Part shown: positions 1 through 64,000 of the stretch, in pieces
How positions within the stretch are numbered: position 1 is the first letter of the stretch
Layout: every line of letters starts with the position of its first letter
Virus record (IMG/VR): IMGVR_UViG_3300044633_000899
Span: 211,306 to 275,305 of that record
DNA: 64,000 nucleotides
Strand: one strand, 5' to 3'
From: a virus
The notes under the pieces: generated by a model
Seen by the model: the letters and a program-made list of their open reading frames with translations, nothing else
What the model was told of the DNA's origin: nothing
Databases searched by the model: none
Position numbers and translations under genes: made by a program

Positions 1-93
1 AGTTTCTTTAAATCAGGTCTAAATTTGTATTTAAATTTATCGGTCAAAATAAAAAATCAAATTGATTTTTATCGGTGTAACGAACACATATAA
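1..93 (+). CDS. Possible C-terminal end of an upstream gene (partial)
   Basis: Frame 1 is open from the first base to a TAA at 91-93 and would give about 30 residues ending in RCNEHI; the other two forward frames stop within 22 bases. It ends 24 bases before the next start, the tight spacing usual in this genome. The product cannot be recognised from so short a piece. Bases 52-70 form an AT-only inverted repeat (AAAAATCAA / TTGATTTTT) inside it, which could equally mean that this is intergenic DNA. Confidence 0.3.
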   Translation, partial: SFFKSGLNLYLNLSVKIKNQIDFYRCNEHI

Positions 94-117
94 TAAACAA
101 AAAAAAATAATTTTTTT

Positions 118-2670
118 ATGTCTACAACTAAAATTGTATTAAATAGACAGTCCGATTTAATTTTGGACAACGCACAAATAACAGCACCAGTTGGTATCGT
201 TGTTGCCGATATTGATGGTTTACAATCAGCAATTACGTCAATCGACACAAACATTTCAACTGAAACATCTCGTGAAGTTTCTAGTCGTATTTCTGGTGAT
301 GAATCAGTAGATACTAAATTATCAACAGAAATCAGTGATAGAACTGCTGCCGTATCTACTGAAGCATCTGCAAGAGTTGCTGGTGATGAGTCACTTGCTG
401 CAAATTTATCTTCTGAAGTTGTTAATAGAGAAGCTGATGTTGATGCTGAAGAATCTCGTTCAATCGTTGCTGAAACTTCATTACAAAACAACATTACTGC
501 TGAAGCATCTTTAAGAGTTGTTGGTGATGAAAGTTTGGAAGCGGCAATGGAAGCTGCTGATGAAGCAATTATTAGTGATTTAGAAGGTGAAGCATCAACT
601 CGTTTGGCTGCTGACCAGTCTTTAAACACTAAGATTGATTACGTTATCTCTAACACTGACCCAGCTGCTTTGGATTCATTAACAGAAATCGTTAATGCTT
701 TTCAATCAATGGATGGTGATTTAGAAAATACCATTAGTGAACTTGCAACTAACGCATCTATCGCAACATCTGCTGAAGCGTCAATCCGTTTGGCTGCTGA
801 CCAGTCTTTAGCGTCTGATTTATCAACTGAAATCGTTGATAGAGTTGCTGGTGTATCTTTAGAGGAGGCTGCTAGAATTTCTGGTGATGCTTCTGTTGTT
901 GCTGATTTGTCAACTGAAACTTACAACAGAGAAGTTGCTGTAAGTGCTGAGGCTTCTGCAAGAGTATCTGGTGATGCTTCTTTAGCTTCTGATTTATCAA
1001 CTGAAACTGTTAATCGTGAGAGTGCAGTATCTGCTGAAGAATCTGCTCGTATTTCTGGTGATGTTTCTTTGGATGCTAAAATTTCTACTGACTTGTCAAC
1101 TGCTAACGCATCTGTTGAGGCTGCTTTATCAACTGAAATTTCTGAAAGAACTGCTGATGTTGATGCTGAAGAATCTCGTGCAATGAGTGCTGAGGCTGTA
1201 TTAACTGCTGACTTATCTGCTGAAGTTTCTAACAGAACTGCTGATGTTGACGCTGAAGAAAGTAGAGCGACAAGTGCTGAATTAGTATTAACTAATGATT
1301 TAAGTGCTGAAGTTTCTAACCGTATTGCTGATGTTAATGCTGAAGAAAGTAGAGCAATGAGTGCTGAATTAGTATTGACTAATGACTTATCTACTGAAGT
1401 TTCTAACCGTATTGCTGATGTTGATGCTGAAGAAAGTAGAGCAATGAGTGCTGAGTTAGTATTGACTAACGCTGTAAGTGCTGAAGTTTCTAACAGAACT
1501 GCTGATGTTGATGCTGAAGAGTCAAGAGCAATGAGTGCTGAGGCTGTATTGGCTAATGACTTAATTGCTGAAATTTCTGATAGAGGTGTTGCCGTATCTA
1601 ATGAAGCGTCAACTCGTTTGGCTGCTGACCAATCTTTGGCTGCTAATATTTCTGCTGAAGCGTCTCGTATTGATGTTATCCTTGATGGTTCTGATGTTGA
1701 TTTAGACCAATTTGCTGAAATCGTTGAATTCGTTAACGGAATTGATTTAGAAAATGATAACGCATTGTTGTCTGCAATGACATCTTTCGGTGCTGATTTA
1801 GACGCTGAAGAATCTCGTGCAATGAGTGCTGAATTAGTATTAACTAATGACCTTTCTGCTGAAGTTTCTAACAGAACCGCTGACGTTGATGCTGAAGAAT
1901 CTCGTGCAATGAGTGCTGAATTAGTATTGACTAATGATTTAAGTGCTGAAGTATCTAACAGAGAAGTTGGTGTATCTACTGAAGAGTCTGCTAGAATTTC
2001 TGGTGATGCTTCTATCGCAGCTAATTTAAGTGCTGAAGAATCTGCTCGTATTGCTGCTGACGCTTCAATCGCTGCTGATTTATCTTCTGAAATTGAAGGT
2101 TTGGCTGATACTGATGAATTAACAATTGAACTTAATACTGTAACGAATAAAATCCAAATGAAGGATGTTGTTGCTGCTGGTTCTGAAGGTTTAAGAACTT
2201 TTGAAGGTGACATTGAAGTAAATGGTATTCTTACTGTTGATGGTGTTGATGTAATGGCTGAAATTTCTTCTGAAATTTCTCGTGCTGAAGCTGCTGAAGA
2301 TTCAATCGCTACAGAATTGTCAACTCAAGTTTCTTACTTAATCTCAAACATTGATGTAACTGAAATCGATTCATTCAGTGAAATCGTTGAAAACTTATCA
2401 AATGAAGTTGTAAGAGCTGAAAGTGCTGAATTAAGTTTGGCTGATGATTTTGAAAACATTTATTTCAAGAAAGTTGCTGTTGCTGGAACGGTTGATGGTA
2501 CAAATGACGAGTTTACACTTGCAAGTGCTGTTAGAACTGATTCAGAGGTAATTTACTTGAACGGTTTGTTACAAGTTATTGGTGATGATTACACTATTGA
2601 TGGTGCAACATTAACTTTTGTTGCTGCACCTGAAACTGGTGATAAAGTTGCTGCTTATGGTATGTACTAA
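118..2670 (+). CDS. Tail-fiber-like protein with tandem coiled-coil repeats
   Basis: This 850-residue protein is probably a long trimeric fiber shaft. From about residue 35 to 660 it is built of Ala/Ser/Glu-rich heptad-like repeats. The clearest unit is 29 residues containing DVDAEESRAMSAELVLTND, present in about five consecutive copies (nt 1135-1566) and again near 1800-1970. A non-repeat module around residues 662-710 (GLADTDELTIEL, then RTFEGDIEVNG) recurs in two other fiber genes of this window. The C-terminus (GTVDGTNDEFTLASAV to the end) resembles the small beta domain that often caps phage fiber proteins. The start is the first ATG after an A-rich, SD-less leader. No enzymatic motif is visible; the fiber role is inferred from repeat style and from the neighbouring adhesin genes. 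Confidence 0.8.
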   Translation: MSTTKIVLNRQSDLILDNAQITAPVGIVVADIDGLQSAITSIDTNISTETSREVSSRISGDESVDTKLSTEISDRTAAVSTEASARVAGDESLAANLSSEVVNREADVDAEESRSIVAETSLQNNITAEASLRVVGDESLEAAMEAADEAIISDLEGEASTRLAADQSLNTKIDYVISNTDPAALDSLTEIVNAFQSMDGDLENTISELATNASIATSAEASIRLAADQSLASDLSTEIVDRVAGVSLEEAARISGDASVVADLSTETYNREVAVSAEASARVSGDASLASDLSTETVNRESAVSAEESARISGDVSLDAKISTDLSTANASVEAALSTEISERTADVDAEESRAMSAEAVLTADLSAEVSNRTADVDAEESRATSAELVLTNDLSAEVSNRIADVNAEESRAMSAELVLTNDLSTEVSNRIADVDAEESRAMSAELVLTNAVSAEVSNRTADVDAEESRAMSAEAVLANDLIAEISDRGVAVSNEASTRLAADQSLAANISAEASRIDVILDGSDVDLDQFAEIVEFVNGIDLENDNALLSAMTSFGADLDAEESRAMSAELVLTNDLSAEVSNRTADVDAEESRAMSAELVLTNDLSAEVSNREVGVSTEESARISGDASIAANLSAEESARIAADASIAADLSSEIEGLADTDELTIELNTVTNKIQMKDVVAAGSEGLRTFEGDIEVNGILTVDGVDVMAEISSEISRAEAAEDSIATELSTQVSYLISNIDVTEIDSFSEIVENLSNEVVRAESAELSLADDFENIYFKKVAVAGTVDGTNDEFTLASAVRTDSEVIYLNGLLQVIGDDYTIDGATLTFVAAPETGDKVAAYGMY
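1135..1566 (+). repeat. 87-bp imperfect tandem repeats in fiber gene
   Basis: About five in-frame copies of an 87-bp unit (29 residues) encode the coiled-coil shaft. Copies differ mostly at synonymous positions and at a few residues (AV/LV, T/I). Two further copies lie near 1800-1970. The lack of stops in such repeats also creates a long spurious antisense ORF. Confidence 0.8.
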
Positions 2671-2692
2671 ACATTAAAAAGTAAGTATATTT

Positions 2693-2728
2693 AAAAGGTT
2701 GGGAGAGTAAAACCTCTCAACCTTTTTT
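2693..2728 (+). terminator. Rho-independent terminator after fiber gene
   Basis: A 13-bp stem with one G-T pair (AAAAGGTTGGGAG pairing with the CTCTCAACCTTTT side) and a short A-rich loop is followed by a T tract. It lies 22 bases after the stop at 2670. Confidence 0.85.
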
Positions 2729-2769
2729 AATAATTAACAAAATAACAACTTAAAAAAAAAATAAAAATT

Positions 2770-5469
2770 ATGGCAACATTTATAACATCCAAATCGGTTG
2801 GACAAACAATTATTATTGGTGTTAACACATCAACTGGATATTGGAAATATAATCATAATGGAACTGATTCAGGTGTATTTTCTAGTAGTCCACAAACAAT
2901 TACTGTAGCAAATGTAAATGGTGAATTCACAATTATATCTTGTCAAGGTAATGGTACGGTTAGTGGAAATATCACTGATTTGCATTTAGGTAATAACCAA
3001 TTAACATCATTTGATGGAACAGATTTAACAAGTTTAACTACTTTGGGTTTAGATAATAATGGACTAACATCATTAGATAATTTTATATTTCCAGCGAGTT
3101 TAACTCAATTGATTTTAAACAATAATGGACTAATATCATTTGATGGAGTAGATTTAGTTAATTTAACTCAATTGTTTTTAAACAATAATGGACTAATATC
3201 GTTAGATAATTTTATATTTCCAGCGAGTTTAACTAATTTGGGTTTAGGTAGTAACCAATTAACATCATTTGATGGAACTGGATTATCTAGTTTAAATAAT
3301 TTAGATTTATCTAGTAATCCTCTAACTACTTTTATTGGTGGTGATATGGGTTTAATTACTGAATTAGATTTTAATAGCTCTAGTAAGAGAAGTTGGGATA
3401 TAACCACATTAGAAACATTTGATGGAACTGGATTATCTGGTTTAACTGTGTTGTATTTACAAAATAACCAATTAACATCATTTGATGGAACTGGATTATC
3501 TGGTTTAACTAGTTTAGATTTGACTGATAATCAACTAACAGAATTTGATGGAACTGGATTATCTGGTTTAACTAGTTTAGATTTGACTGATAATCAACTA
3601 ACAGAATTTGATGGAACTGGATTATCTGGTTTAACTAGTTTAGATTTGACTGATAATCAACTAACAGAATTTGATGGAACTGGATTATCTGGTTTAACTA
3701 GTTTAGATTTGACTGATAACCCCCTAACTACTTTTATTGGTGGTGATATGGGTTTAATTACATCTTTGAATTTTAATGATTGGAGTATTACAACATTAAC
3801 ATCATTTGACGGAACTGGATTATCTGGTTTAACTAATTTAAGTTTACTTAATAATGGATTAACATCATTTGATGGAACTGGATTATCTGGTTTAACTAGT
3901 TTAGATTTGACTGATAACCCCCTAACTACTTTTATTGGTGGTGATATGGGTTTAATTACTGAATTAGATTTTAATAGCTCTAGTAGGGGAAGTTGGGGTA
4001 TTACAACATTAACATCATTTGATGGAACTGGATTATCTAGTTTAACTTTTTTGATTTTAGATGCTAACCAACTAACAGAATTTGATGGAACTGGATTATC
4101 TAGTTTAACTTATTTGGGATTAGGTGATAATCAAATAACATCATTTAATGGAGTTGACTTATCTAGTTTAACTACTTTGAAGTTATATAATAACCCTTTA
4201 ACTACTTTCATTGGTGGTGATATGGGTTTGATTACAACATTAAAGTTTGGTGTTGATGGTTGGAATATTACAACATTAGAAACATTTAATGGAACTGGAT
4301 TATCTAGTTTACAACAGTTAACTTTAAATAATAACCAAATTGTGTTATTGGATGTTACACCAATAACAAATTTGTCACAATTAGAATTAACTGACAATCC
4401 AATCACACCACAAAACTGGGATTCAATATTATCAGGTTTAGTTGGTCTTGGGAATGAAGATGGTAACCTAAAAGTTGGCACTACTCAAAGAACTAACGCT
4501 AGTACATCTGATTATGATACTTTAATTAGTAGAAATTGGGTTATTGATGGTACATTTGAAATTTACACTCCAACAACATTTATAACGTCCAAATTAACTG
4601 GTGAAACAATTAACATTACTGTTAATACAACAACTGGTTATTGGAAATATAATCATAATGGGGTTGATTTTGGCCCATTTAATCAAGATGATGGTCAACA
4701 ATCACCTGAAGTCCTAAATGAAAATGGTGAATTCATAATTATATCTTGTGATGATGAAGGTACTATTAGTGGTGATATAACTAATTTGGACTTACACGAT
4801 AATCAACTAACAACATTTGATGGAACTGGGTTATCTGGGTTAACTTATTTGGCATTGTATACTAACCAATTAACAGAATTTGATGGAACTGGATTATCCA
4901 GTTTAATTGACTTGACTTTAGAAGATAATCAACTAACAACATTTGATGGAACTGGGTTATCTGGGTTAACTAGTTTGGCATTGTATACTAACCAATTAAC
5001 AGAATTTGATGGAACTGGATTATCCAGTTTAATTGACTTGACTTTAGAAGATAATCAACTAACAACATTTGATGGAACTGGGTTATCCAGTTTAATTGAG
5101 TTGAGTTTAGACGATAATCAACTAACAACATTTGATGGAACTGGGTTATCTAATTTAACACAATTGCGTTTATCTAATAATCAACTAACAGGTTTGGATA
5201 TTTCCTCAATGGTAAATTTAACTGATTTGTATTTCGTTAGTAAAGACGGTAGTAACCCACTAACAGCATCAGCAAATGATTCTATATTAAACCAATTCGT
5301 CACAAATGGTTTAGAAAATGGTACTTTTCAAACAACAGGTGGAAGAACGTCAGCTGGAACAGGTGACTATGATACTTTAATATCTAGAGGTTGGACAATT
5401 GATGGTGCTGATTTGGCATCTGCGGTTAGAAAACTAAGAGTTAAAGGTGTTGGTCAGTTGAATCAATAA
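2770..5469 (+). CDS. Leucine-rich-repeat adhesin-like virion protein
   Basis: This 899-residue protein is mostly leucine-rich repeats of about 21 residues with the core FDGTGLSGLTSLDLTDNQLT, similar to internalin/SDS22-type LRRs. Two halves each start with a short beta-rich segment (TFITSKSVGQTI near residue 3, TFITSKLTGETI near residue 600; both continue ...TGYWKYNHNG), so the gene looks like an internal duplication. Each LRR block ends in a conserved cap containing DYDTLISR and WxIDG. The last 12 residues, [12 protein letters not shown], recur at the N-terminus of the next gene. No signal peptide or membrane segment is visible. It is probably displayed on the tail or fiber to bind a host surface ligand; this is inferred from fold and context. 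Confidence 0.8.
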   Translation: MATFITSKSVGQTIIIGVNTSTGYWKYNHNGTDSGVFSSSPQTITVANVNGEFTIISCQGNGTVSGNITDLHLGNNQLTSFDGTDLTSLTTLGLDNNGLTSLDNFIFPASLTQLILNNNGLISFDGVDLVNLTQLFLNNNGLISLDNFIFPASLTNLGLGSNQLTSFDGTGLSSLNNLDLSSNPLTTFIGGDMGLITELDFNSSSKRSWDITTLETFDGTGLSGLTVLYLQNNQLTSFDGTGLSGLTSLDLTDNQLTEFDGTGLSGLTSLDLTDNQLTEFDGTGLSGLTSLDLTDNQLTEFDGTGLSGLTSLDLTDNPLTTFIGGDMGLITSLNFNDWSITTLTSFDGTGLSGLTNLSLLNNGLTSFDGTGLSGLTSLDLTDNPLTTFIGGDMGLITELDFNSSSRGSWGITTLTSFDGTGLSSLTFLILDANQLTEFDGTGLSSLTYLGLGDNQITSFNGVDLSSLTTLKLYNNPLTTFIGGDMGLITTLKFGVDGWNITTLETFNGTGLSSLQQLTLNNNQIVLLDVTPITNLSQLELTDNPITPQNWDSILSGLVGLGNEDGNLKVGTTQRTNASTSDYDTLISRNWVIDGTFEIYTPTTFITSKLTGETINITVNTTTGYWKYNHNGVDFGPFNQDDGQQSPEVLNENGEFIIISCDDEGTISGDITNLDLHDNQLTTFDGTGLSGLTYLALYTNQLTEFDGTGLSSLIDLTLEDNQLTTFDGTGLSGLTSLALYTNQLTEFDGTGLSSLIDLTLEDNQLTTFDGTGLSSLIELSLDDNQLTTFDGTGLSNLTQLRLSNNQLTGLDISSMVNLTDLYFVSKDGSNPLTASANDSILNQFVTNGLENGTFQTTGGRTSAGTGDYDTLISRGWTIDGADLASAVRKLRVKGVGQLNQ
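3481..3719 (+). repeat. Near-identical 63-bp tandem repeats (LRR units)
   Basis: Four consecutive 63-bp copies start at 3481, 3544, 3607 and 3670 and are essentially identical in DNA until the last one diverges near 3719. Identity at the DNA level, and not only in protein, points to recent unequal recombination. Confidence 0.9.
4793..5066 (+). repeat. 126-bp duplicated pair of LRR units
   Basis: A two-LRR block (ALYTNQLTEFDGTGLSSLI followed by a LEDNQLTTFDGTG unit) occurs twice in tandem with almost identical DNA, then a third partial copy follows. This is a second, independent expansion in the same gene. Confidence 0.8.
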
Positions 5470-5503
5470 TTAACAAAATAACAATTTAAAAAAAATAAAA
5501 ATT

Positions 5504-6802
5504 ATGCCAATTAACGCAAACGGAAAATTAAGAGTTAAAGGTGTTGGACAAATAGGTCCAATATTAACAGACTTTATCTCAGTATGGGATACAACATTAG
5601 GTGATGGAAATCCTTCCATTATACTTCCATTAGTTGCTTCTGGTAACTACAACTTTGATGTAAACTGGGGTGATGGAAACACTGATACAATCACAGCATA
5701 TGATCAAGCAGAAACAACTCACACTTATGCAACAGGAGGAATATACACAATTACAATCACAGGAACAATTGAAGGATGGTCATTTGCTGGTGGTCAAGAT
5801 TATGGAAAATTAACTTCAATCACAAACATCGGACAACTTAAATTAGGAAATGAAGGTGGTGGATTTGCAGGATGTTCAAACTTAACCACAATTGGGGGTA
5901 CATTTGATTTAACAGGAACTACAAATTTTACTAATATGTTTGCGGAGTGTAGCTCATTAATATCAGTAAATGGAATTAGTGGGTGGGATGTTTCTTCAGT
6001 AAATGATATGAGTTATATGTTCTATGGTACATCATTTAACCAATCATTAAATTCGTGGGACACTTCAGCTGTAACAACTATGAGTGGTATGTTTGCTAAT
6101 ACAACATCATTCAACCAACCATTAAATTCATGGAATGTTTCTACTGTAACTGACATGTATTATATGTTTGGTGGTGCAACATCATTCAACCAACCATTAA
6201 ATTCATGGGATACTTCAGCTGTAACTAATATGGAAAGTATGTTTGAAGGTACAACAGCATTTAACCAAGATATTAGTTCATGGGATGTATCTGCTGTAAC
6301 TAATATGGGTTATATGTTCTATGGTACAATATTCAACCAACCATTAAATTCGTGGAACACATCAGCTGTAACTAATATGAATTATATGTTTGGGGATACA
6401 GCAGCATTCAACCAACCATTAAATTCATGGGATGTATCTTCTGTAACCGATATGTCCGATATGTTTGGAGGTGCAACATCATTCAACCAATCATTAAATT
6501 CATGGGATGTATCTTCTGTAACTAATATGAATAGTATGTTTAAGAATGCAACATCATTTAATCAAGATATTAGTGGATGGGATGTATCTGCTGTAACTGA
6601 GATGGGTGGTTTTATGTATGGTAAATCAACAGCAAATTATGATCATTATGATGATCTCCTAAATGCTTGGTCATTGTTAACTCTACAAGGTGATATAAAT
6701 TGGGGTATGGGTACAATTGAATATACTAGTGCCGGGGCTGCTGCTAGAACAAGTATTATTTCAAATTATTCATGGACAATTACTGATGGTGGAGAAATTT
6801 AA
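5504..6802 (+). CDS. BspA-like (DUF285) repeat surface protein
   Basis: The 432-residue product begins with the KLRVKGVGQ tag shared with the end of the preceding gene. It continues with a PKD-like beta domain (about 20-95: [24 protein letters not shown]) and then carries about eight 25-residue repeats of the type [20 protein letters not shown]. This is the BspA/DUF285 repeat common in surface proteins of Bacteroidetes and mycoplasmas. PKD-plus-DUF285 proteins usually act in adhesion. Its place between two terminators in a fiber cluster suggests a virion adhesin, possibly acquired from host surface genes. The start follows an A-rich leader nearly identical to that of the gene before. Confidence 0.8.
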
Positions 6803-6831
6803 TCAACTGATTTAATTAACAACCAAAAAAG

Positions 6832-6858
6832 AAAGGAGACTCAAGAGGTCTCCTTTTT
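6832..6858. terminator. Bidirectional terminator between convergent genes
   Basis: A perfect 9-bp stem (AAAGGAGAC / GTCTCCTTT) with a 7-base loop is flanked by a T tract on the right and an A tract on the left. It can therefore terminate both the plus-strand BspA-like gene (stop 6802) and the minus-strand gene ending at 6880. Confidence 0.9.
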
Positions 6859-6879
6859 CATTTAAAAACATAATAAATT

Positions 6880-8064
6880 TTAAAAATACAAATTGGTTTT
6901 AGGGTTATAAACCAATTCACCATTCCCCCCATTAAATAAACCCTCAATTAACATATCATACGTTTTAATAACGTCTTCGTTACTTATATGATATCTTTGT
7001 AAAACCTTATCGTTTCGTTGATTATAACGGTCAATATCAGCGTCATGCTCAACCAATACTTGATTTAATAATTTAGCCGCCTCAACGGTATCAGAACCCT
7101 CATAATAATAACCCAAATCTTTACACATAGGAGCGTTATGTAATACAGGATAACCCAAATAAACAGCGTCCAAATATAAATAATTTAATGGGTTTAATAA
7201 TTGGTGACATATTAATATATCCAAATGTTGTGTTAACATAAATGCTGTTTGATATCTTGATTCAGCACTAATCTTTCCTTCTTTATATAAATCAAAGGTT
7301 TCAATGATTGACATAAATTCCCTATGTTTTGATACGGTGGTAGCATTTGTTATTCTTAATTTTTCAATACGTTTTCTACCTTCAGATGTTCTATATGATT
7401 CTTCAGCAATCATCGCTGGAATTAAACAAAATTTAACAATATTTAAGTTTGGTTCCATAATACCCAAAATCTTTTTTTCTTTGGTATTATCATATTGCCA
7501 ATCCTTTTTATATTTCCCATCTTTAAAACCTTTATGTATTTCAACAACAGATTCGTGTAGATATTTTTCAGACCAAATAAATGGTACTGGTATTGCATTA
7601 ACACGATATAGTGTTTTATATAATCCAGAATTTACCTCGTGTTGTTGTGGTACATACCATACTTCATCATATTGTTTTTCGTATTGGAATTTTTTACTCT
7701 CACTTTGTTTAAATAAAATATTTTCCATATGGATTACATAGTTATTTCCACACTTATAAGATACAACCTTTTTATTTTTTCCAGATTTTTTAAAGGTTTC
7801 AAGTTGATGGTCAAATATTTGGGCACCCATACAAATAATCAAATCCATTTCCATAAAAACATCATTGAAGTAATGTACATCAATATCTGTTAAATAAGAT
7901 GGTTTTTCTGTAAAATCAACATTCGTAGAGTTTAATATGCAGACATCATAATTTTTGGTTGATTTTTTTAATAGTTCAACCAACATCAATACATTTTGTT
8001 TAATACCATTTGTCCAGATGGATTCTTTGTTGTCTTTAAGACCTAATGTAATACCTATTTTCAT
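6880..8064 (-). CDS. DUF2827-like glycosyltransferase
   Basis: The 394-residue protein starts MKIGITLG and contains IWTNGIKQNVLMLVELL, a two-Rossmann-domain layout, and a C-terminal NPLNYLYLDAVYLGYP segment followed by DLGYYYEG. These features match my memory of the DUF2827 family of GT-B-like glycosyltransferases; the assignment is from pattern, without a search. It overlaps the upstream J-domain gene by 4 bases and is probably translationally coupled to it. It could modify host surface glycans, or glycosylate the Thr/Pro-rich virion proteins encoded nearby. No signal peptide is present, so it should act in the cytoplasm. Confidence 0.65.
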   Translation of the reverse strand: MKIGITLGLKDNKESIWTNGIKQNVLMLVELLKKSTKNYDVCILNSTNVDFTEKPSYLTDIDVHYFNDVFMEMDLIICMGAQIFDHQLETFKKSGKNKKVVSYKCGNNYVIHMENILFKQSESKKFQYEKQYDEVWYVPQQHEVNSGLYKTLYRVNAIPVPFIWSEKYLHESVVEIHKGFKDGKYKKDWQYDNTKEKKILGIMEPNLNIVKFCLIPAMIAEESYRTSEGRKRIEKLRITNATTVSKHREFMSIIETFDLYKEGKISAESRYQTAFMLTQHLDILICHQLLNPLNYLYLDAVYLGYPVLHNAPMCKDLGYYYEGSDTVEAAKLLNQVLVEHDADIDRYNQRNDKVLQRYHISNEDVIKTYDMLIEGLFNGGNGELVYNPKTNLYF

Positions 8065-8618
8065 TTTTTATTATGTTTATTTAAAAATTGGTTTATAAGT
8101 TGATCTTTCTTTTCTTGTGTGTCGGAATTTACCCATAACCACAAAAATGAGGTCTCAACTGATTTTAATTGTTTCTTTTTGTCTTCCACAATTTTTTCTA
8201 ATAATGTAATTGTATTAATACTTATTTCAATTTCAATATTTAGTTTTTTTGCGATCTTATATAACACCAACAAATTGTTTTCGTCATATGCAATTTGTGC
8301 TTCATCATATAATTTATTTTTATATTGGTTTGGTGTTTTGTCTGGATGTGATGCTTTTGCTATTGATCTAAAAATATTTTTAATCAACTTCTTATCGTCA
8401 TCGTTAACATCAATGATATTTTTTTGTGAGTTTTTTATATTGTGATTATTTGTTTCACCCGTTGGTGTTTGGGCGACGTATCCGTTATTGGATAACTCTT
8501 CCATAAATGTTGGTGAATGATATGTTGTAAATTCATCAATATAGTCTTTTTCCGAATCTAACAATTTCAATTCTTTAAGTAAAAGGTCTAATTTTAGATT
8601 TTTTAATTTTTCGCTCAC
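8061..8618 (-). CDS. J-domain (DnaJ-like) protein
   Basis: This 185-residue protein is read from the GTG at 8618. Residues about 90-140 hold a J-domain core: KNIFRSIAKASHPDKTPNQ with the HPD tripeptide, followed by an EAQIAYDENNLLVLYKIA helix. J-domains stimulate Hsp70 (DnaK) ATPase. The rest is charged and helical, without zinc-finger or G/F regions, so it would be a specialised co-chaperone. An ATG at 8687 is possible but would run into the divergent gene. The GTG sits exactly 4 bases after TATTTAT, the same geometry as six other genes here, so it is preferred. It may recruit host DnaK for virion assembly or takeover (inference). Confidence 0.7.
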   Translation of the reverse strand: MSEKLKNLKLDLLLKELKLLDSEKDYIDEFTTYHSPTFMEELSNNGYVAQTPTGETNNHNIKNSQKNIIDVNDDDKKLIKNIFRSIAKASHPDKTPNQYKNKLYDEAQIAYDENNLLVLYKIAKKLNIEIEISINTITLLEKIVEDKKKQLKSVETSFLWLWVNSDTQEKKDQLINQFLNKHNKK

Positions 8619-8622
8619 GTAT

Positions 8623-8629
8623 ATAAATA
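8623..8629 (-). promoter_or_regulatory. TATTTAT motif, 4 nt before GTG start
   Basis: On the minus strand TATTTATATAC precedes the GTG at 8618, with a 4-nt spacer identical to that in the paralogue array at 27.9-31.4 kb. It is a putative late-type promoter element. Confidence 0.55.
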
Positions 8630-8644
8630 GTTTAAATCTTGTGA

Positions 8645-8656
8645 TATTTATAAATA
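8645..8656. promoter_or_regulatory. Palindromic TATTTATAAATA, putative promoter
   Basis: This perfect 12-bp palindrome lies 10 bases before the ATG at 8667, between divergent genes, and contains the recurring TATTTAT motif on both strands. Confidence 0.55.
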
Positions 8657-8666
8657 AAAATAGATT

Positions 8667-8864
8667 ATGAAAAATTTTGGTACACATATAACATCTTGGA
8701 TTGCAATACTTTTATTATTGACTGGATCAATATTATACCCATATTGGGTTGTTAAGGGTTATTTAGAAAATTGGTATTTAATTATTTCTGTTTTTATCGC
8801 TTGTTATGGTGGTTTAATTGGAAATATTGTTTGGTATAAAAATTTTATTAAAAACAATAAATGA
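8667..8864 (+). CDS. Small two-helix membrane protein
   Basis: The 65-residue product has two hydrophobic segments (about residues 10-30 and 37-55) with a short positively charged C-terminus (KNFIKNNK). It is probably an inner-membrane protein. The function is not recognised; holin, superinfection-exclusion or signalling roles are all possible, and nothing in the sequence decides among them. It overlaps the next membrane-protein gene by 4 bases, so the two are likely co-translated. Confidence 0.6.
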   Translation: MKNFGTHITSWIAILLLLTGSILYPYWVVKGYLENWYLIISVFIACYGGLIGNIVWYKNFIKNNK

Positions 8865-9244
8865 TATATCTCGGTTTTTTATTGTTCATACTATCGGGGA
8901 TGTTTGAGGCGGTAATGGATAAGTTACAATTTCATTATGATTTGTCTATATTTAAAAATTTTAAAAATCAATTGTTCTGGAATCCAGATGTTTCCTGGAA
9001 GAATAAGTATGAGGATGGTGATCCAATGAAAGGTGAACGATTTTTTTTATCAAAATCATTATTTGTTGGTTTTACTGACGCTTGGCATTTATTTAAGTTA
9101 TTTAGAACCTTAACAATATTCGCCGGTATTTATTTTCTATTTATCCCTTGTGCTACCAAATATATGTGTTTAATGTTTGTTATTATCGCTAGAATTTTGT
9201 TTGGTCTTTCTTTTACTTTGTTTTTTAAATTATTTGAAGATTAA
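8861..9244 (+). CDS. Membrane protein of unknown function
   Basis: This 127-residue protein has an N-terminal hydrophobic stretch (IYLGFLLFILSGMF), a soluble charged middle with several aromatic residues (LFWNPDVSWKNKYEDGD), and two C-terminal hydrophobic helices (about 85-122). It overlaps the preceding small membrane protein and probably works with it. I do not recognise the family. Confidence 0.55.
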   Translation: MIYLGFLLFILSGMFEAVMDKLQFHYDLSIFKNFKNQLFWNPDVSWKNKYEDGDPMKGERFFLSKSLFVGFTDAWHLFKLFRTLTIFAGIYFLFIPCATKYMCLMFVIIARILFGLSFTLFFKLFED

Positions 9245-9257
9245 TAGTCTTTTGTTG

Positions 9258-9266
9258 TATTTATAA
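9258..9266 (+). promoter_or_regulatory. TATTTATAA motif, putative promoter
   Basis: TATTTATAA lies 14 nt (counted from the end of TATTTAT) before the ATG at 9279. This is the spacing class seen in front of plus-strand structural genes. Confidence 0.6.
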
Positions 9267-9278
9267 GATAAAACGTAG

Positions 9279-10067
9279 ATGAGTCAATTAATAACAATAA
9301 ATAGTGTATCATATGATGGTGAATTGGCAACAATTTTATTTAAACCAGACAATTCAAATGATGTTATTAATTTTGGTGTTGTTACATTACCGTTTGTATT
9401 TAATTCGGGTTTATTAACACCCCCAAGGGATGTTTATGGTAGTTATACAATATTGGTTGATGGTTCAGATTGTTCAAAAATTATGAATGTACCTAGACCA
9501 ACACCCACACCAACACCAACGGTAACACCCACTCGGACTGTTACCCCAACACCTACGACAACACCGACACCAACACCAACAAACGATCCGTGTCCAACAA
9601 AGACACCGACACCAACACCGACCTCAACACCACAACCAACAAGAACCCCCACAAGGACACCAACACCGACACCAACGTCAAGTCCGTGTAAAACACCTAC
9701 GCCAACACCGACACCAACAACAAGTTTGTTGCCGTCATCGTCTGGTATTTATTTTGGTAAATTTAGTGGTTCAACAATAACAAGTGGTAATGTGTCAACG
9801 TTTACTTTTGTTTTAACAAACAACCCGACAAATTCATATGTTACATTTCAAACTGGAAGTGCGTATGGATATATTTTAATACCAATATCATTATCACAAC
9901 CAACAGGATTTAGAGATAGTGATGCTGGTTGTAGTGGATTTAATATACCAATAAATAATATTGGGACAATAATTATAATAGACGGAAATGGTTTCCCAAT
10001 AACATATAATATATATAGAACATTCTATCCATTCTTTGGTGATACAGATTGTTGGTTATGTAATTAA
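9279..10067 (+). CDS. Virion protein with Pro-Thr linker (PTPTPT)
   Basis: The 262-residue protein has an N-terminal beta-rich domain (about 1-72), a linker of about 80 residues made almost only of Pro and Thr with Cys-containing breaks (NDPCPTK, SSPCKT), and a C-terminal beta domain (about 155-262) with three further Cys (AGCSGF, TDCWLC). The linker repeats PTPTPTPT and is mucin-like, so it should be extended and could be O-glycosylated. Similar linkers occur in the protein ending at 15893 and in the tail sheath. It is likely a fiber or decoration protein; function is inferred from composition and position. Confidence 0.65.
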
Positions 10068-10076
10068 AAAATAGAT

Positions 10077-11480
10077 ATGATGAGTTTTTCTTTTTCTGGT
10101 GGAGTTGAGGTGTATGGTTTTATATCACCAACCGATATTACAGATGAATATCCGGTAATAGATCCACTATATGGTATTGACGGATTTAGAAACGTTAACA
10201 CATTATCTGATTTAAATTCAATACCAAATCTAAGAAGACGTGCGGGTATGGTCGTCGGAGTTAGTGGTGGTACTACGTATTACAAACTAAACCCCTCTCC
10301 TTGGAATGGTTCAATTTCAGATTGGTCTCTATTTCAAACTGGTGGTGGTAGTGGTGCGTTTACTGGTGGAACCGTAACTGGTGATACAATTTTCACACAA
10401 GGTGTTACAGCGACAACATTAAACGTTAATGGTATTAACATTACTGGTGATACATATGTTACTGGGGGTACTTACTATACTGGTGGTACTATTGTGTTTG
10501 ATTATAACACAATTGGTAATTTTCCTGTAACAGGTTTAACCGAAGATCTTAACAACGCAATTGCCGGACTTGCTGAGACCGATGAATTGACAATTGAGTT
10601 AGACGTTTTAACAAATAAAATAAGATTAAAAGATATTGTCGCAGCAGGTAGTGGTGGTACTAGAACGTTTCAAGGTGATATTGTTGTTGATGGTTTATTA
10701 AACATAAACACAATTGGTTCTGGAATACCTATAATTAATTTAGGTTTAGATAATACAAATCAAGTTGTAACTGGTGCTACAGATCAAATTGTAACGATAA
10801 CTGGGGGTACAAATATAGAAATTAATGGGTCTTATCCAAATTTCGGTATTGATTATACTGGTCAAACAACATTTGATTATTTACCAATAAGTGGTGGTAC
10901 TGTAACTGGTGATACAATATTTACAAGTGGTTTAACTGCAACAACATTAAATGTAAACGGTATTATCATTACTGGTGATACATATGTTACTGGTGGAACA
11001 TATTACACTGGTGGTACAATTATTTTTGACTATAACACAGGGGGTGATTTTCCTGTATCAGGTTTAACTGAAGATCTTAATATCGCAATCGCTGGTCTTG
11101 CCGAAACCGATGAACTAACAATTGAGTTAGATATTACAACAAATAAAATAAGATTAAAGGATGTTGTTGCACCAGGTAGTGGTAACACAAGAACTTTTCA
11201 AGGTGACATTATTATTGAGAGTGGATTAACGGCAACAACAGCATTTATTATATACACACAATGGACGTTGGATTTTATGGATTCATTGGATCTTGAGATT
11301 TACGCACCTAACGATATTTCAATTGATAGTATTATTAATTTGGTTAATAGTCCAACAACAACAATATTAGTTAATAATTTACCATACACACCAACAACAT
11401 TAATTACTAGTGGTGATAAAATTAATGTAACAACCGATATTAACTCGGTTATTCAATTTAATATAACAAACTATTTATAA
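10077..11480 (+). CDS. Tail fiber protein with duplicated GDT modules
   Basis: The 467-residue protein has two copies of a module: first GGTVTGDTIFT, TLNVNGI and TGDTYVTGGTYYTGGTI, then GLAETDELTIELD with RTFQGDI. The copies start near nt 10363 and 10885. Such modules are typical of beta-structured phage fiber shafts. The C-terminal 75 residues (WTLDFMDSLDLEIY, ITSGDKINVTTDINSV) form a domain that recurs at the end of the next gene. ATG codons at 10077 and 10080 are both possible starts. It begins a run of closely spaced or overlapping structural genes that continues to 12697. Confidence 0.7.
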   Translation: MMSFSFSGGVEVYGFISPTDITDEYPVIDPLYGIDGFRNVNTLSDLNSIPNLRRRAGMVVGVSGGTTYYKLNPSPWNGSISDWSLFQTGGGSGAFTGGTVTGDTIFTQGVTATTLNVNGINITGDTYVTGGTYYTGGTIVFDYNTIGNFPVTGLTEDLNNAIAGLAETDELTIELDVLTNKIRLKDIVAAGSGGTRTFQGDIVVDGLLNINTIGSGIPIINLGLDNTNQVVTGATDQIVTITGGTNIEINGSYPNFGIDYTGQTTFDYLPISGGTVTGDTIFTSGLTATTLNVNGIIITGDTYVTGGTYYTGGTIIFDYNTGGDFPVSGLTEDLNIAIAGLAETDELTIELDITTNKIRLKDVVAPGSGNTRTFQGDIIIESGLTATTAFIIYTQWTLDFMDSLDLEIYAPNDISIDSIINLVNSPTTTILVNNLPYTPTTLITSGDKINVTTDINSVIQFNITNYL

Positions 11481-11483
11481 TAT

Positions 11484-12278
11484 ATGTCAACAAGAACAAT
11501 ACATTGGACGGAGGATACTAAAACGATGAAAATAAGGACAGATGTTCCGGGTTTTTTTATTGAGTTTGGACAACAAATGGTGATTAGAGTTAAAAATGAT
11601 ACAGAAAATTTAATCCCACCTAGTACTGTTGTTTATTTAAATGGGTCTCAAACATTCCCCACTTTGGAAATCGCCGATTACTCTTCCTATCTAACATCTG
11701 AAGGAACGTTAGGATTTGTTGCACATAATATGAATGGTAATACCGATGGTTACGTTGTAACAAAAGGGATCTTGAGAAATGTTGATTTAAGTGATTTTTC
11801 AGATGGTAATGAAATTTACTTGTATACAGGTGGAACATTTACGACAACTAAACCAATTGCGCCACTTCCAGAGGTTTACCTTGGAACTGTAATTAAATCT
11901 GGTGTTAATGGTATTTTAAATGTTGATATTAATCTTGGTTTTGAACTTGAAGAATTGCATAACATAAAAATAACCAACCCAACTAATGGTGATGTATTAA
12001 CTTGGGACACCGATGAGTCTGTTTGGACAAATAAAACTGTCGGTAGTGTTAGTGGTAGTACTAGTTGGACAATAGATTTTATGGACTCAAATAGTATTGA
12101 TATTTATACCACAACAAATTTTAGAATCACATCAATTAACAATATTAAAAACACACCAATTATTAATATTTTAGTTAATGATAATAATTATACATTAGAC
12201 CAACAAATATCAAGTGGTGATAAAATCACAATAACATCGGATATAAATTCGGTTGTATTATTAAACATAGAGGAATAA
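11484..12278 (+). CDS. Structural protein, fiber-associated
   Basis: The 264-residue protein has a unique beta-rich N-terminal part (about 1-160: GQQMVIRVKNDTENLIPPS, NEIYLYTGGTFTTTKP), the kind of domain found in some phage capsid/tail decoration proteins. A C-terminal domain (about 190-264: WTIDFMDSNSIDIY, ISSGDKITITSDINSVV) is homologous to the end of the preceding protein. It lies 3 bases after that gene and overlaps the next by one base (TAATG), so all three are probably expressed together as parts of one appendage. Confidence 0.55.
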   Translation: MSTRTIHWTEDTKTMKIRTDVPGFFIEFGQQMVIRVKNDTENLIPPSTVVYLNGSQTFPTLEIADYSSYLTSEGTLGFVAHNMNGNTDGYVVTKGILRNVDLSDFSDGNEIYLYTGGTFTTTKPIAPLPEVYLGTVIKSGVNGILNVDINLGFELEELHNIKITNPTNGDVLTWDTDESVWTNKTVGSVSGSTSWTIDFMDSNSIDIYTTTNFRITSINNIKNTPIINILVNDNNYTLDQQISSGDKITITSDINSVVLLNIEE

Positions 12279-12697
12279 TGAATAATTTATATTTTAAAGC
12301 AAAACCACAAGTTACACCTTTTACTGGGGGTACAATCGCAAATTTAACGGTAACCGGTAATACAATTGTTGATGGATTAACAGCCAACACACTAAATGTT
12401 AACGGTATTAATATTACTGGTGATACGTATGTTACTGGTGGGACATATAATTTTACTGGAGACACATTAATATTAGAAAGAAATGATGGTAATAATGTAC
12501 CAATAACTGGATTTACATATGAAAGACAAAGTGATTATGTTTATCCGTATCATTATTCAGGTACAGCACCACTATATACCTTAACTTCAACATCAAATTG
12601 GATAATAAAAAGAGTTAATTTTACAACACCAGGTTCACCAATAACTCAATCTGCTATTGGTTCATGGGATAATAGATATACATTAACATATTCATAA
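12278..12697 (+). CDS. Short fiber-like protein
   Basis: The 139-residue product carries one copy of the fiber module (TPFTGGTIANLTVTGN, TLNVNGINITGDTYVTGG) followed by a C-terminal beta domain with many aromatic residues (YERQSDYVYPYHYSG). It looks like a truncated relative of the proteins at 10077 and 19371. Its start overlaps the previous stop by one base. Confidence 0.55.
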   Translation: MNNLYFKAKPQVTPFTGGTIANLTVTGNTIVDGLTANTLNVNGINITGDTYVTGGTYNFTGDTLILERNDGNNVPITGFTYERQSDYVYPYHYSGTAPLYTLTSTSNWIIKRVNFTTPGSPITQSAIGSWDNRYTLTYS

Positions 12698-12710
12698 AAA
12701 ATAAAATAAA

Positions 12711-12893
12711 ATGGAAAGAAAATTTAGTTTTGTAATAAATTGTACTGACGGTGATAATTATGCACTTGTTATGTCGTGTTGGAAATTAGATGAGGATGGG
12801 AATCGTCTTGACCGACAATCTGAAACCAAAACACAAATCAGTTTAGAAAACTGTTTTATTGAACAAAAAATATTCGTTGACAAATGGCTTTAA
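12711..12893 (+). CDS. Small conserved protein, first of duplicated pair
   Basis: This 60-residue soluble protein (MERKFSFVINCTD...) is close to the product of 14030-14212. It overlaps the following beta-helix gene by 10 bases, an arrangement exactly repeated in the second copy. The invariant pairing suggests a dedicated partner or chaperone for that protein (inference). No known family is recognised. Confidence 0.6.
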   Translation: MERKFSFVINCTDGDNYALVMSCWKLDEDGNRLDRQSETKTQISLENCFIEQKIFVDKWL

Positions 12894-14002
12894 AATATCC
12901 CTTAGCGAGTGGAGTATGGTCTAATGCTCTTAACTGGAATGGTGGTACAGTACCTATTGCTGGTGATGATGTAAGGGCAAATGGTTTTACAGTCACAATA
13001 GATGTAGATATAAATGTATTACAGATATCTAATAATCAATTATTGCCAGCTGCTGCTAATGGTTCTTTTGTTGTTAGTACAAATAGAACTTTGACTTGTG
13101 ATATTATTGCTGGGGGTGTTACTTGTTTATCATCAACAGTTGGTAATACGGTAAATATTATTGGTAATATATCTCAAGGTTCTTCCTTTGGTGTATTTGG
13201 AGTATATTTTACTAATGCGGGTTCTATCTTAAATGTAACAGGAAATATTGTTGCACCATCGGGAGGTGGTGGTTCACCATGTAGTTTAAATTCAAGTGGT
13301 AGAGTTAACTTTGTTGGTAATGCAAATGCGGGTCCAGGTACTCCTAGTAATGGTGTTGCTATTAATATAACAGCAAGTGGTATTTTAACATTTACTGGAA
13401 ATGCTACAGGGGGTGGTTCAACGGCTGGTTCTTTTGGGATTTTGTGTGTTGGTAACTCAACGTTAAATGGAACTATAAATGGTGGTACTAACGCCCTTTC
13501 ATTTGGTGTTAGGTTAACTGGTGGTGTTCATACCGTAAATTCCGATTGTTTTGGTGGTGGTGTCGCTGGTTCAAATGCTTGTGTCGTATCAACATCTACC
13601 GCAACATTTAACGGTAATATATTTGGTTCAACATCATCAACATCTTTTGGTTTACAAGTTCTTGACACAGCATCAAATGTTGTAATTTCAACAATGACAT
13701 TCAGTACAAATGGTGGTTCACCAGTTAATGGATTCGTTAAGTTTAAGAACACAGCGCCAACAATTACAGTAAGAAAACAAAATAACACAAATCAAACACT
13801 TGTTGATCCCTCAACAACTGATATTCCAGTAATTGGTGATGTTAGAGACGGAGTAAGTTATGCAAGTGGGTCATTAACTGGTACTTTGAAAGTACCTTCA
13901 CCTCTAAATGTTGCTCTTGGAGTACCTACTGATAACACAGTAGGCTCTGCGGTTATTACAGTTGGTGATATGGGTACGTTATTAGCGTCATTTCAAATAT
14001 AA
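12884..14002 (+). CDS. Beta-helix-like surface protein, copy 1
   Basis: The 372-residue protein begins with WSNALNWNGGTVPIAGDDV, an N-terminal motif common in large bacterial surface beta-helix proteins. It continues with Gly/Asn/Thr-rich repeats of the form TFTGNATGG, SGRVNFVGN and ATFNGNIFGS that should form a right-handed beta-solenoid. The C-terminal 80 residues (VRKQNNTNQTLVDPSTTDI through TVGSAVITVGDMG) are nearly identical to those of copy 2. It is likely an adhesin or fiber tip. The solenoid part differs more between copies than the ends do. Confidence 0.65.
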   Translation: MALKYPLASGVWSNALNWNGGTVPIAGDDVRANGFTVTIDVDINVLQISNNQLLPAAANGSFVVSTNRTLTCDIIAGGVTCLSSTVGNTVNIIGNISQGSSFGVFGVYFTNAGSILNVTGNIVAPSGGGGSPCSLNSSGRVNFVGNANAGPGTPSNGVAINITASGILTFTGNATGGGSTAGSFGILCVGNSTLNGTINGGTNALSFGVRLTGGVHTVNSDCFGGGVAGSNACVVSTSTATFNGNIFGSTSSTSFGLQVLDTASNVVISTMTFSTNGGSPVNGFVKFKNTAPTITVRKQNNTNQTLVDPSTTDIPVIGDVRDGVSYASGSLTGTLKVPSPLNVALGVPTDNTVGSAVITVGDMGTLLASFQI

Positions 14003-14029
14003 AAATAAAATTAATACATATAAAATAAA

Positions 14030-14212
14030 ATGGAAAGAAAATTTAGTTTTGTAATTAACTGCACGGATGTTGACAATTACGCTTTAGTATGTTCAAGTTG
14101 GAAATTAGATAATGAGGGAAACCGAATTGACCAACAATCTGAAACCAAAACACAAATTAGTCTTGAAGAGACATTTATTGAACAAAAAATATTTACAGAA
14201 AAATGGCTTTAA
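14030..14212 (+). CDS. Small conserved protein, second of duplicated pair
   Basis: The 60-residue paralogue of the product of 12711-12893 has the same length and the same start and end (MERKFSFVINCTD, FIEQKIF..KWL). It overlaps the following gene by 10 bases. Substitutions are spread through the centre. The function is unknown, but it is tied to the downstream beta-helix protein. Confidence 0.6.
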   Translation: MERKFSFVINCTDVDNYALVCSSWKLDNEGNRIDQQSETKTQISLEETFIEQKIFTEKWL

Positions 14213-15387
14213 AATATCCTTTAGCAAATGGTGTATGGTCTAACGCTGCAAATTGGAATGGTGGAACTTTACCAGTTCCTGGTGACGATGTAAGGGCTAA
14301 TGGTTTTACCGTTACAATTGACGTTGATATAGATGTTTTACAAATTGCCACCGTCGCATTAGCACCCGCTGTTGCTGGTGGTACATTTACTGTGAGTACT
14401 AATCGTAATATAACAGCCAACATTAATGCTGGAAGTAGTAGTTGTTTAACATCAGCGAGTGGTGTCATTGTAAATGTTATTGGTAACATAAATGCTGGTA
14501 GTGGGAATGTAATACATGGTATAAATTTTACTAATGCGGGTTCTATATTAAATGTAACAGGAAACGTTACCGCTGGTAGTTCTGTAAATAATCAGTCTGG
14601 AATTAATTCATCTGGTACTGTTAACTTTATTGGAAACGCTACAGGTTCTGCTGTTGGTTTTGGTTCTTCAGCAATTAATATAGGTACAAGTGGAATATTA
14701 AATTTTACAGGAACCGCTACAGGTGGAAATGCTGGTAATACATCTTACGCTATTTTAACTGCTGGTAATGGTACATATAATGGAACTATAACTGGTGGTG
14801 GTGCTGGAGGTTCAGTTGGTGTTAGAATAACTGCTGGTGTTCATACTATTAATTCTGATTGTTTTGGTGGTACTGGTGCCCTTTCACATGGTGTTCAAAT
14901 GTTAACATCTACAGCAACATTCAACGGTAATATATTTGCTGGTAGTGTTACTAATTCACAAGCCGTTTTAATATCAACATCTACCGCAACATTTAATGGT
15001 AATATATTTGGTTCAACATCATCATTATCTTTAGGTCTTAGTGTGTCTGATACCGCATCAAATGTTGTTATTTCAACGATGACACTCAGTACAAATGGTG
15101 GTTTACCAGTTAATGGATTCGTTAAGTTTAAAAATACAGCACCTACAATTACGGTAAGAAAAGCAAACAATACAAACCAAACACTTGTTGACCCCTCAAC
15201 AACTGATATACCAGTAATTGGTGATGTTAGAGATGGTATAGTTTACGCAAGCGGCTCATTAACAGGAACATTAAAAGTTCCACCAGTCAATGCTGTAAGT
15301 GTGGGTGTTCCAAATGATAATACGGTAGGTACTGCGGTTATTGATATAAATGATATGGGAGCATTACTGGCTAGTTATGTTGCGTGA
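14203..15387 (+). CDS. Beta-helix-like surface protein, copy 2
   Basis: The 394-residue paralogue of the protein at 12884 shares the head (WSNAANWNGGTLPVPGDDV) and the almost identical tail, while its solenoid repeats differ (NAGSGNVIHGINFTNAGS, ATFNGNIFAGSV, ATFNGNIFGSTS). Having two related but diverged solenoids suggests two receptor-binding variants (inference). Its stop overlaps the ATG of the following gene by one base. Confidence 0.65.
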   Translation: MALKYPLANGVWSNAANWNGGTLPVPGDDVRANGFTVTIDVDIDVLQIATVALAPAVAGGTFTVSTNRNITANINAGSSSCLTSASGVIVNVIGNINAGSGNVIHGINFTNAGSILNVTGNVTAGSSVNNQSGINSSGTVNFIGNATGSAVGFGSSAINIGTSGILNFTGTATGGNAGNTSYAILTAGNGTYNGTITGGGAGGSVGVRITAGVHTINSDCFGGTGALSHGVQMLTSTATFNGNIFAGSVTNSQAVLISTSTATFNGNIFGSTSSLSLGLSVSDTASNVVISTMTLSTNGGLPVNGFVKFKNTAPTITVRKANNTNQTLVDPSTTDIPVIGDVRDGIVYASGSLTGTLKVPPVNAVSVGVPNDNTVGTAVIDINDMGALLASYVA

Positions 15388-15893
15388 TGATGATAACGAT
15401 AACAGGATCAACAGGAATAGGACCATACCAAGTTCAAGTTTGTGATATAACAAACACAACTTGTATTATTGTAACTGGTTCAACAACAATACCCCCCAGT
15501 TTTACATTTGATGTTCCATCACCATTAGATGGTGTGTCGTCATTGTTAGTTAAAATTATTGATTCAAATGGGTGTGAGGTGTTCCAAGTTTATTCTTGTC
15601 CCCCAACACCGACACCAACACCAAGTGTTACCCCCACACCTACCCCAACACCTACAAACTTATGTTATTGTATCACAGTTCAAAACAGTGGTGTTACAGA
15701 TGGTTATTTTGATTATGTTGATTGTAATAGTAATCAACAAACAAATGTTTTAGTTCAAGGTGGTGTAACGTATTATACTTGTGGTGTCAATCCTACAAAT
15801 GAAATAAATGTTATAACAACTGTTGGTGGTTTATGTGATTCAAACCAATCTTGTCCGACACCAACTTGTACACCAACACCATCAACAACTTAA
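15387..15893 (+). CDS. Small Cys-rich virion protein with PTPTPT linker
   Basis: The product has about 168 residues. An N-terminal beta domain of about 70 residues carries Cys pairs (QVCDITNTTC, NGCEVF). It is followed by the linker [20 protein letters not shown], a second small domain (CYCITVQNSGV, YTCGVNPTNE) and a short Cys/Pro/Thr tail. This parallels the architecture of the protein at 9279. The start may be GTG 15384, ATG 15387 or ATG 15390; ATG 15387 overlaps the upstream TGA by one base and is preferred. It is likely a fiber accessory protein. Confidence 0.55.
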   Translation: MMITITGSTGIGPYQVQVCDITNTTCIIVTGSTTIPPSFTFDVPSPLDGVSSLLVKIIDSNGCEVFQVYSCPPTPTPTPSVTPTPTPTPTNLCYCITVQNSGVTDGYFDYVDCNSNQQTNVLVQGGVTYYTCGVNPTNEINVITTVGGLCDSNQSCPTPTCTPTPSTT

Positions 15894-15936
15894 TTATTCA
15901 CAAACAAATATTATTTTTTATATTTTAAAATAAAAA

Positions 15937-17181
15937 ATGTCAACAATATTTGTTCAGATAGCATCGTATAGAGATCCCCAACTTAAAATAACAGTTGAGG
16001 ATATGATTAATCAATCAAAACACCCAGAAAATTTACGTATTGGTATTTGTAATCAGTATTCACCAGATGATGAATTTAACATTGACCAATATCAAGATGA
16101 CCCAAGGTTTAGAATTGATAATGTTCTTTATACCGAATCAAAAGGTGTTTGTTGGGCTCGTCATATGGTACAACAAAGGTATAGTGGTGAAACGTATACG
16201 TTACAGATTGATTCACATATGCGTTTTGAGAAAAACTGGGATGAGGAATTAATTAATATGATTGTTGGTTTACAAAACAAAGGTGTTAAAAAACCATTGT
16301 TAACTGGTTATGTATCATCTTTTGATCCAGATAATGACCCAAAGGGTAGAGTTGTGGATCCGTGGAGAATGGTATTTGATAGATTCACACCAGAGGGTTG
16401 TGTTTTCTTTTTACCAGAAGTTATTCCAAACTGGAAGGAATTAAAAGAACCAATACCCGCAAGATTTTATTCGGCACATTTTTGTTTTACATTAGGTAAA
16501 TTTTCAGAGGAAGTTCAACACGATTCGGAATACTACTTTCACGGTGAGGAGATTTCAATTGCGGTTAGAGCGTTTACTTATGGGTATGATTTATACCATC
16601 CGCATAAAGTTTTGGTTTGGCATGAATATCTCAGATCTAACAGAGTAAAATGTTGGGATGATGATAAGGTGTGGTACAAAAAGAATGACGCGTCACACAA
16701 AAGAAATAGAGAATTATTTGGTATTGATGGTGAAAAGTTTTCTGGTGATACGTCACAATATTTTGGTACAGAAAGAACTTTAAGTGATTATGAAAAATAC
16801 GCGGGAATTTTATTTGAGAAACGTGCGGTACAACAATATACATTAGACAAACAATATCCACCAAATCCATATAATTTCAATAATGATGATGAATGGAAAA
16901 ATTCTTTTTTAAGAATATTTAAACATTGTATTGATTTATCTTTTGATCTTGTTAAAGAAACCGATTATGATTTTTGGGTTGTTGCGTTTCATAATGAAAA
17001 AGACGAAACATTATTTAGACAAGACGCACAAACGGATGAGATTAATAGAATGATGAAAGATAAAGATGGGTATTGTAAAATTTGGAGAGAATTTAATGCA
17101 ACAGAAAAACCTAAATATTGGGTGGTTTGGCCACATAGTACATCAAAAGGTTGGTGCGATAGAATAACAGGAAATTTATGA
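15937..17181 (+). CDS. GlcNAc-transferase-like glycosyltransferase
   Basis: The 414-residue protein has a GT-A fold signature: FVQIASYRDPQL at the N-terminus, then KGVCWARHMVQQRYSGE and LQIDSHMRFEKNWDEELI, where DSH stands for the metal-binding DxD-type motif. Together they match the GlcNAc family (PF11397), whose members transfer N-acetylglucosamine to hydroxylated Pro/Thr/Ser residues in eukaryotic Skp1-like targets. Distal motifs YFHGEEISIAVRAFTYGYD and HPHKVLVWHEY are also typical. It overlaps the next glycosyltransferase by 4 bases. Lying next to a gene for a Pro-Thr-linker virion protein, it may glycosylate that class of proteins (inference). Confidence 0.75.
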   Translation: MSTIFVQIASYRDPQLKITVEDMINQSKHPENLRIGICNQYSPDDEFNIDQYQDDPRFRIDNVLYTESKGVCWARHMVQQRYSGETYTLQIDSHMRFEKNWDEELINMIVGLQNKGVKKPLLTGYVSSFDPDNDPKGRVVDPWRMVFDRFTPEGCVFFLPEVIPNWKELKEPIPARFYSAHFCFTLGKFSEEVQHDSEYYFHGEEISIAVRAFTYGYDLYHPHKVLVWHEYLRSNRVKCWDDDKVWYKKNDASHKRNRELFGIDGEKFSGDTSQYFGTERTLSDYEKYAGILFEKRAVQQYTLDKQYPPNPYNFNNDDEWKNSFLRIFKHCIDLSFDLVKETDYDFWVVAFHNEKDETLFRQDAQTDEINRMMKDKDGYCKIWREFNATEKPKYWVVWPHSTSKGWCDRITGNL

Positions 17182-18836
17182 TCACATTAGTAACAGGTTT
17201 ATGGGATATAGGTAGAGGTGAGTTATCAGAAGGTTGGTCTCGTTCATACGAACATTACCTTGATAAGTTTTCACAATTATTAAAAGTGGAAAATGATATG
17301 ATAATCTTTGGTGATCACAAATTAAAAGAATTTGTTTTCCAACACAGAGAAGAATATAACACACAATTTATTTTAAGAGAATTATCTTGGTTTAAAAATA
17401 ATGAATTTTACGACCCCATCCAAAGAATAAGAACAAACCCTTCTTGGTATAATCAGGTTGGTTGGTTAAAGGATTCCACTCAAGCAAAACTTGAGATGTA
17501 TAACCCGTTGGTTATGTCAAAAATGTTTTTATTAAATGACGCAAAACTTTTGGATAAATTTAATTCTGATCGTTTATTTTGGGTTGACGCGGGAATAACA
17601 AACACCGTTAACCCAGGATATTTTACACACGATAAAGTTTTAGATAAAATATCATTTGATAAGTTTACATTTGTGTGTTTCCCATATGATGCGAATACGG
17701 AAGTTCACGGGTTTGATTATAAAAAAATGTGTGAGTTATCTGGTACTAAAACCAAAGTTGTTGCTCGTGGTGGATTTTTTGGTGGTGACAAGGATTCAAT
17801 ATCACAGATGAATGTTTTGTATTATAATTTATTGGTTGAAACATTGAACTCTGGGTATATGGGTACTGAAGAATCGTTATTTACAATTCTTTTATATCAA
17901 CACCCTTCACTTATTGATTATTGTGAAATTGAATCAAATGGGTTGGTGTTTAAATTTTTTGAGGATTTAAAGAATGATAAGGTTGTTTTGAAAAATGAAG
18001 GGAAGAAGATTGTTCCAAACCATAATGGGGATGTTGGTTTATATGTAATTACATTTAATTCACCAAAACAATTTGAGACATTAATAAAATCAATGTTGGA
18101 TTATGATCCGAACTTTATTCATAAAACAAAAAAGTTTTTGCTTGATAACTCAACAGATTTAACTACAACACCAAGATATAGAGAATTATGTGATGAATAT
18201 GATTTTATTCATATTAAAAAGAATAACATCGGAATAACGGGTGGAAGAGTTTTTATTGCGGAACATTTTAACGACCAAGAAAACCTATCACATTATTATT
18301 TTTTTGAGGATGATATGGAATTTTATAGTGGGAAAGATGTTACTTGTAAAAATGGATTTGTGAGAAATATTGATAATTTATTTGATAAGTCAATTGAGAT
18401 TATTAAAAAAGAAAACTTTGATTATTTGAAGTTAAACTTCACCGAGTTCTATGGATCACACAACAAACAGTGGTCTTGGTATAATGTAAGTCAGGAATTT
18501 AGGGAAAAACATTGGCCAAATAATCCGAAACTTCCAAAACAAGGTCTTGATCCATATTCTCCAAATCTTGAATTTAAACATATCAAATCACATAAAGGAC
18601 TGGCGTATGTTTCTGGTGAAATCTATTTATCCAATTGGCCAATAGTAATGACAAAAGAAGGAAACTATAATTGTTATATTAAAACAAAATTCCAACACCC
18701 ATATGAACAGGTCCTAATGTCACATTGTTATCAAGAAACAATCAAAGGAAATATTAAACCAGGATTACTTCTTGCAACACCAACGGAACACCACCGATTT
18801 GATTTCTATGAAGGTTCATTAAGAAAAGAATATTAA
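17178..18836 (+). CDS. Two-domain glycosyltransferase (HtrL/YibB-like plus GT-A)
   Basis: The 552-residue protein looks like a fusion. Residues about 1-285 (TLVTGLWDIGRGELS, NPLVMSKMFLL, RLFWVDAGITN, YMGTEESLFTIL) resemble the HtrL/YibB family of putative glycosyltransferases. Residues about 290-552 (GLYVITFNSPKQFETLIKSM, FFEDDMEFYSG with an EDD metal motif, and the TPTEHHRFDFYEGS tail) form a GT2-like GT-A domain. It overlaps the preceding GlcNAc-transferase-like gene by 4 bases, so a sequential pathway adding two or three sugars is plausible. There is no signal peptide. Family calls are from motifs alone. Confidence 0.65.
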   Translation: MITLVTGLWDIGRGELSEGWSRSYEHYLDKFSQLLKVENDMIIFGDHKLKEFVFQHREEYNTQFILRELSWFKNNEFYDPIQRIRTNPSWYNQVGWLKDSTQAKLEMYNPLVMSKMFLLNDAKLLDKFNSDRLFWVDAGITNTVNPGYFTHDKVLDKISFDKFTFVCFPYDANTEVHGFDYKKMCELSGTKTKVVARGGFFGGDKDSISQMNVLYYNLLVETLNSGYMGTEESLFTILLYQHPSLIDYCEIESNGLVFKFFEDLKNDKVVLKNEGKKIVPNHNGDVGLYVITFNSPKQFETLIKSMLDYDPNFIHKTKKFLLDNSTDLTTTPRYRELCDEYDFIHIKKNNIGITGGRVFIAEHFNDQENLSHYYFFEDDMEFYSGKDVTCKNGFVRNIDNLFDKSIEIIKKENFDYLKLNFTEFYGSHNKQWSWYNVSQEFREKHWPNNPKLPKQGLDPYSPNLEFKHIKSHKGLAYVSGEIYLSNWPIVMTKEGNYNCYIKTKFQHPYEQVLMSHCYQETIKGNIKPGLLLATPTEHHRFDFYEGSLRKEY

Positions 18837-18870
18837 ACCGATTTCTTAATTAATTTTTTGAATTAAGAAC

Positions 18871-18877
18871 TATTTAT
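18871..18877 (+). promoter_or_regulatory. TATTTAT motif, putative promoter
   Basis: TATTTATTAATAA lies 14 nt before the ATG at 18892, after the end of the glycosyltransferase pair. Confidence 0.6.
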
Positions 18878-18891
18878 TAATAAAAAAATAA

Positions 18892-19356
18892 ATGGAGTGG
18901 TTCATAAAAAAAGGTGCGACATTACCCTTGTTAAAATTGTCGGTTGTGAAAGACGGTCGCAGCGACTATAATAATTTTATGGATTTTATTGAGGAATCGT
19001 CAATCTTTTTTTCAATGGTTGACCTTGAAACTGGTATTCCAAAAATTATGACGAAACCAGCGGGGTTTGTTAAGAAAGATCTTATGGATCCAAACGCACC
19101 AACAGAATATTATATTTATTACCAATTCACATCACAAGATACAAAAAAAACTGGAAGATATGAAGGTCAGTTTTTATTTAGAAATGAAGAAGGTACATTA
19201 ATTCTACCAATTAGAGATCGGTTATTTATTAACATACAAGAAAGTTTTATCGCCGATGATTTACCATATGAGAGTTGTTACGTATCAGAATTTCCTTGTT
19301 GTGTTAAAACACCAATCATTCCAATAACAACAACCACAACAACAATAATCTTTTAA
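18892..19356 (+). CDS. Baseplate/fiber-attachment-like small protein
   Basis: The 154-residue product begins with a beta-sandwich-like domain (FIKKGATLPLLKLSVVKDGR, FFSMVDLETGIPKI, RYEGQFLFRNEEGTLILPI). It is reminiscent of N-terminal domains of phage upper-baseplate proteins that anchor fibers. It ends in two Cys (FPCC, ESC) and a Thr-rich tail (ITTTTTTIIF). It precedes the YadA-like fiber gene by 14 bases, so it could connect that fiber to the baseplate. This is a weak family inference. Confidence 0.45.
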   Translation: MEWFIKKGATLPLLKLSVVKDGRSDYNNFMDFIEESSIFFSMVDLETGIPKIMTKPAGFVKKDLMDPNAPTEYYIYYQFTSQDTKKTGRYEGQFLFRNEEGTLILPIRDRLFINIQESFIADDLPYESCYVSEFPCCVKTPIIPITTTTTTIIF

Positions 19357-19370
19357 ATTAAAAATAAATT

Positions 19371-21554
19371 ATGTCAAATTCACCATTACCAATATCACTT
19401 TTACCAAACGCACAATCAAATGAATTAACACCAACTGACCTTTTGGTTGTTGTTAACTATGATGTACCGTCTGGTACAACAAAAAACATCACGACCAATG
19501 ATTTTAAAACATATATCACATCAGGAATTACTGGATCTTTTACTGGTGGTACTGTAAGTGGGTCAACAGAATTTACAGACGGGTTAACCGCTAATACACT
19601 AAATGTTAATGGTGTTAACATTACTGGTGACACTTACGTAACTGGTGGGACTTATGTAACTGGTGGGACAATTATTTTTGATTATAACACGGGTAGTAAT
19701 TTTGAAGTTAGTGGTTTAACAGAAGATCTTAATAATACAATCGCTGGACTCGCAGAAGCCGATGAAGAAACAATAGAACTTAATTTAACAACAAATAAAA
19801 TCCAACTAAAAGAAATTGTTGCTGAAGCGACTGGTGGGACAAGAACATTCCAGGGTAATTTCGCAATAAGTGGTGGTACATTGAATTTAGACACAATTGG
19901 ATCTGGGTCACCCATTATTAATTTGGGGTTAGATTCAAGTGGTGAAGTTGTAACAGGAACAACAGGTCAGGCTGTGACAATAACTGGCGGAACAAATATT
20001 GAAATTGTTGGTTCATATCCAGATTTTGGTGTTAATTTTACTGGTGATACATTTACAGGATTAACCGTTGGTGTGACACAAATAACATCAGGAACATCTG
20101 GATCTATATTGTTTGAGGGTAGTGGAAACGTTTTACAAGAAAGTACAAGTTTAGTTTGGGACAATACGAATTCAACATTAGGTATTGGTGCTTCACCGTC
20201 AAGTGCAACAACGCTTGACGTTAGATCAAAAGATGTTTTAACAACATCAATACCGTTTAGAGTTAGAAATAACGCAAACACAGTGAATTTCTTAACCGTT
20301 AACAACTATGGTGAAGTATTTAGTAATGGTTTAGTTGGTACAACATCAAATACATTTTTTGGTGAAGGTAATGGTAGAAGTATCACAACTGGAGGTAGTA
20401 ACACCTCGTTTGGGTATAATACATTTTTTTCAAATAACACAGGTGCTGGAAATAGTGTTTTTGGGACTAGTAGTTTATTAAATAATCTTAGTGGTAGCTT
20501 CAATTCCGCATTTGGGTCAAACGCATTACAAGTTAACATTATTGGTGATAATAACTCTGCATTTGGTTCAAATGCTTTATTAAATAATACAAACAGTGAT
20601 AATTCCGCATTTGGTTTTGACGCATTAAAAAATAATACAACTGGTCAAAAAAATACTGCGGTTGGTCAGGGTAGTTTAGTTGCAAACATTTCAGGTATTA
20701 ATAATACCGCCGTGGGTGCTAACTCACTACAAAGTAACACTACAGGTATTGAGAACATTTCAGTTGGTAGAAATAGTTTGTTTTCAAATATAACAGGTAG
20801 TAGTAATACTTCCGTTGGTGTAAGTTCATTAGCACACATTACAATTGGTAGTAATAATATTGCATTAGGTAATGATGCTGGTAGGCGAAAATCAAATAGT
20901 AGTAATTTAGGTGATACCACAAGTTCAATTTTTATTGGTGTTGATACAAAGGCAAGTGGTGAAAGTCAAACTAACCAAATTGTAATTGGACATAATGCCG
21001 TCGGGTTAGGTAGTAACACAACAGTTATCGGTAATACATCAACAACATTATTTAGACCATACGGAAATGTTTTGGTTGACGGAGCATTAAGTGTAACAAC
21101 AATCTCAGCAACAACATATCAAAACTTACCAGTTAGTGGTTTAACAGAAGGATCAAACATAAGTTTAACAAACAATAGTGGAAACTATACTGTGGCCGTT
21201 ACTGGTATTACAAACCCAATCAATAGTTATTTTAGTGCTGGTAGTGGAACAACAGTAAACTGGGATGTTTCGGGTCAAAGTACCAATTACGAAATTACTT
21301 TAACTGGTACAACAACATTAAATTTAACAAACGTTAGAAATGGTGATTTCGGAACTATCATAATTAGACAAGACGGTGTTGGTGGAAGGACATTAACTTT
21401 GGGAACAATAAATGGACCATTAGGAACACATATAGTTGCGAATGGTGGTGGTGGTTCTATAATATTAACATCAAATGCTAGTGCTATTGATGTTCTAACA
21501 TTCACATATAATGGTTCAATAATGTTTTGGACAGTTGGAAATGATTACACCTAA
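19371..21554 (+). CDS. Fiber with YadA-like head repeats
   Basis: The 727-residue protein starts with an attachment segment (SLLPNAQSNELTPTDLLVVV). It then has a GDT fiber module (about 55-105) and the GLAEADEETIEL/RTFQGNF module shared with other fibers here. Residues about 320-530 carry 14-15-residue repeats of the form NSAFGSNALLNNT and NTAVGQGSLVANI, the left-handed beta-roll motif of trimeric autotransporter (YadA) heads. A final beta domain contains LTLTGTTTLNLTNVRNG. Such proteins are trimeric and bind host surfaces. It is very likely a receptor-binding tail fiber. Confidence 0.75.
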   Translation: MSNSPLPISLLPNAQSNELTPTDLLVVVNYDVPSGTTKNITTNDFKTYITSGITGSFTGGTVSGSTEFTDGLTANTLNVNGVNITGDTYVTGGTYVTGGTIIFDYNTGSNFEVSGLTEDLNNTIAGLAEADEETIELNLTTNKIQLKEIVAEATGGTRTFQGNFAISGGTLNLDTIGSGSPIINLGLDSSGEVVTGTTGQAVTITGGTNIEIVGSYPDFGVNFTGDTFTGLTVGVTQITSGTSGSILFEGSGNVLQESTSLVWDNTNSTLGIGASPSSATTLDVRSKDVLTTSIPFRVRNNANTVNFLTVNNYGEVFSNGLVGTTSNTFFGEGNGRSITTGGSNTSFGYNTFFSNNTGAGNSVFGTSSLLNNLSGSFNSAFGSNALQVNIIGDNNSAFGSNALLNNTNSDNSAFGFDALKNNTTGQKNTAVGQGSLVANISGINNTAVGANSLQSNTTGIENISVGRNSLFSNITGSSNTSVGVSSLAHITIGSNNIALGNDAGRRKSNSSNLGDTTSSIFIGVDTKASGESQTNQIVIGHNAVGLGSNTTVIGNTSTTLFRPYGNVLVDGALSVTTISATTYQNLPVSGLTEGSNISLTNNSGNYTVAVTGITNPINSYFSAGSGTTVNWDVSGQSTNYEITLTGTTTLNLTNVRNGDFGTIIIRQDGVGGRTLTLGTINGPLGTHIVANGGGGSIILTSNASAIDVLTFTYNGSIMFWTVGNDYT

Positions 21555-21564
21555 AAACTAAAAT

Positions 21565-22872
21565 ATGAGTAGACAACAATTTACGGCAAGAAATAATATT
21601 GGTAGTGTGTTAACATTTCAAAAGAGTGGTGCGACCGCGTCTTTTGATCCTTTTGTTTCATTTAGTAGTGGTTCACGACGTGTTTCTTGGAAATTAGATA
21701 ATGGTACAAATGTTACTCAAACCGCAGGTAATGGTATTACTTATACTGGATTTACTTCAGATACTGGAATTAGGACAATACAAATGAAAGGTAATAGTTT
21801 TAGGGATATAAACTTTTTTAGATTAGATAATGATAATTTATATGGTCATTTAGATCTAACCCAATTATCAGAGTTGAGTAATGTTTTTAGGGTGGATGGT
21901 AATATAAATTTAACCGGTATTACACACGCGCCGTCATCACAAAATTTCTTACAATACCAAGCTAATAATTGTAAACTGACAGGAAATTTAGATTTAACAC
22001 CATTATCTGGGTTAGGTGGTAGCTTTCAGGTTTCTAGTAATATAAATTTAACCGGTATTACACACGCGCCGTCATCACAAAATTTCTCACAATACATTGC
22101 TAATAATTGTAACCTAACCGGAAATTTAGATTTAACACCATTGTCTGGGTTAGGTGGTGGGTTTTGGTTATATACAAACCCAAAATTAACTGGAATAACA
22201 CACACACAATCATCACAAATTTTTAGTAATTATTACGCACAGTTTTGTAATCTAATAGGAATTTTAGATTTAACACCATTGTCTGGATTAGGTGGTGATA
22301 TTAGAATTAATTCTAATACTGGTTTAACCAATGTAAACTTTACTATAAGTACACAAAACATAACAGCGTTAGCCTTGGACGGGTGTGACATAACGGGAGA
22401 AATAGATTTATCACCATTAACAAAATTAGGCGCATCAAGCAGTGGTGTCACATTTAGTTGGGTGAGTTTACATACAAACCCAAACTTAACTAGTGTTATT
22501 TTCCCAAATACCAATCAGTTTTTTAAAAATGGTGTAGGGGGTGCCGAAGTGGTTAGCGTTTTTAGGTTATATGGTTGTAACTTAGATTACGTTGACTTTA
22601 CCCCACTATCAGGTGCAACATTAGTGTCTGGTACAACACAAGGAAGACCAAGAATATCATTACGAGATAACAATATGTTAGCAGCAGATGTTAACCATAT
22701 ATTAGTTGATTTCAGTGGAAACACAACATATAACCCAACAGGGTGGTCAAATGTAAATTTAAATATTGGAGGAACAAACGATCCCCCAGACTCATTTTCG
22801 GGTGGATATGATGGTTTAGCTGCAATAAGTTTTTTAACGGGTTCACCGTATAATTGGATAATAACAACGTAA
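21565..22872 (+). CDS. Leucine-rich-repeat-like fiber protein
   Basis: The 435-residue protein carries at least four LRR-like repeats of about 43 residues (NLTGITHAPSSQNF, ANNCNLTGNLDLTPLSGLGG) between an N-terminal beta domain (VSWKLDNGTNVTQTAGNG) and a C-terminal cap (LRDNNMLAADVNHILVDF). The NLTG..DLTPLSGL units resemble irregular bacterial LRRs. Two repeats share long identical DNA (near 21900-21950 and 22043-22088). It is the last gene of the adhesin cluster and ends 99 bases before the polymerase gene. Confidence 0.6.
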   Translation: MSRQQFTARNNIGSVLTFQKSGATASFDPFVSFSSGSRRVSWKLDNGTNVTQTAGNGITYTGFTSDTGIRTIQMKGNSFRDINFFRLDNDNLYGHLDLTQLSELSNVFRVDGNINLTGITHAPSSQNFLQYQANNCKLTGNLDLTPLSGLGGSFQVSSNINLTGITHAPSSQNFSQYIANNCNLTGNLDLTPLSGLGGGFWLYTNPKLTGITHTQSSQIFSNYYAQFCNLIGILDLTPLSGLGGDIRINSNTGLTNVNFTISTQNITALALDGCDITGEIDLSPLTKLGASSSGVTFSWVSLHTNPNLTSVIFPNTNQFFKNGVGGAEVVSVFRLYGCNLDYVDFTPLSGATLVSGTTQGRPRISLRDNNMLAADVNHILVDFSGNTTYNPTGWSNVNLNIGGTNDPPDSFSGGYDGLAAISFLTGSPYNWIITT

Positions 22873-22879
22873 TAAACAT

Positions 22880-22910
22880 TTGACAATTATTAATTAATAT
22901 CGTATGTTTT
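22880..22910 (+). promoter_or_regulatory. TTG-N20-TAnnTTT promoter of polymerase gene
   Basis: TTGACA (22880-22885) and TATGTTTT (22903-22910) have 20 nt between TTG and TA, matching the Bacteroidetes -33/-7 promoter layout. The same spacing is seen before the gp32-like and uvsX genes. The leader to the ATG at 22972 is about 55 nt. Confidence 0.6.
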
Positions 22911-22971
22911 TATTGTAAAGGTAAATGTCGTTAGAACACACGGCAGCGAATAAACCAAATAAAAACATATT

Positions 22972-25911
22972 ATGATATCAGCAGAAGAAATTAAATCCTT
23001 CCTAGAAGGGAATGATCCAGAAGAACACATAGTCGCAATTGAGTTTGATTACCAAAAGGACTGTATATATAAAATCAAAGAAATCCCAGATAAGGGAAAA
23101 TCTATCGTTAAAGATAGTTTAATAGCATTCGCTTGGGTTGGTGACCTACGTGGGTTAAATTTTTACCAAGGTTCAAAAGCATTACAAAAAGAAGCAATGT
23201 CCAAATATGGTATTGTTATTGATAAATTACGAACCGATGGAAACGAACAATTAGAAAAAGGTTTAACATTCTTAGTTAAATCAATGAAAGGTTATAGATC
23301 ATTAACACAATTCTTTAAAGATGGTGGTATTGATCCGTGGGGTGAAAAAGCAAAAGATAAATTCATAATGTTAACCCCCACAGAACAATTCCTAGTATCA
23401 AAAGAAAAAAGATTGTTTAAAGGTTTTGAGGATTATAACACTGTTACCAGACTTGTATTTGACCTTGAGACAACCTCTTTAGAACCAAAAGATGGTAGGA
23501 TATTTATGATTGGTATCAAAACCAATAAAGGATACAGAAAGGTTATTGAGTGTACAAACGATGATGAAGAAAGAAAAGGTATTACCGAATTTTTTAAAAT
23601 CATTGACGAATTAAAACCATCAATAATATCTGGTTACAATTCATTTAACTTTGACTGGAAATGGATTTATGAAAGATGTGAAATCTTAAACATTGACATA
23701 AAAAGAATCGCAAAAACATTAAACAGTCAACGTCCAATATCACAAAAAGATTCAATGTTAAAATTGGGTAACGAAGTTGAGAGGTTTGTTCAAACTCAAA
23801 TGTGGGGTTATAACAATATTGATATTATCCATTCTGTACGTAGAGCACAAGCAATTAATTCATCAATAAAAGAAGCGGGTCTTAAATACATAACAAAACA
23901 TATTAACGCAGAAGCAAAAGATCGTGTGTATATTGATCATAATAAAATTGGGTCAATGTATAGAGATAAGGAAGAACATTGGTTAAATATTGAGAATGGT
24001 AATTATAAAAAGATTGGTGTTGACCCAAAGATTGATGAGATTTGTGAACGAAGAAACGATATCTATATTAAAACAACAGGTGATGATATTGTTGAGAGAT
24101 ACCTTGACGATGACCTTGAAGAAACGTTATTAGTTGACGAACAGTTTAATCAAGGATCATTTCTATTAGCGTCATTACTTCCAACAACTTATGAGAGAGT
24201 ATCAACAATGGGTACTGCGACAATCTGGAAATTGGTAATGTTGGCGTGGTCATATAAAAATGGTTTGGCAATTCCTGCGAAAAAAGAAAAACGAAACTTT
24301 GTTGGTGGATTGTCACGATTGTTAAAGGTGGGTTACTCAAGAGACGTTTTAAAATTAGACTACTCGTCACTTTACCCATCAATCCAACTTACACACGATG
24401 TGTTTCCAGAATCAGATATAACTGGTGTTATGAAAGGTTTATTATCTTACTTTAGGGATACTCGTATTATGTATAAGAATTTATCCGCCGAATGGAAATC
24501 AAAAGATGTTAAAATATCACAGAAGTATGATAATTTCCAATTACCTGTAAAAATATTTATTAATTCACTTTTTGGTGCGTTATCAGCACCACAAGTATTT
24601 CCGTGGGGTGATATGGACAGAGGTGAAATGATAACCTGTACCGGTCGTCAGTATTTAAGAATGATGATAAATTTTTTTACAGAAAGGGGTTACAATGCGA
24701 GCGTGATGGACACTGACGGCATTAATTTCTCTGTTCCAAGTGGTGTTGAAAATAGAAGGTATGTTGGTAAAGGTCTTAACTGGTTGGTGGAAGAAGGTAA
24801 AGAATATGTTGGGGCTGACGCTGATGTTGCGGAATTTAACGATATGTGTATGAGGGGAACGATGGGCCTCGATACTGACGGGAGTTGGCCAGCATGTATT
24901 AATCTTGCTCGTAAAAATTATGCGTTATTAACAGATAAAGGTAAAGTCAAGTTAACGGGTAACTCAATTAAGTCCAAAAAAATGCCAAAATATATTGAGG
25001 TGTTTTTAGATAAAGGAATTAAAATGTTATTAAATGGTTATGGTCAAGATTTTGTTGAGTGGTATTATGATTATTTACATAGAATTTTTGACCAAGATAT
25101 CCCCCTAATGGAAATTGCGAATAAAGCCAAGATTAAACAAAGTGTTGGTGATTACATTAAAAGAAGTAAAACAACAACCAAATCTGGTGCGTTAATGTCA
25201 AGACAAGCACATATGGAGTTGGCGATTTTAGAGAACTTAAACGTCAATCTCGGTGATGTCATCTATTATGTAAACAACGGAACAAAGGCAACACACGGAG
25301 ATGTACAAAAAGTTAATAAACCAAAGGCGGGTTGGAACGATGAACAAATAAAATTATTTTTTTCCGATTCTACAACATCTAAAGTTACTTACAAAGAAAA
25401 AGAAAGTTTCCTGCTTGAAAATGGTTGGGAAAAGTCTTGGTCAGAAGATAATTGGGTACGTAGTAATTCTAAAAATAAAGAGGCAAATACTGGTATACCA
25501 ACAGATACCGCTTATAAAGTTGCTAATTCAGATTCCGTTATCCAATTAAATTGTTATAGAATTGACCCCCAGGAATTAGAGAGTAACCCTAATCTAAGAG
25601 GTGAATATAATGTTCAAAGGGCAATCGCAACATTTAATAAAAGGGTTGAACCATTATTGGTATGTTTTAAAGAAGAAGTTAGAAATGGATTGTTAGTTAA
25701 AAATCCAGAAGAAAGACCTTACTTTACAAAAGATCAGTGTGAACTAATCAATGGCGTTCCTTTTGATGATGAAGATCAGGATAAATTGGAGGACGTTATG
25801 GAAATGTCAGACGATGAGGTTGTGTTTTGGGAAAAGGTTGGTGTTTCACCATATCATATGTATGATAACATTGACCCATATATGGTCAAATTCATACCTC
25901 AAGAAGTTTAA
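22972..25911 (+). CDS. 43: Family B DNA polymerase (T4 gp43-like)
   Basis: The 979-residue protein carries the family B motifs in order. The 3'-5' exonuclease has ExoI RLVFDLETTSLEP (about residue 160) and ExoII SGYNSFNFDWKW. The polymerase has motif A LKLDYSSLYPS (about 460), motif B LPVKIFINSLFGALS, and motif C as MDTDGINF (about 580), with Gly in place of the usual Ser of DTDS. It is slightly longer than T4 gp43 (898). The enzyme replicates the phage genome with the SSB, helicase and nuclease encoded at 57-64 kb. A Bacteroidetes-type promoter precedes it, and its stop overlaps the convergent gene by 4 bases with no visible terminator. Confidence 0.95.
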   Translation: MISAEEIKSFLEGNDPEEHIVAIEFDYQKDCIYKIKEIPDKGKSIVKDSLIAFAWVGDLRGLNFYQGSKALQKEAMSKYGIVIDKLRTDGNEQLEKGLTFLVKSMKGYRSLTQFFKDGGIDPWGEKAKDKFIMLTPTEQFLVSKEKRLFKGFEDYNTVTRLVFDLETTSLEPKDGRIFMIGIKTNKGYRKVIECTNDDEERKGITEFFKIIDELKPSIISGYNSFNFDWKWIYERCEILNIDIKRIAKTLNSQRPISQKDSMLKLGNEVERFVQTQMWGYNNIDIIHSVRRAQAINSSIKEAGLKYITKHINAEAKDRVYIDHNKIGSMYRDKEEHWLNIENGNYKKIGVDPKIDEICERRNDIYIKTTGDDIVERYLDDDLEETLLVDEQFNQGSFLLASLLPTTYERVSTMGTATIWKLVMLAWSYKNGLAIPAKKEKRNFVGGLSRLLKVGYSRDVLKLDYSSLYPSIQLTHDVFPESDITGVMKGLLSYFRDTRIMYKNLSAEWKSKDVKISQKYDNFQLPVKIFINSLFGALSAPQVFPWGDMDRGEMITCTGRQYLRMMINFFTERGYNASVMDTDGINFSVPSGVENRRYVGKGLNWLVEEGKEYVGADADVAEFNDMCMRGTMGLDTDGSWPACINLARKNYALLTDKGKVKLTGNSIKSKKMPKYIEVFLDKGIKMLLNGYGQDFVEWYYDYLHRIFDQDIPLMEIANKAKIKQSVGDYIKRSKTTTKSGALMSRQAHMELAILENLNVNLGDVIYYVNNGTKATHGDVQKVNKPKAGWNDEQIKLFFSDSTTSKVTYKEKESFLLENGWEKSWSEDNWVRSNSKNKEANTGIPTDTAYKVANSDSVIQLNCYRIDPQELESNPNLRGEYNVQRAIATFNKRVEPLLVCFKEEVRNGLLVKNPEERPYFTKDQCELINGVPFDDEDQDKLEDVMEMSDDEVVFWEKVGVSPYHMYDNIDPYMVKFIPQEV

Positions 25912-26285
25912 TTAAATTTAACACCATCACTTGCGATAACATACCAATTACCTTCAAGAAACTGGAACTGAACACAGGCACCCTTCTCTAAAAGAAGTTC
26001 GTCCCATTCTTCATCTATAGAACCAACATCAGTTTTAATTAAAACATTTGTTAGTGATTTAATTGTTATTTTATTTGTTTTTCCCGATTTTAAAGTAACT
26101 TCAGAATATTCAACGTCTTTAACAATTAAAAATGACTCATCGTTAATTATGTAATTATCAACAGAAATTATTTTTTGTATTTCCGTTGGTTTTTCAACAA
26201 CTACTTTTGGTTCAACAACCGTTTGTGTGTGATATCTAACAACATTTTTTCGTTGTGTGATATTTTCTACTCTTAATCCACCCAT
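25908..26285 (-). CDS. Unknown protein following the neck protein gene
   Basis: The 125-residue protein is beta-rich in its second half (IIKS-like strands, then CVQFQFLEGNWYVIASDG). Its first half is charged, with VVEPKVVVEKP. The ending resembles small beta domains on phage structural proteins. Its start overlaps the stop of the gp13-like gene by one base, so the two are probably translated together and it may be a neck accessory or fibritin-like piece. The family is not recognised. Confidence 0.5.
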   Translation of the reverse strand: MGGLRVENITQRKNVVRYHTQTVVEPKVVVEKPTEIQKIISVDNYIINDESFLIVKDVEYSEVTLKSGKTNKITIKSLTNVLIKTDVGSIDEEWDELLLEKGACVQFQFLEGNWYVIASDGVKFN

Positions 26286-27412
26286 TATATTACGTATATT
26301 TGTCTTGGCATCGCCCTAAATTTTAGGGATTTATTTAAATTTTCAGCAAGTAATGCTTCTCTTTCAATTACTTTGTCTGGTTTCAATCTTGTTAATCTTC
26401 CTTCAGCACCAATTAACTCATCAATTAATTTTGTTTTTTCATCTTTCGCTTCAGTTGCAAGTGATGTGTAATCCATTGTTAAGTCACCGTCTGGTGTTTT
26501 TAAGTTACCACTGAATTTTCCACGTACTCTAGAAAGTGTTTCTTTACAGTAAGCAATAAACCATCGTCTAACCCAAATTTGAGAGGGGTTATTTAAGTCC
26601 ACCCAACTCATTTTATCAAATGGTACATCAGAAGGTAATTTAATAATGTCTGGGTTGTCTTTTAAACATTTGTCTCTATCGGCAGGACCAACATCATAAT
26701 ACCAATACCAGACCTTTCCTTTTGTTAGTGTTCCATTACCAAAGTCAAATTTACCACCAGGTGTGTTCATTAAGTGTATCGCTTTTTTACCATCGGGTAA
26801 CGCTGTTACTCTATATGTTAAATCACCTGCGATAATTCTTCTTTGTATGTTTATTTCTTGCATTCTTAATAACATATCAAACGCCGGCATCATAAAATAA
26901 CTTCCGGCCATATTACCCATTTGTGCAAGACCTCCGCCACCACCAAGACCACCTCCGGCACCTAACGCACCAAAAGACCAAGGGTCAAACATTGTATTAT
27001 TTAATGTCGCTGGGGTAAACCATAGTAATTCGTTTAATTCACGATTGGCAGGTATTTCATATATTTGTTGGTTTGGTGCTAATTGAATGTAGTCTTTTTT
27101 TAAGACACTCTCACCGCCTGCTTGTAACCCAACAATTTTTGAGTAAGCATAAGTATATCTTGTTTCATAATCTAAACTTCTTGTCGTAAACGCTTTTGAT
27201 AAAGATTGTGTGTCTAAGTTTAAATTGTTTAATGCAGTCCATTGTGACTCAATTAACCAATCTTGTACATATTGTGAATATTCATCAATTGAGAACTCTA
27301 AAAGTGTATCCATTTGTTCGTCCTCTAACTCAACACTTCTCTGTGGAGCACCTAATAAATGTCTAACTTTTTTATATAAGTTACTTCTTTCTGGTTCGTC
27401 AATTATTCCCAT
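26285..27412 (-). CDS. gp13-like neck (head completion) protein
   Basis: The 375-residue protein begins with VRHLLGAPQRSVELEDEQM followed by a helical DEYSQYVQDWL, and has a late segment WVRRWFIAYCKETLSRVRGK, KFSGNLKTPDGDLTMD and then EKTKLIDELIG. This order (LGAP...V.l.deq, RW...Y.ke...r.r.KFsG...p.G..l) matches T4-like cyanophage gp13 neck proteins as I recall them. A glycine-rich insert (about residues 147-165: GALGAGGGLGGGGGL) is unusual. The protein would close the filled head at the portal vertex. TATTTAT lies 13 nt upstream. Confidence 0.65.
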   Translation of the reverse strand: MGIIDEPERSNLYKKVRHLLGAPQRSVELEDEQMDTLLEFSIDEYSQYVQDWLIESQWTALNNLNLDTQSLSKAFTTRSLDYETRYTYAYSKIVGLQAGGESVLKKDYIQLAPNQQIYEIPANRELNELLWFTPATLNNTMFDPWSFGALGAGGGLGGGGGLAQMGNMAGSYFMMPAFDMLLRMQEINIQRRIIAGDLTYRVTALPDGKKAIHLMNTPGGKFDFGNGTLTKGKVWYWYYDVGPADRDKCLKDNPDIIKLPSDVPFDKMSWVDLNNPSQIWVRRWFIAYCKETLSRVRGKFSGNLKTPDGDLTMDYTSLATEAKDEKTKLIDELIGAEGRLTRLKPDKVIEREALLAENLNKSLKFRAMPRQIYVI

Positions 27413-27425
27413 AGTGATTTTTTAT

Positions 27426-27432
27426 ATAAATA
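27426..27432 (-). promoter_or_regulatory. TATTTAT motif before neck gene
   Basis: On the minus strand TATTTATATAAAA ends 13 nt before the ATG at 27412. Confidence 0.6.
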
Positions 27433-27448
27433 TCAACAAGTTTAAATT

Positions 27449-27895
27449 TTAACCGATTACCATTAATTTTGGGTTGTAGTTTCTAACTGGGTTTGCGTCA
27501 CTTATGTTAAACGTTTTGTCTAACCACACTTTTATAATTGATTCTGTTTGTTCTGGTGTTAATTTAAAAAAATTTTCTAACACCATCCAAAATTCAGAAT
27601 TGTTAATAAACATTTTTTTTGTCAATAGATTAAAAACTATCAAATTGTCATTTGGTTTTTTGCGAAACAACATTAAATTAGATGATGTTTTACTTATAAC
27701 CGTTTCTAAATCGTTATACAAATTTAAAAACTCAAACGGATTGTTGTCAAACCCTTTTGATATGATTGTGTCAATACTATTAAAATATATTAATTTATTC
27801 CACCCCTCATTTTTAATCTTATTTTGGATGATTTCTTTTTCACTTAAAGATTCATTTAATCTTTTGTACTGACTTTCGGATATAATAATTTTCAT
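27449..27895 (-). CDS. Paralogue-array protein A (divergent member)
   Basis: This 148-residue protein is the most diverged member of a six-copy family. It starts MKIIISESQYKRLNE, like the others, then has a helical middle (FEFLNLYNDLETV), a beta section (NLIVFNLLTKKMFINNSEF), the VLENFFKL helix and a unique tail. The leader ends in LNE, close to the L/I-x-E sites cut by T4-type prohead protease. The function is unknown; it may be an internal head protein (see findings). TATTTAT lies 4 nt upstream. Confidence 0.6.
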   Translation of the reverse strand: MKIIISESQYKRLNESLSEKEIIQNKIKNEGWNKLIYFNSIDTIISKGFDNNPFEFLNLYNDLETVISKTSSNLMLFRKKPNDNLIVFNLLTKKMFINNSEFWMVLENFFKLTPEQTESIIKVWLDKTFNISDANPVRNYNPKLMVIG

Positions 27896-27899
27896 ATTG

Positions 27900-27906
27900 A
27901 TAAATA
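27900..27906 (-). promoter_or_regulatory. TATTTAT motif, 4 nt before ATG
   Basis: Minus strand TATTTATCAATATG: the motif ends 4 nt before the start at 27895. An identical context precedes four of the five other array genes or a close variant of it. Confidence 0.6.
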
Positions 27907-27916
27907 TTCTATTTTT

Positions 27917-28366
27917 TCAATTTGTAGACCTCATCCAATTGTCATCAACACCAATTATCAATGGTATGACATCCCTTAAATTGTGGGTCAACCATTTCTG
28001 TATAAGTTTCTGTATATTAGTGTAGTTAAGACCAAAGTTACCTTCCAAAACTGACCAAATTTCATTATAATTAATATAAACCTCATCACTTTCTCTATCG
28101 TGAATGATAAAATTATGACCTTTTTTAAAACGATATAATGTCCAATATTCTTCTTCTTCACTCTGAACCGATTCCAGATCATTAAATAAGTTTAAGAAAT
28201 CCATTGGTTCTTTAATGTCAAAAATTTCAAGAGTTTTATCCAAGGACCCAACAATCTTTGTTACAGATTCAAAACCAACCTTTTTTATTAAACCCAATAA
28301 TTTTTCTTTTAAAGAAACGTTTTCTTTAATTAGTTTGTATTGACTTTCGGTGATGATAATTTTCAT
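27917..28366 (-). CDS. Paralogue-array protein B
   Basis: The 149-residue protein has the leader MKIIITESQYKLIKE, then NVSLKEKLLGLIKKVGFES and the conserved body (GSLDKTLEIFDIKEPMDFL, LFNDLESVQSEEE, YRFKKGHNFIIHDR, EIWSVLEGNFGL). The final 20 residues are unlike those of its sisters. It is nearly identical to protein C in the first 75 residues. No known domain is recognised. Small size, a private promoter and the leader suggest a virion-packaged protein; this is an inference. Confidence 0.65.
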   Translation of the reverse strand: MKIIITESQYKLIKENVSLKEKLLGLIKKVGFESVTKIVGSLDKTLEIFDIKEPMDFLNLFNDLESVQSEEEEYWTLYRFKKGHNFIIHDRESDEVYINYNEIWSVLEGNFGLNYTNIQKLIQKWLTHNLRDVIPLIIGVDDNWMRSTN

Positions 28367-28370
28367 ATTG

Positions 28371-28377
28371 ATAAATA
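28371..28377 (-). promoter_or_regulatory. TATTTAT motif, 4 nt before ATG
   Basis: Minus strand TATTTATCAATATG before the start at 28366, the same geometry as the other array genes. Confidence 0.6.
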
Positions 28378-28402
28378 TTCTAATTTTTTTAAATTGTAGA
28401 TA

Positions 28403-28852
28403 TCATTCAATTTTTCCAATTACTTCCGTGCTGTTTGCGTAGATTCTGACTCCCCTTAAATTGTAGACCTCACCCAACCATATCTCTATAATTTTCTGTC
28501 TTTCAGAAAATTTAAGACCAAATTTATCTTCCAATACTGACCAAATTTCATCAGAATTGATATAAACAGAATCATTTTTTCTATCGTAAACCATAAAGTT
28601 ATGACCTTTTCTATAACGATACAATGTCCAATTTTCATCTTCCTCACTCTGAACCGATTCCAAATCATTAAATAAATTTAAGAAATCCATCGGTTCTTTG
28701 ACATCAAAGATTTCAAATGTTTTATCCAAAGATCCAACAATCTTTGTTACAGATTTAAAACCAACTTTTTTTATTAAACCCAACAATTTTTCCTTTAAAG
28801 AAACGTTTTCTTTGATTAGTTTGTATTGACTTTCGGATATAATAATTTTCAT
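28403..28852 (-). CDS. Paralogue-array protein C
   Basis: The 149-residue member has leader MKIIISESQYKLIKE and the conserved body (KIVGSLDKTFEIFDVKEPM, ESVQSEEDENWTLYRYRKG, SDEIWSVLEDKFGL, WLGEVYNLRGV), ending in its own short tail. It is closest to proteins B and F. Acidic and aromatic residues are conserved across the family (EPMDFL, NDL, W.L.R..K). The function is unknown. Confidence 0.65.
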   Translation of the reverse strand: MKIIISESQYKLIKENVSLKEKLLGLIKKVGFKSVTKIVGSLDKTFEIFDVKEPMDFLNLFNDLESVQSEEDENWTLYRYRKGHNFMVYDRKNDSVYINSDEIWSVLEDKFGLKFSERQKIIEIWLGEVYNLRGVRIYANSTEVIGKIE

Positions 28853-28856
28853 ATTG

Positions 28857-28863
28857 ATAAATA
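28857..28863 (-). promoter_or_regulatory. TATTTAT motif, 4 nt before ATG
   Basis: Minus strand TATTTATCAATATG before the start at 28852. Confidence 0.6.
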
Positions 28864-28887
28864 TTCTAATTTTTTAAATTGTAGACC

Positions 28888-30411
28888 TCATCCAGTAAAG
28901 AAATCCATTGGCATAAATACAAATTTAGGTGTGACTCCCCTTAAATTGTAGACCTCATCCAACCACCTCTCTGTAAGTTTTTGTATTTCAGAGTAGTTAA
29001 GACCAAATTTATCTTCCAAAACTGACCAAATTTCATCATAATTGATATAAACATAATCCTTTTTTCTATCGTAAATCATTATATTATGATCTTTTTTATA
29101 ACGAAATAATATCCAATTTTCTTTTTCTTCAGATTGGGTACCTTTCAAATCATTAAATAGATGTAAGAAATCCATCGGTTCTTTAATGTCAAAAATTTTA
29201 AATAAATTATCCAAGGATCCAACAATTTTTGTTACAGATTCAAAACCAACTTTTTTGATTAAACCCAATAATTTTTCTTTTAAAGATATTGATTCATTTA
29301 ATGGTTTTTTATTATCCTCTTTTTTTGTTTTTGAGATATATAAATCATTAACAAATTCCCAATTAACACAATTCCAAAAGTTTTTAATATATTCGTCACG
29401 TTTATTTTGATATTTTAAATAATACGCGTGTTCCCAGACATCCAACCCCAACAATGGATAACCACCATCTTTAATGATATTCATTAATGGATTATCTTGA
29501 TTTGGTGTGGACATAATTTTAAGTCTATTTGTTTTTGTTAAGACAAGCCAAACCCAACCAGAACCAAATCTATCTTTTGCAATTTGGTTAAACTCATCTT
29601 TCATCTTTTTTATATTACCATATTGTTTGGTAATTTTATCAAAAATTTCACCCTTTGGTATTTGTTTCTTTGGTGACAACATCTTCCAAAACAAAGCGTG
29701 GTTAAAAGCACCCCCAGCGTTGTTTCGTACTTTCTCATCAAATTTACTAATTGATTTTATAATATCTTCTAATTCAAGATCTTTATGTTTTTTTTCAGAT
29801 AAAGCATCATTTAATTTTTTAACATAACCTTTATAATGTTTGTTGTAATGAATATCCATCGTTTTTGGATCAACAAATTGTTTTAATGCGGAATATGAAT
29901 ATGGTAATTTTTCAATACCAATTTTTTTCATTTCCATAATAAACTCTTCTTTGATGTTTTCTTTTTCCGTTAAGAGAATTTGTTCTGAGATAAGATTAAT
30001 TTTATTAACTATTTTTTCTGAACACTCAAAAACCAATTGATTATAATCTGGGTATTCTTTTTCAAACATTTTTATTAATCTACCAGCAAAAGCGTTTGCC
30101 TCATCTTCATTTTGACCACCAATATCTGGTCCTCGTTCTCTACCTAAAGAAAAACGTTGGTGTGCGTGAACCCACTCGTGAGCCAAGGTTCTCATAATGT
30201 CACGATTTAATCTATTTTTTGATAAAATTTTTAATGTACCGTCCATACTCTGACTACCAGTTGACATTTGACCCATTTTATCACCCAAAAACAAAATTGT
30301 TAAATCTTGATTAACAGGATAATGATTACCTAAAAACTTGATAAAATCATTGTACATTTTTTTATCGTTAGCATCAAGTCCAGAATCATTATGTTTAATT
30401 GTGATTTTCAT
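28888..30411 (-). CDS. Fusion: zincin metallopeptidase, Mn-type superoxide dismutase, array paralogue domain
   Basis: This 507-residue protein has three parts. Residues 1-125 hold a zincin: LAHEWVHAHQ gives H78, E79 and H82 (HExxH), and NEDEANAFA gives a likely third ligand, E104, as in gluzincins of the ImmA/IrrE type. Residues about 165-360 are a complete Fe/Mn superoxide dismutase: KLPYSYSALKQFV, MDIHYNKH (H188), NNAGGAFNHALFW (H238), FGSGWVWLVL, NQDNPLM and LGLDVWEHAYYLKYQN (D324, H328). All four metal ligands are kept, and GG..NH with NQDNPL point to Mn. Residues about 372-507 (LNESISLKEKLLGLIKKVG onward) are a paralogue of the flanking array proteins. SOD converts superoxide to H2O2 and O2. 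TATTTAT lies 4 nt before the ATG. The combination is not known to me in any phage. Confidence 0.85.
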   Translation of the reverse strand: MKITIKHNDSGLDANDKKMYNDFIKFLGNHYPVNQDLTILFLGDKMGQMSTGSQSMDGTLKILSKNRLNRDIMRTLAHEWVHAHQRFSLGRERGPDIGGQNEDEANAFAGRLIKMFEKEYPDYNQLVFECSEKIVNKINLISEQILLTEKENIKEEFIMEMKKIGIEKLPYSYSALKQFVDPKTMDIHYNKHYKGYVKKLNDALSEKKHKDLELEDIIKSISKFDEKVRNNAGGAFNHALFWKMLSPKKQIPKGEIFDKITKQYGNIKKMKDEFNQIAKDRFGSGWVWLVLTKTNRLKIMSTPNQDNPLMNIIKDGGYPLLGLDVWEHAYYLKYQNKRDEYIKNFWNCVNWEFVNDLYISKTKKEDNKKPLNESISLKEKLLGLIKKVGFESVTKIVGSLDNLFKIFDIKEPMDFLHLFNDLKGTQSEEKENWILFRYKKDHNIMIYDRKKDYVYINYDEIWSVLEDKFGLNYSEIQKLTERWLDEVYNLRGVTPKFVFMPMDFFTG

Positions 30412-30415
30412 AATT

Positions 30416-30422
30416 ATAAATA
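30416..30422 (-). promoter_or_regulatory. TATTTAT motif, 4 nt before ATG
   Basis: Minus strand TATTTATAATTATG: the spacer length is the same as for the array genes although the spacer bases differ, so the geometry is not just a copied leader. Confidence 0.6.
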
Positions 30423-30448
30423 TCTAATGATTGTAAAATATAGTTTTA

Positions 30449-30895
30449 TTAAATCATAGATATCATCCAATCCCAATTCTGAAAGTTCTCAAAAACCCAA
30501 GTCGGTCTGGTTCTCTTTAAATTGTAGGTATCATCCAACCAATCCTTAATAAGGTTACTTATATCATAATAGTTTGTTAAATGTTTCTGTTCTAAAACTG
30601 ACCAAATGTCACCATAATTGATATAAACAGCATCACTTCTTCTGTCGTGAATCATAATGTTATAACCTTTTTTATAACGATATAATGTCCAAGATGGTCT
30701 TTCCTCACTCTGAATTACATCCAATTCATTAAATAAATTTAAGAAATCCATCGGTTCTTTGATATCCAAAATTTCAAGTGTTTTATCCAAGGATCCAACA
30801 ATTTTTGTTGTGGACTTAAAACCAATTTTTTTAACTAAACCTAGTAATTTTTCTTTAATCGATTTATATTGATTTTCGGTTATAATAATTTTCAT
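30449..30895 (-). CDS. Paralogue-array protein E (short leader)
   Basis: The 148-residue member has a compressed N-terminus: MKIIITENQYKSIKE runs directly into KLLGLVKKIGFKS, lacking the NVSLKEK bridge of its sisters. The body is conserved (GSLDKTLEILDIKEPMDFL, YRYKKGYNIMIHDR, DIWSVLEQ) and the tail (PTWVFENFQNWDWMISMI) is unique and rich in Trp. The deletion keeps the I-x-E motif, which fits a role of that motif in processing. Confidence 0.65.
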   Translation of the reverse strand: MKIIITENQYKSIKEKLLGLVKKIGFKSTTKIVGSLDKTLEILDIKEPMDFLNLFNELDVIQSEERPSWTLYRYKKGYNIMIHDRRSDAVYINYGDIWSVLEQKHLTNYYDISNLIKDWLDDTYNLKRTRPTWVFENFQNWDWMISMI

Positions 30896-30899
30896 ATTG

Positions 30900-30906
30900 A
30901 TAAATA
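30900..30906 (-). promoter_or_regulatory. TATTTAT motif, 4 nt before ATG
   Basis: Minus strand TATTTATCAATATG before the start at 30895. Confidence 0.6.
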
Positions 30907-30916
30907 TTTCACTTTT

Positions 30917-31366
30917 TTAAATTGTGGTGTTGTGTATACCAACAATATGGTTATACGTTGTGATTCCCTTTAAATCATAGACCTCATCCAACCACGTTTC
31001 TACAAGGGTTGTAATGTCACCAAAGTTAATATCAAAATTATCTTCCAAAATTGTCCATATTTCGTCATAATTAATGAAAACATATTTAATTTTTCTATCG
31101 TAAATCATAAAATTATGACCTTTTTTATATCTATACAATACCCAATTTGGTTCTTCTTCACTCTGAACAACATCCAAATCATTAAATAAGTTCAAGAAAT
31201 CCATTGGTTCTTTAATATCAAAGATATCAAAAGTTTTATCCAAAGACCCAACAACTCTTATCGTTGATTCAAATCCAACCTTTTTGATTAAACTCAATAA
31301 TTTTTCTTTTAAAGAAACGTTTTCTTTGATTAGTTTGTATTGACTTTCGGTTATTATTATTCGCAT
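30917..31366 (-). CDS. Paralogue-array protein F
   Basis: The 149-residue member starts MRIIITESQYKLIKE. The body follows the family (VGSLDKTFDIFDIKEPMDF, LDVVQSEEEPNWVLYRYKK, FINYDEIWTILEDNF, WLDEVYDLKGI) with a unique 15-residue tail. It is the first gene of the array in transcription order, next to the SNF2 gene. The function is unknown. Confidence 0.65.
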   Translation of the reverse strand: MRIIITESQYKLIKENVSLKEKLLSLIKKVGFESTIRVVGSLDKTFDIFDIKEPMDFLNLFNDLDVVQSEEEPNWVLYRYKKGHNFMIYDRKIKYVFINYDEIWTILEDNFDINFGDITTLVETWLDEVYDLKGITTYNHIVGIHNTTI

Positions 31367-31370
31367 AATA

Positions 31371-31377
31371 ATAAATA
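31371..31377 (-). promoter_or_regulatory. TATTTAT motif, 4 nt before ATG
   Basis: Minus strand TATTTATTATTATG before the start at 31366. It lies immediately before the stop codon of the upstream SNF2 gene. Confidence 0.6.
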
Positions 31378-33135
31378 TTACATTTTTTGATTAATTGATT
31401 TTAAAATTTCTTCAACGGTATCACCAGGGTCTGAACTAACATCACCCATAACAGTACCAATTATTTTTTTCTTATTGTTTAATATGTCATAAATAGCACC
31501 CTCAATTGTGTTGATAAACAAAGGATAATAAACCAATACATTATTTTTTTGACCATATCTGTACGCCCTATCTTCGGCTTGTGCGTGTTCCGCTGGGACA
31601 AAAGATAAGTCATTCATTATTACCGCTTCAGCCTTTGTTAGTGTTAAACCAACCCCCGCCGCTTTTAGATTTCCAACAAATACTTTTATCTTGTCGTTTT
31701 CTTGAAACTGGTCAACAGCATATTGTCTTTGTGTTTTATTACAACTACCATCCAAATAGACAGATTGTTTACCGAAGTGATTATGAATCATTTGTAACGT
31801 TTCCGTAAAGTTTGTAAAAATAATAACTTTCTTATCTTGATCAATTATATTTTGGGCAAATTCAATTGTTTCTTTAACCTTTTCATTAGCAATCAATTTT
31901 CTAATTTGCATAAGTTTTGAAAATTGTACCGTTAACGACGACGACCCTTCTTCTTTATCCAACCACACATAATATTCACCCATAAGGTCTTTATACTCTT
32001 TTGATGTTGTTTTTAAATAAATTGGTGTTATTATCTTATCTGGTAAATCTAAAACCTCATCTTTTAACCTACGAAGAATTTGACCCGAAGTTCTTTCCCT
32101 TAGTTCTTCCAAGTTTGATGCACCATTAACATTCCAAACCTTTCTATTGCCAGCCCTAAATTGATAACCTTCACAATAACGAATAGCATATGCCATCCAG
32201 TTTTGTGCAACAGGACTTTCAATCAAGTTTAATAAATTATAATAATTGATTGGTCTGTTTGTCATTGGTGTTCCCGTTAATAACCACAAATATTTGGCCT
32301 TTTTTGTAAAACTATTAATTATTTTTGTTCTGGCCGCCTGACTATTACTTACCATATGTGCCTCATCCAATATGATCAAATCAAAATTAATTTGACCTAT
32401 AACCGAATCGTGGGGGTTTTTAATGTCATAAAAATTTTTTAAGATGTCATAATTAACAATTACAATGTCGTGTTCCGTTGAGAATTTTTTACCTTCCGCA
32501 ATAAAAACAGATTTATCTGAATATATTGCAATCTCTCGTTGCCAATTTATTTTAAGAGACGCGGGACAAACAACTAAAATCTTTTTCGCTTTGGTCTCAA
32601 GTGCTGCAATAATTGTGGAGCATGACTTGCCAACGCCCATGTCATCCGCCAAAATAAACCTTTTTGACCCCACCAATTTCTCAATCGCTTCTTTTTGATG
32701 TGGTAATGGGGGTCTGTTGTCATACTTTGAGTAATCAACCTCAACCTTTTCAATTGTATGTGATTTTATTAATGATGATTTTGGAATCCAAAATTCGGAT
32801 AATTGATCCTTCTCAAAGAACTTACCCCAAATATGGTAGGACTTATCTTTTTCAACTAATAATTTCTCAATGTAAATTTGTTTTGGTGTTTCAAGAAAAT
32901 ACCTTTCTTTAGCGAATTTTTCAGCAAAATACGTATCAAGGTCAACCCACTTTCTAGCGACTTTTGGGTTCGTACTATAATAATTTACAATATATTCCGC
33001 TTGAGTTCTAGTTGGGTAAAACTTTTTATTTGTTTGTTTTTTGACTTTCATATATAATATATGATTGTTCGCACCATCATATGTGTCCAATAATTCTAAA
33101 GCCTTATGTTCTATTAGTTGTTTTTGATTTTCCAA
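31378..33135 (-). CDS. SNF2-family helicase/ATPase
   Basis: The 585-residue protein has the SF2 motifs of Snf2 ATPases: Walker A ILADDMGVGKSCST (about 162-174), LDEAHMVSNSQAARTK (DEAH, about 255), LTGTPMTNRPINYYNLL, an IFTNFTE motif, LKAAGVGLTLTKAEAVI and QAEDRAYRYGQ (motif VI). An N-terminal domain of about 135 residues (TNKKFYPTRTQAEYIVNYY) precedes the motor. Such phage enzymes remodel recombination or replication intermediates, a role held by UvsW in T4. The start is TTG; TATTTAT lies 12 nt upstream, and the next Met (residue 29) would leave a long leader. Homology is clear, the exact role is not. Confidence 0.85.
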   Translation of the reverse strand: MENQKQLIEHKALELLDTYDGANNHILYMKVKKQTNKKFYPTRTQAEYIVNYYSTNPKVARKWVDLDTYFAEKFAKERYFLETPKQIYIEKLLVEKDKSYHIWGKFFEKDQLSEFWIPKSSLIKSHTIEKVEVDYSKYDNRPPLPHQKEAIEKLVGSKRFILADDMGVGKSCSTIIAALETKAKKILVVCPASLKINWQREIAIYSDKSVFIAEGKKFSTEHDIVIVNYDILKNFYDIKNPHDSVIGQINFDLIILDEAHMVSNSQAARTKIINSFTKKAKYLWLLTGTPMTNRPINYYNLLNLIESPVAQNWMAYAIRYCEGYQFRAGNRKVWNVNGASNLEELRERTSGQILRRLKDEVLDLPDKIITPIYLKTTSKEYKDLMGEYYVWLDKEEGSSSLTVQFSKLMQIRKLIANEKVKETIEFAQNIIDQDKKVIIFTNFTETLQMIHNHFGKQSVYLDGSCNKTQRQYAVDQFQENDKIKVFVGNLKAAGVGLTLTKAEAVIMNDLSFVPAEHAQAEDRAYRYGQKNNVLVYYPLFINTIEGAIYDILNNKKKIIGTVMGDVSSDPGDTVEEILKSINQKM

Positions 33136-33147
33136 AATTACCCGTTA

Positions 33148-33154
33148 ATAAATA
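33148..33154 (-). promoter_or_regulatory. TATTTAT motif before SNF2 gene
   Basis: Minus strand TATTTATTAACGGG ends 12 nt before the TTG start at 33135. It forms a divergent pair with the plus-strand motif at 33174. Confidence 0.5.
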
Positions 33155-33173
33155 AAAATAATTATAAATTTGA

Positions 33174-33180
33174 TATTTAT
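33174..33180 (+). promoter_or_regulatory. TATTTATAAATA, putative promoter
   Basis: The motif lies 19 nt before the ATG at 33200, starting the neck/tail-completion gene pair, and is palindromic like the copy at 8645. Confidence 0.6.
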
Positions 33181-33199
33181 AAATACAAAACAATTTAAA

Positions 33200-33715
33200 A
33201 TGAATACACCAAGAGTTCCAATAACAAGATTAGGTAAGTTTTTTGGCTCAAATGATTTTGATTTAGAGGTCTCACTTTCCGAGGAATGGTTGATTGGCGA
33301 TATGAATTACACTTGTGTGTTGTACCGTGTTGATAAAACCAAAACCAAAACTGACGATGTTTACGGTGAAACGGTACCTGATGGTATTAAGTTTTTACCC
33401 CCAGTTGAGTTTAACGCACAGGTTACAATTGCGTCACCAGAAAATAAACTTATGGGTTCAACAAAATTAGATCAACTTGAACCTGGTAATATAACTGTTT
33501 CGGTATTTTTAAAGACTTTGGACGATCTTAATATTGATATTGAGTTTGGTGATTATATTGGGTATTACGACACAGAAAGTTTTGTAAGATATTATACCGT
33601 TGTTAACGATGGTCGTATAACGTCTGATACAAAACATACATATAAAGGATATCGTCCTTTTTATAGAACAATAACTGGAGCACCTGTTGGTCCTAACGAA
33701 TTTAGGGGTTTATAA
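33200..33715 (+). CDS. Putative neck / head-tail connector protein
   Basis: The product has 171 residues from the ATG at 33200 (MNTPRVPITRLG). An upstream TTG at 33170 lies before the promoter motif and is rejected. Beta-rich content includes NYTCVLYRV, DDVYGETVPDGIKFLPPVE and FGDYIGYYDTESFVRYYTV. Small proteins with a VYGE..P...F.P layout occur as neck or head-closure proteins, and the next gene is gp15-like, so a gp14-position connector is likely. The family is not firmly identified. Confidence 0.5.
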   Translation: MNTPRVPITRLGKFFGSNDFDLEVSLSEEWLIGDMNYTCVLYRVDKTKTKTDDVYGETVPDGIKFLPPVEFNAQVTIASPENKLMGSTKLDQLEPGNITVSVFLKTLDDLNIDIEFGDYIGYYDTESFVRYYTVVNDGRITSDTKHTYKGYRPFYRTITGAPVGPNEFRGL

Positions 33716-33718
33716 TTT

Positions 33719-34759
33719 ATGGCACTACCAAAAAAAATAAAAAAAGATATTAATCTAATAGAGAGTAAAACTTTATTACCTAGACGGCATGAGATGGCAG
33801 ATATGATTTCACAAGATGGAACGTATTTACCCAAATCATTATTACATTCCGATTTAGATAGGGGGTTTATGGATTTTGTTCGTGACGATTTAAAATGTGT
33901 TGTTGATGGAAAAATAATACCAACAATTGATGTGTTGATAACAACTCAAAACTGGGCACAATTTACGGAAACTTGGGATTTTCAAAACATTGATAAAAAC
34001 GCGGAACCACCATTTATTGGTATTGTTAGATCACCAGAAGTAACGTTTGGTAATAACCCATCAATTATGTTGTCAAATATTCCAAATAGAAGACAATATT
34101 TCTATATGAAAGTACCGACTTGGGACGGTCAAAGAAATGGTTACGATATATATAAAATACCTCAACCAATACCTGTTGACATCAAATATACCGTTATTAT
34201 CGTTTGTAATAGAATGCGTGAATTAAATAAATTAAACCAAATTATTATTACAAAATTCGCATCAAAACAAGCGTATCATATTATTAAGGGTCATTATATT
34301 CCTATTATTATGGGGAATATTTCCGACGAATCAAGTATGGATTTGGAAAAAAGAAAGGTTTATTTACAAAAATACGAATTTACGTTACAAGGGTTTTTGA
34401 TGGATGAAGATGAATTTGAGATAACCCCAGCGATTACAAGAACGTTTCAGATTTATGAAACCGACACTAAAATAAAAACTAGAAAACCAAAAAAACAAAT
34501 TCCTGAAATACCACAAACGTATACTGAAAAATATTCTATTGGTAATGTTGTATCTGTTTATAAGTTTAATTACACAACAAATCTTAAATTATCATCAAAT
34601 CAAAACATCACTCAATTTGAGGTGTATATTAATGATGATTTTTACGGTAATGATTTAACGGAAATACAAATAAATACTGGTGATGAATTAAGAATCACCG
34701 TAACAAAGGATAATATTGGTCAGGTTTCTGAGATTGTGTTTTTACAAGAGATTATTTAA
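33719..34759 (+). CDS. gp15-like tail completion / sheath terminator
   Basis: In the 346-residue protein, YKIPQPIPVDIKYTVIIV, LNKLNQIIITKFASKQ, GHYIPIIMGNISDES and LQKYEFTLQGFLMDE follow the order of T4-like gp15 (PxPYxIxF, L.QI.e.IL..F, IP..L...., R....T..F...G). gp15 caps the tail tube and sheath and joins tail to head. About 90 extra C-terminal residues form another beta domain (LKLSSNQNITQFEVYINDD, INTGDELRITVTKDNIG) that may be related to the C-terminal domain of the 10077 and 11484 proteins. It starts 3 bases after the preceding gene. Confidence 0.6.
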   Translation: MALPKKIKKDINLIESKTLLPRRHEMADMISQDGTYLPKSLLHSDLDRGFMDFVRDDLKCVVDGKIIPTIDVLITTQNWAQFTETWDFQNIDKNAEPPFIGIVRSPEVTFGNNPSIMLSNIPNRRQYFYMKVPTWDGQRNGYDIYKIPQPIPVDIKYTVIIVCNRMRELNKLNQIIITKFASKQAYHIIKGHYIPIIMGNISDESSMDLEKRKVYLQKYEFTLQGFLMDEDEFEITPAITRTFQIYETDTKIKTRKPKKQIPEIPQTYTEKYSIGNVVSVYKFNYTTNLKLSSNQNITQFEVYINDDFYGNDLTEIQINTGDELRITVTKDNIGQVSEIVFLQEII

Positions 34760-34797
34760 TATTTTTTATTAAAAAATCGTTTTTTTTTTTTTTGATA

Positions 34798-34804
34798 TAT
34801 TTAT
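34798..34804 (+). promoter_or_regulatory. TATTTATAA motif, putative promoter
   Basis: TATTTATAATAAAA lies 15 nt before the ATG at 34820. It is preceded by a T13 run (34780-34793) that may end the upstream transcript. Confidence 0.65.
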
Positions 34805-34819
34805 AATAAAAAACATATT

Positions 34820-35236
34820 ATGAAAAAAATTTTAAGACTAACAGAAAACGATTTAACCCGTATCGTTAAACGAGTTATTCGTGAACAAGATGGTGAATCA
34901 CATAATAAAATATCAGATGAAGATTTTGATTCTTTTTTAGATGTTTTATCACAATATGAATCAGGTGACATTACTTGGGATGACTTTTTAGAAAAAAGTG
35001 AAGCTATTGGTTCAAAATATGTGGTTGGACCAAAACCAAAATCAAACGTTTTTATTGGGTTGTCTAATCAAGTTGAAGAGTTTAATCAAAAGTTGTCAAA
35101 CCATTATGATGACCTAATTAGAAATTCTACGTTATTTGGTAATATTTATGATGCTTACGAATCTGGTGAATTAACTAACGATGAAGGGTTCACTCTATTG
35201 AAAATGATCCGTACGGTAGAATATAACGACCGTTAA
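34820..35236 (+). CDS. Small acidic protein with LTENDLTRIVKRVIRE leader
   Basis: The 138-residue protein opens with MKKILR then LTENDLTRIVKRVIRE, a basic amphipathic leader. In my experience it tops many otherwise unrelated small proteins in large uncultured phages. The rest is acidic and helical (ISDEDFDSFLDVLSQYESG, YDAYESGELTNDEGFTLL). The leader ends in V-I-R-E, matching the I-x-E cleavage motif of T4 prohead protease, as do the array proteins. It may be a scaffold or internal head protein (inference). There is no other domain. Confidence 0.6.
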   Translation: MKKILRLTENDLTRIVKRVIREQDGESHNKISDEDFDSFLDVLSQYESGDITWDDFLEKSEAIGSKYVVGPKPKSNVFIGLSNQVEEFNQKLSNHYDDLIRNSTLFGNIYDAYESGELTNDEGFTLLKMIRTVEYNDR

Positions 35237-35351
35237 TGTTTAAAATCGTCCGATAAAGGTGATCCTATTGAAGTAATTAAAGAAGTTTCAGAACGAAGTG
35301 AAAGGGGTTTACAGTAAATTTTTATAAAGTAATCACTAATGTTATCATATT

Positions 35352-36281
35352 TTAAAAATTTAATAGTTTCAATGTATGGTTAACATTGTTCCCATTAAGA
35401 TATGTTGTGTAATATTGTCTTGCGTTTTTTGTTATAAATTTTAAAAATTCTAAATCATCTTTTACATTTAAAAATTTTTTTTCAATTAGTTTAGCGTGTT
35501 TTTCTAAACCTAACCTATCAGTTGATAGTCCATTATGTCTTGGTATGTCGTCTGGTCTATCAACTGATATATAGTGATAATTTGGTATGAGTTTTGGGTT
35601 CAATTCACTTAGATATTCAAACCTTAAAAAAGGTATACCTAAACACATATATTCAATGTCTCTATAACATAATTCCCCAACTCCAGCTACTGATAGTCCA
35701 ATTTTATATTTTATAATATCGTCAAAATAATTTGGAACTGGTTGAAACCCTTCAACATATTTTTTATCAAAAAATTGGGTTATTGGTCTTTCACTTACAG
35801 TACCCCTAAAGCACATCTTATCAATATAAGATTTAAATGTTTCTCTTTTTTCATAAAACATTTCATAATCAAAGACATCTTGAGGAAAATAAATCCAAGG
35901 ACTATATTTTTCAATACTATCACCAACATGTTGTTTTAGATAATTATAATTAAATTGTGACAATAAAACTTTTTTTAAAAACGGATTATTATGTTCATTT
36001 AAAATTGCTGTAGATAATCTATCTGAAACTGATAAAACATAAAATTCACCAGTATCATCAAATTCAATCACATATTCACATTCGTGTAATACGAAATATT
36101 TTGAGTTACCTTTTTTTAATTTTATTGGAAACTGATGTGAATTTGCAAATTCAAAAAACCTATTTTCCACAACAACAAAACGTTTTTTTAATTCATCTGT
36201 TAATTTATCCCAAAATAAATTATAGTTTCTATAGTATCTTGTGTTTTCATTACACGGATTGTGTACGATAATTTTTCTCAT
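35352..36281 (-). CDS. Glycosyltransferase-like protein
   Basis: In the 309-residue protein, GLSVAGVGELCYRDIEYMCLGIPFLRFEYL resembles the donor-binding region of CAP10/GT90-like or exostosin-like GT-B enzymes (shown here only to place it: GLSVAGVGELCYRD then IEYMCLGIPFLRFE). Other pieces are YSPWIYFPQDVFD and MCFRGTVSERPITQFF. It is the fourth putative glycosyltransferase in the window but lies apart from the fiber cluster. The acceptor is unknown. A TATTTAT copy at 36340-36346 lies 58 nt upstream, further than usual. Confidence 0.5.
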   Translation of the reverse strand: MRKIIVHNPCNENTRYYRNYNLFWDKLTDELKKRFVVVENRFFEFANSHQFPIKLKKGNSKYFVLHECEYVIEFDDTGEFYVLSVSDRLSTAILNEHNNPFLKKVLLSQFNYNYLKQHVGDSIEKYSPWIYFPQDVFDYEMFYEKRETFKSYIDKMCFRGTVSERPITQFFDKKYVEGFQPVPNYFDDIIKYKIGLSVAGVGELCYRDIEYMCLGIPFLRFEYLSELNPKLIPNYHYISVDRPDDIPRHNGLSTDRLGLEKHAKLIEKKFLNVKDDLEFLKFITKNARQYYTTYLNGNNVNHTLKLLNF

Positions 36282-36350
36282 AATTATATATTATTATGAA
36301 TTTATTTTAAAAAAAAATATAGTGATTTTTAATTATAAAATAAATAATAC

Positions 36351-36376
36351 TTATTATGAAAGTCATTCCATAATAA
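36351..36376. other. Inverted repeat between minus-strand genes
   Basis: TTATTATG (36351-36358) and CATAATAA (36369-36376) are a perfect 8-bp inverted repeat with a 10-nt spacer. It lies between the stop of the small RHH gene and the start of the glycosyltransferase-like gene. It could be a weak terminator or a repressor site. Confidence 0.45.
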
Positions 36377-36396
36377 TACGAAAACGTTAAAAATTT

Positions 36397-36561
36397 TTAA
36401 TCATCCCCGTAAATATCTCTTTTTTCCTTACATTTTTCAATTATTAGACTCTCAAGAAATTTATACATTTTAATCCCTCGTTTATCACAATATTTCTTTA
36501 AAACATCGTGAACGTCCTTATCAATCTTTAAATTTTTAATTTTTTTTTCGTTTGGTTCCAT
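36397..36561 (-). CDS. Small ribbon-helix-helix-like protein
   Basis: This 54-residue ORF runs from ATG at 36561 to TAA at 36397. The sequence contains KNLKIDKDVHDVLKKYC, then KRGIKMYKFLESLIIEKC: a beta-strand followed by two helices with the K.I..DV...L......I....FLE.LI pattern of CopG/Arc ribbon-helix-helix DNA-binding proteins. TATTTAT (36604-36598) and a GGTAG/CTACC inverted repeat lie in its leader, suggesting auto-regulation (inference). Confidence 0.65.
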   Translation of the reverse strand: MEPNEKKIKNLKIDKDVHDVLKKYCDKRGIKMYKFLESLIIEKCKEKRDIYGDD

Positions 36562-36573
36562 AAGTAGAAAAAA

Positions 36574-36592
36574 GGTAGAAAAAAAACCTACC
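36574..36592 (-). promoter_or_regulatory. Candidate operator of the RHH gene
   Basis: GGTAG (36574-36578) and CTACC (36588-36592) are inverted around nine bases of mostly A, between the TATTTAT motif and the ATG of the RHH gene. Small RHH proteins commonly bind such paired half-sites. A role as a short attenuator hairpin is an alternative. Confidence 0.4.
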
Positions 36593-36597
36593 TATCT

Positions 36598-36604
36598 ATA
36601 AATA
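36598..36604 (-). promoter_or_regulatory. TATTTAT motif upstream of RHH gene
   Basis: Minus strand TATTTATAGATA lies 36 nt before the ATG at 36561. Confidence 0.5.
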
Positions 36605-36640
36605 CTTTTAAGTATGTAAAGTTTTTGATAAAAACGTGAA

Positions 36641-36647
36641 TATTTAT
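36641..36647 (+). promoter_or_regulatory. TATTTAT motif, putative promoter of tail sheath
   Basis: TATTTATTAATAAAAT lies 34 nt before the ATG at 36682, a longer A-rich leader than for other genes. Confidence 0.6.
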
Positions 36648-36681
36648 TAATAAAATAAAATTATAAATAAAATTAAAATCT

Positions 36682-39600
36682 ATGGCAACTAACAGTAAAA
36701 TATTTGTATCACCAGGTGTTTATACTTCAGAAGTGGATTTAAGTTTTGTCGCGCAGAGTGTTGGTGTTACAACACTTGGTATTGCGGGGGAAACTTTAAA
36801 AGGTCCGGCTTTTGAACCAATTTTCATTAAAAACTTTGACGAATTCCAAAATTATTTTGGGGGTACGTCACCGGAAAAATTTGTTAATACACAAATTCCG
36901 AAATATGAAGCGTCGTACATCGCAAAAGCGTATCTACAACAATCTAATCAATTATTTGTAACTAGAATCCTTGGATTATCTGGTTATGATGCGGGACCAT
37001 CTTGGTCAATTGTAACTAAAGCAAACGTTGATCCAACAACCGTTGATTTTATGTGTGAAAGTGGTCAAACGATTGATTGTGAATTTGTTTGTCAAGAACC
37101 AAGTGGTAACACGTTTAGTTTTGGATTTGTCGGTTGTACAAATTCGTCTGAAACAATTGAATATTCTGAAACTTCATTACCAATTCAAATTGAAAGTATG
37201 TTGACCACACAATATGAAACATTTAATGGGTCTGTATCAACATTGGATGCAAACATTAGAAGTTTGATTAGTGGTGTTATGGCCGAACCATCAACATCAG
37301 CAGATACTATTAGTTATTTCGGTTCAATTTGGGGTGACGATTATAGTACTTTATCAACATTGTTTACAAACGAAAATAATGTGTTTAATGTTCCCTCACC
37401 ATCAAGTGAGTTAACAGACTACACATCACCATTTAACGATCCTTGGTATTACGCTCAATTTGAAAACATTGGTAATGGTTTATACTCAGGTTTTTCATTC
37501 TTCTTATATGTTGACGAATTATCTGAAATTATACCAGTAACAACAACAACAACAACGTTACCACCAACTCCAACTCCAACACCAGATCCGTGTAATCCAA
37601 CACCAACTACAACAACAACGACAACAACACAACCAGAGGTTATTACTTGTTATTCAGGTAATGTTGTTGGTAAAATTTATTACTATTCAGGTATTTCTTA
37701 TACGGAATATGATAATTTAGTTGTTGGAACATTAAGATCTAGAGGTATCGCAACATACGCTGACGGTAATAATCCAGTATTTGAGGTTTCAGCAACAACA
37801 AATGTTACTTTAAATATGGGTGGTCAGTATAGTCCTGTTCTTAAAGATCCGTATATGCCGTTTGCGATAAATGTAACAAATAACACTGGTACTAACTTTG
37901 TTTTTGAAGCGTCATTTTCTCAATCCGATTCACAATATATTGCTAAAGTATTTGGTGGTACAAATTTTGGGAAACCAAGAACCTCAACACCATTGTTTTT
38001 AGAAGAGAATTTCCAATCAATATTAAATTACGGATGGAAAAAAGGTTATATTAGAGGTTTAAGTTCTGATTTAATTGCGTTGGATTCGGCTCAAAGTAAC
38101 GATTCATCATCAATTGGTTGGTATTTAGATAAATATCAAACACCATCTTCACCTTGGGTTGTTTCTGAATTAAGAGGTAATAAAACATTTAACCTATTTA
38201 AATTCTATACAATATCTGATGGTAATTCAGCAAACAGCGAGGTTAAAGTTTCATTTATTAATATGTCATTCAATAACAGAACTTTTGATGTTTTAGTTAG
38301 AGATTATTATGATGTTGACGCAAATCCAGTTGTACTTGAGAAATTTACAAACTGTACAATGGATCCGTCACAAAATAATTTTATCGCGAAAAAAATCGGT
38401 ACACTAGATGGTGAATACCAGTTAAATTCAAAATATATAATGGTTGAAATGAATGAGGACGCACCTACAGATGCTTTACCTTGTGGTTTTGATGGTTATG
38501 TGTTTAGAGAATACGCTGACGCTAAATCACCATTCCCAGTTTATAAAACAAAATATGATTTCCCTGGTGAGGTTGTTTATAACCCCCCATTTGGTTTCTC
38601 AAGCGGAAATGACGATGCAATAATTTCTGGTGGTGATAATGTTAGAAAAACATATTTAGGATTTTCTAATAACATCGGATTTGATACTAGTTTCTTTGAA
38701 TATAAAGGAAAAAGAACCCCTGTATCTTCATGCGATTTAGAGGGTGGTGAATGGTCTTACAAGACACGAGGTTTCCATATGGATAAATTCGCTAGTGGTA
38801 TAACAGTTTCAAACGGATTTACAACAAGTGGATCACCAAAATATTACGTTGGTGATGCAGCATTTTCATCTGAACCAACAAGTATTGAAAGTCCTTATTA
38901 TAGATTATTCTCAAGAAAATTCACAATGCTTGTTGGTGGTGGATTTGACGGATGGGATATTTATAGAGAACATAGAACAAATAGTGATCGTTTCGTTTTA
39001 GGTCGTGCAGGATTCCTAAATGGTGCGTGTGTTTCTGATAGATATCCGAACGCTAAAGGTTGGGGTGCATTTAAACAAATCGCCGTTGGTGATGGTACTG
39101 TTGACTACGCAAACACTGATTACTACGCTTATTTATTGGGTATTAGAACATTTGCAAATCCAGAAGCGGTTAATATAAACGTATTTGTATCACCAGGTAT
39201 TGATTATGTGAATAATAGTGACTTAGTTGAAGCTACGATTGATATGGTTGAGAATGAAAGAGCCGATTCATTATATATCACAACAACACCAGATTATAAT
39301 ATGTTTGTTGCGTCAACAACAGAAGGTGATAATTTTATCTACCCACAAGAAGCGGTTGATAATTTAGAGGAAACTGGAATTGATTCAAACTATACTGCAA
39401 CATATTACCCTTGGGTGTTAACTAGAGATAGTGTTAATAACACACAAGTTTATATACCAGCAACGGCTGAGGTTACAAAAAACCTAGCGTTAACTGATAA
39501 TATCGCATTCCCTTGGTTCGCGGCCGCTGGATATACTCGTGGTATTGTAAATTCTGTTAAGGCTCGTAAAAAGTTAACACAAGAAGACAGAGACGTTCTA

Positions 39601-40005
39601 TATACTGGTAGACTTAATCCAATTGCAACATTCGCTGACGTGGGTACTGTAATTTGGGGTAATAAAACATTACAAGTTAGAGAATCAGCACTTGATAGAA
39701 TTAACGTTAGAAGATTGTTATTACAAGCACGTAAATTAATATCTGCGGTTTCTGTAAGGTTGTTATTTGACCAAAACGATGAACAAGTTAGACAAGACTT
39801 CTTGAACGCTGTTAATCCAATTTTGGATGCGATTAGAAGAGATAGAGGTTTATATGACTTTAGAGTTGAGGTATCAAGTGATACTGCTGATTTAGATAGA
39901 AATCAATTGACGGGGAAGGTGTATATCAAGCCAACTAGATCGCTAGAATATATCGATATTACATTCTATATCACACCTACTGGTGCGTCGTTTGACAACA
40001 TTTAA
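36682..40005 (+). CDS. 18: Tail sheath protein (gp18-like) with extra domains
   Basis: The 1107-residue protein has an N-terminus (FVSPGVYTSEVDLSF, GIAGETLKGPAFEPIFIKNF, FGGTSPEKF, AKAYLQQSNQLFVTRIL) and C-terminus (AFPWFAAAGYTRGIV, VRRLLLQARKLISAVSVRL, IKPTRSLEYIDITFYITPTG) that are those of contractile sheath subunits. T4 gp18 has 659 residues; the extra roughly 450 residues are in the middle. They include a Thr/Pro linker at about 285-320 (TTTTTTLPPTPTPTPDPC) followed by a beta domain (VITCYSGNVVGKIYYYSG). The inserted domains probably decorate the outside of the tail. A terminator follows the gene. Confidence 0.9.
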   Translation: MATNSKIFVSPGVYTSEVDLSFVAQSVGVTTLGIAGETLKGPAFEPIFIKNFDEFQNYFGGTSPEKFVNTQIPKYEASYIAKAYLQQSNQLFVTRILGLSGYDAGPSWSIVTKANVDPTTVDFMCESGQTIDCEFVCQEPSGNTFSFGFVGCTNSSETIEYSETSLPIQIESMLTTQYETFNGSVSTLDANIRSLISGVMAEPSTSADTISYFGSIWGDDYSTLSTLFTNENNVFNVPSPSSELTDYTSPFNDPWYYAQFENIGNGLYSGFSFFLYVDELSEIIPVTTTTTTLPPTPTPTPDPCNPTPTTTTTTTTQPEVITCYSGNVVGKIYYYSGISYTEYDNLVVGTLRSRGIATYADGNNPVFEVSATTNVTLNMGGQYSPVLKDPYMPFAINVTNNTGTNFVFEASFSQSDSQYIAKVFGGTNFGKPRTSTPLFLEENFQSILNYGWKKGYIRGLSSDLIALDSAQSNDSSSIGWYLDKYQTPSSPWVVSELRGNKTFNLFKFYTISDGNSANSEVKVSFINMSFNNRTFDVLVRDYYDVDANPVVLEKFTNCTMDPSQNNFIAKKIGTLDGEYQLNSKYIMVEMNEDAPTDALPCGFDGYVFREYADAKSPFPVYKTKYDFPGEVVYNPPFGFSSGNDDAIISGGDNVRKTYLGFSNNIGFDTSFFEYKGKRTPVSSCDLEGGEWSYKTRGFHMDKFASGITVSNGFTTSGSPKYYVGDAAFSSEPTSIESPYYRLFSRKFTMLVGGGFDGWDIYREHRTNSDRFVLGRAGFLNGACVSDRYPNAKGWGAFKQIAVGDGTVDYANTDYYAYLLGIRTFANPEAVNINVFVSPGIDYVNNSDLVEATIDMVENERADSLYITTTPDYNMFVASTTEGDNFIYPQEAVDNLEETGIDSNYTATYYPWVLTRDSVNNTQVYIPATAEVTKNLALTDNIAFPWFAAAGYTRGIVNSVKARKKLTQEDRDVLYTGRLNPIATFADVGTVIWGNKTLQVRESALDRINVRRLLLQARKLISAVSVRLLFDQNDEQVRQDFLNAVNPILDAIRRDRGLYDFRVEVSSDTADLDRNQLTGKVYIKPTRSLEYIDITFYITPTGASFDNI

Positions 40006-40033
40006 TAAGAATAAAATAAAAAAATAAGATAAG

Positions 40034-40065
40034 ATCCTCCAAGTAATTTGGGGGATTTTGTTTTT
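40034..40065 (+). terminator. Rho-independent terminator after tail sheath
   Basis: ATCCTCCAA (40034-40042) pairs with TTGGGGGAT (40048-40056), 9 bp with one G-T pair and a 5-base loop, followed by TTTGTTTTT. It starts 29 bases after the sheath stop. Confidence 0.85.
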
Positions 40066-40092
40066 GATATATAAGTTTTTTTTAAAAAAATG

Positions 40093-40122
40093 TTGTTGGT
40101 TAAATAAAAAATTATAACTTTG
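40093..40122 (+). promoter_or_regulatory. TTG-N19-TAACTTTG promoter of HAD gene
   Basis: TTG (40093-40095) and TAACTTTG (40115-40122), a full match to the Bacteroidetes -7 consensus TAnnTTTG, have 19 nt between them. The leader to the ATG at 40153 is about 25-30 nt. Confidence 0.65.
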
Positions 40123-40152
40123 TCAAGTAAATAAAGAAATATATTAACAGAG

Positions 40153-40947
40153 ATGATAGACGAGAAGCCAAACCCAACTATGAAATATTACGCATTTGAT
40201 TGGGATGATAATATTATGTTTATGCCAACAAAGATTTATCTTAAAGATGAAGATGGAAATAGTGTTGGTATGTCAACAGAGGACTTTGCTGAACACAGGA
40301 CTGAAATTGGTGTAACACCTTTTAAGTGTGGTGATAGTATTATTGTAGGTTTTGATGACAATCCGTTCAGAGACTTTAAAGTTAGTGGTGACGAACACTT
40401 CTTACGTGACGCAATGAAAGCAACAATAGGTCCAGCGTGGAATGATTTTGTGGAAGCGGTTAATAATGGTTCTGTTTTTGCAATAATAACAGCAAGAGGT
40501 CACACACCAGCGGTATTAAAAGAAACCATATATCGTTTAATCACATCAAACAAACACGGATTAAAGTCCAATAAACTTATTAAAGTTTTAAAAAAATATA
40601 GAGAATTGGCTGATGAGGGTTTACTTTCCGATGACGAACTAATTAGATCCTATTTAGATTTGTGTAGGTTTCATCCAGTATCATTTGGTGATGGTTCCGC
40701 AATAAATCCAGAACAAGGTAAAATTGACGCTATGGAAATATTTGTTAGATACGTAATGTTGTTATCACATAGACTACAGAAAAAAGCGTTTATGAAAAAT
40801 AAAATTAGTAACTATTTTACACCAAACATCGGGTTCTCAGATGATGACATTAGAAACGTAGATAAAATAAAAACACATTTTAGTAAGAAGAAAGATAATA
40901 TCTTACAAACTTATTTAACATCAGAAGGTAATAAGAAAAAGTATTAA
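40153..40947 (+). CDS. HAD-superfamily phosphatase/nucleotidase-like protein
   Basis: The 264-residue protein shows KYYAFDWDDNIMFMPTK (HAD motif I, D-x-D, about residues 12-20), SVFAIITARGHTPAVL (motif II, T then ARG), a basic helix region with many Lys, and NIGFSDDDIRNVDKI (motif IV-like acidic pair). HAD enzymes usually remove phosphate through an aspartyl intermediate; the substrate is unknown and could be a nucleotide or a DNA/RNA end. ATG 40180 (MKYYAFD) is an alternative start. It has its own Bacteroidetes-type promoter between the sheath terminator and the ATG, so it is probably an early or middle gene lodged among late genes. Confidence 0.75.
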   Translation: MIDEKPNPTMKYYAFDWDDNIMFMPTKIYLKDEDGNSVGMSTEDFAEHRTEIGVTPFKCGDSIIVGFDDNPFRDFKVSGDEHFLRDAMKATIGPAWNDFVEAVNNGSVFAIITARGHTPAVLKETIYRLITSNKHGLKSNKLIKVLKKYRELADEGLLSDDELIRSYLDLCRFHPVSFGDGSAINPEQGKIDAMEIFVRYVMLLSHRLQKKAFMKNKISNYFTPNIGFSDDDIRNVDKIKTHFSKKKDNILQTYLTSEGNKKKY

Positions 40948-41155
40948 GTTATTATTAATAATATATGTTATATAATAAATAATATTAATAATTAAGTTAT
41001 ATAAGTTAAGTTATATATAAGTTATTAAGTAAGTTATATTAATATATATAATTTCAAAATAACTGAAAGTAAATAGAAAAATTTTTATTTGTTAAAATAA
41101 CCGAGTAAACTATTTAAAATTTCATATTTCATTATTACATTTTTAATAAAAAATT
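40948..41155. other. Extremely AT-rich intergenic region with iterated AAGTTATAT units
   Basis: These 208 bases without a gene contain, from about 40948 to 41060, almost only A and T, with repeated variants of AAGTTATATAAGTTA and TTAATAATATA. No ORF, tRNA or strong hairpin with GC pairs is visible. A non-canonical promoter for the following gp26-like gene probably lies in its last 60 bases (TATTTAAAATTTCATATTTC). It could be a DNA-unwinding or protein-binding region. Confidence 0.6.
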
Positions 41156-41920
41156 ATGGAACAAGATTTAATTACTCACGGTCAAATGGATTTTAATTTA
41201 CCACACGATGTGGTACCATTACCGTCTGGTGGTATTTTTTATAAATCAAAAAAGAAAAATGTTAAAGTTGGTTATTTAACCGCATCAGACGAAAACATAT
41301 TAGTCAATATTGATGGTGCCAAAACAATTAAAGAATCAATAATTATTCCGTTATTAAGAAATAAACTTTATGAACGAGAAATTAGACCTGAAGAATTATT
41401 GGAGGGTGATGTTGAGGCGATACTATTGTTTTTAAGAAATACTTCTTTTGGCCCAGAATATAATATTATTGTTACAGATCCAAAAACAAGTAAACGTTTT
41501 GAAACATCAATTATGTTAGATGAATTAAATATCGTCAAACCGGTGTTTCAACCAGATGAAAATGGATTGTTTAGTGTTACATTACCAGTTTCAAACACAC
41601 AAGTAAAACTAAAGTTATTAAGTTTAACAGACACAATGGAAATTGATAATATTGTTAATTTATACCCAACAGGATATAATGCACCAATAGTTACAACGAG
41701 GTTGTCAAAAATGATTGTTGAGTTAAATGGTAGTACAGATGGTAATCAAATATCAACATTTGTGCAAACAATGCCGATTAGAGACTCAAAATTCATCAGA
41801 TCGTTTATGAAAGAAAATGAACCTAAATTAGATCTTAAAAAAACAGTAATAGCCCCGTCTGGAGAAAAAGTTGATGTTGAAATCAACTTTGGGGTGGAAT
41901 TTTTTCGGCCTTTCTTCTAA
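41156..41920 (+). CDS. gp26-like baseplate hub / tail assembly protein
   Basis: The 254-residue protein has VPLPSGGIFYKSKKKNVKV, then YLTASDENIL, IIPLLRNKLYEREI, EELLEGDVEAILLFLRNTS and FGPEYNIIV. They follow the T4 gp26 pattern (PSkG.fY, ltt..E.il, i..ll..c......d.l..gD..alll..R..syG). It sits directly before a small overlapping ORF and the tape measure, the position used for tail-assembly chaperones in many phages. Its last codons read through a T6 run (GAATTTTTTCGG), which could be a frameshift site. Confidence 0.7.
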   Translation: MEQDLITHGQMDFNLPHDVVPLPSGGIFYKSKKKNVKVGYLTASDENILVNIDGAKTIKESIIIPLLRNKLYEREIRPEELLEGDVEAILLFLRNTSFGPEYNIIVTDPKTSKRFETSIMLDELNIVKPVFQPDENGLFSVTLPVSNTQVKLKLLSLTDTMEIDNIVNLYPTGYNAPIVTTRLSKMIVELNGSTDGNQISTFVQTMPIRDSKFIRSFMKENEPKLDLKKTVIAPSGEKVDVEINFGVEFFRPFF

Positions 41921-42068
41921 GTACTCACAACATATGTTAGATGAATTTTTCTATTTGTCTAAATCCTTACATATGCAATATAGTGAATTTCTAAAAGTCC
42001 CAACTTACGCTCGTAAGTATTTAATACAAAAAATGATTGACGACGTGAACCCAAATAAAATTGGGTGA
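41871..42068 (+). CDS. Small overlapping tail-assembly ORF, possible frameshift extension
   Basis: This 65-codon ORF lies in the +1 frame relative to the gp26-like gene and overlaps its last 50 bases. The conserved-looking part is HMLDEFFYLSKSLHMQYSE, then FLKVPTYARKYLIQKMIDD. Without a clear start of its own (ATG 41871 lies deep inside the upstream gene; ATG 41934 is another option), it may be made as a frameshifted extension or by re-initiation. It could be the partner chaperone needed for tape-measure assembly (inference). Confidence 0.55.
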   Translation: MMLKSTLGWNFFGLSSKYSQHMLDEFFYLSKSLHMQYSEFLKVPTYARKYLIQKMIDDVNPNKIG

Positions 42069-42073
42069 TAAAG

Positions 42074-42080
42074 TATTTAT
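42074..42080 (+). promoter_or_regulatory. TATTTATAA motif, putative promoter
   Basis: TATTTATAATATAAAA lies 14 nt before the ATG at 42095. Confidence 0.6.
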
Positions 42081-42094
42081 AATATAAAATACTA

Positions 42095-44017
42095 ATGGAC
42101 ATTCAAGCCCTTGCTGCAAAAATTTTTGGTAAGCCGTGGAACACGTTTTCAAAGGAAGAAAAATCATACGCAGAAAAACTCTATAGTGCCGGTCAAAGTT
42201 CTGTAACATCATCAGATTCAGGTGGGACAACTTCAGAGGACGGGCCATTATCACTAGGTGGTGCTTTTAACGAAGGAATAACCTCCGCAGCATTAATAGG
42301 TAAATCTATAACTGAAATAGATGGTCACGTCAACGAACTAATTAACAAGGCCCAACAATTTGGTAATTCAATGGGTATCGGTAGAGCAAGAGCCTCCGAA
42401 CTGAGAACAACGATTGCCGATACCGTACCAGAGTTAATGAAACTTGGTGTTACCCAAGATGAAGCATTAAGTAACATTACGGCCATTCCTGCGGCGCTTA
42501 AAACAAACACAATCCTTGCTAGTGAGACCATTGTAGAATTAGGTGCAACAGCTAAACTTACGGATCATAATATTGGTGCATTAGTTACGAGTTTCCAAGG
42601 TGTTGGTGTTCAATTGTCTGACGTTGGTACTCAGATGTCAAAAGCCGCAAGTTATGCAAAAAGTATTGGTGTTAATGTTAAAGAAGTAACAAATGGGGTT
42701 GTAACTAATTTAAAAAATCTAAATCTTTTTAATTTTGAAAATGGAGTCCAAGGATTAGCGAAAATGGTCGCAAACTCTGCAATAATGGGTGTTAATATGG
42801 ACAAAGTATTAGCTAAAGCGGAAACTTTATTAAACCCTGAATCAGCAATTGAATTTTCGTCGGCACTACAACGACTTGGCGTTACATCAAGTGAACTTTT
42901 AGACCCGTTAAATGCAATGGATTTAGCAATGAACAATCCTGAAAGATTGGCTGGTGAGATGACAAAGGTAGCACAACAATTTACAAGATTAAAAGCGGAC
43001 GGTACTGGATTTGAGATTCTACCAGGTGCTAAACTTCAGTTAAGAGAAGTTGCTGGTGCTATGGGGATGACTGCGGACGAACTTGCTGGTATGGCAATTA
43101 AGTCATCAGAATTTGATATGAAATTAAAACAGATTAAATTCCCAAGTTTTGCCGCTAGTGAGGAAGACAAAACGTTAATTGCTAATATGTCACAAATGAA
43201 AGACGGTAAAGCGGTTATACAAATGATGAATGATAAAACTGGTGAAATGGATTCCGTTGACGTTGAAAAATTAACAATAGACCAACTTGAGGAATTACGA
43301 AAAGATCAAACAAACCAAAATAAAACAGCAGAACAATTAGCGGCAGAACAATTAACGGCACTAGAAACCATCGCATTCAACACTGCAGGTGGTGCTAAAG
43401 CCGCAGGTTACGGTGTTGCTAGCATGCCAGCTATTCAAAGATTAGCAGACCTTAATTTAGGTACTCGTGAAGCCGCAGCAAAAAACATATACGGGGCACC
43501 AAAATCCAGTGGTATAAGAACGGAGGGTCAAAAATTAACTGGTGGTTTAGAAGAGAGTGTTGTAAAATTAGGAACAGAGGGAATCACATCTAGTTCTGTT
43601 AAGGACGTAGCGCAAAGTTTGGTGGATATTATGCCCAAACTTACAGATTTGCTTGGAACCATTAAAGACCAAGGCGTGTTAGCACTTAAAAACACTAAAA
43701 AGGATATTGTTGAAAACGCACAAAAAACCTATGCTAATATTGGTGGTGTGTCAGAAGTTAAACCTAGTGTTATGACTAATAATATTGACCCTTCAATTTC
43801 TACAGGAAATTTAAACCAAATACAAACAAACAATGTTAACTTTGAAAATAGAACAACAGTTGATTTAACAAATTCTGACGGTTCACTAAAAAATTTAACA
43901 GAAAGTCAAAAAGATGAAATAGTAAAAATACTAACGGATAAATTCCAAAACAACGCAGAAATGAAGAAAATTATTTATGATGTTGTCACTAAATATAATC
44001 CTAATCAAAACCAGTAA
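42095..44017 (+). CDS. Tape measure protein
   Basis: The 640-residue protein is largely helical, rich in Ala, and hydrophobic in patches. The order is an N-terminal helix (IFGKPWNTFSKEEKSYAEKL), a Ser/Gly linker, a long central region (NELINKAQQFGNSMGIGRA, LMKLGVTQDEALSNITAIP, MGVNMDKVLAKAETLLNP, REVAGAMGMTADELAGMA) typical of tape-measure lattice domains, and a C-terminal polar tail. Its place after the gp26-like pair and before the baseplate genes is the usual tape-measure position. It would set tail length and be ejected with the DNA. At 640 residues it is similar to T4 gp29 (590). Confidence 0.7.
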   Translation: MDIQALAAKIFGKPWNTFSKEEKSYAEKLYSAGQSSVTSSDSGGTTSEDGPLSLGGAFNEGITSAALIGKSITEIDGHVNELINKAQQFGNSMGIGRARASELRTTIADTVPELMKLGVTQDEALSNITAIPAALKTNTILASETIVELGATAKLTDHNIGALVTSFQGVGVQLSDVGTQMSKAASYAKSIGVNVKEVTNGVVTNLKNLNLFNFENGVQGLAKMVANSAIMGVNMDKVLAKAETLLNPESAIEFSSALQRLGVTSSELLDPLNAMDLAMNNPERLAGEMTKVAQQFTRLKADGTGFEILPGAKLQLREVAGAMGMTADELAGMAIKSSEFDMKLKQIKFPSFAASEEDKTLIANMSQMKDGKAVIQMMNDKTGEMDSVDVEKLTIDQLEELRKDQTNQNKTAEQLAAEQLTALETIAFNTAGGAKAAGYGVASMPAIQRLADLNLGTREAAAKNIYGAPKSSGIRTEGQKLTGGLEESVVKLGTEGITSSSVKDVAQSLVDIMPKLTDLLGTIKDQGVLALKNTKKDIVENAQKTYANIGGVSEVKPSVMTNNIDPSISTGNLNQIQTNNVNFENRTTVDLTNSDGSLKNLTESQKDEIVKILTDKFQNNAEMKKIIYDVVTKYNPNQNQ

Positions 44018-44052
44018 TCAAAAATAACATCATAAAAAAACAATAAAAATTG

Positions 44053-44059
44053 TATTTAT
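44053..44059 (+). promoter_or_regulatory. TATTTAT motif, putative promoter
   Basis: TATTTATTAATAAAATA lies 15 nt before the ATG at 44075. Confidence 0.65.
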
Positions 44060-44074
44060 TAATAAAATACAAGA

Positions 44075-47000
44075 ATGGCCGAAAGCGTTTTATCATTTGT
44101 TAATTCATCAAGTTTTAGAAATCAACTAATTTCTAGAAACTTAAAACCATATTCGGTTTCAGGTACGTTTTCCGGGCCAACAACAAACATTAATTACGAA
44201 ACAAATTTAACTGTTAGTAGTGTTATTGATTCCCCAGACACATTAATATCAACAAATACTTTTGCAAATACATTATATCCGTTAAATGAGTTTGGACCTG
44301 AAGGTGGGTTCAATGGCAAATATTCGTTACCAGGAGCACCATATCCTGTAGATTCAAATTCTGGGCCATACAATCCAAACGACACAAATCTTGATTTAAT
44401 AAATGAATTTTTTATTGATGCGGCATATATTCAAAACATATATGGGCCAGAAGGTGGATATAGTGATTTAGTTGTGATAACAGACGTTGTAGGAGGTCCA
44501 AAACTATATAAACCATACTGGGATCCGTCAGCATTTGTTACCTCAACATATAGTACGTATGATTTAGTCTTTAATAATAATCCGACAGGTTCAAACGGAC
44601 CATTGTCACAAGATACATATTTAGCGAAGATTGGTGCACAACAATTAAAAAGTGCGTTTGACGAGAGAATTGCCGAACAAGTTAGAAAAAACACAATCGG
44701 TCGTATAAATTTGGATTCATTACAAGATCCATTTAGTGCGTCATTAGTTGCTACTGGTAAAGAACCGTTTATTGAAAAAAATTGGACAATTACACAACCA
44801 GAAAACCCAATTGCCGCAGCCGCGTCTTTCGCGTTAAGAATGTCTGGAACATATTTTCCTGTTTCAACAATTCCTGGTGATTATTTTAATGATACTAATA
44901 TTCAATCACCATTACTTGAAAAAGCACTAAACGTTGGTAACGCTTTAACTGGTGGTTTGTTAGGGCCAATCTTAGATGTTTATAGAAATCCATCTGAAAC
45001 ATTTGTTGCAAACACTGGTAATGGTCAACGGTCAATTCTATTTTCAACATTAGATTATAATAAATACAGACCAAAATATTCAAGGGGAATACTACAAAGT
45101 ATAACAACTGGTATTGATCGTTTATTAGATTCTGACAAACCAAATACTGGTGGGTATTACGTTGGAAGTCCGAACGCGGAACCATCACAAATAAGTTCCC
45201 CAGCAAACCAAATTCCAATTGGTCCTAACGGAAGACAAATAAACACAATTGTTTATGGTCCACAAGAGTTGGGTATACTATATGAAGGTAATGAAAACAG
45301 AATAGTAAACGGCCTAAAAGGTAAATCACTTAATGATGGTGGTGGTATTTCAGGACAATTTGTTTGGACATCACCCAAATACAAAGATAATGCAGGATTT
45401 AAACAAGGTGTTGGTGGTAAAACAACAACATTAGATGTTGGTTTTGAATCAATTAGTGCCGACTACGAACGATACCAATCAACCGAAATTCCATTTAAAG
45501 AGGGGTCAATATTAGACCAAACTCAAAGATTGATAGATTCGGCGGATAAAGTTACAGGCCAATCAAGATTAAAACACGTCGGAAATGCGATTAATCAAGT
45601 ATCAAAAGTGTTTAATGATGGTTATAAAGAATTAACAAAAGGTTCTCAAGTTTTATCATATAAAAATGATTCAGATGGTACTGAAGAAGGGCTTGAATAT
45701 TGTCGTGTATTCACTAAAGACACACCATATTACACATATGGTGATTTACAAAAAACAGATGGTATTACAGAAGAAGGTCGTAAGTTTTCTCACTCTGTGT
45801 TTGATAAAACATACAATTTAAATATTGCACCATTAAAAATACCAGGATCAACAAATATTGTTGATAATAAAGTAAAAAAATATATGTTCTCAATTGAGAA
45901 TTTGGCTTGGAGAACATCCGACAGACCAGGGTATACGTATGATGACTTACCTGTTTGTGAAAGAGGTGCGAATGGTGGTCGTGTAATGTGGTTTCCACCA
46001 TATGATTTAACTTTTTCAGACGAAAGTTCACCAACATTTAACCAAACATCGTTTTTGGGTAGACCAGAACCGATATATACATACAAAAACACAACAAGAA
46101 AGGGTTCCATTAGTTGGAAAATAATTGTGGATCATCCAGCAGTTATGAATACAATCGTTCAAAAACAATTAAAAAATGTTGACCCAATAAAATTAAACTC
46201 AATGATGGACTCGTTTTTTGCGGGTTGTTTAAAATATGATTTATATGAGTTGGGGATTAAATTTAACACAATACCAACTAAAGATTTATTTACTTACCAA
46301 CAAATATTAAATAACCCTAGATTAACATCCGAAGAATTGGGTCAAGTGGCGTTAGAATTACCAAAAGACCAACAATCTGGCGGTGGAACTAAAGGTGACG
46401 CAAACGCAGTTGTTGATAATACACCTCAAGTTGCCGAAACAAAAGAAGACACCTCAAATGAATTACAATCTGTTGACTTAACTAAATTTGTTGGTTATGG
46501 ATTTTATTTTGACAACGATTGTCCGGAATGTAAAAATAGTACATCAATTACTGCTAGTCAACCATATGATTCGTGGTATTCTCAATATGTTGGTAGAGAA
46601 TCGGTATATCAATCTACAGCACCAATAAAGGTTTATATTGACAACGGAACAACAGAATTTTCTAAAGATGGTATTGGTGAATTTTTTACACAAGTTGTAA
46701 AAGGAAATTATGATGTTATTAATAATGATTTAATAAAACAACTTGGTGATATTTTATCAAAAGGTGGTAATGTTACAATTGATTTACAAGGATCCGCTTC
46801 AGCGGTTGCTTCAACAGGATATAATGAAAAATTATCAAAACGAAGAATTGACTCGGTAAAAAAATGGTTAAAAACAAAACAAGATGTGAATGGTGTTTCT
46901 TTTAACGATTATATCACTAATAATAAAATAAAAATTACTGAAGATCCCAGAGGTGAAGAAATTTCAATACCAAAAACAAGCACAAAGGACAGTGAAACAC

Positions 47001-49168
47001 AAACAGTTGTTAACACAGACAATACACAAGGTATATTATCAACAAATGTAAATTGTAACTCAAACGTACAAGAAAAAGTAGGAAATACGTTTAAAACAAC
47101 AGTAAACGCTGAGATTTACTCAATACCCGCGATGGCATGTAGACGTGTTGTTATTAAAAATATTACAGCGCAACAACCACCAGAAAAAACACCAGATGTG
47201 GTTGGTGGTGGTAGTCAAACTACAACAACAACAACAATAAATGTTGCGGAGGTTAAAACAAAAGTTAGTGATACTATTAAACCAACACCAAACACAACAA
47301 TTGAACAAAAGATAAAAGATGGTATATCTAAAAAAGTATTACGCCATTTATTTTCAGAATGTGATTATTTTGAGGTTATTAAAGAAAGTGACCCAATGGT
47401 TTATCAATCAATTAAGGATAAAATAAAACATTTTAATCCAGCGTTTCACTCAATGACACCAGAAGGTTTAAATTCACGTTTAACGTTTTTAAATCAATGT
47501 GTTAGACCAGGACAAACAATTCCAATCATTGGTGCTGACGGTAGACCAAAATATAATGACGCATTAAACACATCATTTGGTGCACCACCAATTTTAGTTT
47601 TAAGGGTTGGTGACTTTTACCATAGTAAGATAGTACCAAATAGTTTATCGTTTTCTTATGATGATGCGAAATACGATTTAAATCCTGAAGGTATTGGTGT
47701 ACAACCAATGATTGTTAAAGTATCAATGAGTTTTGATTTTATTGGTGGTCACGGTTTAAAAGAACCTGTTGAAGAATTACAAAATGCACTATCATTTAAT
47801 TTTTATGCAAATACTGAGATTTATGACGAGAGAGCAACAGCAACAGAAGATGTTAGTGAGAGAGATAAATATGTTGTTGAAAAAATATTATCAAATCAAC
47901 CACCAGTAAAAATAAATCAAGTACAAAACCAAATACCAAAAAGGGGTGGTAGTACAATTGGGAATATAGTTAGCGCTACTGAAATAGATTATACAAGTAG
48001 TTTAAACAATTTCTGGAAAAAAACTGTTGAGTACATTGATTCGGTTATTGATACAACAAACACGTTGGTTAAAACAACCAATATTGGTATTGTGTATTCA
48101 TTATTTAACGATAGAGATTATACAACAGGAACTTATGATGAGTACGGAACAGGTGGAACAATAACAATTTACGGAAAACCAAAAACTATTGAAGAAAAAT
48201 TAGACAAACTTTACGAACGAGTTTTAGATGATATATCTAGTGACAACGATAGTAATAGTTTTATGAACCAAATTCAATTAAATTCAAATAACATAACAAA
48301 AAAAGACATACGTGAAATTGGTGATAGACTTAAAACTTATGTTTCAACAATGAAAGATAGTTTTATTACGAATGTTAGTAACAATGTTAGTAAATTGGTT
48401 CTATTACAACAAGATTATGTACAGTATGTTAGACAATATAATTTATTGTTAACAAAAACTGATGGGTCTATGAATTCAAATAATATACCGAATATATATA
48501 ATTTATCTGGTGATAATTTAAATTTAATAACAAACGTTTATACAACAATAAAAAACAAACATATAGAATTTTTTGATAACCCTAACGGTATTATTAAAGG
48601 TGTTAGCAAAACAACTGGTGTGCAATTTTATGGATTAACACTAGAACCAACCGTAAATGAAATTAACATCTATGATAATAAAACTTCAACATTTAAAGAT
48701 GAGGGTTTTCGTGGGGATAGTGGTCTTGGTGAAATACAAGACGCAAAAGTCGCTTTTGCTTGGGAAACAGCATCTAACCCAGCCGACAATAGATTTTATC
48801 AAGTTATGGCACAAGTGTTTAATAATACAACATTAACCAACGAATTAACAACACAATTACTAAACAGTAATGTATATAGTGATAAATCAAAGGTTGAGAC
48901 CGCAATTAACCAAGCGATTACATATTGGACAGATAGGAATTTTTATACTGAATATTGTAATAAAAGATTTTCAGATGAAATAAAAAAGGCACAAGAATAT
49001 ACAACATTAATTGAATCACCAATTGACGATAGTGTAAAATATGTTGTAGATTACACATTTACAACTGAGGGAACACAAGATCAAAAAACAAGAATTAATA
49101 ACATTTATTCAACAAATAACATTAACACGAAAACAAATACGTTTGATGGTAAAATAAAATTTAATTAA
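44075..49168 (+). CDS. Giant baseplate protein with OmpA-like domain
   Basis: The 1697-residue protein is conserved in type with very large baseplate proteins of jumbo and T4-like phages. Residues about 600-720 (YMFSIENLAWRTSDRPG, PYDLTFSDESSPTFNQTSF) and 1170-1260 (PPILVLRVGDFYHSKIVPN, SLSFSYDDAKYDLNPEGIG, SFDFIGGHGLKEP) look like tube/baseplate beta domains. Residues about 850-970 form an OmpA-like fold: VTIDLQGSASAVASTGYNE and KLSKRRIDSVKKWLK. That fold binds peptidoglycan in outer-membrane proteins; here the Arg pair is kept but the usual TD is SA. The final 350 residues are polar and helical. It ends 2 bases before the LysM-like gene. Confidence 0.7.
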   Translation: MAESVLSFVNSSSFRNQLISRNLKPYSVSGTFSGPTTNINYETNLTVSSVIDSPDTLISTNTFANTLYPLNEFGPEGGFNGKYSLPGAPYPVDSNSGPYNPNDTNLDLINEFFIDAAYIQNIYGPEGGYSDLVVITDVVGGPKLYKPYWDPSAFVTSTYSTYDLVFNNNPTGSNGPLSQDTYLAKIGAQQLKSAFDERIAEQVRKNTIGRINLDSLQDPFSASLVATGKEPFIEKNWTITQPENPIAAAASFALRMSGTYFPVSTIPGDYFNDTNIQSPLLEKALNVGNALTGGLLGPILDVYRNPSETFVANTGNGQRSILFSTLDYNKYRPKYSRGILQSITTGIDRLLDSDKPNTGGYYVGSPNAEPSQISSPANQIPIGPNGRQINTIVYGPQELGILYEGNENRIVNGLKGKSLNDGGGISGQFVWTSPKYKDNAGFKQGVGGKTTTLDVGFESISADYERYQSTEIPFKEGSILDQTQRLIDSADKVTGQSRLKHVGNAINQVSKVFNDGYKELTKGSQVLSYKNDSDGTEEGLEYCRVFTKDTPYYTYGDLQKTDGITEEGRKFSHSVFDKTYNLNIAPLKIPGSTNIVDNKVKKYMFSIENLAWRTSDRPGYTYDDLPVCERGANGGRVMWFPPYDLTFSDESSPTFNQTSFLGRPEPIYTYKNTTRKGSISWKIIVDHPAVMNTIVQKQLKNVDPIKLNSMMDSFFAGCLKYDLYELGIKFNTIPTKDLFTYQQILNNPRLTSEELGQVALELPKDQQSGGGTKGDANAVVDNTPQVAETKEDTSNELQSVDLTKFVGYGFYFDNDCPECKNSTSITASQPYDSWYSQYVGRESVYQSTAPIKVYIDNGTTEFSKDGIGEFFTQVVKGNYDVINNDLIKQLGDILSKGGNVTIDLQGSASAVASTGYNEKLSKRRIDSVKKWLKTKQDVNGVSFNDYITNNKIKITEDPRGEEISIPKTSTKDSETQTVVNTDNTQGILSTNVNCNSNVQEKVGNTFKTTVNAEIYSIPAMACRRVVIKNITAQQPPEKTPDVVGGGSQTTTTTTINVAEVKTKVSDTIKPTPNTTIEQKIKDGISKKVLRHLFSECDYFEVIKESDPMVYQSIKDKIKHFNPAFHSMTPEGLNSRLTFLNQCVRPGQTIPIIGADGRPKYNDALNTSFGAPPILVLRVGDFYHSKIVPNSLSFSYDDAKYDLNPEGIGVQPMIVKVSMSFDFIGGHGLKEPVEELQNALSFNFYANTEIYDERATATEDVSERDKYVVEKILSNQPPVKINQVQNQIPKRGGSTIGNIVSATEIDYTSSLNNFWKKTVEYIDSVIDTTNTLVKTTNIGIVYSLFNDRDYTTGTYDEYGTGGTITIYGKPKTIEEKLDKLYERVLDDISSDNDSNSFMNQIQLNSNNITKKDIREIGDRLKTYVSTMKDSFITNVSNNVSKLVLLQQDYVQYVRQYNLLLTKTDGSMNSNNIPNIYNLSGDNLNLITNVYTTIKNKHIEFFDNPNGIIKGVSKTTGVQFYGLTLEPTVNEINIYDNKTSTFKDEGFRGDSGLGEIQDAKVAFAWETASNPADNRFYQVMAQVFNNTTLTNELTTQLLNSNVYSDKSKVETAINQAITYWTDRNFYTEYCNKRFSDEIKKAQEYTTLIESPIDDSVKYVVDYTFTTEGTQDQKTRINNIYSTNNINTKTNTFDGKIKFN

Positions 49169-49170
49169 TT

Positions 49171-49494
49171 ATGAATTTACAATATTTTAACCGATATAAT
49201 CAATTTTTATCAAATGGTGTACAACAAGTTGTTCCGTACATTAACCTACCATCAAAAGCGACGGATAAAACGTTTATATACCGTGCCGGACTATCTAGAC
49301 TAGATAAGATCTCATTTCAATTTTATGGAACACCATTCTTTGGGTGGTTAATCCAACAAGCAAACCCCCAATATTCTGGGTCTGAATGGAGCATACCAGA
49401 CGGTGCTATCTTGACAATTCCATTTCCTTTACTAACTTCATTACAAGATTACAATAACGAATTAAACAACCACTTCTTCTATTATGGTAGATAA
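49171..49494 (+). CDS. LysM/gp53-like baseplate protein
   Basis: The 107-residue protein contains SRLDKISFQFYGTPFFGWL, IQQANPQYSGSEWSIPDGA and ILTIPFPL, the LysM-like fold used by T4 gp53 and by gpX-type baseplate hub proteins. In T4, gp53 joins wedges around the hub. It overlaps the following giant gene by 11 bases and follows the previous by 2, so the three are one translational unit. Confidence 0.7.
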   Translation: MNLQYFNRYNQFLSNGVQQVVPYINLPSKATDKTFIYRAGLSRLDKISFQFYGTPFFGWLIQQANPQYSGSEWSIPDGAILTIPFPLLTSLQDYNNELNNHFFYYGR

Positions 49495-52400
49495 CGGAGA
49501 AAATATATTAGTAGAATTTGATTATGACAACGTATCGCTTATTGACCCAAACAAAGTTATTGATAATGACGGTAAAGTAAAAGATAGGTTAGTCAAACAA
49601 GAAAATTTGGTAATGTATGCCAACCTTGAATGTAGTGTTGTACCAAGAACCAAACTGGCGATTGGTGCGGCATTAAACGATAATGTACGAACAATATCTG
49701 TTGGTAAAATAAATTTCCTAAATCCAGGGTTTAAAACATTTTTGGACAATAACTGGTCTGATGAAATAACAGGTAAAGGAACGATTAAAGGTGTTGGTGT
49801 TAACCAACCAAAATTAAACGCGGTGAAAAACCCCCAAAAATCGGACGATTATTATATAACACAATCAACATATTCAAATGGAACTCCAGGTGCTGTTGAC
49901 AATGGATTATTGGGTATTAAAACAATTGATGTATCAATTGACAGTAGTTTTTACCCCCAAATTACAATAACATTAGAGGACGTTAAAGGTCGTGCTTTAT
50001 TTGAGGGTGGAAATAGTTCACCATACGCTGCGTTCTACCAATTACCCTACCCAATTTTTTATTTAACACTAAAGGGTTATTACGGTAAGGCGGTTAGAAT
50101 GCCATTAATGTTACAAACATTTAATTCTGTTTTTGACGGAACAACAGGTAATTTTAAAGTTACATTAAAATTATTTGGTTATAAATATGGTATTATGTCC
50201 TATGTAAATTGGGGACATATGTTAGCCGTTCCACATATGTATAATTCGTTTGTAAGTACAAATCAAGTATCACAAGGTAATCAACAAACTGGGGGTGAAA
50301 ACGTAAAACCAATTGTTGTATCTAGGGGGTATCAGAAAATGAAAGAATTATATTCAGAATATAAATCAAAAGGTTTAATTGACGATGATTTCCCAGAATA
50401 CAATTTATTTCAATTGAAAAGTAAATTAGATAAATTTATTACGAATATATTAGAAAAATTTACAAAAGAAAACTTAGGACCATTAACTGAGTTAGACAAT
50501 TATGCAACAATATTGACTGAACTACAAAATAGAGTTTTCTTTAACGGGAAATCGTGGTTTGCAACATATTTGGACGAAAAAGAACCATTAGTTTTACTGG
50601 ATGGAACTAAAGTATATGGTTTTAGGAAAGAATTTAACACACCACAAAAAAAAATAACAGCACTCACAGAACTAGGTGGGATTATAATAGAATTTAAACA
50701 AAAGTTAGATAATAATAGTGTTTGTGGGACAAACGGAAAATATATTGTTGGTGGTAAAGAAACTAGAGCACAAGTACCACTTAATGTTAGTGTAGATAAT
50801 GTTATTAAAACAATAACAACCAACGATGTTGATTTTAATAAATCAGCCCAAGAAACTTTTAAAAAGACAACGATATCTGATTTGGCATTAGTTGAATACA
50901 TCGCAACAAAAACTCGTGATATTAACGCTAATAAAAATTATTATATTTTTGATGGTAAATCAAATTTTAATGATATTTGTAATCAAGCGGCAAAAGATTT
51001 AAAATCTTTAAGAACTGAAATTGAAAAACAAATTGGTGACAATTTATCAGATCAATTAGCAAGAAAAGATAGTGGTATTGGGTTTAAACCAACAATAAGA
51101 AACATATTAGCGGTTTTCTTTGCACAAGGTGAAGCGTTTTTAAGGTTAATGGATGATGTTCACCACTCGGCTTGGGACGTTAGAGATAATCCATATCGTA
51201 AAGCGTCAGTTTTTACCTCATCAACAGCACAAAGTGTTGATGTTAAGAACTCACAAGAACAAGGAGAACCTATATACCCTTGGCCACAAATAATTATTGA
51301 AAATCAAACAGGTGAGGGTGAGAAATTTGAATGTAAATACCCTGGTGATCCTAAAATATCAGCAATAACAAAGGCGTATATTCCAGAGTTATGGCCAGAA
51401 GTTGAGTTTGTTGAAGAATTTATTAAAGGTTTTATTGAAAGGGAGGAAACACAACCAGATTTAGGTGATACAAATAATAGTGAACAACAACCGAATAGAT
51501 TAAGTTTAAATGCGTTAGACTTCCCGATATCAAACGAGGTTTTCCAAAATAAAGAAGAGGTTAAATTTTATTATGAAATTTACGAGAGGATTATGGTTAA
51601 CACTTTTTTTTCAAAACTAAGTCGTATTGATGGATACCAATCTAGTGTTTATTTGGTTGAATCTGAAAACGAAAAAATTAACGCATTAAAAAGTTTGGGT
51701 GTTGATAGTCCATTTTTAATTAAAAAACTAAAACAATATTTAATTGAAGGTGATAATTTTTTAACTTTTTTACGACATATATCAAATCAGGGTGAAGGTG
51801 AAAGTTGGCAAAAATTTATTAGAGGTGAGTTTGTTACACCGTATATTAAAAATAATACTGATGTACCATACCAATTGTTTAATAAAAATATATTAACAAA
51901 TCCAACATCACAACCAAATGTGTCGGCAACACAACAAGCGAAAATTGAGGATTATATAAATGTGAAAACGTATAGTAATCAATATGATTTTACTGATATG
52001 TATCCAATTACGAATTTAGATTGGTGTAAAAACTATTTGGCAAATGGTAAATCAACAAATGGTGTCAATGATATTTTTAATACGAATAAAACGTTAGTAT
52101 ATAGTACAACACATAAAAACATAACAAATTTTAGTGATACGGATAACGAAGATACTAAACGACCGATAACAAATTTTAACTACACTTCCGAAATTTTTAA
52201 TCAGACACTCAACACGAATTTAAAAGAATTTTATGAAAATAGAAAAATTGAAGAACAATTTATTACCGAAGGAAACGTTTATTATAGTGGGTATAATGGT
52301 TATTTAACTCAAAACCAAACAACATCAATGTTAAACACACCATATTTTATCAACGCGATACAAGATGGTGTATTTAATTTTAGGTTTAACGTGAAAGAAA

Positions 52401-55400
52401 CCAGTCCATATAAAGCGGCAGCGTTTTTATTTATAAACAGTTTACCAGTTGCAACATTAAAAGAAAAATTTAAAACAAAAGATTCTGTAAATGATCTTGA
52501 TTATATTGTGTCAACATTGAAAAAATTTGGCGGTGTTCACAAGTTACCATATGTTTGGATATTAAAATACGGATCAATTTGGCATAGATATAAAGTTTGG
52601 AATAGAGAAGGTAAAGATATCTTAAATAACGCTTGGAAAGACTTTAACTATTTAGGTAATTTTGATCCAGTAAATTCTGCATCAACAAAAACATATTCAC
52701 TCAATATTAATAACACAACCAGAGATATAACATTAACAAATAATTTAGGTACTGGAACATACACGACATACATTAATACTGGGTTTTACCCCAAGTTAAT
52801 TGACGATATGAATGTGTTTTTACAGGGTTTAAAGTTGTTTAGTGGTGCAACACAAATAAATGGTACTTGTAGTGTGTTTGATAACACAATGGTTGTATCA
52901 ACATTAAGTGATAATAATTTAACAGTTGGTCAAATAATTTCAGGACCAAACGTTGATATTGGTACGACAATAACAGGACAATTAAGTGGTACAACTGGTG
53001 GTGTTGGTATTTATACCGTATCACCATCACAAAACACAACAACAACAATTAATGGTACTTGTAGTGTTTTAGATTCAACAATGGAAATCACCGATATAAC
53101 TGGTGGTACATTAAACATTGGTGATATTATCGCAGGACCAAATATAATACCTGGAACAAAAATTACTGGTCAAATAGTAGAAACATCAAACCCAAATTTG
53201 GTATATACGATTAACAACAATCAAAATTTAAGTGGTGAGGTATTCTTTGTCTCAAATCCAACTGATTTTTTTGTAACTAATGTATCATCAATTGGATATA
53301 GTCAAACAGATATTCAAACACTAATTAACGACAAACAAATTGTATTAACGACAAACACTAACTCAAAGATATTAAAACCACTAGGTTTTGACCCAAATAA
53401 TCCATCAAGATTATTAAATTTAACACCTTGGTCTGTATTATCAAAAGTAAAAAATAAAGAAGAATATTATGTTATACCTTCATTCGGCACAACAAAAAAC
53501 CAGATAAATAATGAATGTTTTAAAAACAATAAACTAAAGATAGAACTTACTGGTAATACAGCAATGTTTAATGGATCAACGAGGTTGTTTTGGGGTGCAC
53601 CAAACTACGGGTATTTTGATAATAATAAATTAACAATACCAACACCCGATTCATATTTAAAACAAATTTTTAACGATAAAACAATACAAGAAAACTTCTC
53701 CATTAATGGGGATGTAACAAAATACTCAAAAATCTCAGAAATATTTACAACATTTGAAACTGAGGTTTTGGATTATCTGGAAGAGGAATTTTTAAATTTT
53801 AGTAAGTCAATTTATGATTATAAAACATTAATTCCTGGTCAAGAAGACGAGGAAACTGAAACCGATATCGCAATTAAAAATTTCCAATATCTAATGCGTT
53901 TAATTTTAAAAATTGAAAAACCAACATCACTTGAAACTGAAGGTTTGATAGATGAGGTTATTACAAAACAAAACGCAACCTTTGGTTCATATTTTAATAA
54001 ATTAATGACATATGATTGTGTTTTAAAATTAGGTAATCCAACAATGTTTGATAAAAAATTGTTTTATACATTCTCAACTAAATTTATTCAAGATCCAATA
54101 ACATTTAATGGTTACAGTCAAGGGATTGGAGATGTATTACCAACAACAAACGGAACAATATCATTAGCACAATCAAAACAAATTAATCCCCAAACGTGGA
54201 AAGATTTAGAATATTATGTTGGGTTTTCGGAAATACCAAAATTAAAATATACAGACAACGGATCCTATATCACAGATTTCTTTGTTGATTTAAATGTTGA
54301 GTTTACACAAAAAAACGTAAAAGCGTTTGCACCAATTATAAAACTGTATGCAACACAAAAACTACAAGACCCAACTATTGACGCATCAAAATTTTATGGT
54401 GCGATGAATCTATATTTGGACAATTGTGAATTATATTTAAAAAATGTTATTGATGATTTAATGACGGGTATTAGAAATGAGTTACCAGATATTACAATAA
54501 ATAGAGAAGATTTGAGTGCGAAGGCACCATTAACAGGTGACCAGAGTAGAGATGAACTTTGGGATTCATTTAAGTCACTAAACGACACTTGGATTTCAGG
54601 TAGTGATTTTAAAACAAAAACATTATTTGAGGATATTTTATTATTTGACAGAGCATGTAGAGACGTTGGTCAAAAAGTGTTGGTTGATATTTTTATGGTT
54701 AAAGATATGATTGAGGGTGGTCAACCAAAAAGTAGTATGGAAAACATCATTAAATCCATTATTCAACCCTATTTCAGCATGTTTCCATTACCGGCCTATA
54801 GTAATTTCTACAACGCACAAGACGCGGTTAAAAACGCAACACCAAGTCCAGAAGGATCAACAGAGTTTGCCAACTCAATTTGGGGTACGTTTTTAAATGT
54901 TGATTATAGAAACACTTCACCAAAATATTTGTGTTATTATAGAAATGTACCTAGCAATCATTTAGCGATGAATGATAATGCTGATTGTAAATTTAGGGAT
55001 GATGCTTTTGATTTACGAAGAGCAAGTGATAATCCATTATTGGAAAATCAATTAAATAAAACAGACTGGGATAAATCAAATAAAGTTTGTGGTTTTAATG
55101 TTGATTTTAGTAATCAAAACCAACAGATATTTACACAATTTAATTTACAACAAAGTGTTGGTAAACCAACCGCGGAATCATTACAAATGATTAATCAAAT
55201 GGCAAACACCACAAGAAATAGAAGTACTGGTGTTCAAAACCCATCACTATATAATATCTATAAAAACAGAAGTTATGAATGTACTATAGATATGATGGGT
55301 AACGCACTGATGCAACCTATGATGTACTTTAATCTAAGAAACGTACCAATGTTTAGTGGTCCATATATGATACAAAAGATTTCACATAGTATTAGTGAGG

Positions 55401-56185
55401 GTGAATTTAAAACTAGTGTTACAGGAACTAGACAACCATTTTATGATCTACCAAAGGTTGATAATTTTATCCAATCGATTAATATAAATTTAATTAGTAA
55501 ATTAAAAGAACAATTACAGAAAAAAGAAGCCGAAGATAGAAAATCAACAACAAATGTTATAACACAAATAAATAACGTTGTTTCAACCGCATTAGAAAAA
55601 GATGTTTTAACAACAAACCAAGACTGTGGTAATAATTTAAAACCTATTTACCAAAATTACACAACGATTGACGCACCAGAGTTAAAAACAATAAGTGCGC
55701 AAGTTTTAAACCAATTAATAATAACTAAAGTTAGATCTTTTGGATATGAGGCAAACACACAAAGAGATTTTGATATTAGACAATTATTATTTAATTTAAT
55801 TTATTTAGATTCGGGTAGTGGCAATTCTTTTAAGGGTTATGAAAACAACTTATCATCAATATCATTAGATGAAACTTATGGTCCAGCATTTGTTAATTAC
55901 GTTGATAAAAAATATTTTTGTGTTAATAGAGGCAATATTAAAAATACGCCAATGGTTAGATTTACGAGTTTGGATAAATTTATGGAGTTTGCGGTTGCTA
56001 GGGCTAACAATCTTTTATCGGCATACACATCTAATAAAACCCCAGAAAACATTGTTAAATTATACATCACCTCTTGGCCGGTCAACAGAGATTCTAGTGT
56101 TTATGATAAATTAATAGAAGAAGATAGGAAAAAAATGGTTGATAGAGTTTTTGTTGGTGATAATCTTTTTGCGTCACAGAATTAA
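49484..56185 (+). CDS. Giant baseplate hub protein
   Basis: The 2233-residue protein is the largest in the window. Residues about 140-260 (KTIDVSIDSSFYPQITITLE, DVKGRALFEGG, FYLTLKGYYGKAVRMPL, YKYGIMSYVNWGHML) resemble the N-terminal part of large structural proteins of jumbo phages. Residues about 1120-1256 contain two tandem beta modules starting NGTCSVFDNTMVV and NGTCSVLDSTMEI, each ending in G.xYT; this is a fiber-type repeat inserted in a baseplate protein. Residues about 1930-1990 (CTIDMMGNALMQPMMYFNL, GPYMIQKISHSISEGEFKT) match the hub signature of gpD/gp27-type proteins. It probably organises the hub and contacts the spike. Confidence 0.65.
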   Translation: MVDNGENILVEFDYDNVSLIDPNKVIDNDGKVKDRLVKQENLVMYANLECSVVPRTKLAIGAALNDNVRTISVGKINFLNPGFKTFLDNNWSDEITGKGTIKGVGVNQPKLNAVKNPQKSDDYYITQSTYSNGTPGAVDNGLLGIKTIDVSIDSSFYPQITITLEDVKGRALFEGGNSSPYAAFYQLPYPIFYLTLKGYYGKAVRMPLMLQTFNSVFDGTTGNFKVTLKLFGYKYGIMSYVNWGHMLAVPHMYNSFVSTNQVSQGNQQTGGENVKPIVVSRGYQKMKELYSEYKSKGLIDDDFPEYNLFQLKSKLDKFITNILEKFTKENLGPLTELDNYATILTELQNRVFFNGKSWFATYLDEKEPLVLLDGTKVYGFRKEFNTPQKKITALTELGGIIIEFKQKLDNNSVCGTNGKYIVGGKETRAQVPLNVSVDNVIKTITTNDVDFNKSAQETFKKTTISDLALVEYIATKTRDINANKNYYIFDGKSNFNDICNQAAKDLKSLRTEIEKQIGDNLSDQLARKDSGIGFKPTIRNILAVFFAQGEAFLRLMDDVHHSAWDVRDNPYRKASVFTSSTAQSVDVKNSQEQGEPIYPWPQIIIENQTGEGEKFECKYPGDPKISAITKAYIPELWPEVEFVEEFIKGFIEREETQPDLGDTNNSEQQPNRLSLNALDFPISNEVFQNKEEVKFYYEIYERIMVNTFFSKLSRIDGYQSSVYLVESENEKINALKSLGVDSPFLIKKLKQYLIEGDNFLTFLRHISNQGEGESWQKFIRGEFVTPYIKNNTDVPYQLFNKNILTNPTSQPNVSATQQAKIEDYINVKTYSNQYDFTDMYPITNLDWCKNYLANGKSTNGVNDIFNTNKTLVYSTTHKNITNFSDTDNEDTKRPITNFNYTSEIFNQTLNTNLKEFYENRKIEEQFITEGNVYYSGYNGYLTQNQTTSMLNTPYFINAIQDGVFNFRFNVKETSPYKAAAFLFINSLPVATLKEKFKTKDSVNDLDYIVSTLKKFGGVHKLPYVWILKYGSIWHRYKVWNREGKDILNNAWKDFNYLGNFDPVNSASTKTYSLNINNTTRDITLTNNLGTGTYTTYINTGFYPKLIDDMNVFLQGLKLFSGATQINGTCSVFDNTMVVSTLSDNNLTVGQIISGPNVDIGTTITGQLSGTTGGVGIYTVSPSQNTTTTINGTCSVLDSTMEITDITGGTLNIGDIIAGPNIIPGTKITGQIVETSNPNLVYTINNNQNLSGEVFFVSNPTDFFVTNVSSIGYSQTDIQTLINDKQIVLTTNTNSKILKPLGFDPNNPSRLLNLTPWSVLSKVKNKEEYYVIPSFGTTKNQINNECFKNNKLKIELTGNTAMFNGSTRLFWGAPNYGYFDNNKLTIPTPDSYLKQIFNDKTIQENFSINGDVTKYSKISEIFTTFETEVLDYLEEEFLNFSKSIYDYKTLIPGQEDEETETDIAIKNFQYLMRLILKIEKPTSLETEGLIDEVITKQNATFGSYFNKLMTYDCVLKLGNPTMFDKKLFYTFSTKFIQDPITFNGYSQGIGDVLPTTNGTISLAQSKQINPQTWKDLEYYVGFSEIPKLKYTDNGSYITDFFVDLNVEFTQKNVKAFAPIIKLYATQKLQDPTIDASKFYGAMNLYLDNCELYLKNVIDDLMTGIRNELPDITINREDLSAKAPLTGDQSRDELWDSFKSLNDTWISGSDFKTKTLFEDILLFDRACRDVGQKVLVDIFMVKDMIEGGQPKSSMENIIKSIIQPYFSMFPLPAYSNFYNAQDAVKNATPSPEGSTEFANSIWGTFLNVDYRNTSPKYLCYYRNVPSNHLAMNDNADCKFRDDAFDLRRASDNPLLENQLNKTDWDKSNKVCGFNVDFSNQNQQIFTQFNLQQSVGKPTAESLQMINQMANTTRNRSTGVQNPSLYNIYKNRSYECTIDMMGNALMQPMMYFNLRNVPMFSGPYMIQKISHSISEGEFKTSVTGTRQPFYDLPKVDNFIQSININLISKLKEQLQKKEAEDRKSTTNVITQINNVVSTALEKDVLTTNQDCGNNLKPIYQNYTTIDAPELKTISAQVLNQLIITKVRSFGYEANTQRDFDIRQLLFNLIYLDSGSGNSFKGYENNLSSISLDETYGPAFVNYVDKKYFCVNRGNIKNTPMVRFTSLDKFMEFAVARANNLLSAYTSNKTPENIVKLYITSWPVNRDSSVYDKLIEEDRKKMVDRVFVGDNLFASQN

Positions 56186-56203
56186 TTTTATTGATTACTG
56201 GTA

Positions 56204-56210
56204 TATTTAT
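56204..56210 (+). promoter_or_regulatory. TATTTATAA motif, putative promoter
   Basis: TATTTATAATAAAA lies 17 nt before the ATG at 56228. It is nearly identical in 14 bases to the copy at 34798. Confidence 0.65.
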
Positions 56211-56227
56211 AATAAAAACAAATAACT

Positions 56228-56452
56228 ATGAGTACAAATTTAATATTAGACAATTTTTTAGGTAAAAACGCTAAAACGTCAGAGAAAGATCTTGGTAATG
56301 GAACAAAACAAGTTTGTGATTTAACAAACGGTGAATGTTATGTTGTTAGAGAAAAAGATGGGTTAATTGAAAGAGTTGACAACACAATGAAAACAAATAA
56401 AAAAATCCAGGTTGAAACTAAAACTGGAATAAAACAACTTTTAAACGATTAA
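56228..56452 (+). CDS. Small unknown protein
   Basis: The 74-residue soluble protein (KNAKTSEKDLGNGTKQVCD, ECYVVREKDGLIERVDN) has no recognised family. It ends one base before the next ATG and shares its promoter, so it probably belongs to the same late unit. Confidence 0.55.
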   Translation: MSTNLILDNFLGKNAKTSEKDLGNGTKQVCDLTNGECYVVREKDGLIERVDNTMKTNKKIQVETKTGIKQLLND

Positions 56453-56453
56453 T

Positions 56454-57125
56454 ATGTCTATTGATAAAAAAATATTAGAAGAAATTGCAAGGTTTAATAA
56501 TATAAATAATTATATTTTAGAACAAGAAGATCCGAATATGATACCACCTGCGGATCCTAACGCAATGCCGCCTGCTGACCCGAATATGATGCCACCGGCC
56601 GACCCTAACGCGATGCCACCTGCTGACCCAAATGCCGCACCACCAGCCGATCCGAACGCACCACCAGCAGCACCAACACCAATTGATGTTGAAGCAGACA
56701 AAGACGTTGAAGTTATTGGTGATGATGAAAATGAAGAATTAGAAATAACTGATCTTGTTGATTCACAAAAAAGTATTGGTGAGAAACAAGACGAATATTT
56801 TGATAATTTATTTGCACAAATAAAAGGTCTTGAAGAAAAATTATCGGCAATGGATCAATTAGTTTCAAAGATAGATAACTTAGAAACAAACATTGAGAAA
56901 ATGAGACCTAAAACACCACAAGAAAAACTTGAATTAAGAAGTTTGGATTCTGGACCATTTAATCAAAAACTATCAGATTTTTTCACAGACAAACAAGAAG
57001 ACTTTGAAAAAACTGGAAAAGAATATGTATTAACAACAGATGATGTTGAACAATATTCTGGAAACCAAATTAAAGACTCATTCACCGATTACGAAGACAA
57101 TGAGGAAGACACTGAAATGATGTAA
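56454..57125 (+). CDS. Acidic Pro-rich protein with PPADPNAM repeats, scaffold candidate
   Basis: The 223-residue protein starts with a helical leader (KKILEEIARFNNINNYILEQ) ending in E, then about six repeats of PPADPN(A/M)M. An acidic stretch (ADKDVEVIGDDENEELEITD), a coiled coil (about 105-155: LFAQIKGLEEKLSAMDQLV) and a strongly acidic C-terminus complete it. Acidic coiled-coil proteins with a short N-terminal leader fit a prohead core/scaffold role (gp22-like), but no homology is visible. A terminator follows immediately. Confidence 0.55.
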   Translation: MSIDKKILEEIARFNNINNYILEQEDPNMIPPADPNAMPPADPNMMPPADPNAMPPADPNAAPPADPNAPPAAPTPIDVEADKDVEVIGDDENEELEITDLVDSQKSIGEKQDEYFDNLFAQIKGLEEKLSAMDQLVSKIDNLETNIEKMRPKTPQEKLELRSLDSGPFNQKLSDFFTDKQEDFEKTGKEYVLTTDDVEQYSGNQIKDSFTDYEDNEEDTEMM

Positions 57126-57126
57126 C

Positions 57127-57164
57127 AAATAAGGTCGGAAAAAAAAACGACCTTATTTTTTTTT
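57127..57164 (+). terminator. Rho-independent terminator
   Basis: AAATAAGGTCG (57127-57137) pairs perfectly with CGACCTTATTT (57148-57158) around a mostly-A loop, followed by a run of T. It closes the late unit just before the gp32-like gene's promoter. Confidence 0.9.
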
Positions 57165-57171
57165 AAACATA

Positions 57172-57202
57172 TTGACTACGACAATTATTTATCTTATATT
57201 TT
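57172..57202 (+). promoter_or_regulatory. TTG-N20-TATATTTT promoter of SSB gene
   Basis: TTGACT (57172-57177) and TATATTTT (57195-57202) have 20 nt between TTG and TA, as at the polymerase and uvsX genes. Confidence 0.65.
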
Positions 57203-57232
57203 CTATTGTAAACTTTTAAATTATATACACAT

Positions 57233-58099
57233 ATGGCGACAAACAATGTTTTAGATGCAGTTTTGGCACAGTACGAAAACGCAAAACAAGGTGGTTCTTC
57301 TTCCACCTCAAAATTTTCACAAGAAGACAGAATGAAAAAGTATTTTGCTGCAATACTTAAAGATAACGAAAAACAAGGACAAAAAAGGATTCGTATCCTA
57401 CCAACACCTGACGGTTCATCACCATTTAAAGAAGTGTGGTTTCACGAAATCCAAGTTGATGGTAAATGGCAAAAATTTTACGACCCAGCAAAAAACGATA
57501 ACGAAAGATCTCCATTAAGTGAGGTTTACGAAGAGTTAATGTCAACTGGAAAAGAATCCGACAAAGAATTGGCAAAACAATACAAACCTCGTAAGTTTTA
57601 TATTGTTAAAGTTATTGACCGCGACAACGAACAAGACGGAGTTAAGTTTTGGAGATTTAAACACAATTACAAACAAGAAGGAATTTTTGATAAAATTATT
57701 CCAATCTATAAGGCTAAAGGTGATGTTGCTGATGCGGAAAAAGGTAGAGACCTTATCCTTGAATTAACAAAAGCAAAAACACCAAAAGGGGCTTTTTATA
57801 CCGTAATACAAACGGTAATGTATGATGATCCATCACCAGTACACGATGAGGCAGATACAATGTCCGAATGGGTTAATGATGAATTAACTTGGGAAGATGT
57901 TTACTCTAAAAAACCAACAGAATACTTGGAGTCAATCGCCAGAGGTGAAACACCAAGATGGGATACAGACGCTGGTAAATATGTGTATTCAGATACGTCA
58001 GAAGGCGAAATCACAATGGGTGGTTCTAAAACAACAACAGAACCAACATATGTAGATCCACAAGTCAACGAAGAAGTTGATGAAGAATTACCATTCTAA
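57233..58099 (+). CDS. 32: gp32-like single-stranded DNA-binding protein
   Basis: The 288-residue protein contains KRIRILPTPDGSSPFKEVW, FHEIQVDGKWQKFYDPAKN and RKFYIVKVIDRDNEQDGVK, which match the OB-fold core of T4-like gp32 proteins in order. The zinc-binding Cys/His set of T4 gp32 is not visible. The acidic tail ends EEVDEELPF, close to the DDDIPF tip of bacterial SSB. It coats ssDNA and should recruit UvsX, polymerase and helicase encoded nearby. It has its own Bacteroidetes-type promoter and sits between two terminators. Confidence 0.85.
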   Translation: MATNNVLDAVLAQYENAKQGGSSSTSKFSQEDRMKKYFAAILKDNEKQGQKRIRILPTPDGSSPFKEVWFHEIQVDGKWQKFYDPAKNDNERSPLSEVYEELMSTGKESDKELAKQYKPRKFYIVKVIDRDNEQDGVKFWRFKHNYKQEGIFDKIIPIYKAKGDVADAEKGRDLILELTKAKTPKGAFYTVIQTVMYDDPSPVHDEADTMSEWVNDELTWEDVYSKKPTEYLESIARGETPRWDTDAGKYVYSDTSEGEITMGGSKTTTEPTYVDPQVNEEVDEELPF

Positions 58100-58120
58100 T
58101 TAAAATTTTAAAAAAATTAT

Positions 58121-58155
58121 ATGGGTATATTGCTTGACAATGTACCCATATTTTA
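58121..58155 (+). terminator. Terminator hairpin overlapping the uvsX promoter
   Basis: ATGGGTATATTG (58121-58132) pairs with CAATGTACCCAT (58138-58149), 12 bp with one wobble and a CTTGA loop, followed by ATTTTATT. It ends the gp32-like transcript, and the TTGACA of the next promoter lies in its loop and right arm. Confidence 0.7.
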
Positions 58156-58164
58156 TTATCTTTA
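58134..58164 (+). promoter_or_regulatory. TTG-N20-TATCTTTA promoter of uvsX
   Basis: TTGACA (58134-58139) and TATCTTTA (58157-58164) have 20 nt between TTG and TA. The start of transcription would be within about 12 nt of the ATG at 58177. Confidence 0.65.
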
Positions 58165-58176
58165 AATAAAAACATT

Positions 58177-59163
58177 ATGGCATTAAGGAAAAAAGAATTT
58201 AAATTTGAGGATATTAAATCAAAATTCTCTAGCAAAACAAAATATAAACCAGAAGCGTTCTATAATTGTGGAGAAGCATTTATGGAAGCGTGCGGATTAC
58301 CAGGTCCTGTAATGGGGGGTATATCGATGCTCTTGGGTCACAGCAACGCGTCAAAAACCACAGCAATGATTTTGGCTGCTGCGGATGCGCAAAAAAAAGG
58401 ACATTTACCTGTGTTTATTATCAGTGAAAAAAAATGGAATTGGGACCACGCCGTAGAGTTAGGACTACAAGCGACAAAGAATGAAGAAGGTGAATGGGAG
58501 GGAATGTTTATATTTAATGATTCTTTTGACTATCTAGAACAAGCAACCGACTTTATGAATGAAATTTTAGATGCTCAAGAAAAGGGGGATATACCATATA
58601 GTATTGTATTTTGTTTTGACTCAATCGGATCCATCCCATGTCAAATGACATACGAAGGAAAGGGTGGAGGCATGCATACAGCAAAAGTATTAGCAGATAA
58701 AGTTGGGATGGGACTACACTCAAGAATTTCAAAATCAAAAAAAGAAGATTACCCATATTATAATACATTGATCGTGGTTAATCAGCCTTGGGTTCTTCTT
58801 CCGGACAACCCGTTCGGCCAGCCTGAAATCAAAAGTAAAGGTGGTGAGGCAATTTGGTTAGCTAGTAGTTTAATATTTCTTTTTGGAAATCAAAAAAAAT
58901 CAGGTATTAACCATATTGACGCAACAAAAAATGGTAGAAAAATTTCATTCGCAATACGAACCAAAATATCAATACTTAAAAATCACGTTAACGGATTAGG
59001 TTATAAAGATTCAAAAATTATTGCCGTTCATAATGGTTATATCTCAGACACAAAAGAATCGTTAGATAAATACAAAAAAGAATTTTCAGATTATTGGGCA
59101 ACTAAAATGGGTGGTAATGATTTTTCATTGGAAGAATCAAAAGAACCTGATTTTGAAGATTAA
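58177..59163 (+). CDS. uvsX: UvsX-like RecA recombinase
   Basis: The 328-residue protein has a RecA core. Its Walker A has the T4 UvsX-like non-canonical form LLGHSNASKTT (about 52-62). PVFIISEKKWNWDHAVELGL follows, then a Walker B-like region SIVFCFDSIGSIP and the TLIVVNQPWVLLPD loop. T4 UvsX has 391 residues. It catalyses strand exchange for recombination-dependent replication together with the gp32-like protein. It has its own promoter and a hairpin after the stop. Confidence 0.9.
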   Translation: MALRKKEFKFEDIKSKFSSKTKYKPEAFYNCGEAFMEACGLPGPVMGGISMLLGHSNASKTTAMILAAADAQKKGHLPVFIISEKKWNWDHAVELGLQATKNEEGEWEGMFIFNDSFDYLEQATDFMNEILDAQEKGDIPYSIVFCFDSIGSIPCQMTYEGKGGGMHTAKVLADKVGMGLHSRISKSKKEDYPYYNTLIVVNQPWVLLPDNPFGQPEIKSKGGEAIWLASSLIFLFGNQKKSGINHIDATKNGRKISFAIRTKISILKNHVNGLGYKDSKIIAVHNGYISDTKESLDKYKKEFSDYWATKMGGNDFSLEESKEPDFED

Positions 59164-59164
59164 A

Positions 59165-59188
59165 AAAAATGTTTAAAATAACATTTTT
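59165..59188 (+). terminator. AT-only hairpin after uvsX
   Basis: AAAAATGTT (59165-59173) and AACATTTTT (59180-59188) form a 9-bp stem with a 6-base loop. It has only one G-C pair, so it is a weak terminator at best. Confidence 0.5.
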
Positions 59189-59202
59189 AAAAAAAAACTA
59201 GA

Positions 59203-59209
59203 TATTTAT
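59203..59209 (+). promoter_or_regulatory. TATTTAT motif, putative promoter
   Basis: TATTTATTAATATATG: the motif ends 6 nt before the ATG at 59216, giving an almost leaderless arrangement. Confidence 0.55.
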
Positions 59210-59215
59210 TAATAT

Positions 59216-59377
59216 ATGGGAAGAGTTAAAGTTGATACAGATAAAAAAAAGAAAAGTATTTCGGTTGCAATGGAACCAGAGGTTCTTGATTATATTAGAA
59301 ACAAACATATCAATCTTTCTTCCCTAGTTAATAAACTATTGAAAGATTATATTAAAAATGGAAACAAAGATTTGTAA
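59216..59377 (+). CDS. Small ribbon-helix-helix-like protein
   Basis: This is a 53-residue ORF. KKKSISVAMEPEVLDYIRN followed by HINLSSLVNKLLKDYIKN has the beta-strand, helix A and helix B of CopG/Arc-type RHH DNA-binding proteins (V.meP..ldyi.........ls.lvn.ll.d.i). It overlaps the HNH gene by 20 bases and may regulate it or the surrounding replication genes. It is short but has a promoter motif and a convincing fold pattern. Confidence 0.7.
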   Translation: MGRVKVDTDKKKKSISVAMEPEVLDYIRNKHINLSSLVNKLLKDYIKNGNKDL

Positions 59378-60029
59378 CAAGTGTAAAATTGAAAAAGAAC
59401 TAATAGAATTTTATAAATCAAAATCAAGTAAAGATGGTTATAATGGGTGGTGTAAAATTTGCCTTAATGAAAAAAATAATAAATGGCGTGAGAATAATAG
59501 GGATATTGTAAATCAGTGTTCTAAAAATTGGTATCAAAATAATAAAGATAAAAAATCTGAATATTTTGAAAAATATCGTTTAGAAACACCAGAAAAACTT
59601 AAAGAGACAGGAAGGAAGTATCGTGAAAAAAACAAAGAGATTATAAAACAAAAAAAGAAAATTTATAATGAAAATTATAAACAAAAAAGAAACGAACTTC
59701 GTAGAGAAAAATTAAAAACGGATATTTTATTCAAACTCGTGAACAGCGTCAGATCTCGGTTAAGAAAATATCTAAAAACAAAAAACATAACCAAAAAAAA
59801 CACAACTTTTGAAATTGTAGGTTGTACACCCCAGGAATTAAAAGAACATTTAGAAAAACAATTTGTTGACGGAATGGGGTGGGAAAACAGATTTGAGTGG
59901 CATATTGATCATATTATACCATTATCATCTGCTAAAACTGAGGAAGAATTATATCAGTTATGTCATTATACTAACCTACAACCACTTTGGGCTATTGACA
60001 ATCTCAAAAAAAGTAACAATATTTTATAA
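59358..60029 (+). CDS. HNH endonuclease
   Basis: The 223-residue protein has an N-terminal zinc-ribbon (CNKCKIEKELIEF and GWCKICLNEKN: CxxC twice), a long Lys-rich helical linker (about 45-125) and a C-terminal HNH domain (FEWHIDHIIPLSSA, then CHYTNLQPLWAIDN and LKKSN). Such free-standing HNH enzymes in phages are usually homing endonucleases. It overlaps the RHH gene and lies directly before the methyltransferase, so it interrupts an otherwise standard replication cluster. Confidence 0.85.
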   Translation: METKICNKCKIEKELIEFYKSKSSKDGYNGWCKICLNEKNNKWRENNRDIVNQCSKNWYQNNKDKKSEYFEKYRLETPEKLKETGRKYREKNKEIIKQKKKIYNENYKQKRNELRREKLKTDILFKLVNSVRSRLRKYLKTKNITKKNTTFEIVGCTPQELKEHLEKQFVDGMGWENRFEWHIDHIIPLSSAKTEEELYQLCHYTNLQPLWAIDNLKKSNNIL

Positions 60030-60039
60030 AAAAAAACAA

Positions 60040-61053
60040 ATGAACGATAAATTAAAAGTAATTTCACTATTTTCCGGATACGGAACACAAGAATTGGCAT
60101 TAAAGTATATTGGTGTGGATTATGATGTTATTGCAAACTGTGATAACTTTAAGGCGGCCAACGAATGTTATGACGCACTACACACAACACAAAATGGTAA
60201 CTTGGGTGATATTAGACAAGTAAATGAGAACACTTTTCCCAATTCTGATCTATTAACATACTCTTTTCCTTGTCAGTCAATTTCTATTTCCGGTAAACAA
60301 GAAGGAATTAAAGAAGGTACAAGAAGTGGGTTATTGTATGAGGTTGAAAGACTTTTGTCTGTTAATAGACCAAAGGTTTTATTAATGGAAAACGTTAAGA
60401 ACCTAGTTTCAAAGAACCACTATGAAGCGTTTAAAAAACACATTTATTTCTTACGAGGACTTGGGTATTCATCTTACTGGAGATTATTAAATGGTGCTGA
60501 TTTCGGTTGCCCCCAGAATAGAGAGAGGGTTTTTATGATTTCAGTATTACACGGTAATCCAAATGAGGTTAAAGAAAAGATGATGAATGTTGATCGTTAT
60601 AAAAAACCGAGAGTACCAATGTTGTCATTTATTGATAGTAATATTGATGAGTCTTTGTTTGTTGATTGTCCGTTCACCTTACACGAAGCAAAACAAAATA
60701 CTGTTTGTAAATTGGTTGCAAGGAGAGATGATATTAACTATGATCAAATGAGACGTATTTATTCGTTGGATGCTTGTTCACCTTGTTTAACAACCAGTGG
60801 GTCACCACAAATTATGACACCAGATGATAGGGTACGAACACTTACTGCTAGAGAGGGTTATAGATTTATGGGTGTTAAAGATTCTGATATTGACGTTATG
60901 TTAACAACATCGTTATCAACTAGGGCTCACATTTCATTGGCCGGTAATTCTATTTGTGTTCCAGTTATGGAAGCGATATTTAGTGAGTTTTTTGCGGATT
61001 ACATTGTAGGTTCTACGGTGTCAAATCCCCTTAATGAAACAACAAATGTCTAA
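60040..61053 (+). CDS. C5-cytosine DNA methyltransferase
   Basis: The product has 337 residues from ATG 60040, which follows an A-rich leader; an open extension to 59863 overlaps the HNH domain in another frame and is rejected. Motif I is KVISLFSGYGTQELALK (8-22). Motif IV is LLTYSFPCQSISISGK with catalytic Cys78, motif VI MENVKNL (116-122), motif VIII CPQNRERVFMIS, and motif X SLAGNSICVPVMEAIF. The target-recognition part is small (about 190-260). It methylates cytosine at C5; in a phage this usually protects against host restriction. The recognition sequence cannot be read from here. The next gene overlaps it by 20 bases. Confidence 0.9.
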   Translation: MNDKLKVISLFSGYGTQELALKYIGVDYDVIANCDNFKAANECYDALHTTQNGNLGDIRQVNENTFPNSDLLTYSFPCQSISISGKQEGIKEGTRSGLLYEVERLLSVNRPKVLLMENVKNLVSKNHYEAFKKHIYFLRGLGYSSYWRLLNGADFGCPQNRERVFMISVLHGNPNEVKEKMMNVDRYKKPRVPMLSFIDSNIDESLFVDCPFTLHEAKQNTVCKLVARRDDINYDQMRRIYSLDACSPCLTTSGSPQIMTPDDRVRTLTAREGYRFMGVKDSDIDVMLTTSLSTRAHISLAGNSICVPVMEAIFSEFFADYIVGSTVSNPLNETTNV

Positions 61054-62062
61054 GACCTTATTGGTTGATGGTAATAACCTACTGAAGATCGGAATACATG
61101 GTGTTAAAGACTTTTTTAATAATGGTGAACACGTTGGTGGTATTTGGCATTTTATTAATACGTTAAGAAAGTTCTTAGAAGATAACAATTATAACAAGAT
61201 TGTTGTTTGTTGGGACAGTGAAACTGGATCCTCAGAGAGACGTTCGTTTTACCCCAAATACAAACTTAATCGGAAACAAAAGGGTGAAGGTGATCAAGAC
61301 ATTGAACATTCCTTTACACGTCAGAAAAACAGGGTAAAAGAATACCTTGAGGAAATGTTTGTTAGGCAGTTAGAGGTTGAAAATTCTGAAGCGGATGATT
61401 TAATCGCTTATTATTGTCAGATATCCCAGGATGAAGAAAAGACAATATTTTCATCTGATAGAGATTTGACACAATTAATATCTGATAAGGTGAGAATTTA
61501 TTCACCACAACAAAAAAGATATTATAATAATGGTGATAAGATTAAAATATATGAGGCCGAAATTCCCCACTATAACGTTAAGACCTATAAGATATTAACT
61601 GGTGATAGTTCAGATAATATTGATGGTATTTTTTATTTAGGTGAAAAAACATTTCTTAAATTTTTTCCTGAGATACTTGACACAGAAGTAAATTATACCG
61701 ATATTTTAATAAAGGCCGAAGAATTATTAAAGGAAAAAAAGAATTCCACTTTACAAAACCTTTTAAGTGGAAGAACTAAGGATGGTATATTTGGAAATGA
61801 GTTCTTTGTTGTAAATGAGAAATTGGTGGATTTGGATAACCCATTAATTTCAGAGGAGGGGAAAGAATTGGTTAAGTTGTATTATTCCGAAACGTTGGAT
61901 CCAGATGGTAGAGGACATAGAAACTTAATTAGGATGATGATGGACGACGGATTCTTCAAGTATTTACCCAAAGGTGATGACGCTTGGGTTGGGTTTTTAA
62001 AACCATTTTTAAAGTTATCAAGAAAAGAAAAAACAAATTTTAGAAACAGAACAAAAAAGTAA
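61034..62062 (+). CDS. rnh: FEN/RNase H-like 5'-3' exonuclease
   Basis: The 342-residue protein has TLLVDGNNLLKIGIHG (first Asp), CWDSETGSSERRSFYPKYK, ENSEADDLIAYY, FSSDRDLTQLI and LTGDSSDNIDGIFYLGEKT, the acidic metal-binding set and helix-hairpin-helix of the T4 RNase H / FEN family. It removes RNA primers and flaps during lagging-strand synthesis. The start may be ATG 61034 or ATG 61046 (MSKTLLVDG). It is translationally coupled to the methyltransferase gene. Confidence 0.85.
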   Translation: MKQQMSKTLLVDGNNLLKIGIHGVKDFFNNGEHVGGIWHFINTLRKFLEDNNYNKIVVCWDSETGSSERRSFYPKYKLNRKQKGEGDQDIEHSFTRQKNRVKEYLEEMFVRQLEVENSEADDLIAYYCQISQDEEKTIFSSDRDLTQLISDKVRIYSPQQKRYYNNGDKIKIYEAEIPHYNVKTYKILTGDSSDNIDGIFYLGEKTFLKFFPEILDTEVNYTDILIKAEELLKEKKNSTLQNLLSGRTKDGIFGNEFFVVNEKLVDLDNPLISEEGKELVKLYYSETLDPDGRGHRNLIRMMMDDGFFKYLPKGDDAWVGFLKPFLKLSRKEKTNFRNRTKK

Positions 62063-62065
62063 AAA

Positions 62066-62509
62066 ATGAGAGAGCAAGATGCAACAAAAATAGAATTTTT
62101 GTTAACGTGTAACGATAACATTGTCGTACAACGATTTTTTAATGTTAAGGGTTATAATAAAACTGCCCACAAATCAGAAGAGTTTTATGATTATATTAGA
62201 ATGTTTTGTAATGATTTGCAAAATAATTTAAAAATGCGAACTGTCGTATATATGTTGGAAAACAAATATGAGATTGGGGAAAATCCTGACGTGTTAAATA
62301 CGTCAATAACAGAGGGTGATGAAAATTTTAATTTATTTATTAAGGTGGATAATATGACAATTTGTCATAGAGTTTTTGATGCTAAAGTATACCCACCAAA
62401 GGTAAGATATACCGTAGACCTACGCCCAAGGCTAAAAACAATACTTACTGAGTTAACTGACATTTTTTCAGGTAAAAATTTTAATTATATCTATCCACAA
62501 TTTATCTAA
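62066..62509 (+). CDS. Unknown protein of the replication operon
   Basis: The 147-residue mixed alpha/beta protein includes TKIEFLLTCNDNIVVQRFF, YDYIRMFCNDLQNNLKMRT and FDAKVYPPKVRYTVDLRP. It starts 3 bases after the FEN-like gene and sits before the helicase. No family is recognised. A helicase-loader or replication accessory role is conceivable from position alone; T4 gp59-like features are not seen. Confidence 0.6.
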   Translation: MREQDATKIEFLLTCNDNIVVQRFFNVKGYNKTAHKSEEFYDYIRMFCNDLQNNLKMRTVVYMLENKYEIGENPDVLNTSITEGDENFNLFIKVDNMTICHRVFDAKVYPPKVRYTVDLRPRLKTILTELTDIFSGKNFNYIYPQFI

Positions 62510-62518
62510 TATTAGTAG

Positions 62519-62525
62519 TATTTAT
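62519..62525 (+). promoter_or_regulatory. TATTTAT motif before helicase gene
   Basis: TATTTATCATTAC lies 23 nt before the ATG at 62549. It is one of few copies in front of a replication gene. Confidence 0.45.
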
Positions 62526-62548
62526 CATTACTAACAGAAAGAAAAACT

Positions 62549-63925
62549 ATGGCGACAAACAAAAACTTTGAATATCTTGGAAACAATTTCCAAATCCAGT
62601 TACTTAACCAAATCGTATTAGATAAGGAGTTTTCACATTCAATTGTGGAGGTGATTGAAAACAACTATTTTGAAAACAAATACTTTAAAATCATTATACA
62701 AATGATTAAAGAGTATCATAAAAAATATGATCACACACCATCATTTGACACACTAGAACAGGTGGCTAAGTCTGAATTACAACAAGAAACGGCGATTAAA
62801 GTTGTTCTTGACACAATTAAGAAAATTAAGAACGCGCCAATTGAGGGTGCCGATTTTGTACAAGAAAAAGCGTTGAAATTTTGTAAACAACAAGAGTTAC
62901 AACGTGTTATGAAACAAGCACAAAAGATTATTGATGGTGGTGAGTTTGAAAACTATGATACCCTAGAGGAAATGGTTAGAGAAGCGTTGATGGTTGGGTC
63001 AAAAGATACAACAACAATGGACGTTTTTTCAAATCTAGATCAAGTGTTAGATGAAGATTATAGACACCCAATACCAATGGGAATACCTGGTATTGATAGA
63101 CTATTAAAAGGTGGTTTAGCAAAAGGTGAATTGGGGGTTATCTTGGCACCAACAGGTGTGGGTAAATCAACAATCTTAACAAAGATTGCTAATCATGCGT
63201 ATAACCTTGGATTTAATGTCTTACAAATATTCTTTGAAGACAACCCTAAAGTAATCCAGAGAAAACATTTCACACTTTGGACTAAGATTCATCCTGATGA
63301 ATTATCAGAAAAAAAAGATGAGGTAATGACTAAAGTTAGGGATATTGAAAAAACAATGTCAAACACATTAGATTTAAAAAAATTACCATCTGACACTAAA
63401 ACAATGTCACAAATAAAAAACGAGATTCGTAAAATGATTGGTGACGGTATTAAAGTGGATATGGTTGTATTAGATTATATTGACTGTGTTTTACCAGATA
63501 AAAACTTAGGTGACGAATGGAAAAGTGAAGGGTCCGTAATGAGAGGTTTTGAGGCTATGTGTCACGAATTAAATCTTGTGGGGTGGACAGCAACCCAAGG
63601 AAATCGATCAAGTATTTCATCACAAGTTGTTACAACAGACCAAATGGGTGGTTCAATTAAGAAAGCACAAGTAGGTCACGTTATTATATCTATAGCGAAA
63701 TCGTTACAACAAAAAGAGATGAAGTTAGCAACAATCGCAATTACCAAATCCAGAATCGGAGATGATGGTGTTGTATTTGAAAATTGTAAATTTGATAATA
63801 GTATGATTGAAATTGATACAGAATCAACAACAACATTCCTTGGTATTGAAGAACAAAAAGAAGAACGCCAACGACAAAGAGTTAAGGAATTGTTGGAAAG
63901 AAGAAAAGAAAGAGAAGGTAAATAA
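62549..63925 (+). CDS. 41: DnaB-like replicative helicase (gp41-like)
   Basis: The 458-residue protein has an N-terminal helical domain (about 1-150) and a RecA-type motor: GGLAKGELGVILAPTGVGKST (Walker A, about 188-208; core APTGVGKST), NVLQIFFEDNP, VDMVVLDYIDCVLP (Walker B), LVGWTATQGNRSS and a late ITKSRIGDDGVVF arginine-finger region. This is the order of T4 gp41/DnaB. It unwinds the fork ahead of the polymerase. It is followed after 23 bases by the NrdB-like start. Confidence 0.9.
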   Translation: MATNKNFEYLGNNFQIQLLNQIVLDKEFSHSIVEVIENNYFENKYFKIIIQMIKEYHKKYDHTPSFDTLEQVAKSELQQETAIKVVLDTIKKIKNAPIEGADFVQEKALKFCKQQELQRVMKQAQKIIDGGEFENYDTLEEMVREALMVGSKDTTTMDVFSNLDQVLDEDYRHPIPMGIPGIDRLLKGGLAKGELGVILAPTGVGKSTILTKIANHAYNLGFNVLQIFFEDNPKVIQRKHFTLWTKIHPDELSEKKDEVMTKVRDIEKTMSNTLDLKKLPSDTKTMSQIKNEIRKMIGDGIKVDMVVLDYIDCVLPDKNLGDEWKSEGSVMRGFEAMCHELNLVGWTATQGNRSSISSQVVTTDQMGGSIKKAQVGHVIISIAKSLQQKEMKLATIAITKSRIGDDGVVFENCKFDNSMIEIDTESTTTFLGIEEQKEERQRQRVKELLERRKEREGK

Positions 63926-63948
63926 TAAAAATAATTAAAATAAAGAAT

Positions 63949-64000
63949 ATGGAAAAAATATTAGTAAATAACCCCAACCGATTTGTGATTTTCCCAATTG
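63949..64000 (+). CDS. Start of a ribonucleotide reductase beta-subunit-like gene (partial)
   Basis: The ATG at 63949 opens a frame to the end of the window: MEKILVNNPNRFVIFPI. The NPNRFVIFPI segment is the hallmark N-terminus of class Ia NrdB proteins, where it is followed by a conserved aromatic/Trp-rich segment. Only 17 residues are visible, so the call rests on that motif and on the common presence of nrd genes in T4-like replication clusters. It is cut by the window edge. Confidence 0.55.
   Translation, partial: MEKILVNNPNRFVIFPI

Follow-up and report, generated by a model that had tools for sequence, protein, structure and literature searches.

A phage gene cassette that probably coats the phage's own virion with mucin-type O-glycans

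Here we analysed a window of 64,000 nucleotides (the whole stretch of DNA under study, from a 296-kb viral record) and conclude, at a probability of roughly 0.8, that a gene cassette in this phage serves mucin-type O-glycosylation of the phage's own virion, with linkers rich in threonine and proline (T/P) as the predicted acceptors. Coating of its own particles is probable because genes resembling the mucin-initiation system of animals and protists stand beside T/P-rich stretches of the phage's own particle proteins. What we observe directly is gene content and order, a conserved catalytic motif, the fold and co-occurrence with linkers. The trait is probably shared by hundreds of uncultured phages, a few cultured phages and some bacteria. 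Phage glycosyltransferase genes are usually read as modifiers of DNA or O-antigen, experimental virion glycosylation is known mainly from mycobacteriophages, and the mucin-type mechanism has—to our knowledge—hitherto been described in eukaryotes.

Gene content of the window

Open reading frame (ORF) calls recovered the listed genes and linkers where the original prediction, made from the sequence alone, had placed them:

6880..8064, minus strand: DUF2827 protein, a neighbour (Pfam, E = 2e-101)
9279..10067, plus strand: T/P-linker protein, proposed acceptor, with a (PT)n stretch of ~78 residues (~9495–9728)
15384..15893, plus strand: T/P-linker protein, proposed acceptor, ending 43 nt before the GT60 gene
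15937..17181, plus strand: GT60-type polypeptide HexNAc-transferase (PF11397), proposed initiator (Pfam, motif, AlphaFold model)
17178..18836, plus strand: tandem GT-A enzyme 'HtrL2', proposed elongating enzyme, with an HtrL_YibB N-half and a second GT-A half containing E377-D-D-M380
18892..19356, plus strand: 154-aa protein ending ...ITTTTTTIIF, starting 55 nt after HtrL2
19371..21554, plus strand: gene resembling those for fibre and virion proteins, located after the cassette (matches to PHROGs families for virion structural proteins and tail spikes)
22972..25911, plus strand: DNA polymerase, which usually follows the cassette and served to anchor the control sampling
35352..36281, minus strand: putative accessory glycosyltransferase (synteny)
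36682..40005, plus strand: tail sheath protein, proposed acceptor (Phage_sheath_1C, E = 1.1e-8)

Three glycosyltransferases had been predicted in the fibre cluster. Two hold up, as members of the GT60 and HtrL2 families, but the DUF2827 protein lies on the other strand and is unlinked to the T/P trait; we rejected it as part of the system because DUF2827 also occurs in large phage contigs (102–232 kb) with neither GT60 nor (PT)n, scored as (PT)3. A fourth enzyme had been proposed at 35352. An ORF is present there, and in 21/21 other loci its relatives are flanked by the GT60 gene and HtrL2, which suggests a displaced cassette member; searches of Pfam and NCBIfam gave no match, so the label 'glycosyltransferase' rests on synteny.

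A GT60-type initiating enzyme

The protein encoded at 15937–17181 (+) matches PF11397 with E = 5.5e-68 (230 bits against a curated cut-off of 21) and the PHROGs glycosyltransferase family phrog_24687 with E = 1e-158. Its D92-S93-H94 metal motif, H202-G-E-E205 and H229 are at least 97% conserved among 91 relatives, and D92-S93-H94 (DxH in place of DxD) is invariant in A1. The DxH motif is common to GT60 and the mucin-initiating polypeptide GalNAc-transferases of GT27 (PMC7185993). Sequence searches of solved structures with the protein or its profile returned no meaningful match, so a fold search was needed. The AlphaFold model (pLDDT 91) has a GT-A fold like that of polypeptide HexNAc-transferases, and its first 20 Foldseek matches in the PDB are polypeptide GalNAc-transferases (E = 7e-11 to 1e-9), at moderate TM-scores of ~0.5 over the query and 0.64 of the target, a catalytic-domain chain. 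We assign the protein to the PF11397/GT60 family, with predicted transfer of alpha-GlcNAc from UDP-GlcNAc to Thr or hydroxyproline in polypeptides.

The original prediction had cited a GlcNAc-transferase family that acts on hydroxy-amino acids of proteins; the precedent that matters is more specifically the mucin-type initiation of alpha-GlcNAc-Thr by GT60, with Skp1 hydroxyproline as a second option. GT60 enzymes of T. cruzi and Dictyostelium place alpha-GlcNAc on Thr of mucin-like domains, and one assay used the peptide KPPTTTTTTTTKPP (PMC3769586, PMC8724618). Two of them, TcOGNT-2 and Gnt2 (CAZy GT60; same sources), share PF11397 and DxH with the phage enzyme; in all three no lectin domain is expected and the acceptors, predicted in the case of the phage, are Thr-rich, with T runs or P/T repeats. 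The protist enzymes modify secreted mucins in the Golgi; the phage counterpart would work in the bacterial cytoplasm on virion proteins, and it has an extra C-terminal region of ~100 residues. The GT27 enzymes that initiate animal mucins are the best fold matches and likewise combine DxH with T/P-rich acceptors (again predicted for the phage), but identity is ~11–16%, the phage sugar is probably GlcNAc and a ricin-type lectin domain was not identified.

The partner enzyme HtrL2

The HtrL2 gene overlaps the GT60 gene by 4 nt and is found in 77 of 80 GT60 loci. Its N-half matches HtrL_YibB (Pfam, E = 2e-20); the second GT-A-like half is visible in the structure model, and conserved residues among relatives include E377-D-D-M380 of that half. 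The model resembles LH3, LARGE1, chondroitin polymerase and ColGalT1; by sequence, solved structures gave chance matches only. With 75.7 bits against TIGR02192 (HtrL/YibB equivalog; cut-off 264.9), HtrL2 is best described from its sequence as a distant YibB relative with an added second domain, and not as YibB itself.

Linkers as predicted acceptors

All window ORFs were scanned for stretches of 20 aa with at least 60% T/P/S. Exactly three contain them (9279–10067, 15384–15893 and 36682–40005), which bears out the mucin-like PTPTPT/TTTT linkers predicted for the cluster and the sheath. In the tail sheath the linker TTTTTTLPPTPTPTPDPCNPTPTTTTTTTT is inserted at residues ~288–318 (nt ~37543–37635). 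Judged by homology, the sheath is the one certain virion protein among the three candidates; the context of the other two suggests that they are virion proteins as well. As in known systems of virion self-glycosylation, the phage's glycosyltransferase genes are associated with virion protein genes. In many loci a relative of the 15384..15893 gene immediately precedes GT60, and a single-linkage neighbour cluster of 18892..19356, many members of which have T or T/P runs, covers 82/98 GT60 loci. The fibre-like gene at 19371..21554 itself lacks a T/P linker.

We counted 11 copies of the (PT)3 codon motif in the window, against 0.00 in dinucleotide-preserving shuffles. Codons of the (PT)n array are mixed while the peptide is unchanged, and the DNA array matches itself at just 57%; it is thus the peptide repeat that is conserved, which sets it apart from a DNA microsatellite.

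Recurrence in phages and bacteria

The GT60 gene alone has ~530 matches in IMG/VR. Its pair with HtrL2 recurs across that collection, normally flanked by (TP)n-linker genes: a T/P gene is the immediate same-strand neighbour of the pair in 35/46 loci, against a mean of 18.5 and a maximum of 30 in 5,000 shuffles. All 24 large contigs bearing the cassette have (PT)3, and PF11397 was found in 11/50 sampled contigs with (PT)5. In a sister polymerase clade free of GT60 (0/25), (PT)3 occurs in 1/25 (G143), and T/P genes number 0/1,011 there versus 129/1,472 at GT60 loci. The same association is seen in jumbo phages of freshwater and of Xanthomonadaceae, in marine-type contigs (L502 and L508) and on bacterial chromosomes, and the decorating genes vary among relatives (GT9, GT10 fucosyltransferase, carbamoyl-, methyl- and sulfotransferases).

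On a Jiulongibacter chromosome and in Saprospiraceae the GT60/HtrL2 pair adjoins a T/P protein, accompanied by a carbamoyltransferase and a sulfotransferase, respectively. In Burkholderiales a single protein of 1,673 aa fuses HtrL2-GT60-MT-GT60-MT, with a T-run protein adjoining.

Among cultured jumbo phages, XacN1, RAS14 and CM1 carry the cassette and have 31, 11 and 11 linker motifs. GT60 was undetected in seven comparison phages, of which RaK2, Atu_ph07, CBB, 121Q, GAP32 and Bellamy have 0 motifs and SCTP-2 has 1. Between XacN1 and the window, GT60 is 48% and HtrL2 41% identical, against 23–26% over short segments only for the polymerases, which suggests that linkers accompany the cassette as it spreads among diverged phages. 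In XacN1, GT60 is ORF334 and HtrL2 is ORF330, and T/P linkers occur in ORF325, ORF350, ORF369-372 and ORF232-237. XacN1 additionally encodes a GT9 enzyme, ORF328, which tells against our reading. In the passages that deal with glycosyltransferases, the 2018 report on XacN1 (PMC5852040) describes at least two glycoproteins found by proteomics, names two glycosyltransferases (ORF328 and ORF334) and suggests that phage glycosyltransferases are involved; T/P linkers, the mucin family and the HtrL2 partner go unmentioned there. XacN1 therefore resembles the window phage in having orthologues of both enzymes and T/P linkers, and it is a phage for which those passages report glycoproteins. The core prediction, glycosylation of T/P-rich phage proteins by enzymes of the same phage, withstood all the tests applied and gains support from co-occurrence, adjacency, fold, the bacterial fusion and the XacN1 glycoproteins.

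Alternative explanations

The enzymes might instead serve superinfection exclusion by altering the glycans of the host surface, be it LPS, O-antigen or capsule, with the fibre genes nearby owing to a shared role in adsorption. LPS contexts are known for the HtrL_YibB and GT9 families, a jumbo-phage survey read cyanophage glycosyltransferase clusters as surface polysaccharide systems (PMC7824862), and Synechococcus phage Bellamy has a glycosyltransferase/epimerase/carbamoyltransferase cluster. However, Bellamy, with its surface-type cluster, has no (PT)3 motif; NAD-epimerase PF01370, the single nucleotide-sugar family searched for, is absent from the 296-kb record; and the GT60 precedent is transfer to protein Thr or hydroxyproline. 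The strict pairing of the enzymes with T/P proteins, and the pairing and fusion seen in bacteria, also argue against this explanation, which we consider unlikely.

Somewhat less likely still, the linkers could be plain flexible spacers that co-occur with the cassette through shared ancestry or ecology. Linkers without detected GT60 do exist: of the sampled (PT)5 contigs, the 39/50 without GT60 take in fragments and unrelated high-GC viruses. In the L111-polymerase clade, 13 contigs have (PT)n but no GT60. In the seven contigs of the clade that do have GT60, the gene is invariably 55.6–62.9 kb downstream from the polymerase, and 11 of the 13 end short of this position (G036 and G117 reach 57–60 kb, a borderline distance), so truncation of contigs accounts for the apparent contradiction. 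Fisher's tests, which ignore relatedness, gave p = 9e-5 unfiltered (10/0 versus 17/34) and p = 4e-4 for contigs of at least 100 kb (5/0 versus 3/22); the sequences are clade-structured, and the contrasts represent few independent events and do not imply hundreds. Against the spacer explanation, the association recurs across phage groups and bacteria, with adjacency and fusion.

In a Skp1-like pathway, linker Pro would be hydroxylated and GT60 would add GlcNAc to hydroxyproline. The linkers are Pro-rich, and the Skp1-initiating enzyme is a relative inside the same pp-alpha-GlcNAcT group (PMC8724618), but the linkers contain 7,373 T versus 4,617 P, the sheath has pure T runs and prolyl-hydroxylase PF13640, the one family searched for, is absent from the phage record, making this route very improbable. 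Phage DNA is the most improbable target: although phage glycosyltransferases are best known for DNA glycosylation and a PF00303 thymidylate-synthase-family protein is present, fold and motif agree with polypeptide transferases, the enzyme genes adjoin fibre genes and the T/P-protein link holds in bacteria too.

Proposed mechanism and implications

For mucin-type glycosylation of the virion we propose acceptor residues, a sugar, an order of steps and a benefit. The GT60 enzyme (15937–17181), working in the host cytoplasm, would take HexNAc, probably alpha-GlcNAc judged by family, from a UDP-sugar and attach it to Thr. The Thr would belong to disordered linkers, of (TP)n or T-run type, in the tail sheath and in proteins of the fibre cluster. 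HtrL2 (17178–18836), the tandem GT-A enzyme translated along with it, would lengthen the glycan, and accessory enzymes, in the window phage perhaps 35352–36281, may decorate it. Dense glycans on flexible linkers could act as spacers, shield the particle, protect it from proteases or change its binding.

In mycobacteriophages, capsid and tail proteins are modified by glycosyltransferases that the phage itself encodes (Freeman et al. 2023, cited in PMC12619734). As summarized in that citing paper, glycosylation there is at the C-termini of capsid and tail tube subunits, whereas the window phage has a GT60-type initiator and T/P linkers. The Moraphages (PMC12619734) are large aquatic phages with four core glycosyltransferase groups, for which virion glycosylation is named as an option; unlike our reading, that account proposes no acceptor or mechanism.

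More tentatively, and at somewhat less than even odds, GT60 and HtrL2 may form a mobile prokaryotic mucin-type module of phages and bacteria, with the (TP)n/T-run linker as substrate code and common descent with the protist and animal mucin pathway. If so, acquiring linkers and module together would give a glycan coat to any surface or virion protein. Virion self-glycosylation of the kind proposed here would connect one conserved enzyme family in more than 500 viral contigs to a predicted acceptor code, the T/P linkers, readable from sequence; the prediction covers many uncultured large phages as well as cultured XacN1, RAS14 and CM1. It would allow mucin-like glycoproteins to be made in bacteria by a soluble route in the cytoplasm, and may bear on the evolution of mucin-type glycosylation and on how stable phages are, how they bind their hosts and how immune systems recognize them.

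A glycosyltransferase pair among Thr/Pro-rich proteins

The virus record is 296,330 bases long in IMG/VR (the window being its positions 211306–275305), and the phage, which has a GC content of around 30%, is contractile-tailed, as judged from its sheath gene. The original prediction placed glycosyltransferases here beside Thr/Pro-rich (T/P) virion proteins as possible self-glycosylation enzymes, and re-reading of the open reading frames (ORFs) bore out its gene coordinates.

Glycosyltransferase candidates in the window
6880–8064, strand opposite to GT60 and HtrL2: DUF2827 protein
15937–17181 (+): GT60 protein, PF11397 'Glycosyltransferase (GlcNAc)', E = 5.5e-68; phrog_24687
17178–18836 (+): HtrL2, N-terminal half matching HtrL_YibB, E = 2e-20; 4-nt overlap with the GT60 gene
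35352–36281: product with no match in a family search

The score of HtrL2 was far under the cut-off of the YibB equivalog model. The GT60–HtrL2 pair ('the cassette') follows a T/P protein gene, which ends 43 nt before the GT60 gene, and precedes genes for a protein ending ITTTTTTIIF and a fibre-like protein. Exactly three window ORFs carry T/P-dense stretches (at least 60% Thr, Pro or Ser in 20 amino acids); in the parts of the record examined, 7 of 362 ORFs do, including 207347–210379, a short way upstream of the window. The window itself holds 11 copies of the (PT)3 codon motif, compared with none in shuffles. Linker codons vary, and the peptide is therefore the conserved level.

The fibre cluster also encodes a large LRR protein (2770–5469 (+); Pfam LRR_4 and LRR_8) and a DUF285/BspA-like repeat protein (5504–6802 (+)), families that are typical of bacterial surface proteins. 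An 850-amino-acid, coiled-coil-like protein (118–2670 (+)) contains 29-residue repeats (87-bp DNA repeat) of the type ...SAEVSNRTADVDAEESRA.... Elsewhere lie a tandem family of approximately 149-amino-acid 'MKIIISESQYK...' proteins (28888–30411 (−) and 27449–31366 (−); 486-bp repeat), one copy of which appears by eye to be a fusion with a region resembling superoxide dismutase and an N terminus resembling a metallopeptidase, and a probable cytosine-C5 DNA methyltransferase gene (59863–61053 (+); PCQS motif), the start region of which is overlapped by an HNH-like gene (59358–60029 (+)).

Predicted functions of the enzymes

The GT60 protein shows around 70% identity among diverse relatives, and its D92-S93-H94, H202-GEE and H229 are at least 97% conserved (91 relatives). 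GT27 and GT60 carry DxH instead of DxD and cluster together as polypeptide Ser/Thr transferases (PMC7185993). A sequence-based search found no solved structure; a confident model was obtained with AlphaFold (pLDDT 91), and all of the top 20 PDB matches to this predicted fold are polypeptide GalNAc-transferases. In Trypanosoma cruzi and Dictyostelium, GT60 enzymes initiate mucin-type glycans by adding alpha-GlcNAc to Thr, and the T. cruzi activity was assayed on the peptide KPPTTTTTTTTKPP (PMC3769586, PMC8724618), which strikingly resembles the sheath insert of the window phage, TTTTTTLPPTPTPTPDPCNPTPTTTTTTTT.

HtrL2 is modelled by AlphaFold as two GT-A domains (pLDDT 88), the arrangement of which is uncertain given a pTM of 0.57. 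The model resembles LH3, LARGE1, ColGalT1 and bacterial chondroitin polymerase; these lookalikes are mostly two-domain, and several make glycans on proteins.

Relatives of the 35352 gene occur at 21 other loci (29–57% identity), always between GT60 and HtrL2, so this gene is a displaced cassette member; the predicted fourth glycosyltransferase is thus upheld by synteny but not by family assignment. By the present tests, the DUF2827 protein does not belong to the proposed glycosylation system.

Other neighbours of the cassette vary among phages, yet all of them are enzymes that decorate glycans: GT9, a GT10 fucosyltransferase, CmcI-type and other methyltransferases, a sulfotransferase with APS kinase and, in the Xanthomonas jumbo phage XacN1, a carbamoyltransferase. 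We infer that a protein glycosylation pathway would be expected to look like this, with its initiator constant and its decorators variable. Locus L005 (2319–3595), from a phage closely related to that of the window, has genes for a sulfotransferase and an APS kinase close to the cassette, and these suggest sulfated glycans.

Co-occurrence with Thr/Pro linkers

Scanning IMG/VR yielded 532 stretches encoding a GT60 relative. Among the best 80, HtrL2 is also present in 77, and a DNA polymerase gene usually comes next. A T/P gene is an immediate same-strand neighbour of the cassette in 35 of 46 testable loci, compared with a mean of 18.5 and a maximum of 30 in 5,000 gene-order shuffles.

All 24 large contigs with the cassette contain (PT)3 motifs, and PF11397 is present in 11 of 50 contigs picked solely for a (PT)5 motif. 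Control contigs were sampled by DNA polymerase type. Large contigs of the sister clade with L097-type polymerase have GT60 in 0 of 25 and (PT)3 in 1 of 25; T/P-rich genes number 0 of 1,011 at its loci versus 129 of 1,472 at GT60 loci. The clade's one clear exception to co-occurrence, the contig of L474 (G143), has nine (PT)3 motifs together (67278–67504) without GT60. In the L111-type clade, each of the seven GT60-bearing contigs (7/7) has 26–50 motifs; most contigs without GT60 stop short of its expected position.

Cultured jumbo phages bearing the cassette have 31 (XacN1), 11 (RAS14) and 11 (CM1) motifs, against 0 in RaK2, Atu_ph07, CBB, 121Q, GAP32 and Bellamy and 1 in SCTP-2. Linkers occur in at least 13 XacN1 proteins in the genome regions examined, some adjoining sheath and sheath-stabiliser genes. 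XacN1 and the window share 48% identity in GT60 and 41% in HtrL2, well above that of their polymerases (only 23–26%, in short segments); the shared history of these traits is therefore not simply that of the phages.

Cellular relatives of the cassette

In the isolate Jiulongibacter sediminis (1.3-Mb contig), two GT60 genes, a carbamoyltransferase gene and an FkbM-methyltransferase/HtrL2 fusion surround one adjoining T/P-rich protein (chromosomal locus L500, 5948–13151), a candidate bacterial mucin-type glycosylation island. A bin assigned to Saprospiraceae has GT60 and HtrL2 adjoining a T/P-rich protein that carries a type-IX secretion tail; past this protein lies a sulfotransferase gene. Two Burkholderiales bins encode a natural fusion of the cassette: HtrL2 and two GT60 domains are joined in a single protein of around 1,670 amino acids, and a protein containing TTTT runs is encoded alongside. 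The one fusion that was domain-scanned has two methyltransferase domains besides.

Burkholderiales HtrL2–GT60 fusions
L548, 6207–11228
L557, 2468–7483

On two further contigs (L502 and L508), GT60 has another partner (Gly_transf_sug in L502), again with T/P-rich proteins on the flanks. At cellular-bin GT60 loci, T/P genes are commoner with HtrL2 (4 of 78) than without it (5 of 698); thus the pair, more than GT60 alone, tracks T/P proteins.

Proposed pathway

Our literature search found no paper joining phage, GT60 and mucin-type glycosylation. The XacN1 report describes at least two glycoproteins, which its authors proposed to be made by the phage's own enzymes (PMC5852040); mycobacteriophage virion glycosylation is cited in a study (PMC12619734) that also notes core glycosyltransferases in another aquatic jumbo lineage. 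Doubt about linker glycosylation stems mainly from the absence of any mapped glycosite and from the small number of independent contrasts. The most likely reading is that the phage's own T/P linkers undergo mucin-type O-glycosylation in the cytoplasm. What the analysis shows is the genes, their motif and fold, and their conservation, co-occurrence with linkers, adjacency and fusion; the sugar, acceptor residues, step order and purpose are as we infer them. GT60 would initiate a glycan on these linkers, HtrL2 would extend it and the accessory enzymes would decorate it.

Follow-up and report, generated by a model that had tools for sequence, protein, structure and literature searches.

A zincin-superoxide dismutase fusion gene in a T4-like jumbo phage and its possible role as an internal-head polyprotein

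One of the closest known systems to the one described here is that of the internal head proteins of phage T4 (IPI-III and Alt), the CTS of which is cut by the protease gp21. The motif for gp21 is (L/I)xE, and the gp67 and gp68 proteins of T4 are core proteins. Passages of two papers describe gp21 as cutting gp22, gp67 and gp68 after a glutamate that follows a short motif and as removing short N-terminal CTS propeptides; in the same passages, Alt is also cut at its C-terminal end and 10 residues are enough for foreign proteins to be packaged in T4 (PMC5694885, PMC9026906). The (L/I)xE pattern fits both the LIE-9 site named in those papers and the sequence of T4 gp22.

Among virus-encoded superoxide dismutases (SOD), the closest functional parallel is the Cu/Zn enzyme A245R of chlorovirus PBCV-1, the product of a late gene, which is packaged in the virion and has been linked to lower superoxide (PMC7019647). 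An Fe/Mn SOD is also encoded by the Pseudomonas phage Callisto/PA5oct group and by Vibrio phage 2.275.O. These are single-domain genes in another neighbourhood and are just 26-27% identical to the SOD considered here, which is joined to other domains.

The fusion gene and its relatives

The window, meaning the whole stretch of 64,000 nucleotides that was analysed, belongs to the record of a 296-kb T4-like phage, which is a giant (jumbo) phage of Bacteroidota. The fusion gene is a single intact ORF with an ATG start, the coordinates of which are given with those of its parts and neighbours in Table 1. It encodes a zincin with an HExxH motif, a full SOD of the Mn type by assignment and then a domain that has 14 other matches across the genome. 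The original prediction, that a metallopeptidase, a complete SOD and a paralogue domain are present in one protein, is thereby borne out with intact sites, and the catalytic and metal-ligand residues that it listed are all in place. In a sequence comparison, every catalytic residue is unchanged across 54 non-identical relatives.

Relatives are encoded in 243 IMG/VR stretches. In the 80 related loci that were kept, which have 57-94% identity to the fusion, the zincin and the SOD share one frame without exception (80/80), so the joining of separate genes through an assembly error is ruled out. The architecture had been thought to be new to described phages, and indeed none of 50,697 annotated phage records covers at least 80% of the fusion. 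In the literature, neither a zincin-SOD fusion nor a virion SOD in phages was found to be described. When 85k genomes of bacteria and archaea were scanned, the hits were unfused SODs only, mostly from Bacteroidota, and none was a zincin fusion. The structure model of the whole fusion has a low overall pTM (0.39), and the arrangement of its domains is left out of the argument.

Two other sets of genes in the same DNA can be mentioned here. Three similar genes in tandem, each starting MNVLSLFDGLSCGQIALNR, are found at positions 24348-26946 of the record and resemble DNA cytosine methyltransferases by eye. A DUF2827 protein (E 2e-101) is encoded at positions 6880-8064 (-) of the window.

Table 1. 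Features of the fusion gene and its surroundings, in window coordinates; a slash marks the putative cut in a motif.
Feature	Position	Strand	Basis
Zincin-MnSOD-paralogue-domain fusion gene, 507 aa	28888..30411	(-)	ORF, Pfam, IMG/VR relatives
N-terminal zincin metallopeptidase domain, residues 1-127	30031..30411	(-)	HEWVH + EDEA invariant in 54; model confidence
HExxH motif, residues 78-82 (HEWVH)	30166..30180	(-)	Sequence, invariant in relatives
Linker, probably flexible, residues 128-160, (L/I)xE after 143, 149, 155	29932..30030	(-)	Sequence; model confidence
Predicted Mn-type SOD domain, residues about 161-360, ligands H188, H238, D324, H328	29332..29931	(-)	Pfam, structure match, NCBIfam
SOD/C-domain junction, residues 361-380, PLNE373/S + SLKE379/K	29272..29331	(-)	Sequence; model confidence
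C-terminal paralogue domain, residues 374-507	28891..29292	(-)	Homology to array, alignment
Late-promoter-like element ATATTTAT, 4 nt before start codon	30416..30423	(-)	Upstream motif comparison
Array paralogue, leader MKIIISESQYKRLNE	27449..27895	(-)	ORF, alignment
Array paralogue, leader MKIIITESQYKLIKE	27917..28366	(-)	ORF, alignment
Array paralogue, leader MKIIISESQYKLIKE	28403..28852	(-)	ORF, alignment
Array paralogue, leader MKIIITENQYKSIKE	30449..30895	(-)	ORF, alignment
Array paralogue, leader MRIIITESQYKLIKE	30917..31366	(-)	ORF, alignment
Further leader-bearing gene, MKKILRLTENDLTRIVKRVIRE/Q	34820..35236	(+)	ORF, leader

The enzyme domains and the exchangeable third domain

The SOD contains both Pfam domains of the Fe/Mn family (Sod_Fe_C 6e-40, Sod_Fe_N 4e-22) and its four metal ligands, three His and one Asp, which are invariant in the 54 non-identical relatives. 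Its best solved relatives are Sphingobacterium MnSOD structures (1.8e-61), and the structure prediction fits the Sphingobacterium MnSOD with a TM of 0.83 of the target and an E of 5e-17. The NCBIfam score is higher for Mn-SOD (200 bits) than for Fe-SOD (159 bits), and the residues typical of the Mn type are present, these being the GG in NNAGG and the outer-sphere Gln in NQD. The domain is assigned to the Mn type from these residues and the nearest solved structures. The MnSOD of Sphingobacterium sp. T2 (5a9g, 6gsc) and its Ferruginibacter homologues have the same fold, ligands and Mn-type residues at 46-53% identity, but unlike the phage copies the bacterial enzymes are not fused to a zincin in any of the bacterial genomes returned. 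In a tree, the phage SODs cluster tightly together at the end of a long branch; a long-branch Fluviicola row, whose placement is unsafe, joins them. The simplest reading of the tree would be one acquisition from a Bacteroidota-type SOD.

The N-terminal domain has the features of a gluzincin-like zincin, with HExxH and a conserved downstream Glu within the EDEA at residues 102-105, where E102 or E104 is the candidate metal ligand. Residues H78, E79, H82, E102, D103 and E104 are invariant in the 54 non-identical relatives. Model confidence is mostly 79-95 up to residue 120, dipping to 66 at residues 91-100. The ImmA-type label that the domain had been given was dropped, there being no match to the ImmA/IrrE family in Pfam at E<=1 or in NCBIfam at E<=0.1; nor was there a significant match to solved structures. 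Similar small zincin-like proteins are gp332 of Synechococcus phage B23 (38% over residues 56-123) and the family phrog_1365 (E 0.004), neither of which is fused to SOD as the zincin is here.

The proteins of the flanking array are homologues of the C-terminal domain, which has 15 matches in the record when the fusion gene is included. Among the 80 loci, nothing follows the SOD in 40, an array-type domain follows it in 12, a module of ~330 aa in 21 and a module of ~340 aa in 7, so that 28 loci carry one of two unrelated C-modules instead of the array-type domain. Because of this variation, the third domain is exchangeable and no fixed part of the architecture. The original prediction had the virion deliver the enzymes, with the paralogue domain as their address. 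Delivery stays probable; the domain as a universal address is rejected, being absent from 40 of the 80 loci and replaced in 28. For the same reason the domain resembles additional cargo or a component of the core. In one IMG/VR relative (L033) the fused domain is most similar to the adjacent array of the same phage, as if copied from it.

The fold of the C-terminal domain has no match in the PDB and just weak matches to uncultured phage proteins, and the two other C-modules have no convincing profile or PDB relative. Modules that replace the third domain at L054:2662-3702 and L026:6090-7097 contain GQDFDV...IQVK and DFE...PYDV...ISCK, which by eye are like a PD-(D/E)XK core, with no profile match.

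Junction motifs, leaders and the head genes

Both inter-domain linkers are probably flexible, model confidence being below 50 over residues 129-174 and again over residues 365-375; the model shows the first one as helical. The first motif in this linker is LISE143/Q, of which L/I-x-E143 is kept in 54/54 sequences, where linker residues other than E143 are also invariant. Just past the SOD, an (L/I)xE-type motif is found in all relatives that are extended at the C-terminus, while the unextended forms end before it. A common origin of this junction among the extended forms is possible, so that they are not fully independent. The fused C-terminal domain is without the leader MKIIITESQYKL and has a cut-site-like LNE/S where the stand-alone copies have IKE/N. 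Judged by these sequences, the linker segments resemble cutting sites for the head protease that the phage itself encodes. The bare (L/I)xE is a weak motif; its density in the remaining proteins of G000 is 12.8 per 1000 aa. A short T4-CTS-like motif ending in (L/I)xE stands at the start of the array proteins and again at both junctions between domains, and is a better candidate than the C-terminal domain for the address and release signal.

Short leaders of the (L/I)xE kind are present on about 38 genes of the phage, the array included, and leaders such as MKKIIRLTESDLTRIVKRVIKE and MKIIITESQYKLIKE start many unrelated proteins. The leader pattern is found at 10.6% of N-termini versus 0.19% at internal Met, and at 0.27% of N-termini in bacterial control loci, while genome-wide the bare motif is only modestly over-represented at N-termini (112 versus 92 +/- 7). 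The leaders have no match by tblastn in annotated phage records, so packaging of the proteins that bear them is proposed by analogy. One leader-bearing protein, of 478 aa (record 77537-78973, +), has GDSL lipase, peptidoglycan-binding and phage lysozyme domains.

The sequence [AG]TATTTAT lies 4-6 nt before the fusion gene and most array genes, and is present in nearly all relatives. It is found further upstream of the portal, protease, scaffold, capsid and sheath genes. Under a leader definition made for this analysis, and with gene calls of a simple kind, it occurs within 60 nt of 26 of the 38 leader genes versus 50 of the 265 others (Fisher p 1.5e-9), and it is read as a putative late promoter. 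Across the whole record the element is often only 4-6 nt before the ATG, a spacing which suggests leaderless late mRNAs.

T4-type head genes are present in the same phage, including a portal (phrog_213), a gp21-like protease (phrog_207, 7e-43, record 167773-168498) and a gp23-like capsid protein (phrog_138, 3e-67). Their order is that of T4 20-67-68-21-22-23, with one paralogue of the C-terminal domain between portal and protease, in the place of gp67 and gp68. The gp21-like protease was seen in 6 of 15 related contigs, the two largest among them; the others may be fragments. The capsid cleavage site aligns with that of T4 (FLINE/AT versus FLTE/AE), and the core protein is enriched in [LI]xE[SNAQGT], with 7 versus 1.8 expected (p 0.0015). 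The portal gene (1031 aa, record 162873-165968, +) has an HNH endonuclease region inside it, which is probably an intein or a homing element inserted there, and a homing-endonuclease-like gene lies directly after the capsid gene (record 172474-174198, +).

A possible polyprotein and its known parallels

On balance, it is rather likely that the fusion is an internal-head (ejection) polyprotein of this T4-like jumbo phage, which is packed, cut and ejected with the DNA. It does not start with a short leader ending in (L/I)xE, since the zincin begins the protein and the motifs are internal; a targeting signal would therefore have to be internal as well. The fusion would be a late product, synthesised along with the capsid proteins, and would be drawn into the prohead, where the gp21-like protease would cut after (L/I)xE in both flexible linkers. 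These cuts would release three parts, namely the zincin as a small peptidase, the Mn-type SOD, which would act as a dimer, and the domain of the array type, and all three would enter the host along with the DNA. There the SOD would remove superoxide in early infection and the zincin would act on some host or phage protein. We infer packaging, cleavage, ejection and a benefit of the fusion, the function, by analogy with the virion-packaged chlorovirus SOD, probably being a pulse of SOD and peptidase at infection. Chances are about even for the wider proposal that this head-packaged multi-enzyme polyprotein is one of a leader-bearing cargo set of ~38 proteins in a modular delivery system based on the T4 CTS, with swappable third parts, possible nucleases among them.

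It is unlikely that the fusion instead stays uncut in the cell as an auxiliary metabolic enzyme that lowers oxidative stress, the zincin being a passenger or self-regulating. The SOD does look fully functional from its residues, and stand-alone SOD genes are near chaperone or DNA-metabolism genes in other jumbo phages, but such a role fits poorly with an upstream element common to head genes, with head-protease motifs in the linkers, and with a constant zincin fusion whose C-modules are partly homologous to leader-bearing arrays. Less likely again is a protein that is packaged whole, as an internal or external component of the virion in which (L/I)xE is incidental. Conservation of the E143 motif in 54/54 sequences, its occurrence at all extended junctions and the low model confidence of these probably flexible junctions all weigh against this, even though the motif is short, the model gives the first linker as helical and, according to PMC5694885, processing of jumbo-phage ejection proteins is not universal. 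Least likely is that the zincin, instead of being cargo itself, serves as a propeptide or carrier to direct the SOD into the prohead, a reading that otherwise overlaps with the polyprotein one: the domain is N-terminal, where SPN3US-type head proteins have long propeptides according to a passage of PMC5694885, yet its catalytic residues, needless in a mere carrier, are invariant and it has a stand-alone relative in Synechococcus phage B23.

If the polyprotein is packaged, this phage would be the first, to our knowledge, for which injection of an antioxidant enzyme is shown, and the capsid-targeting principle of T4 would have given rise to a cargo system in which polyproteins have exchangeable parts. 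A testable question that follows is whether superoxide restricts phages of aerobic Bacteroidota at entry, and the natural leaders and linkers are offered for the loading of enzymes into phage heads.

Like the IPI-III/Alt system of T4, this phage has (L/I)xE motifs, a gp21-like protease and a T4-type head module. The short leaders on the array paralogues and the upstream element common to head genes are also T4-like. The cargo in T4 is one protein behind an N-terminal leader, whereas here two enzymes, SOD and zincin, would be the cargo and are joined to a third domain, with the sites between the domains and no leader at the front. As with A245R of PBCV-1, the SOD is virus-encoded, probably carried in the virion and early-acting, but the chlorovirus enzyme has an unrelated fold, is of the Cu/Zn rather than the Mn/Fe kind, is not part of a fusion and belongs to a virus of a eukaryotic host.
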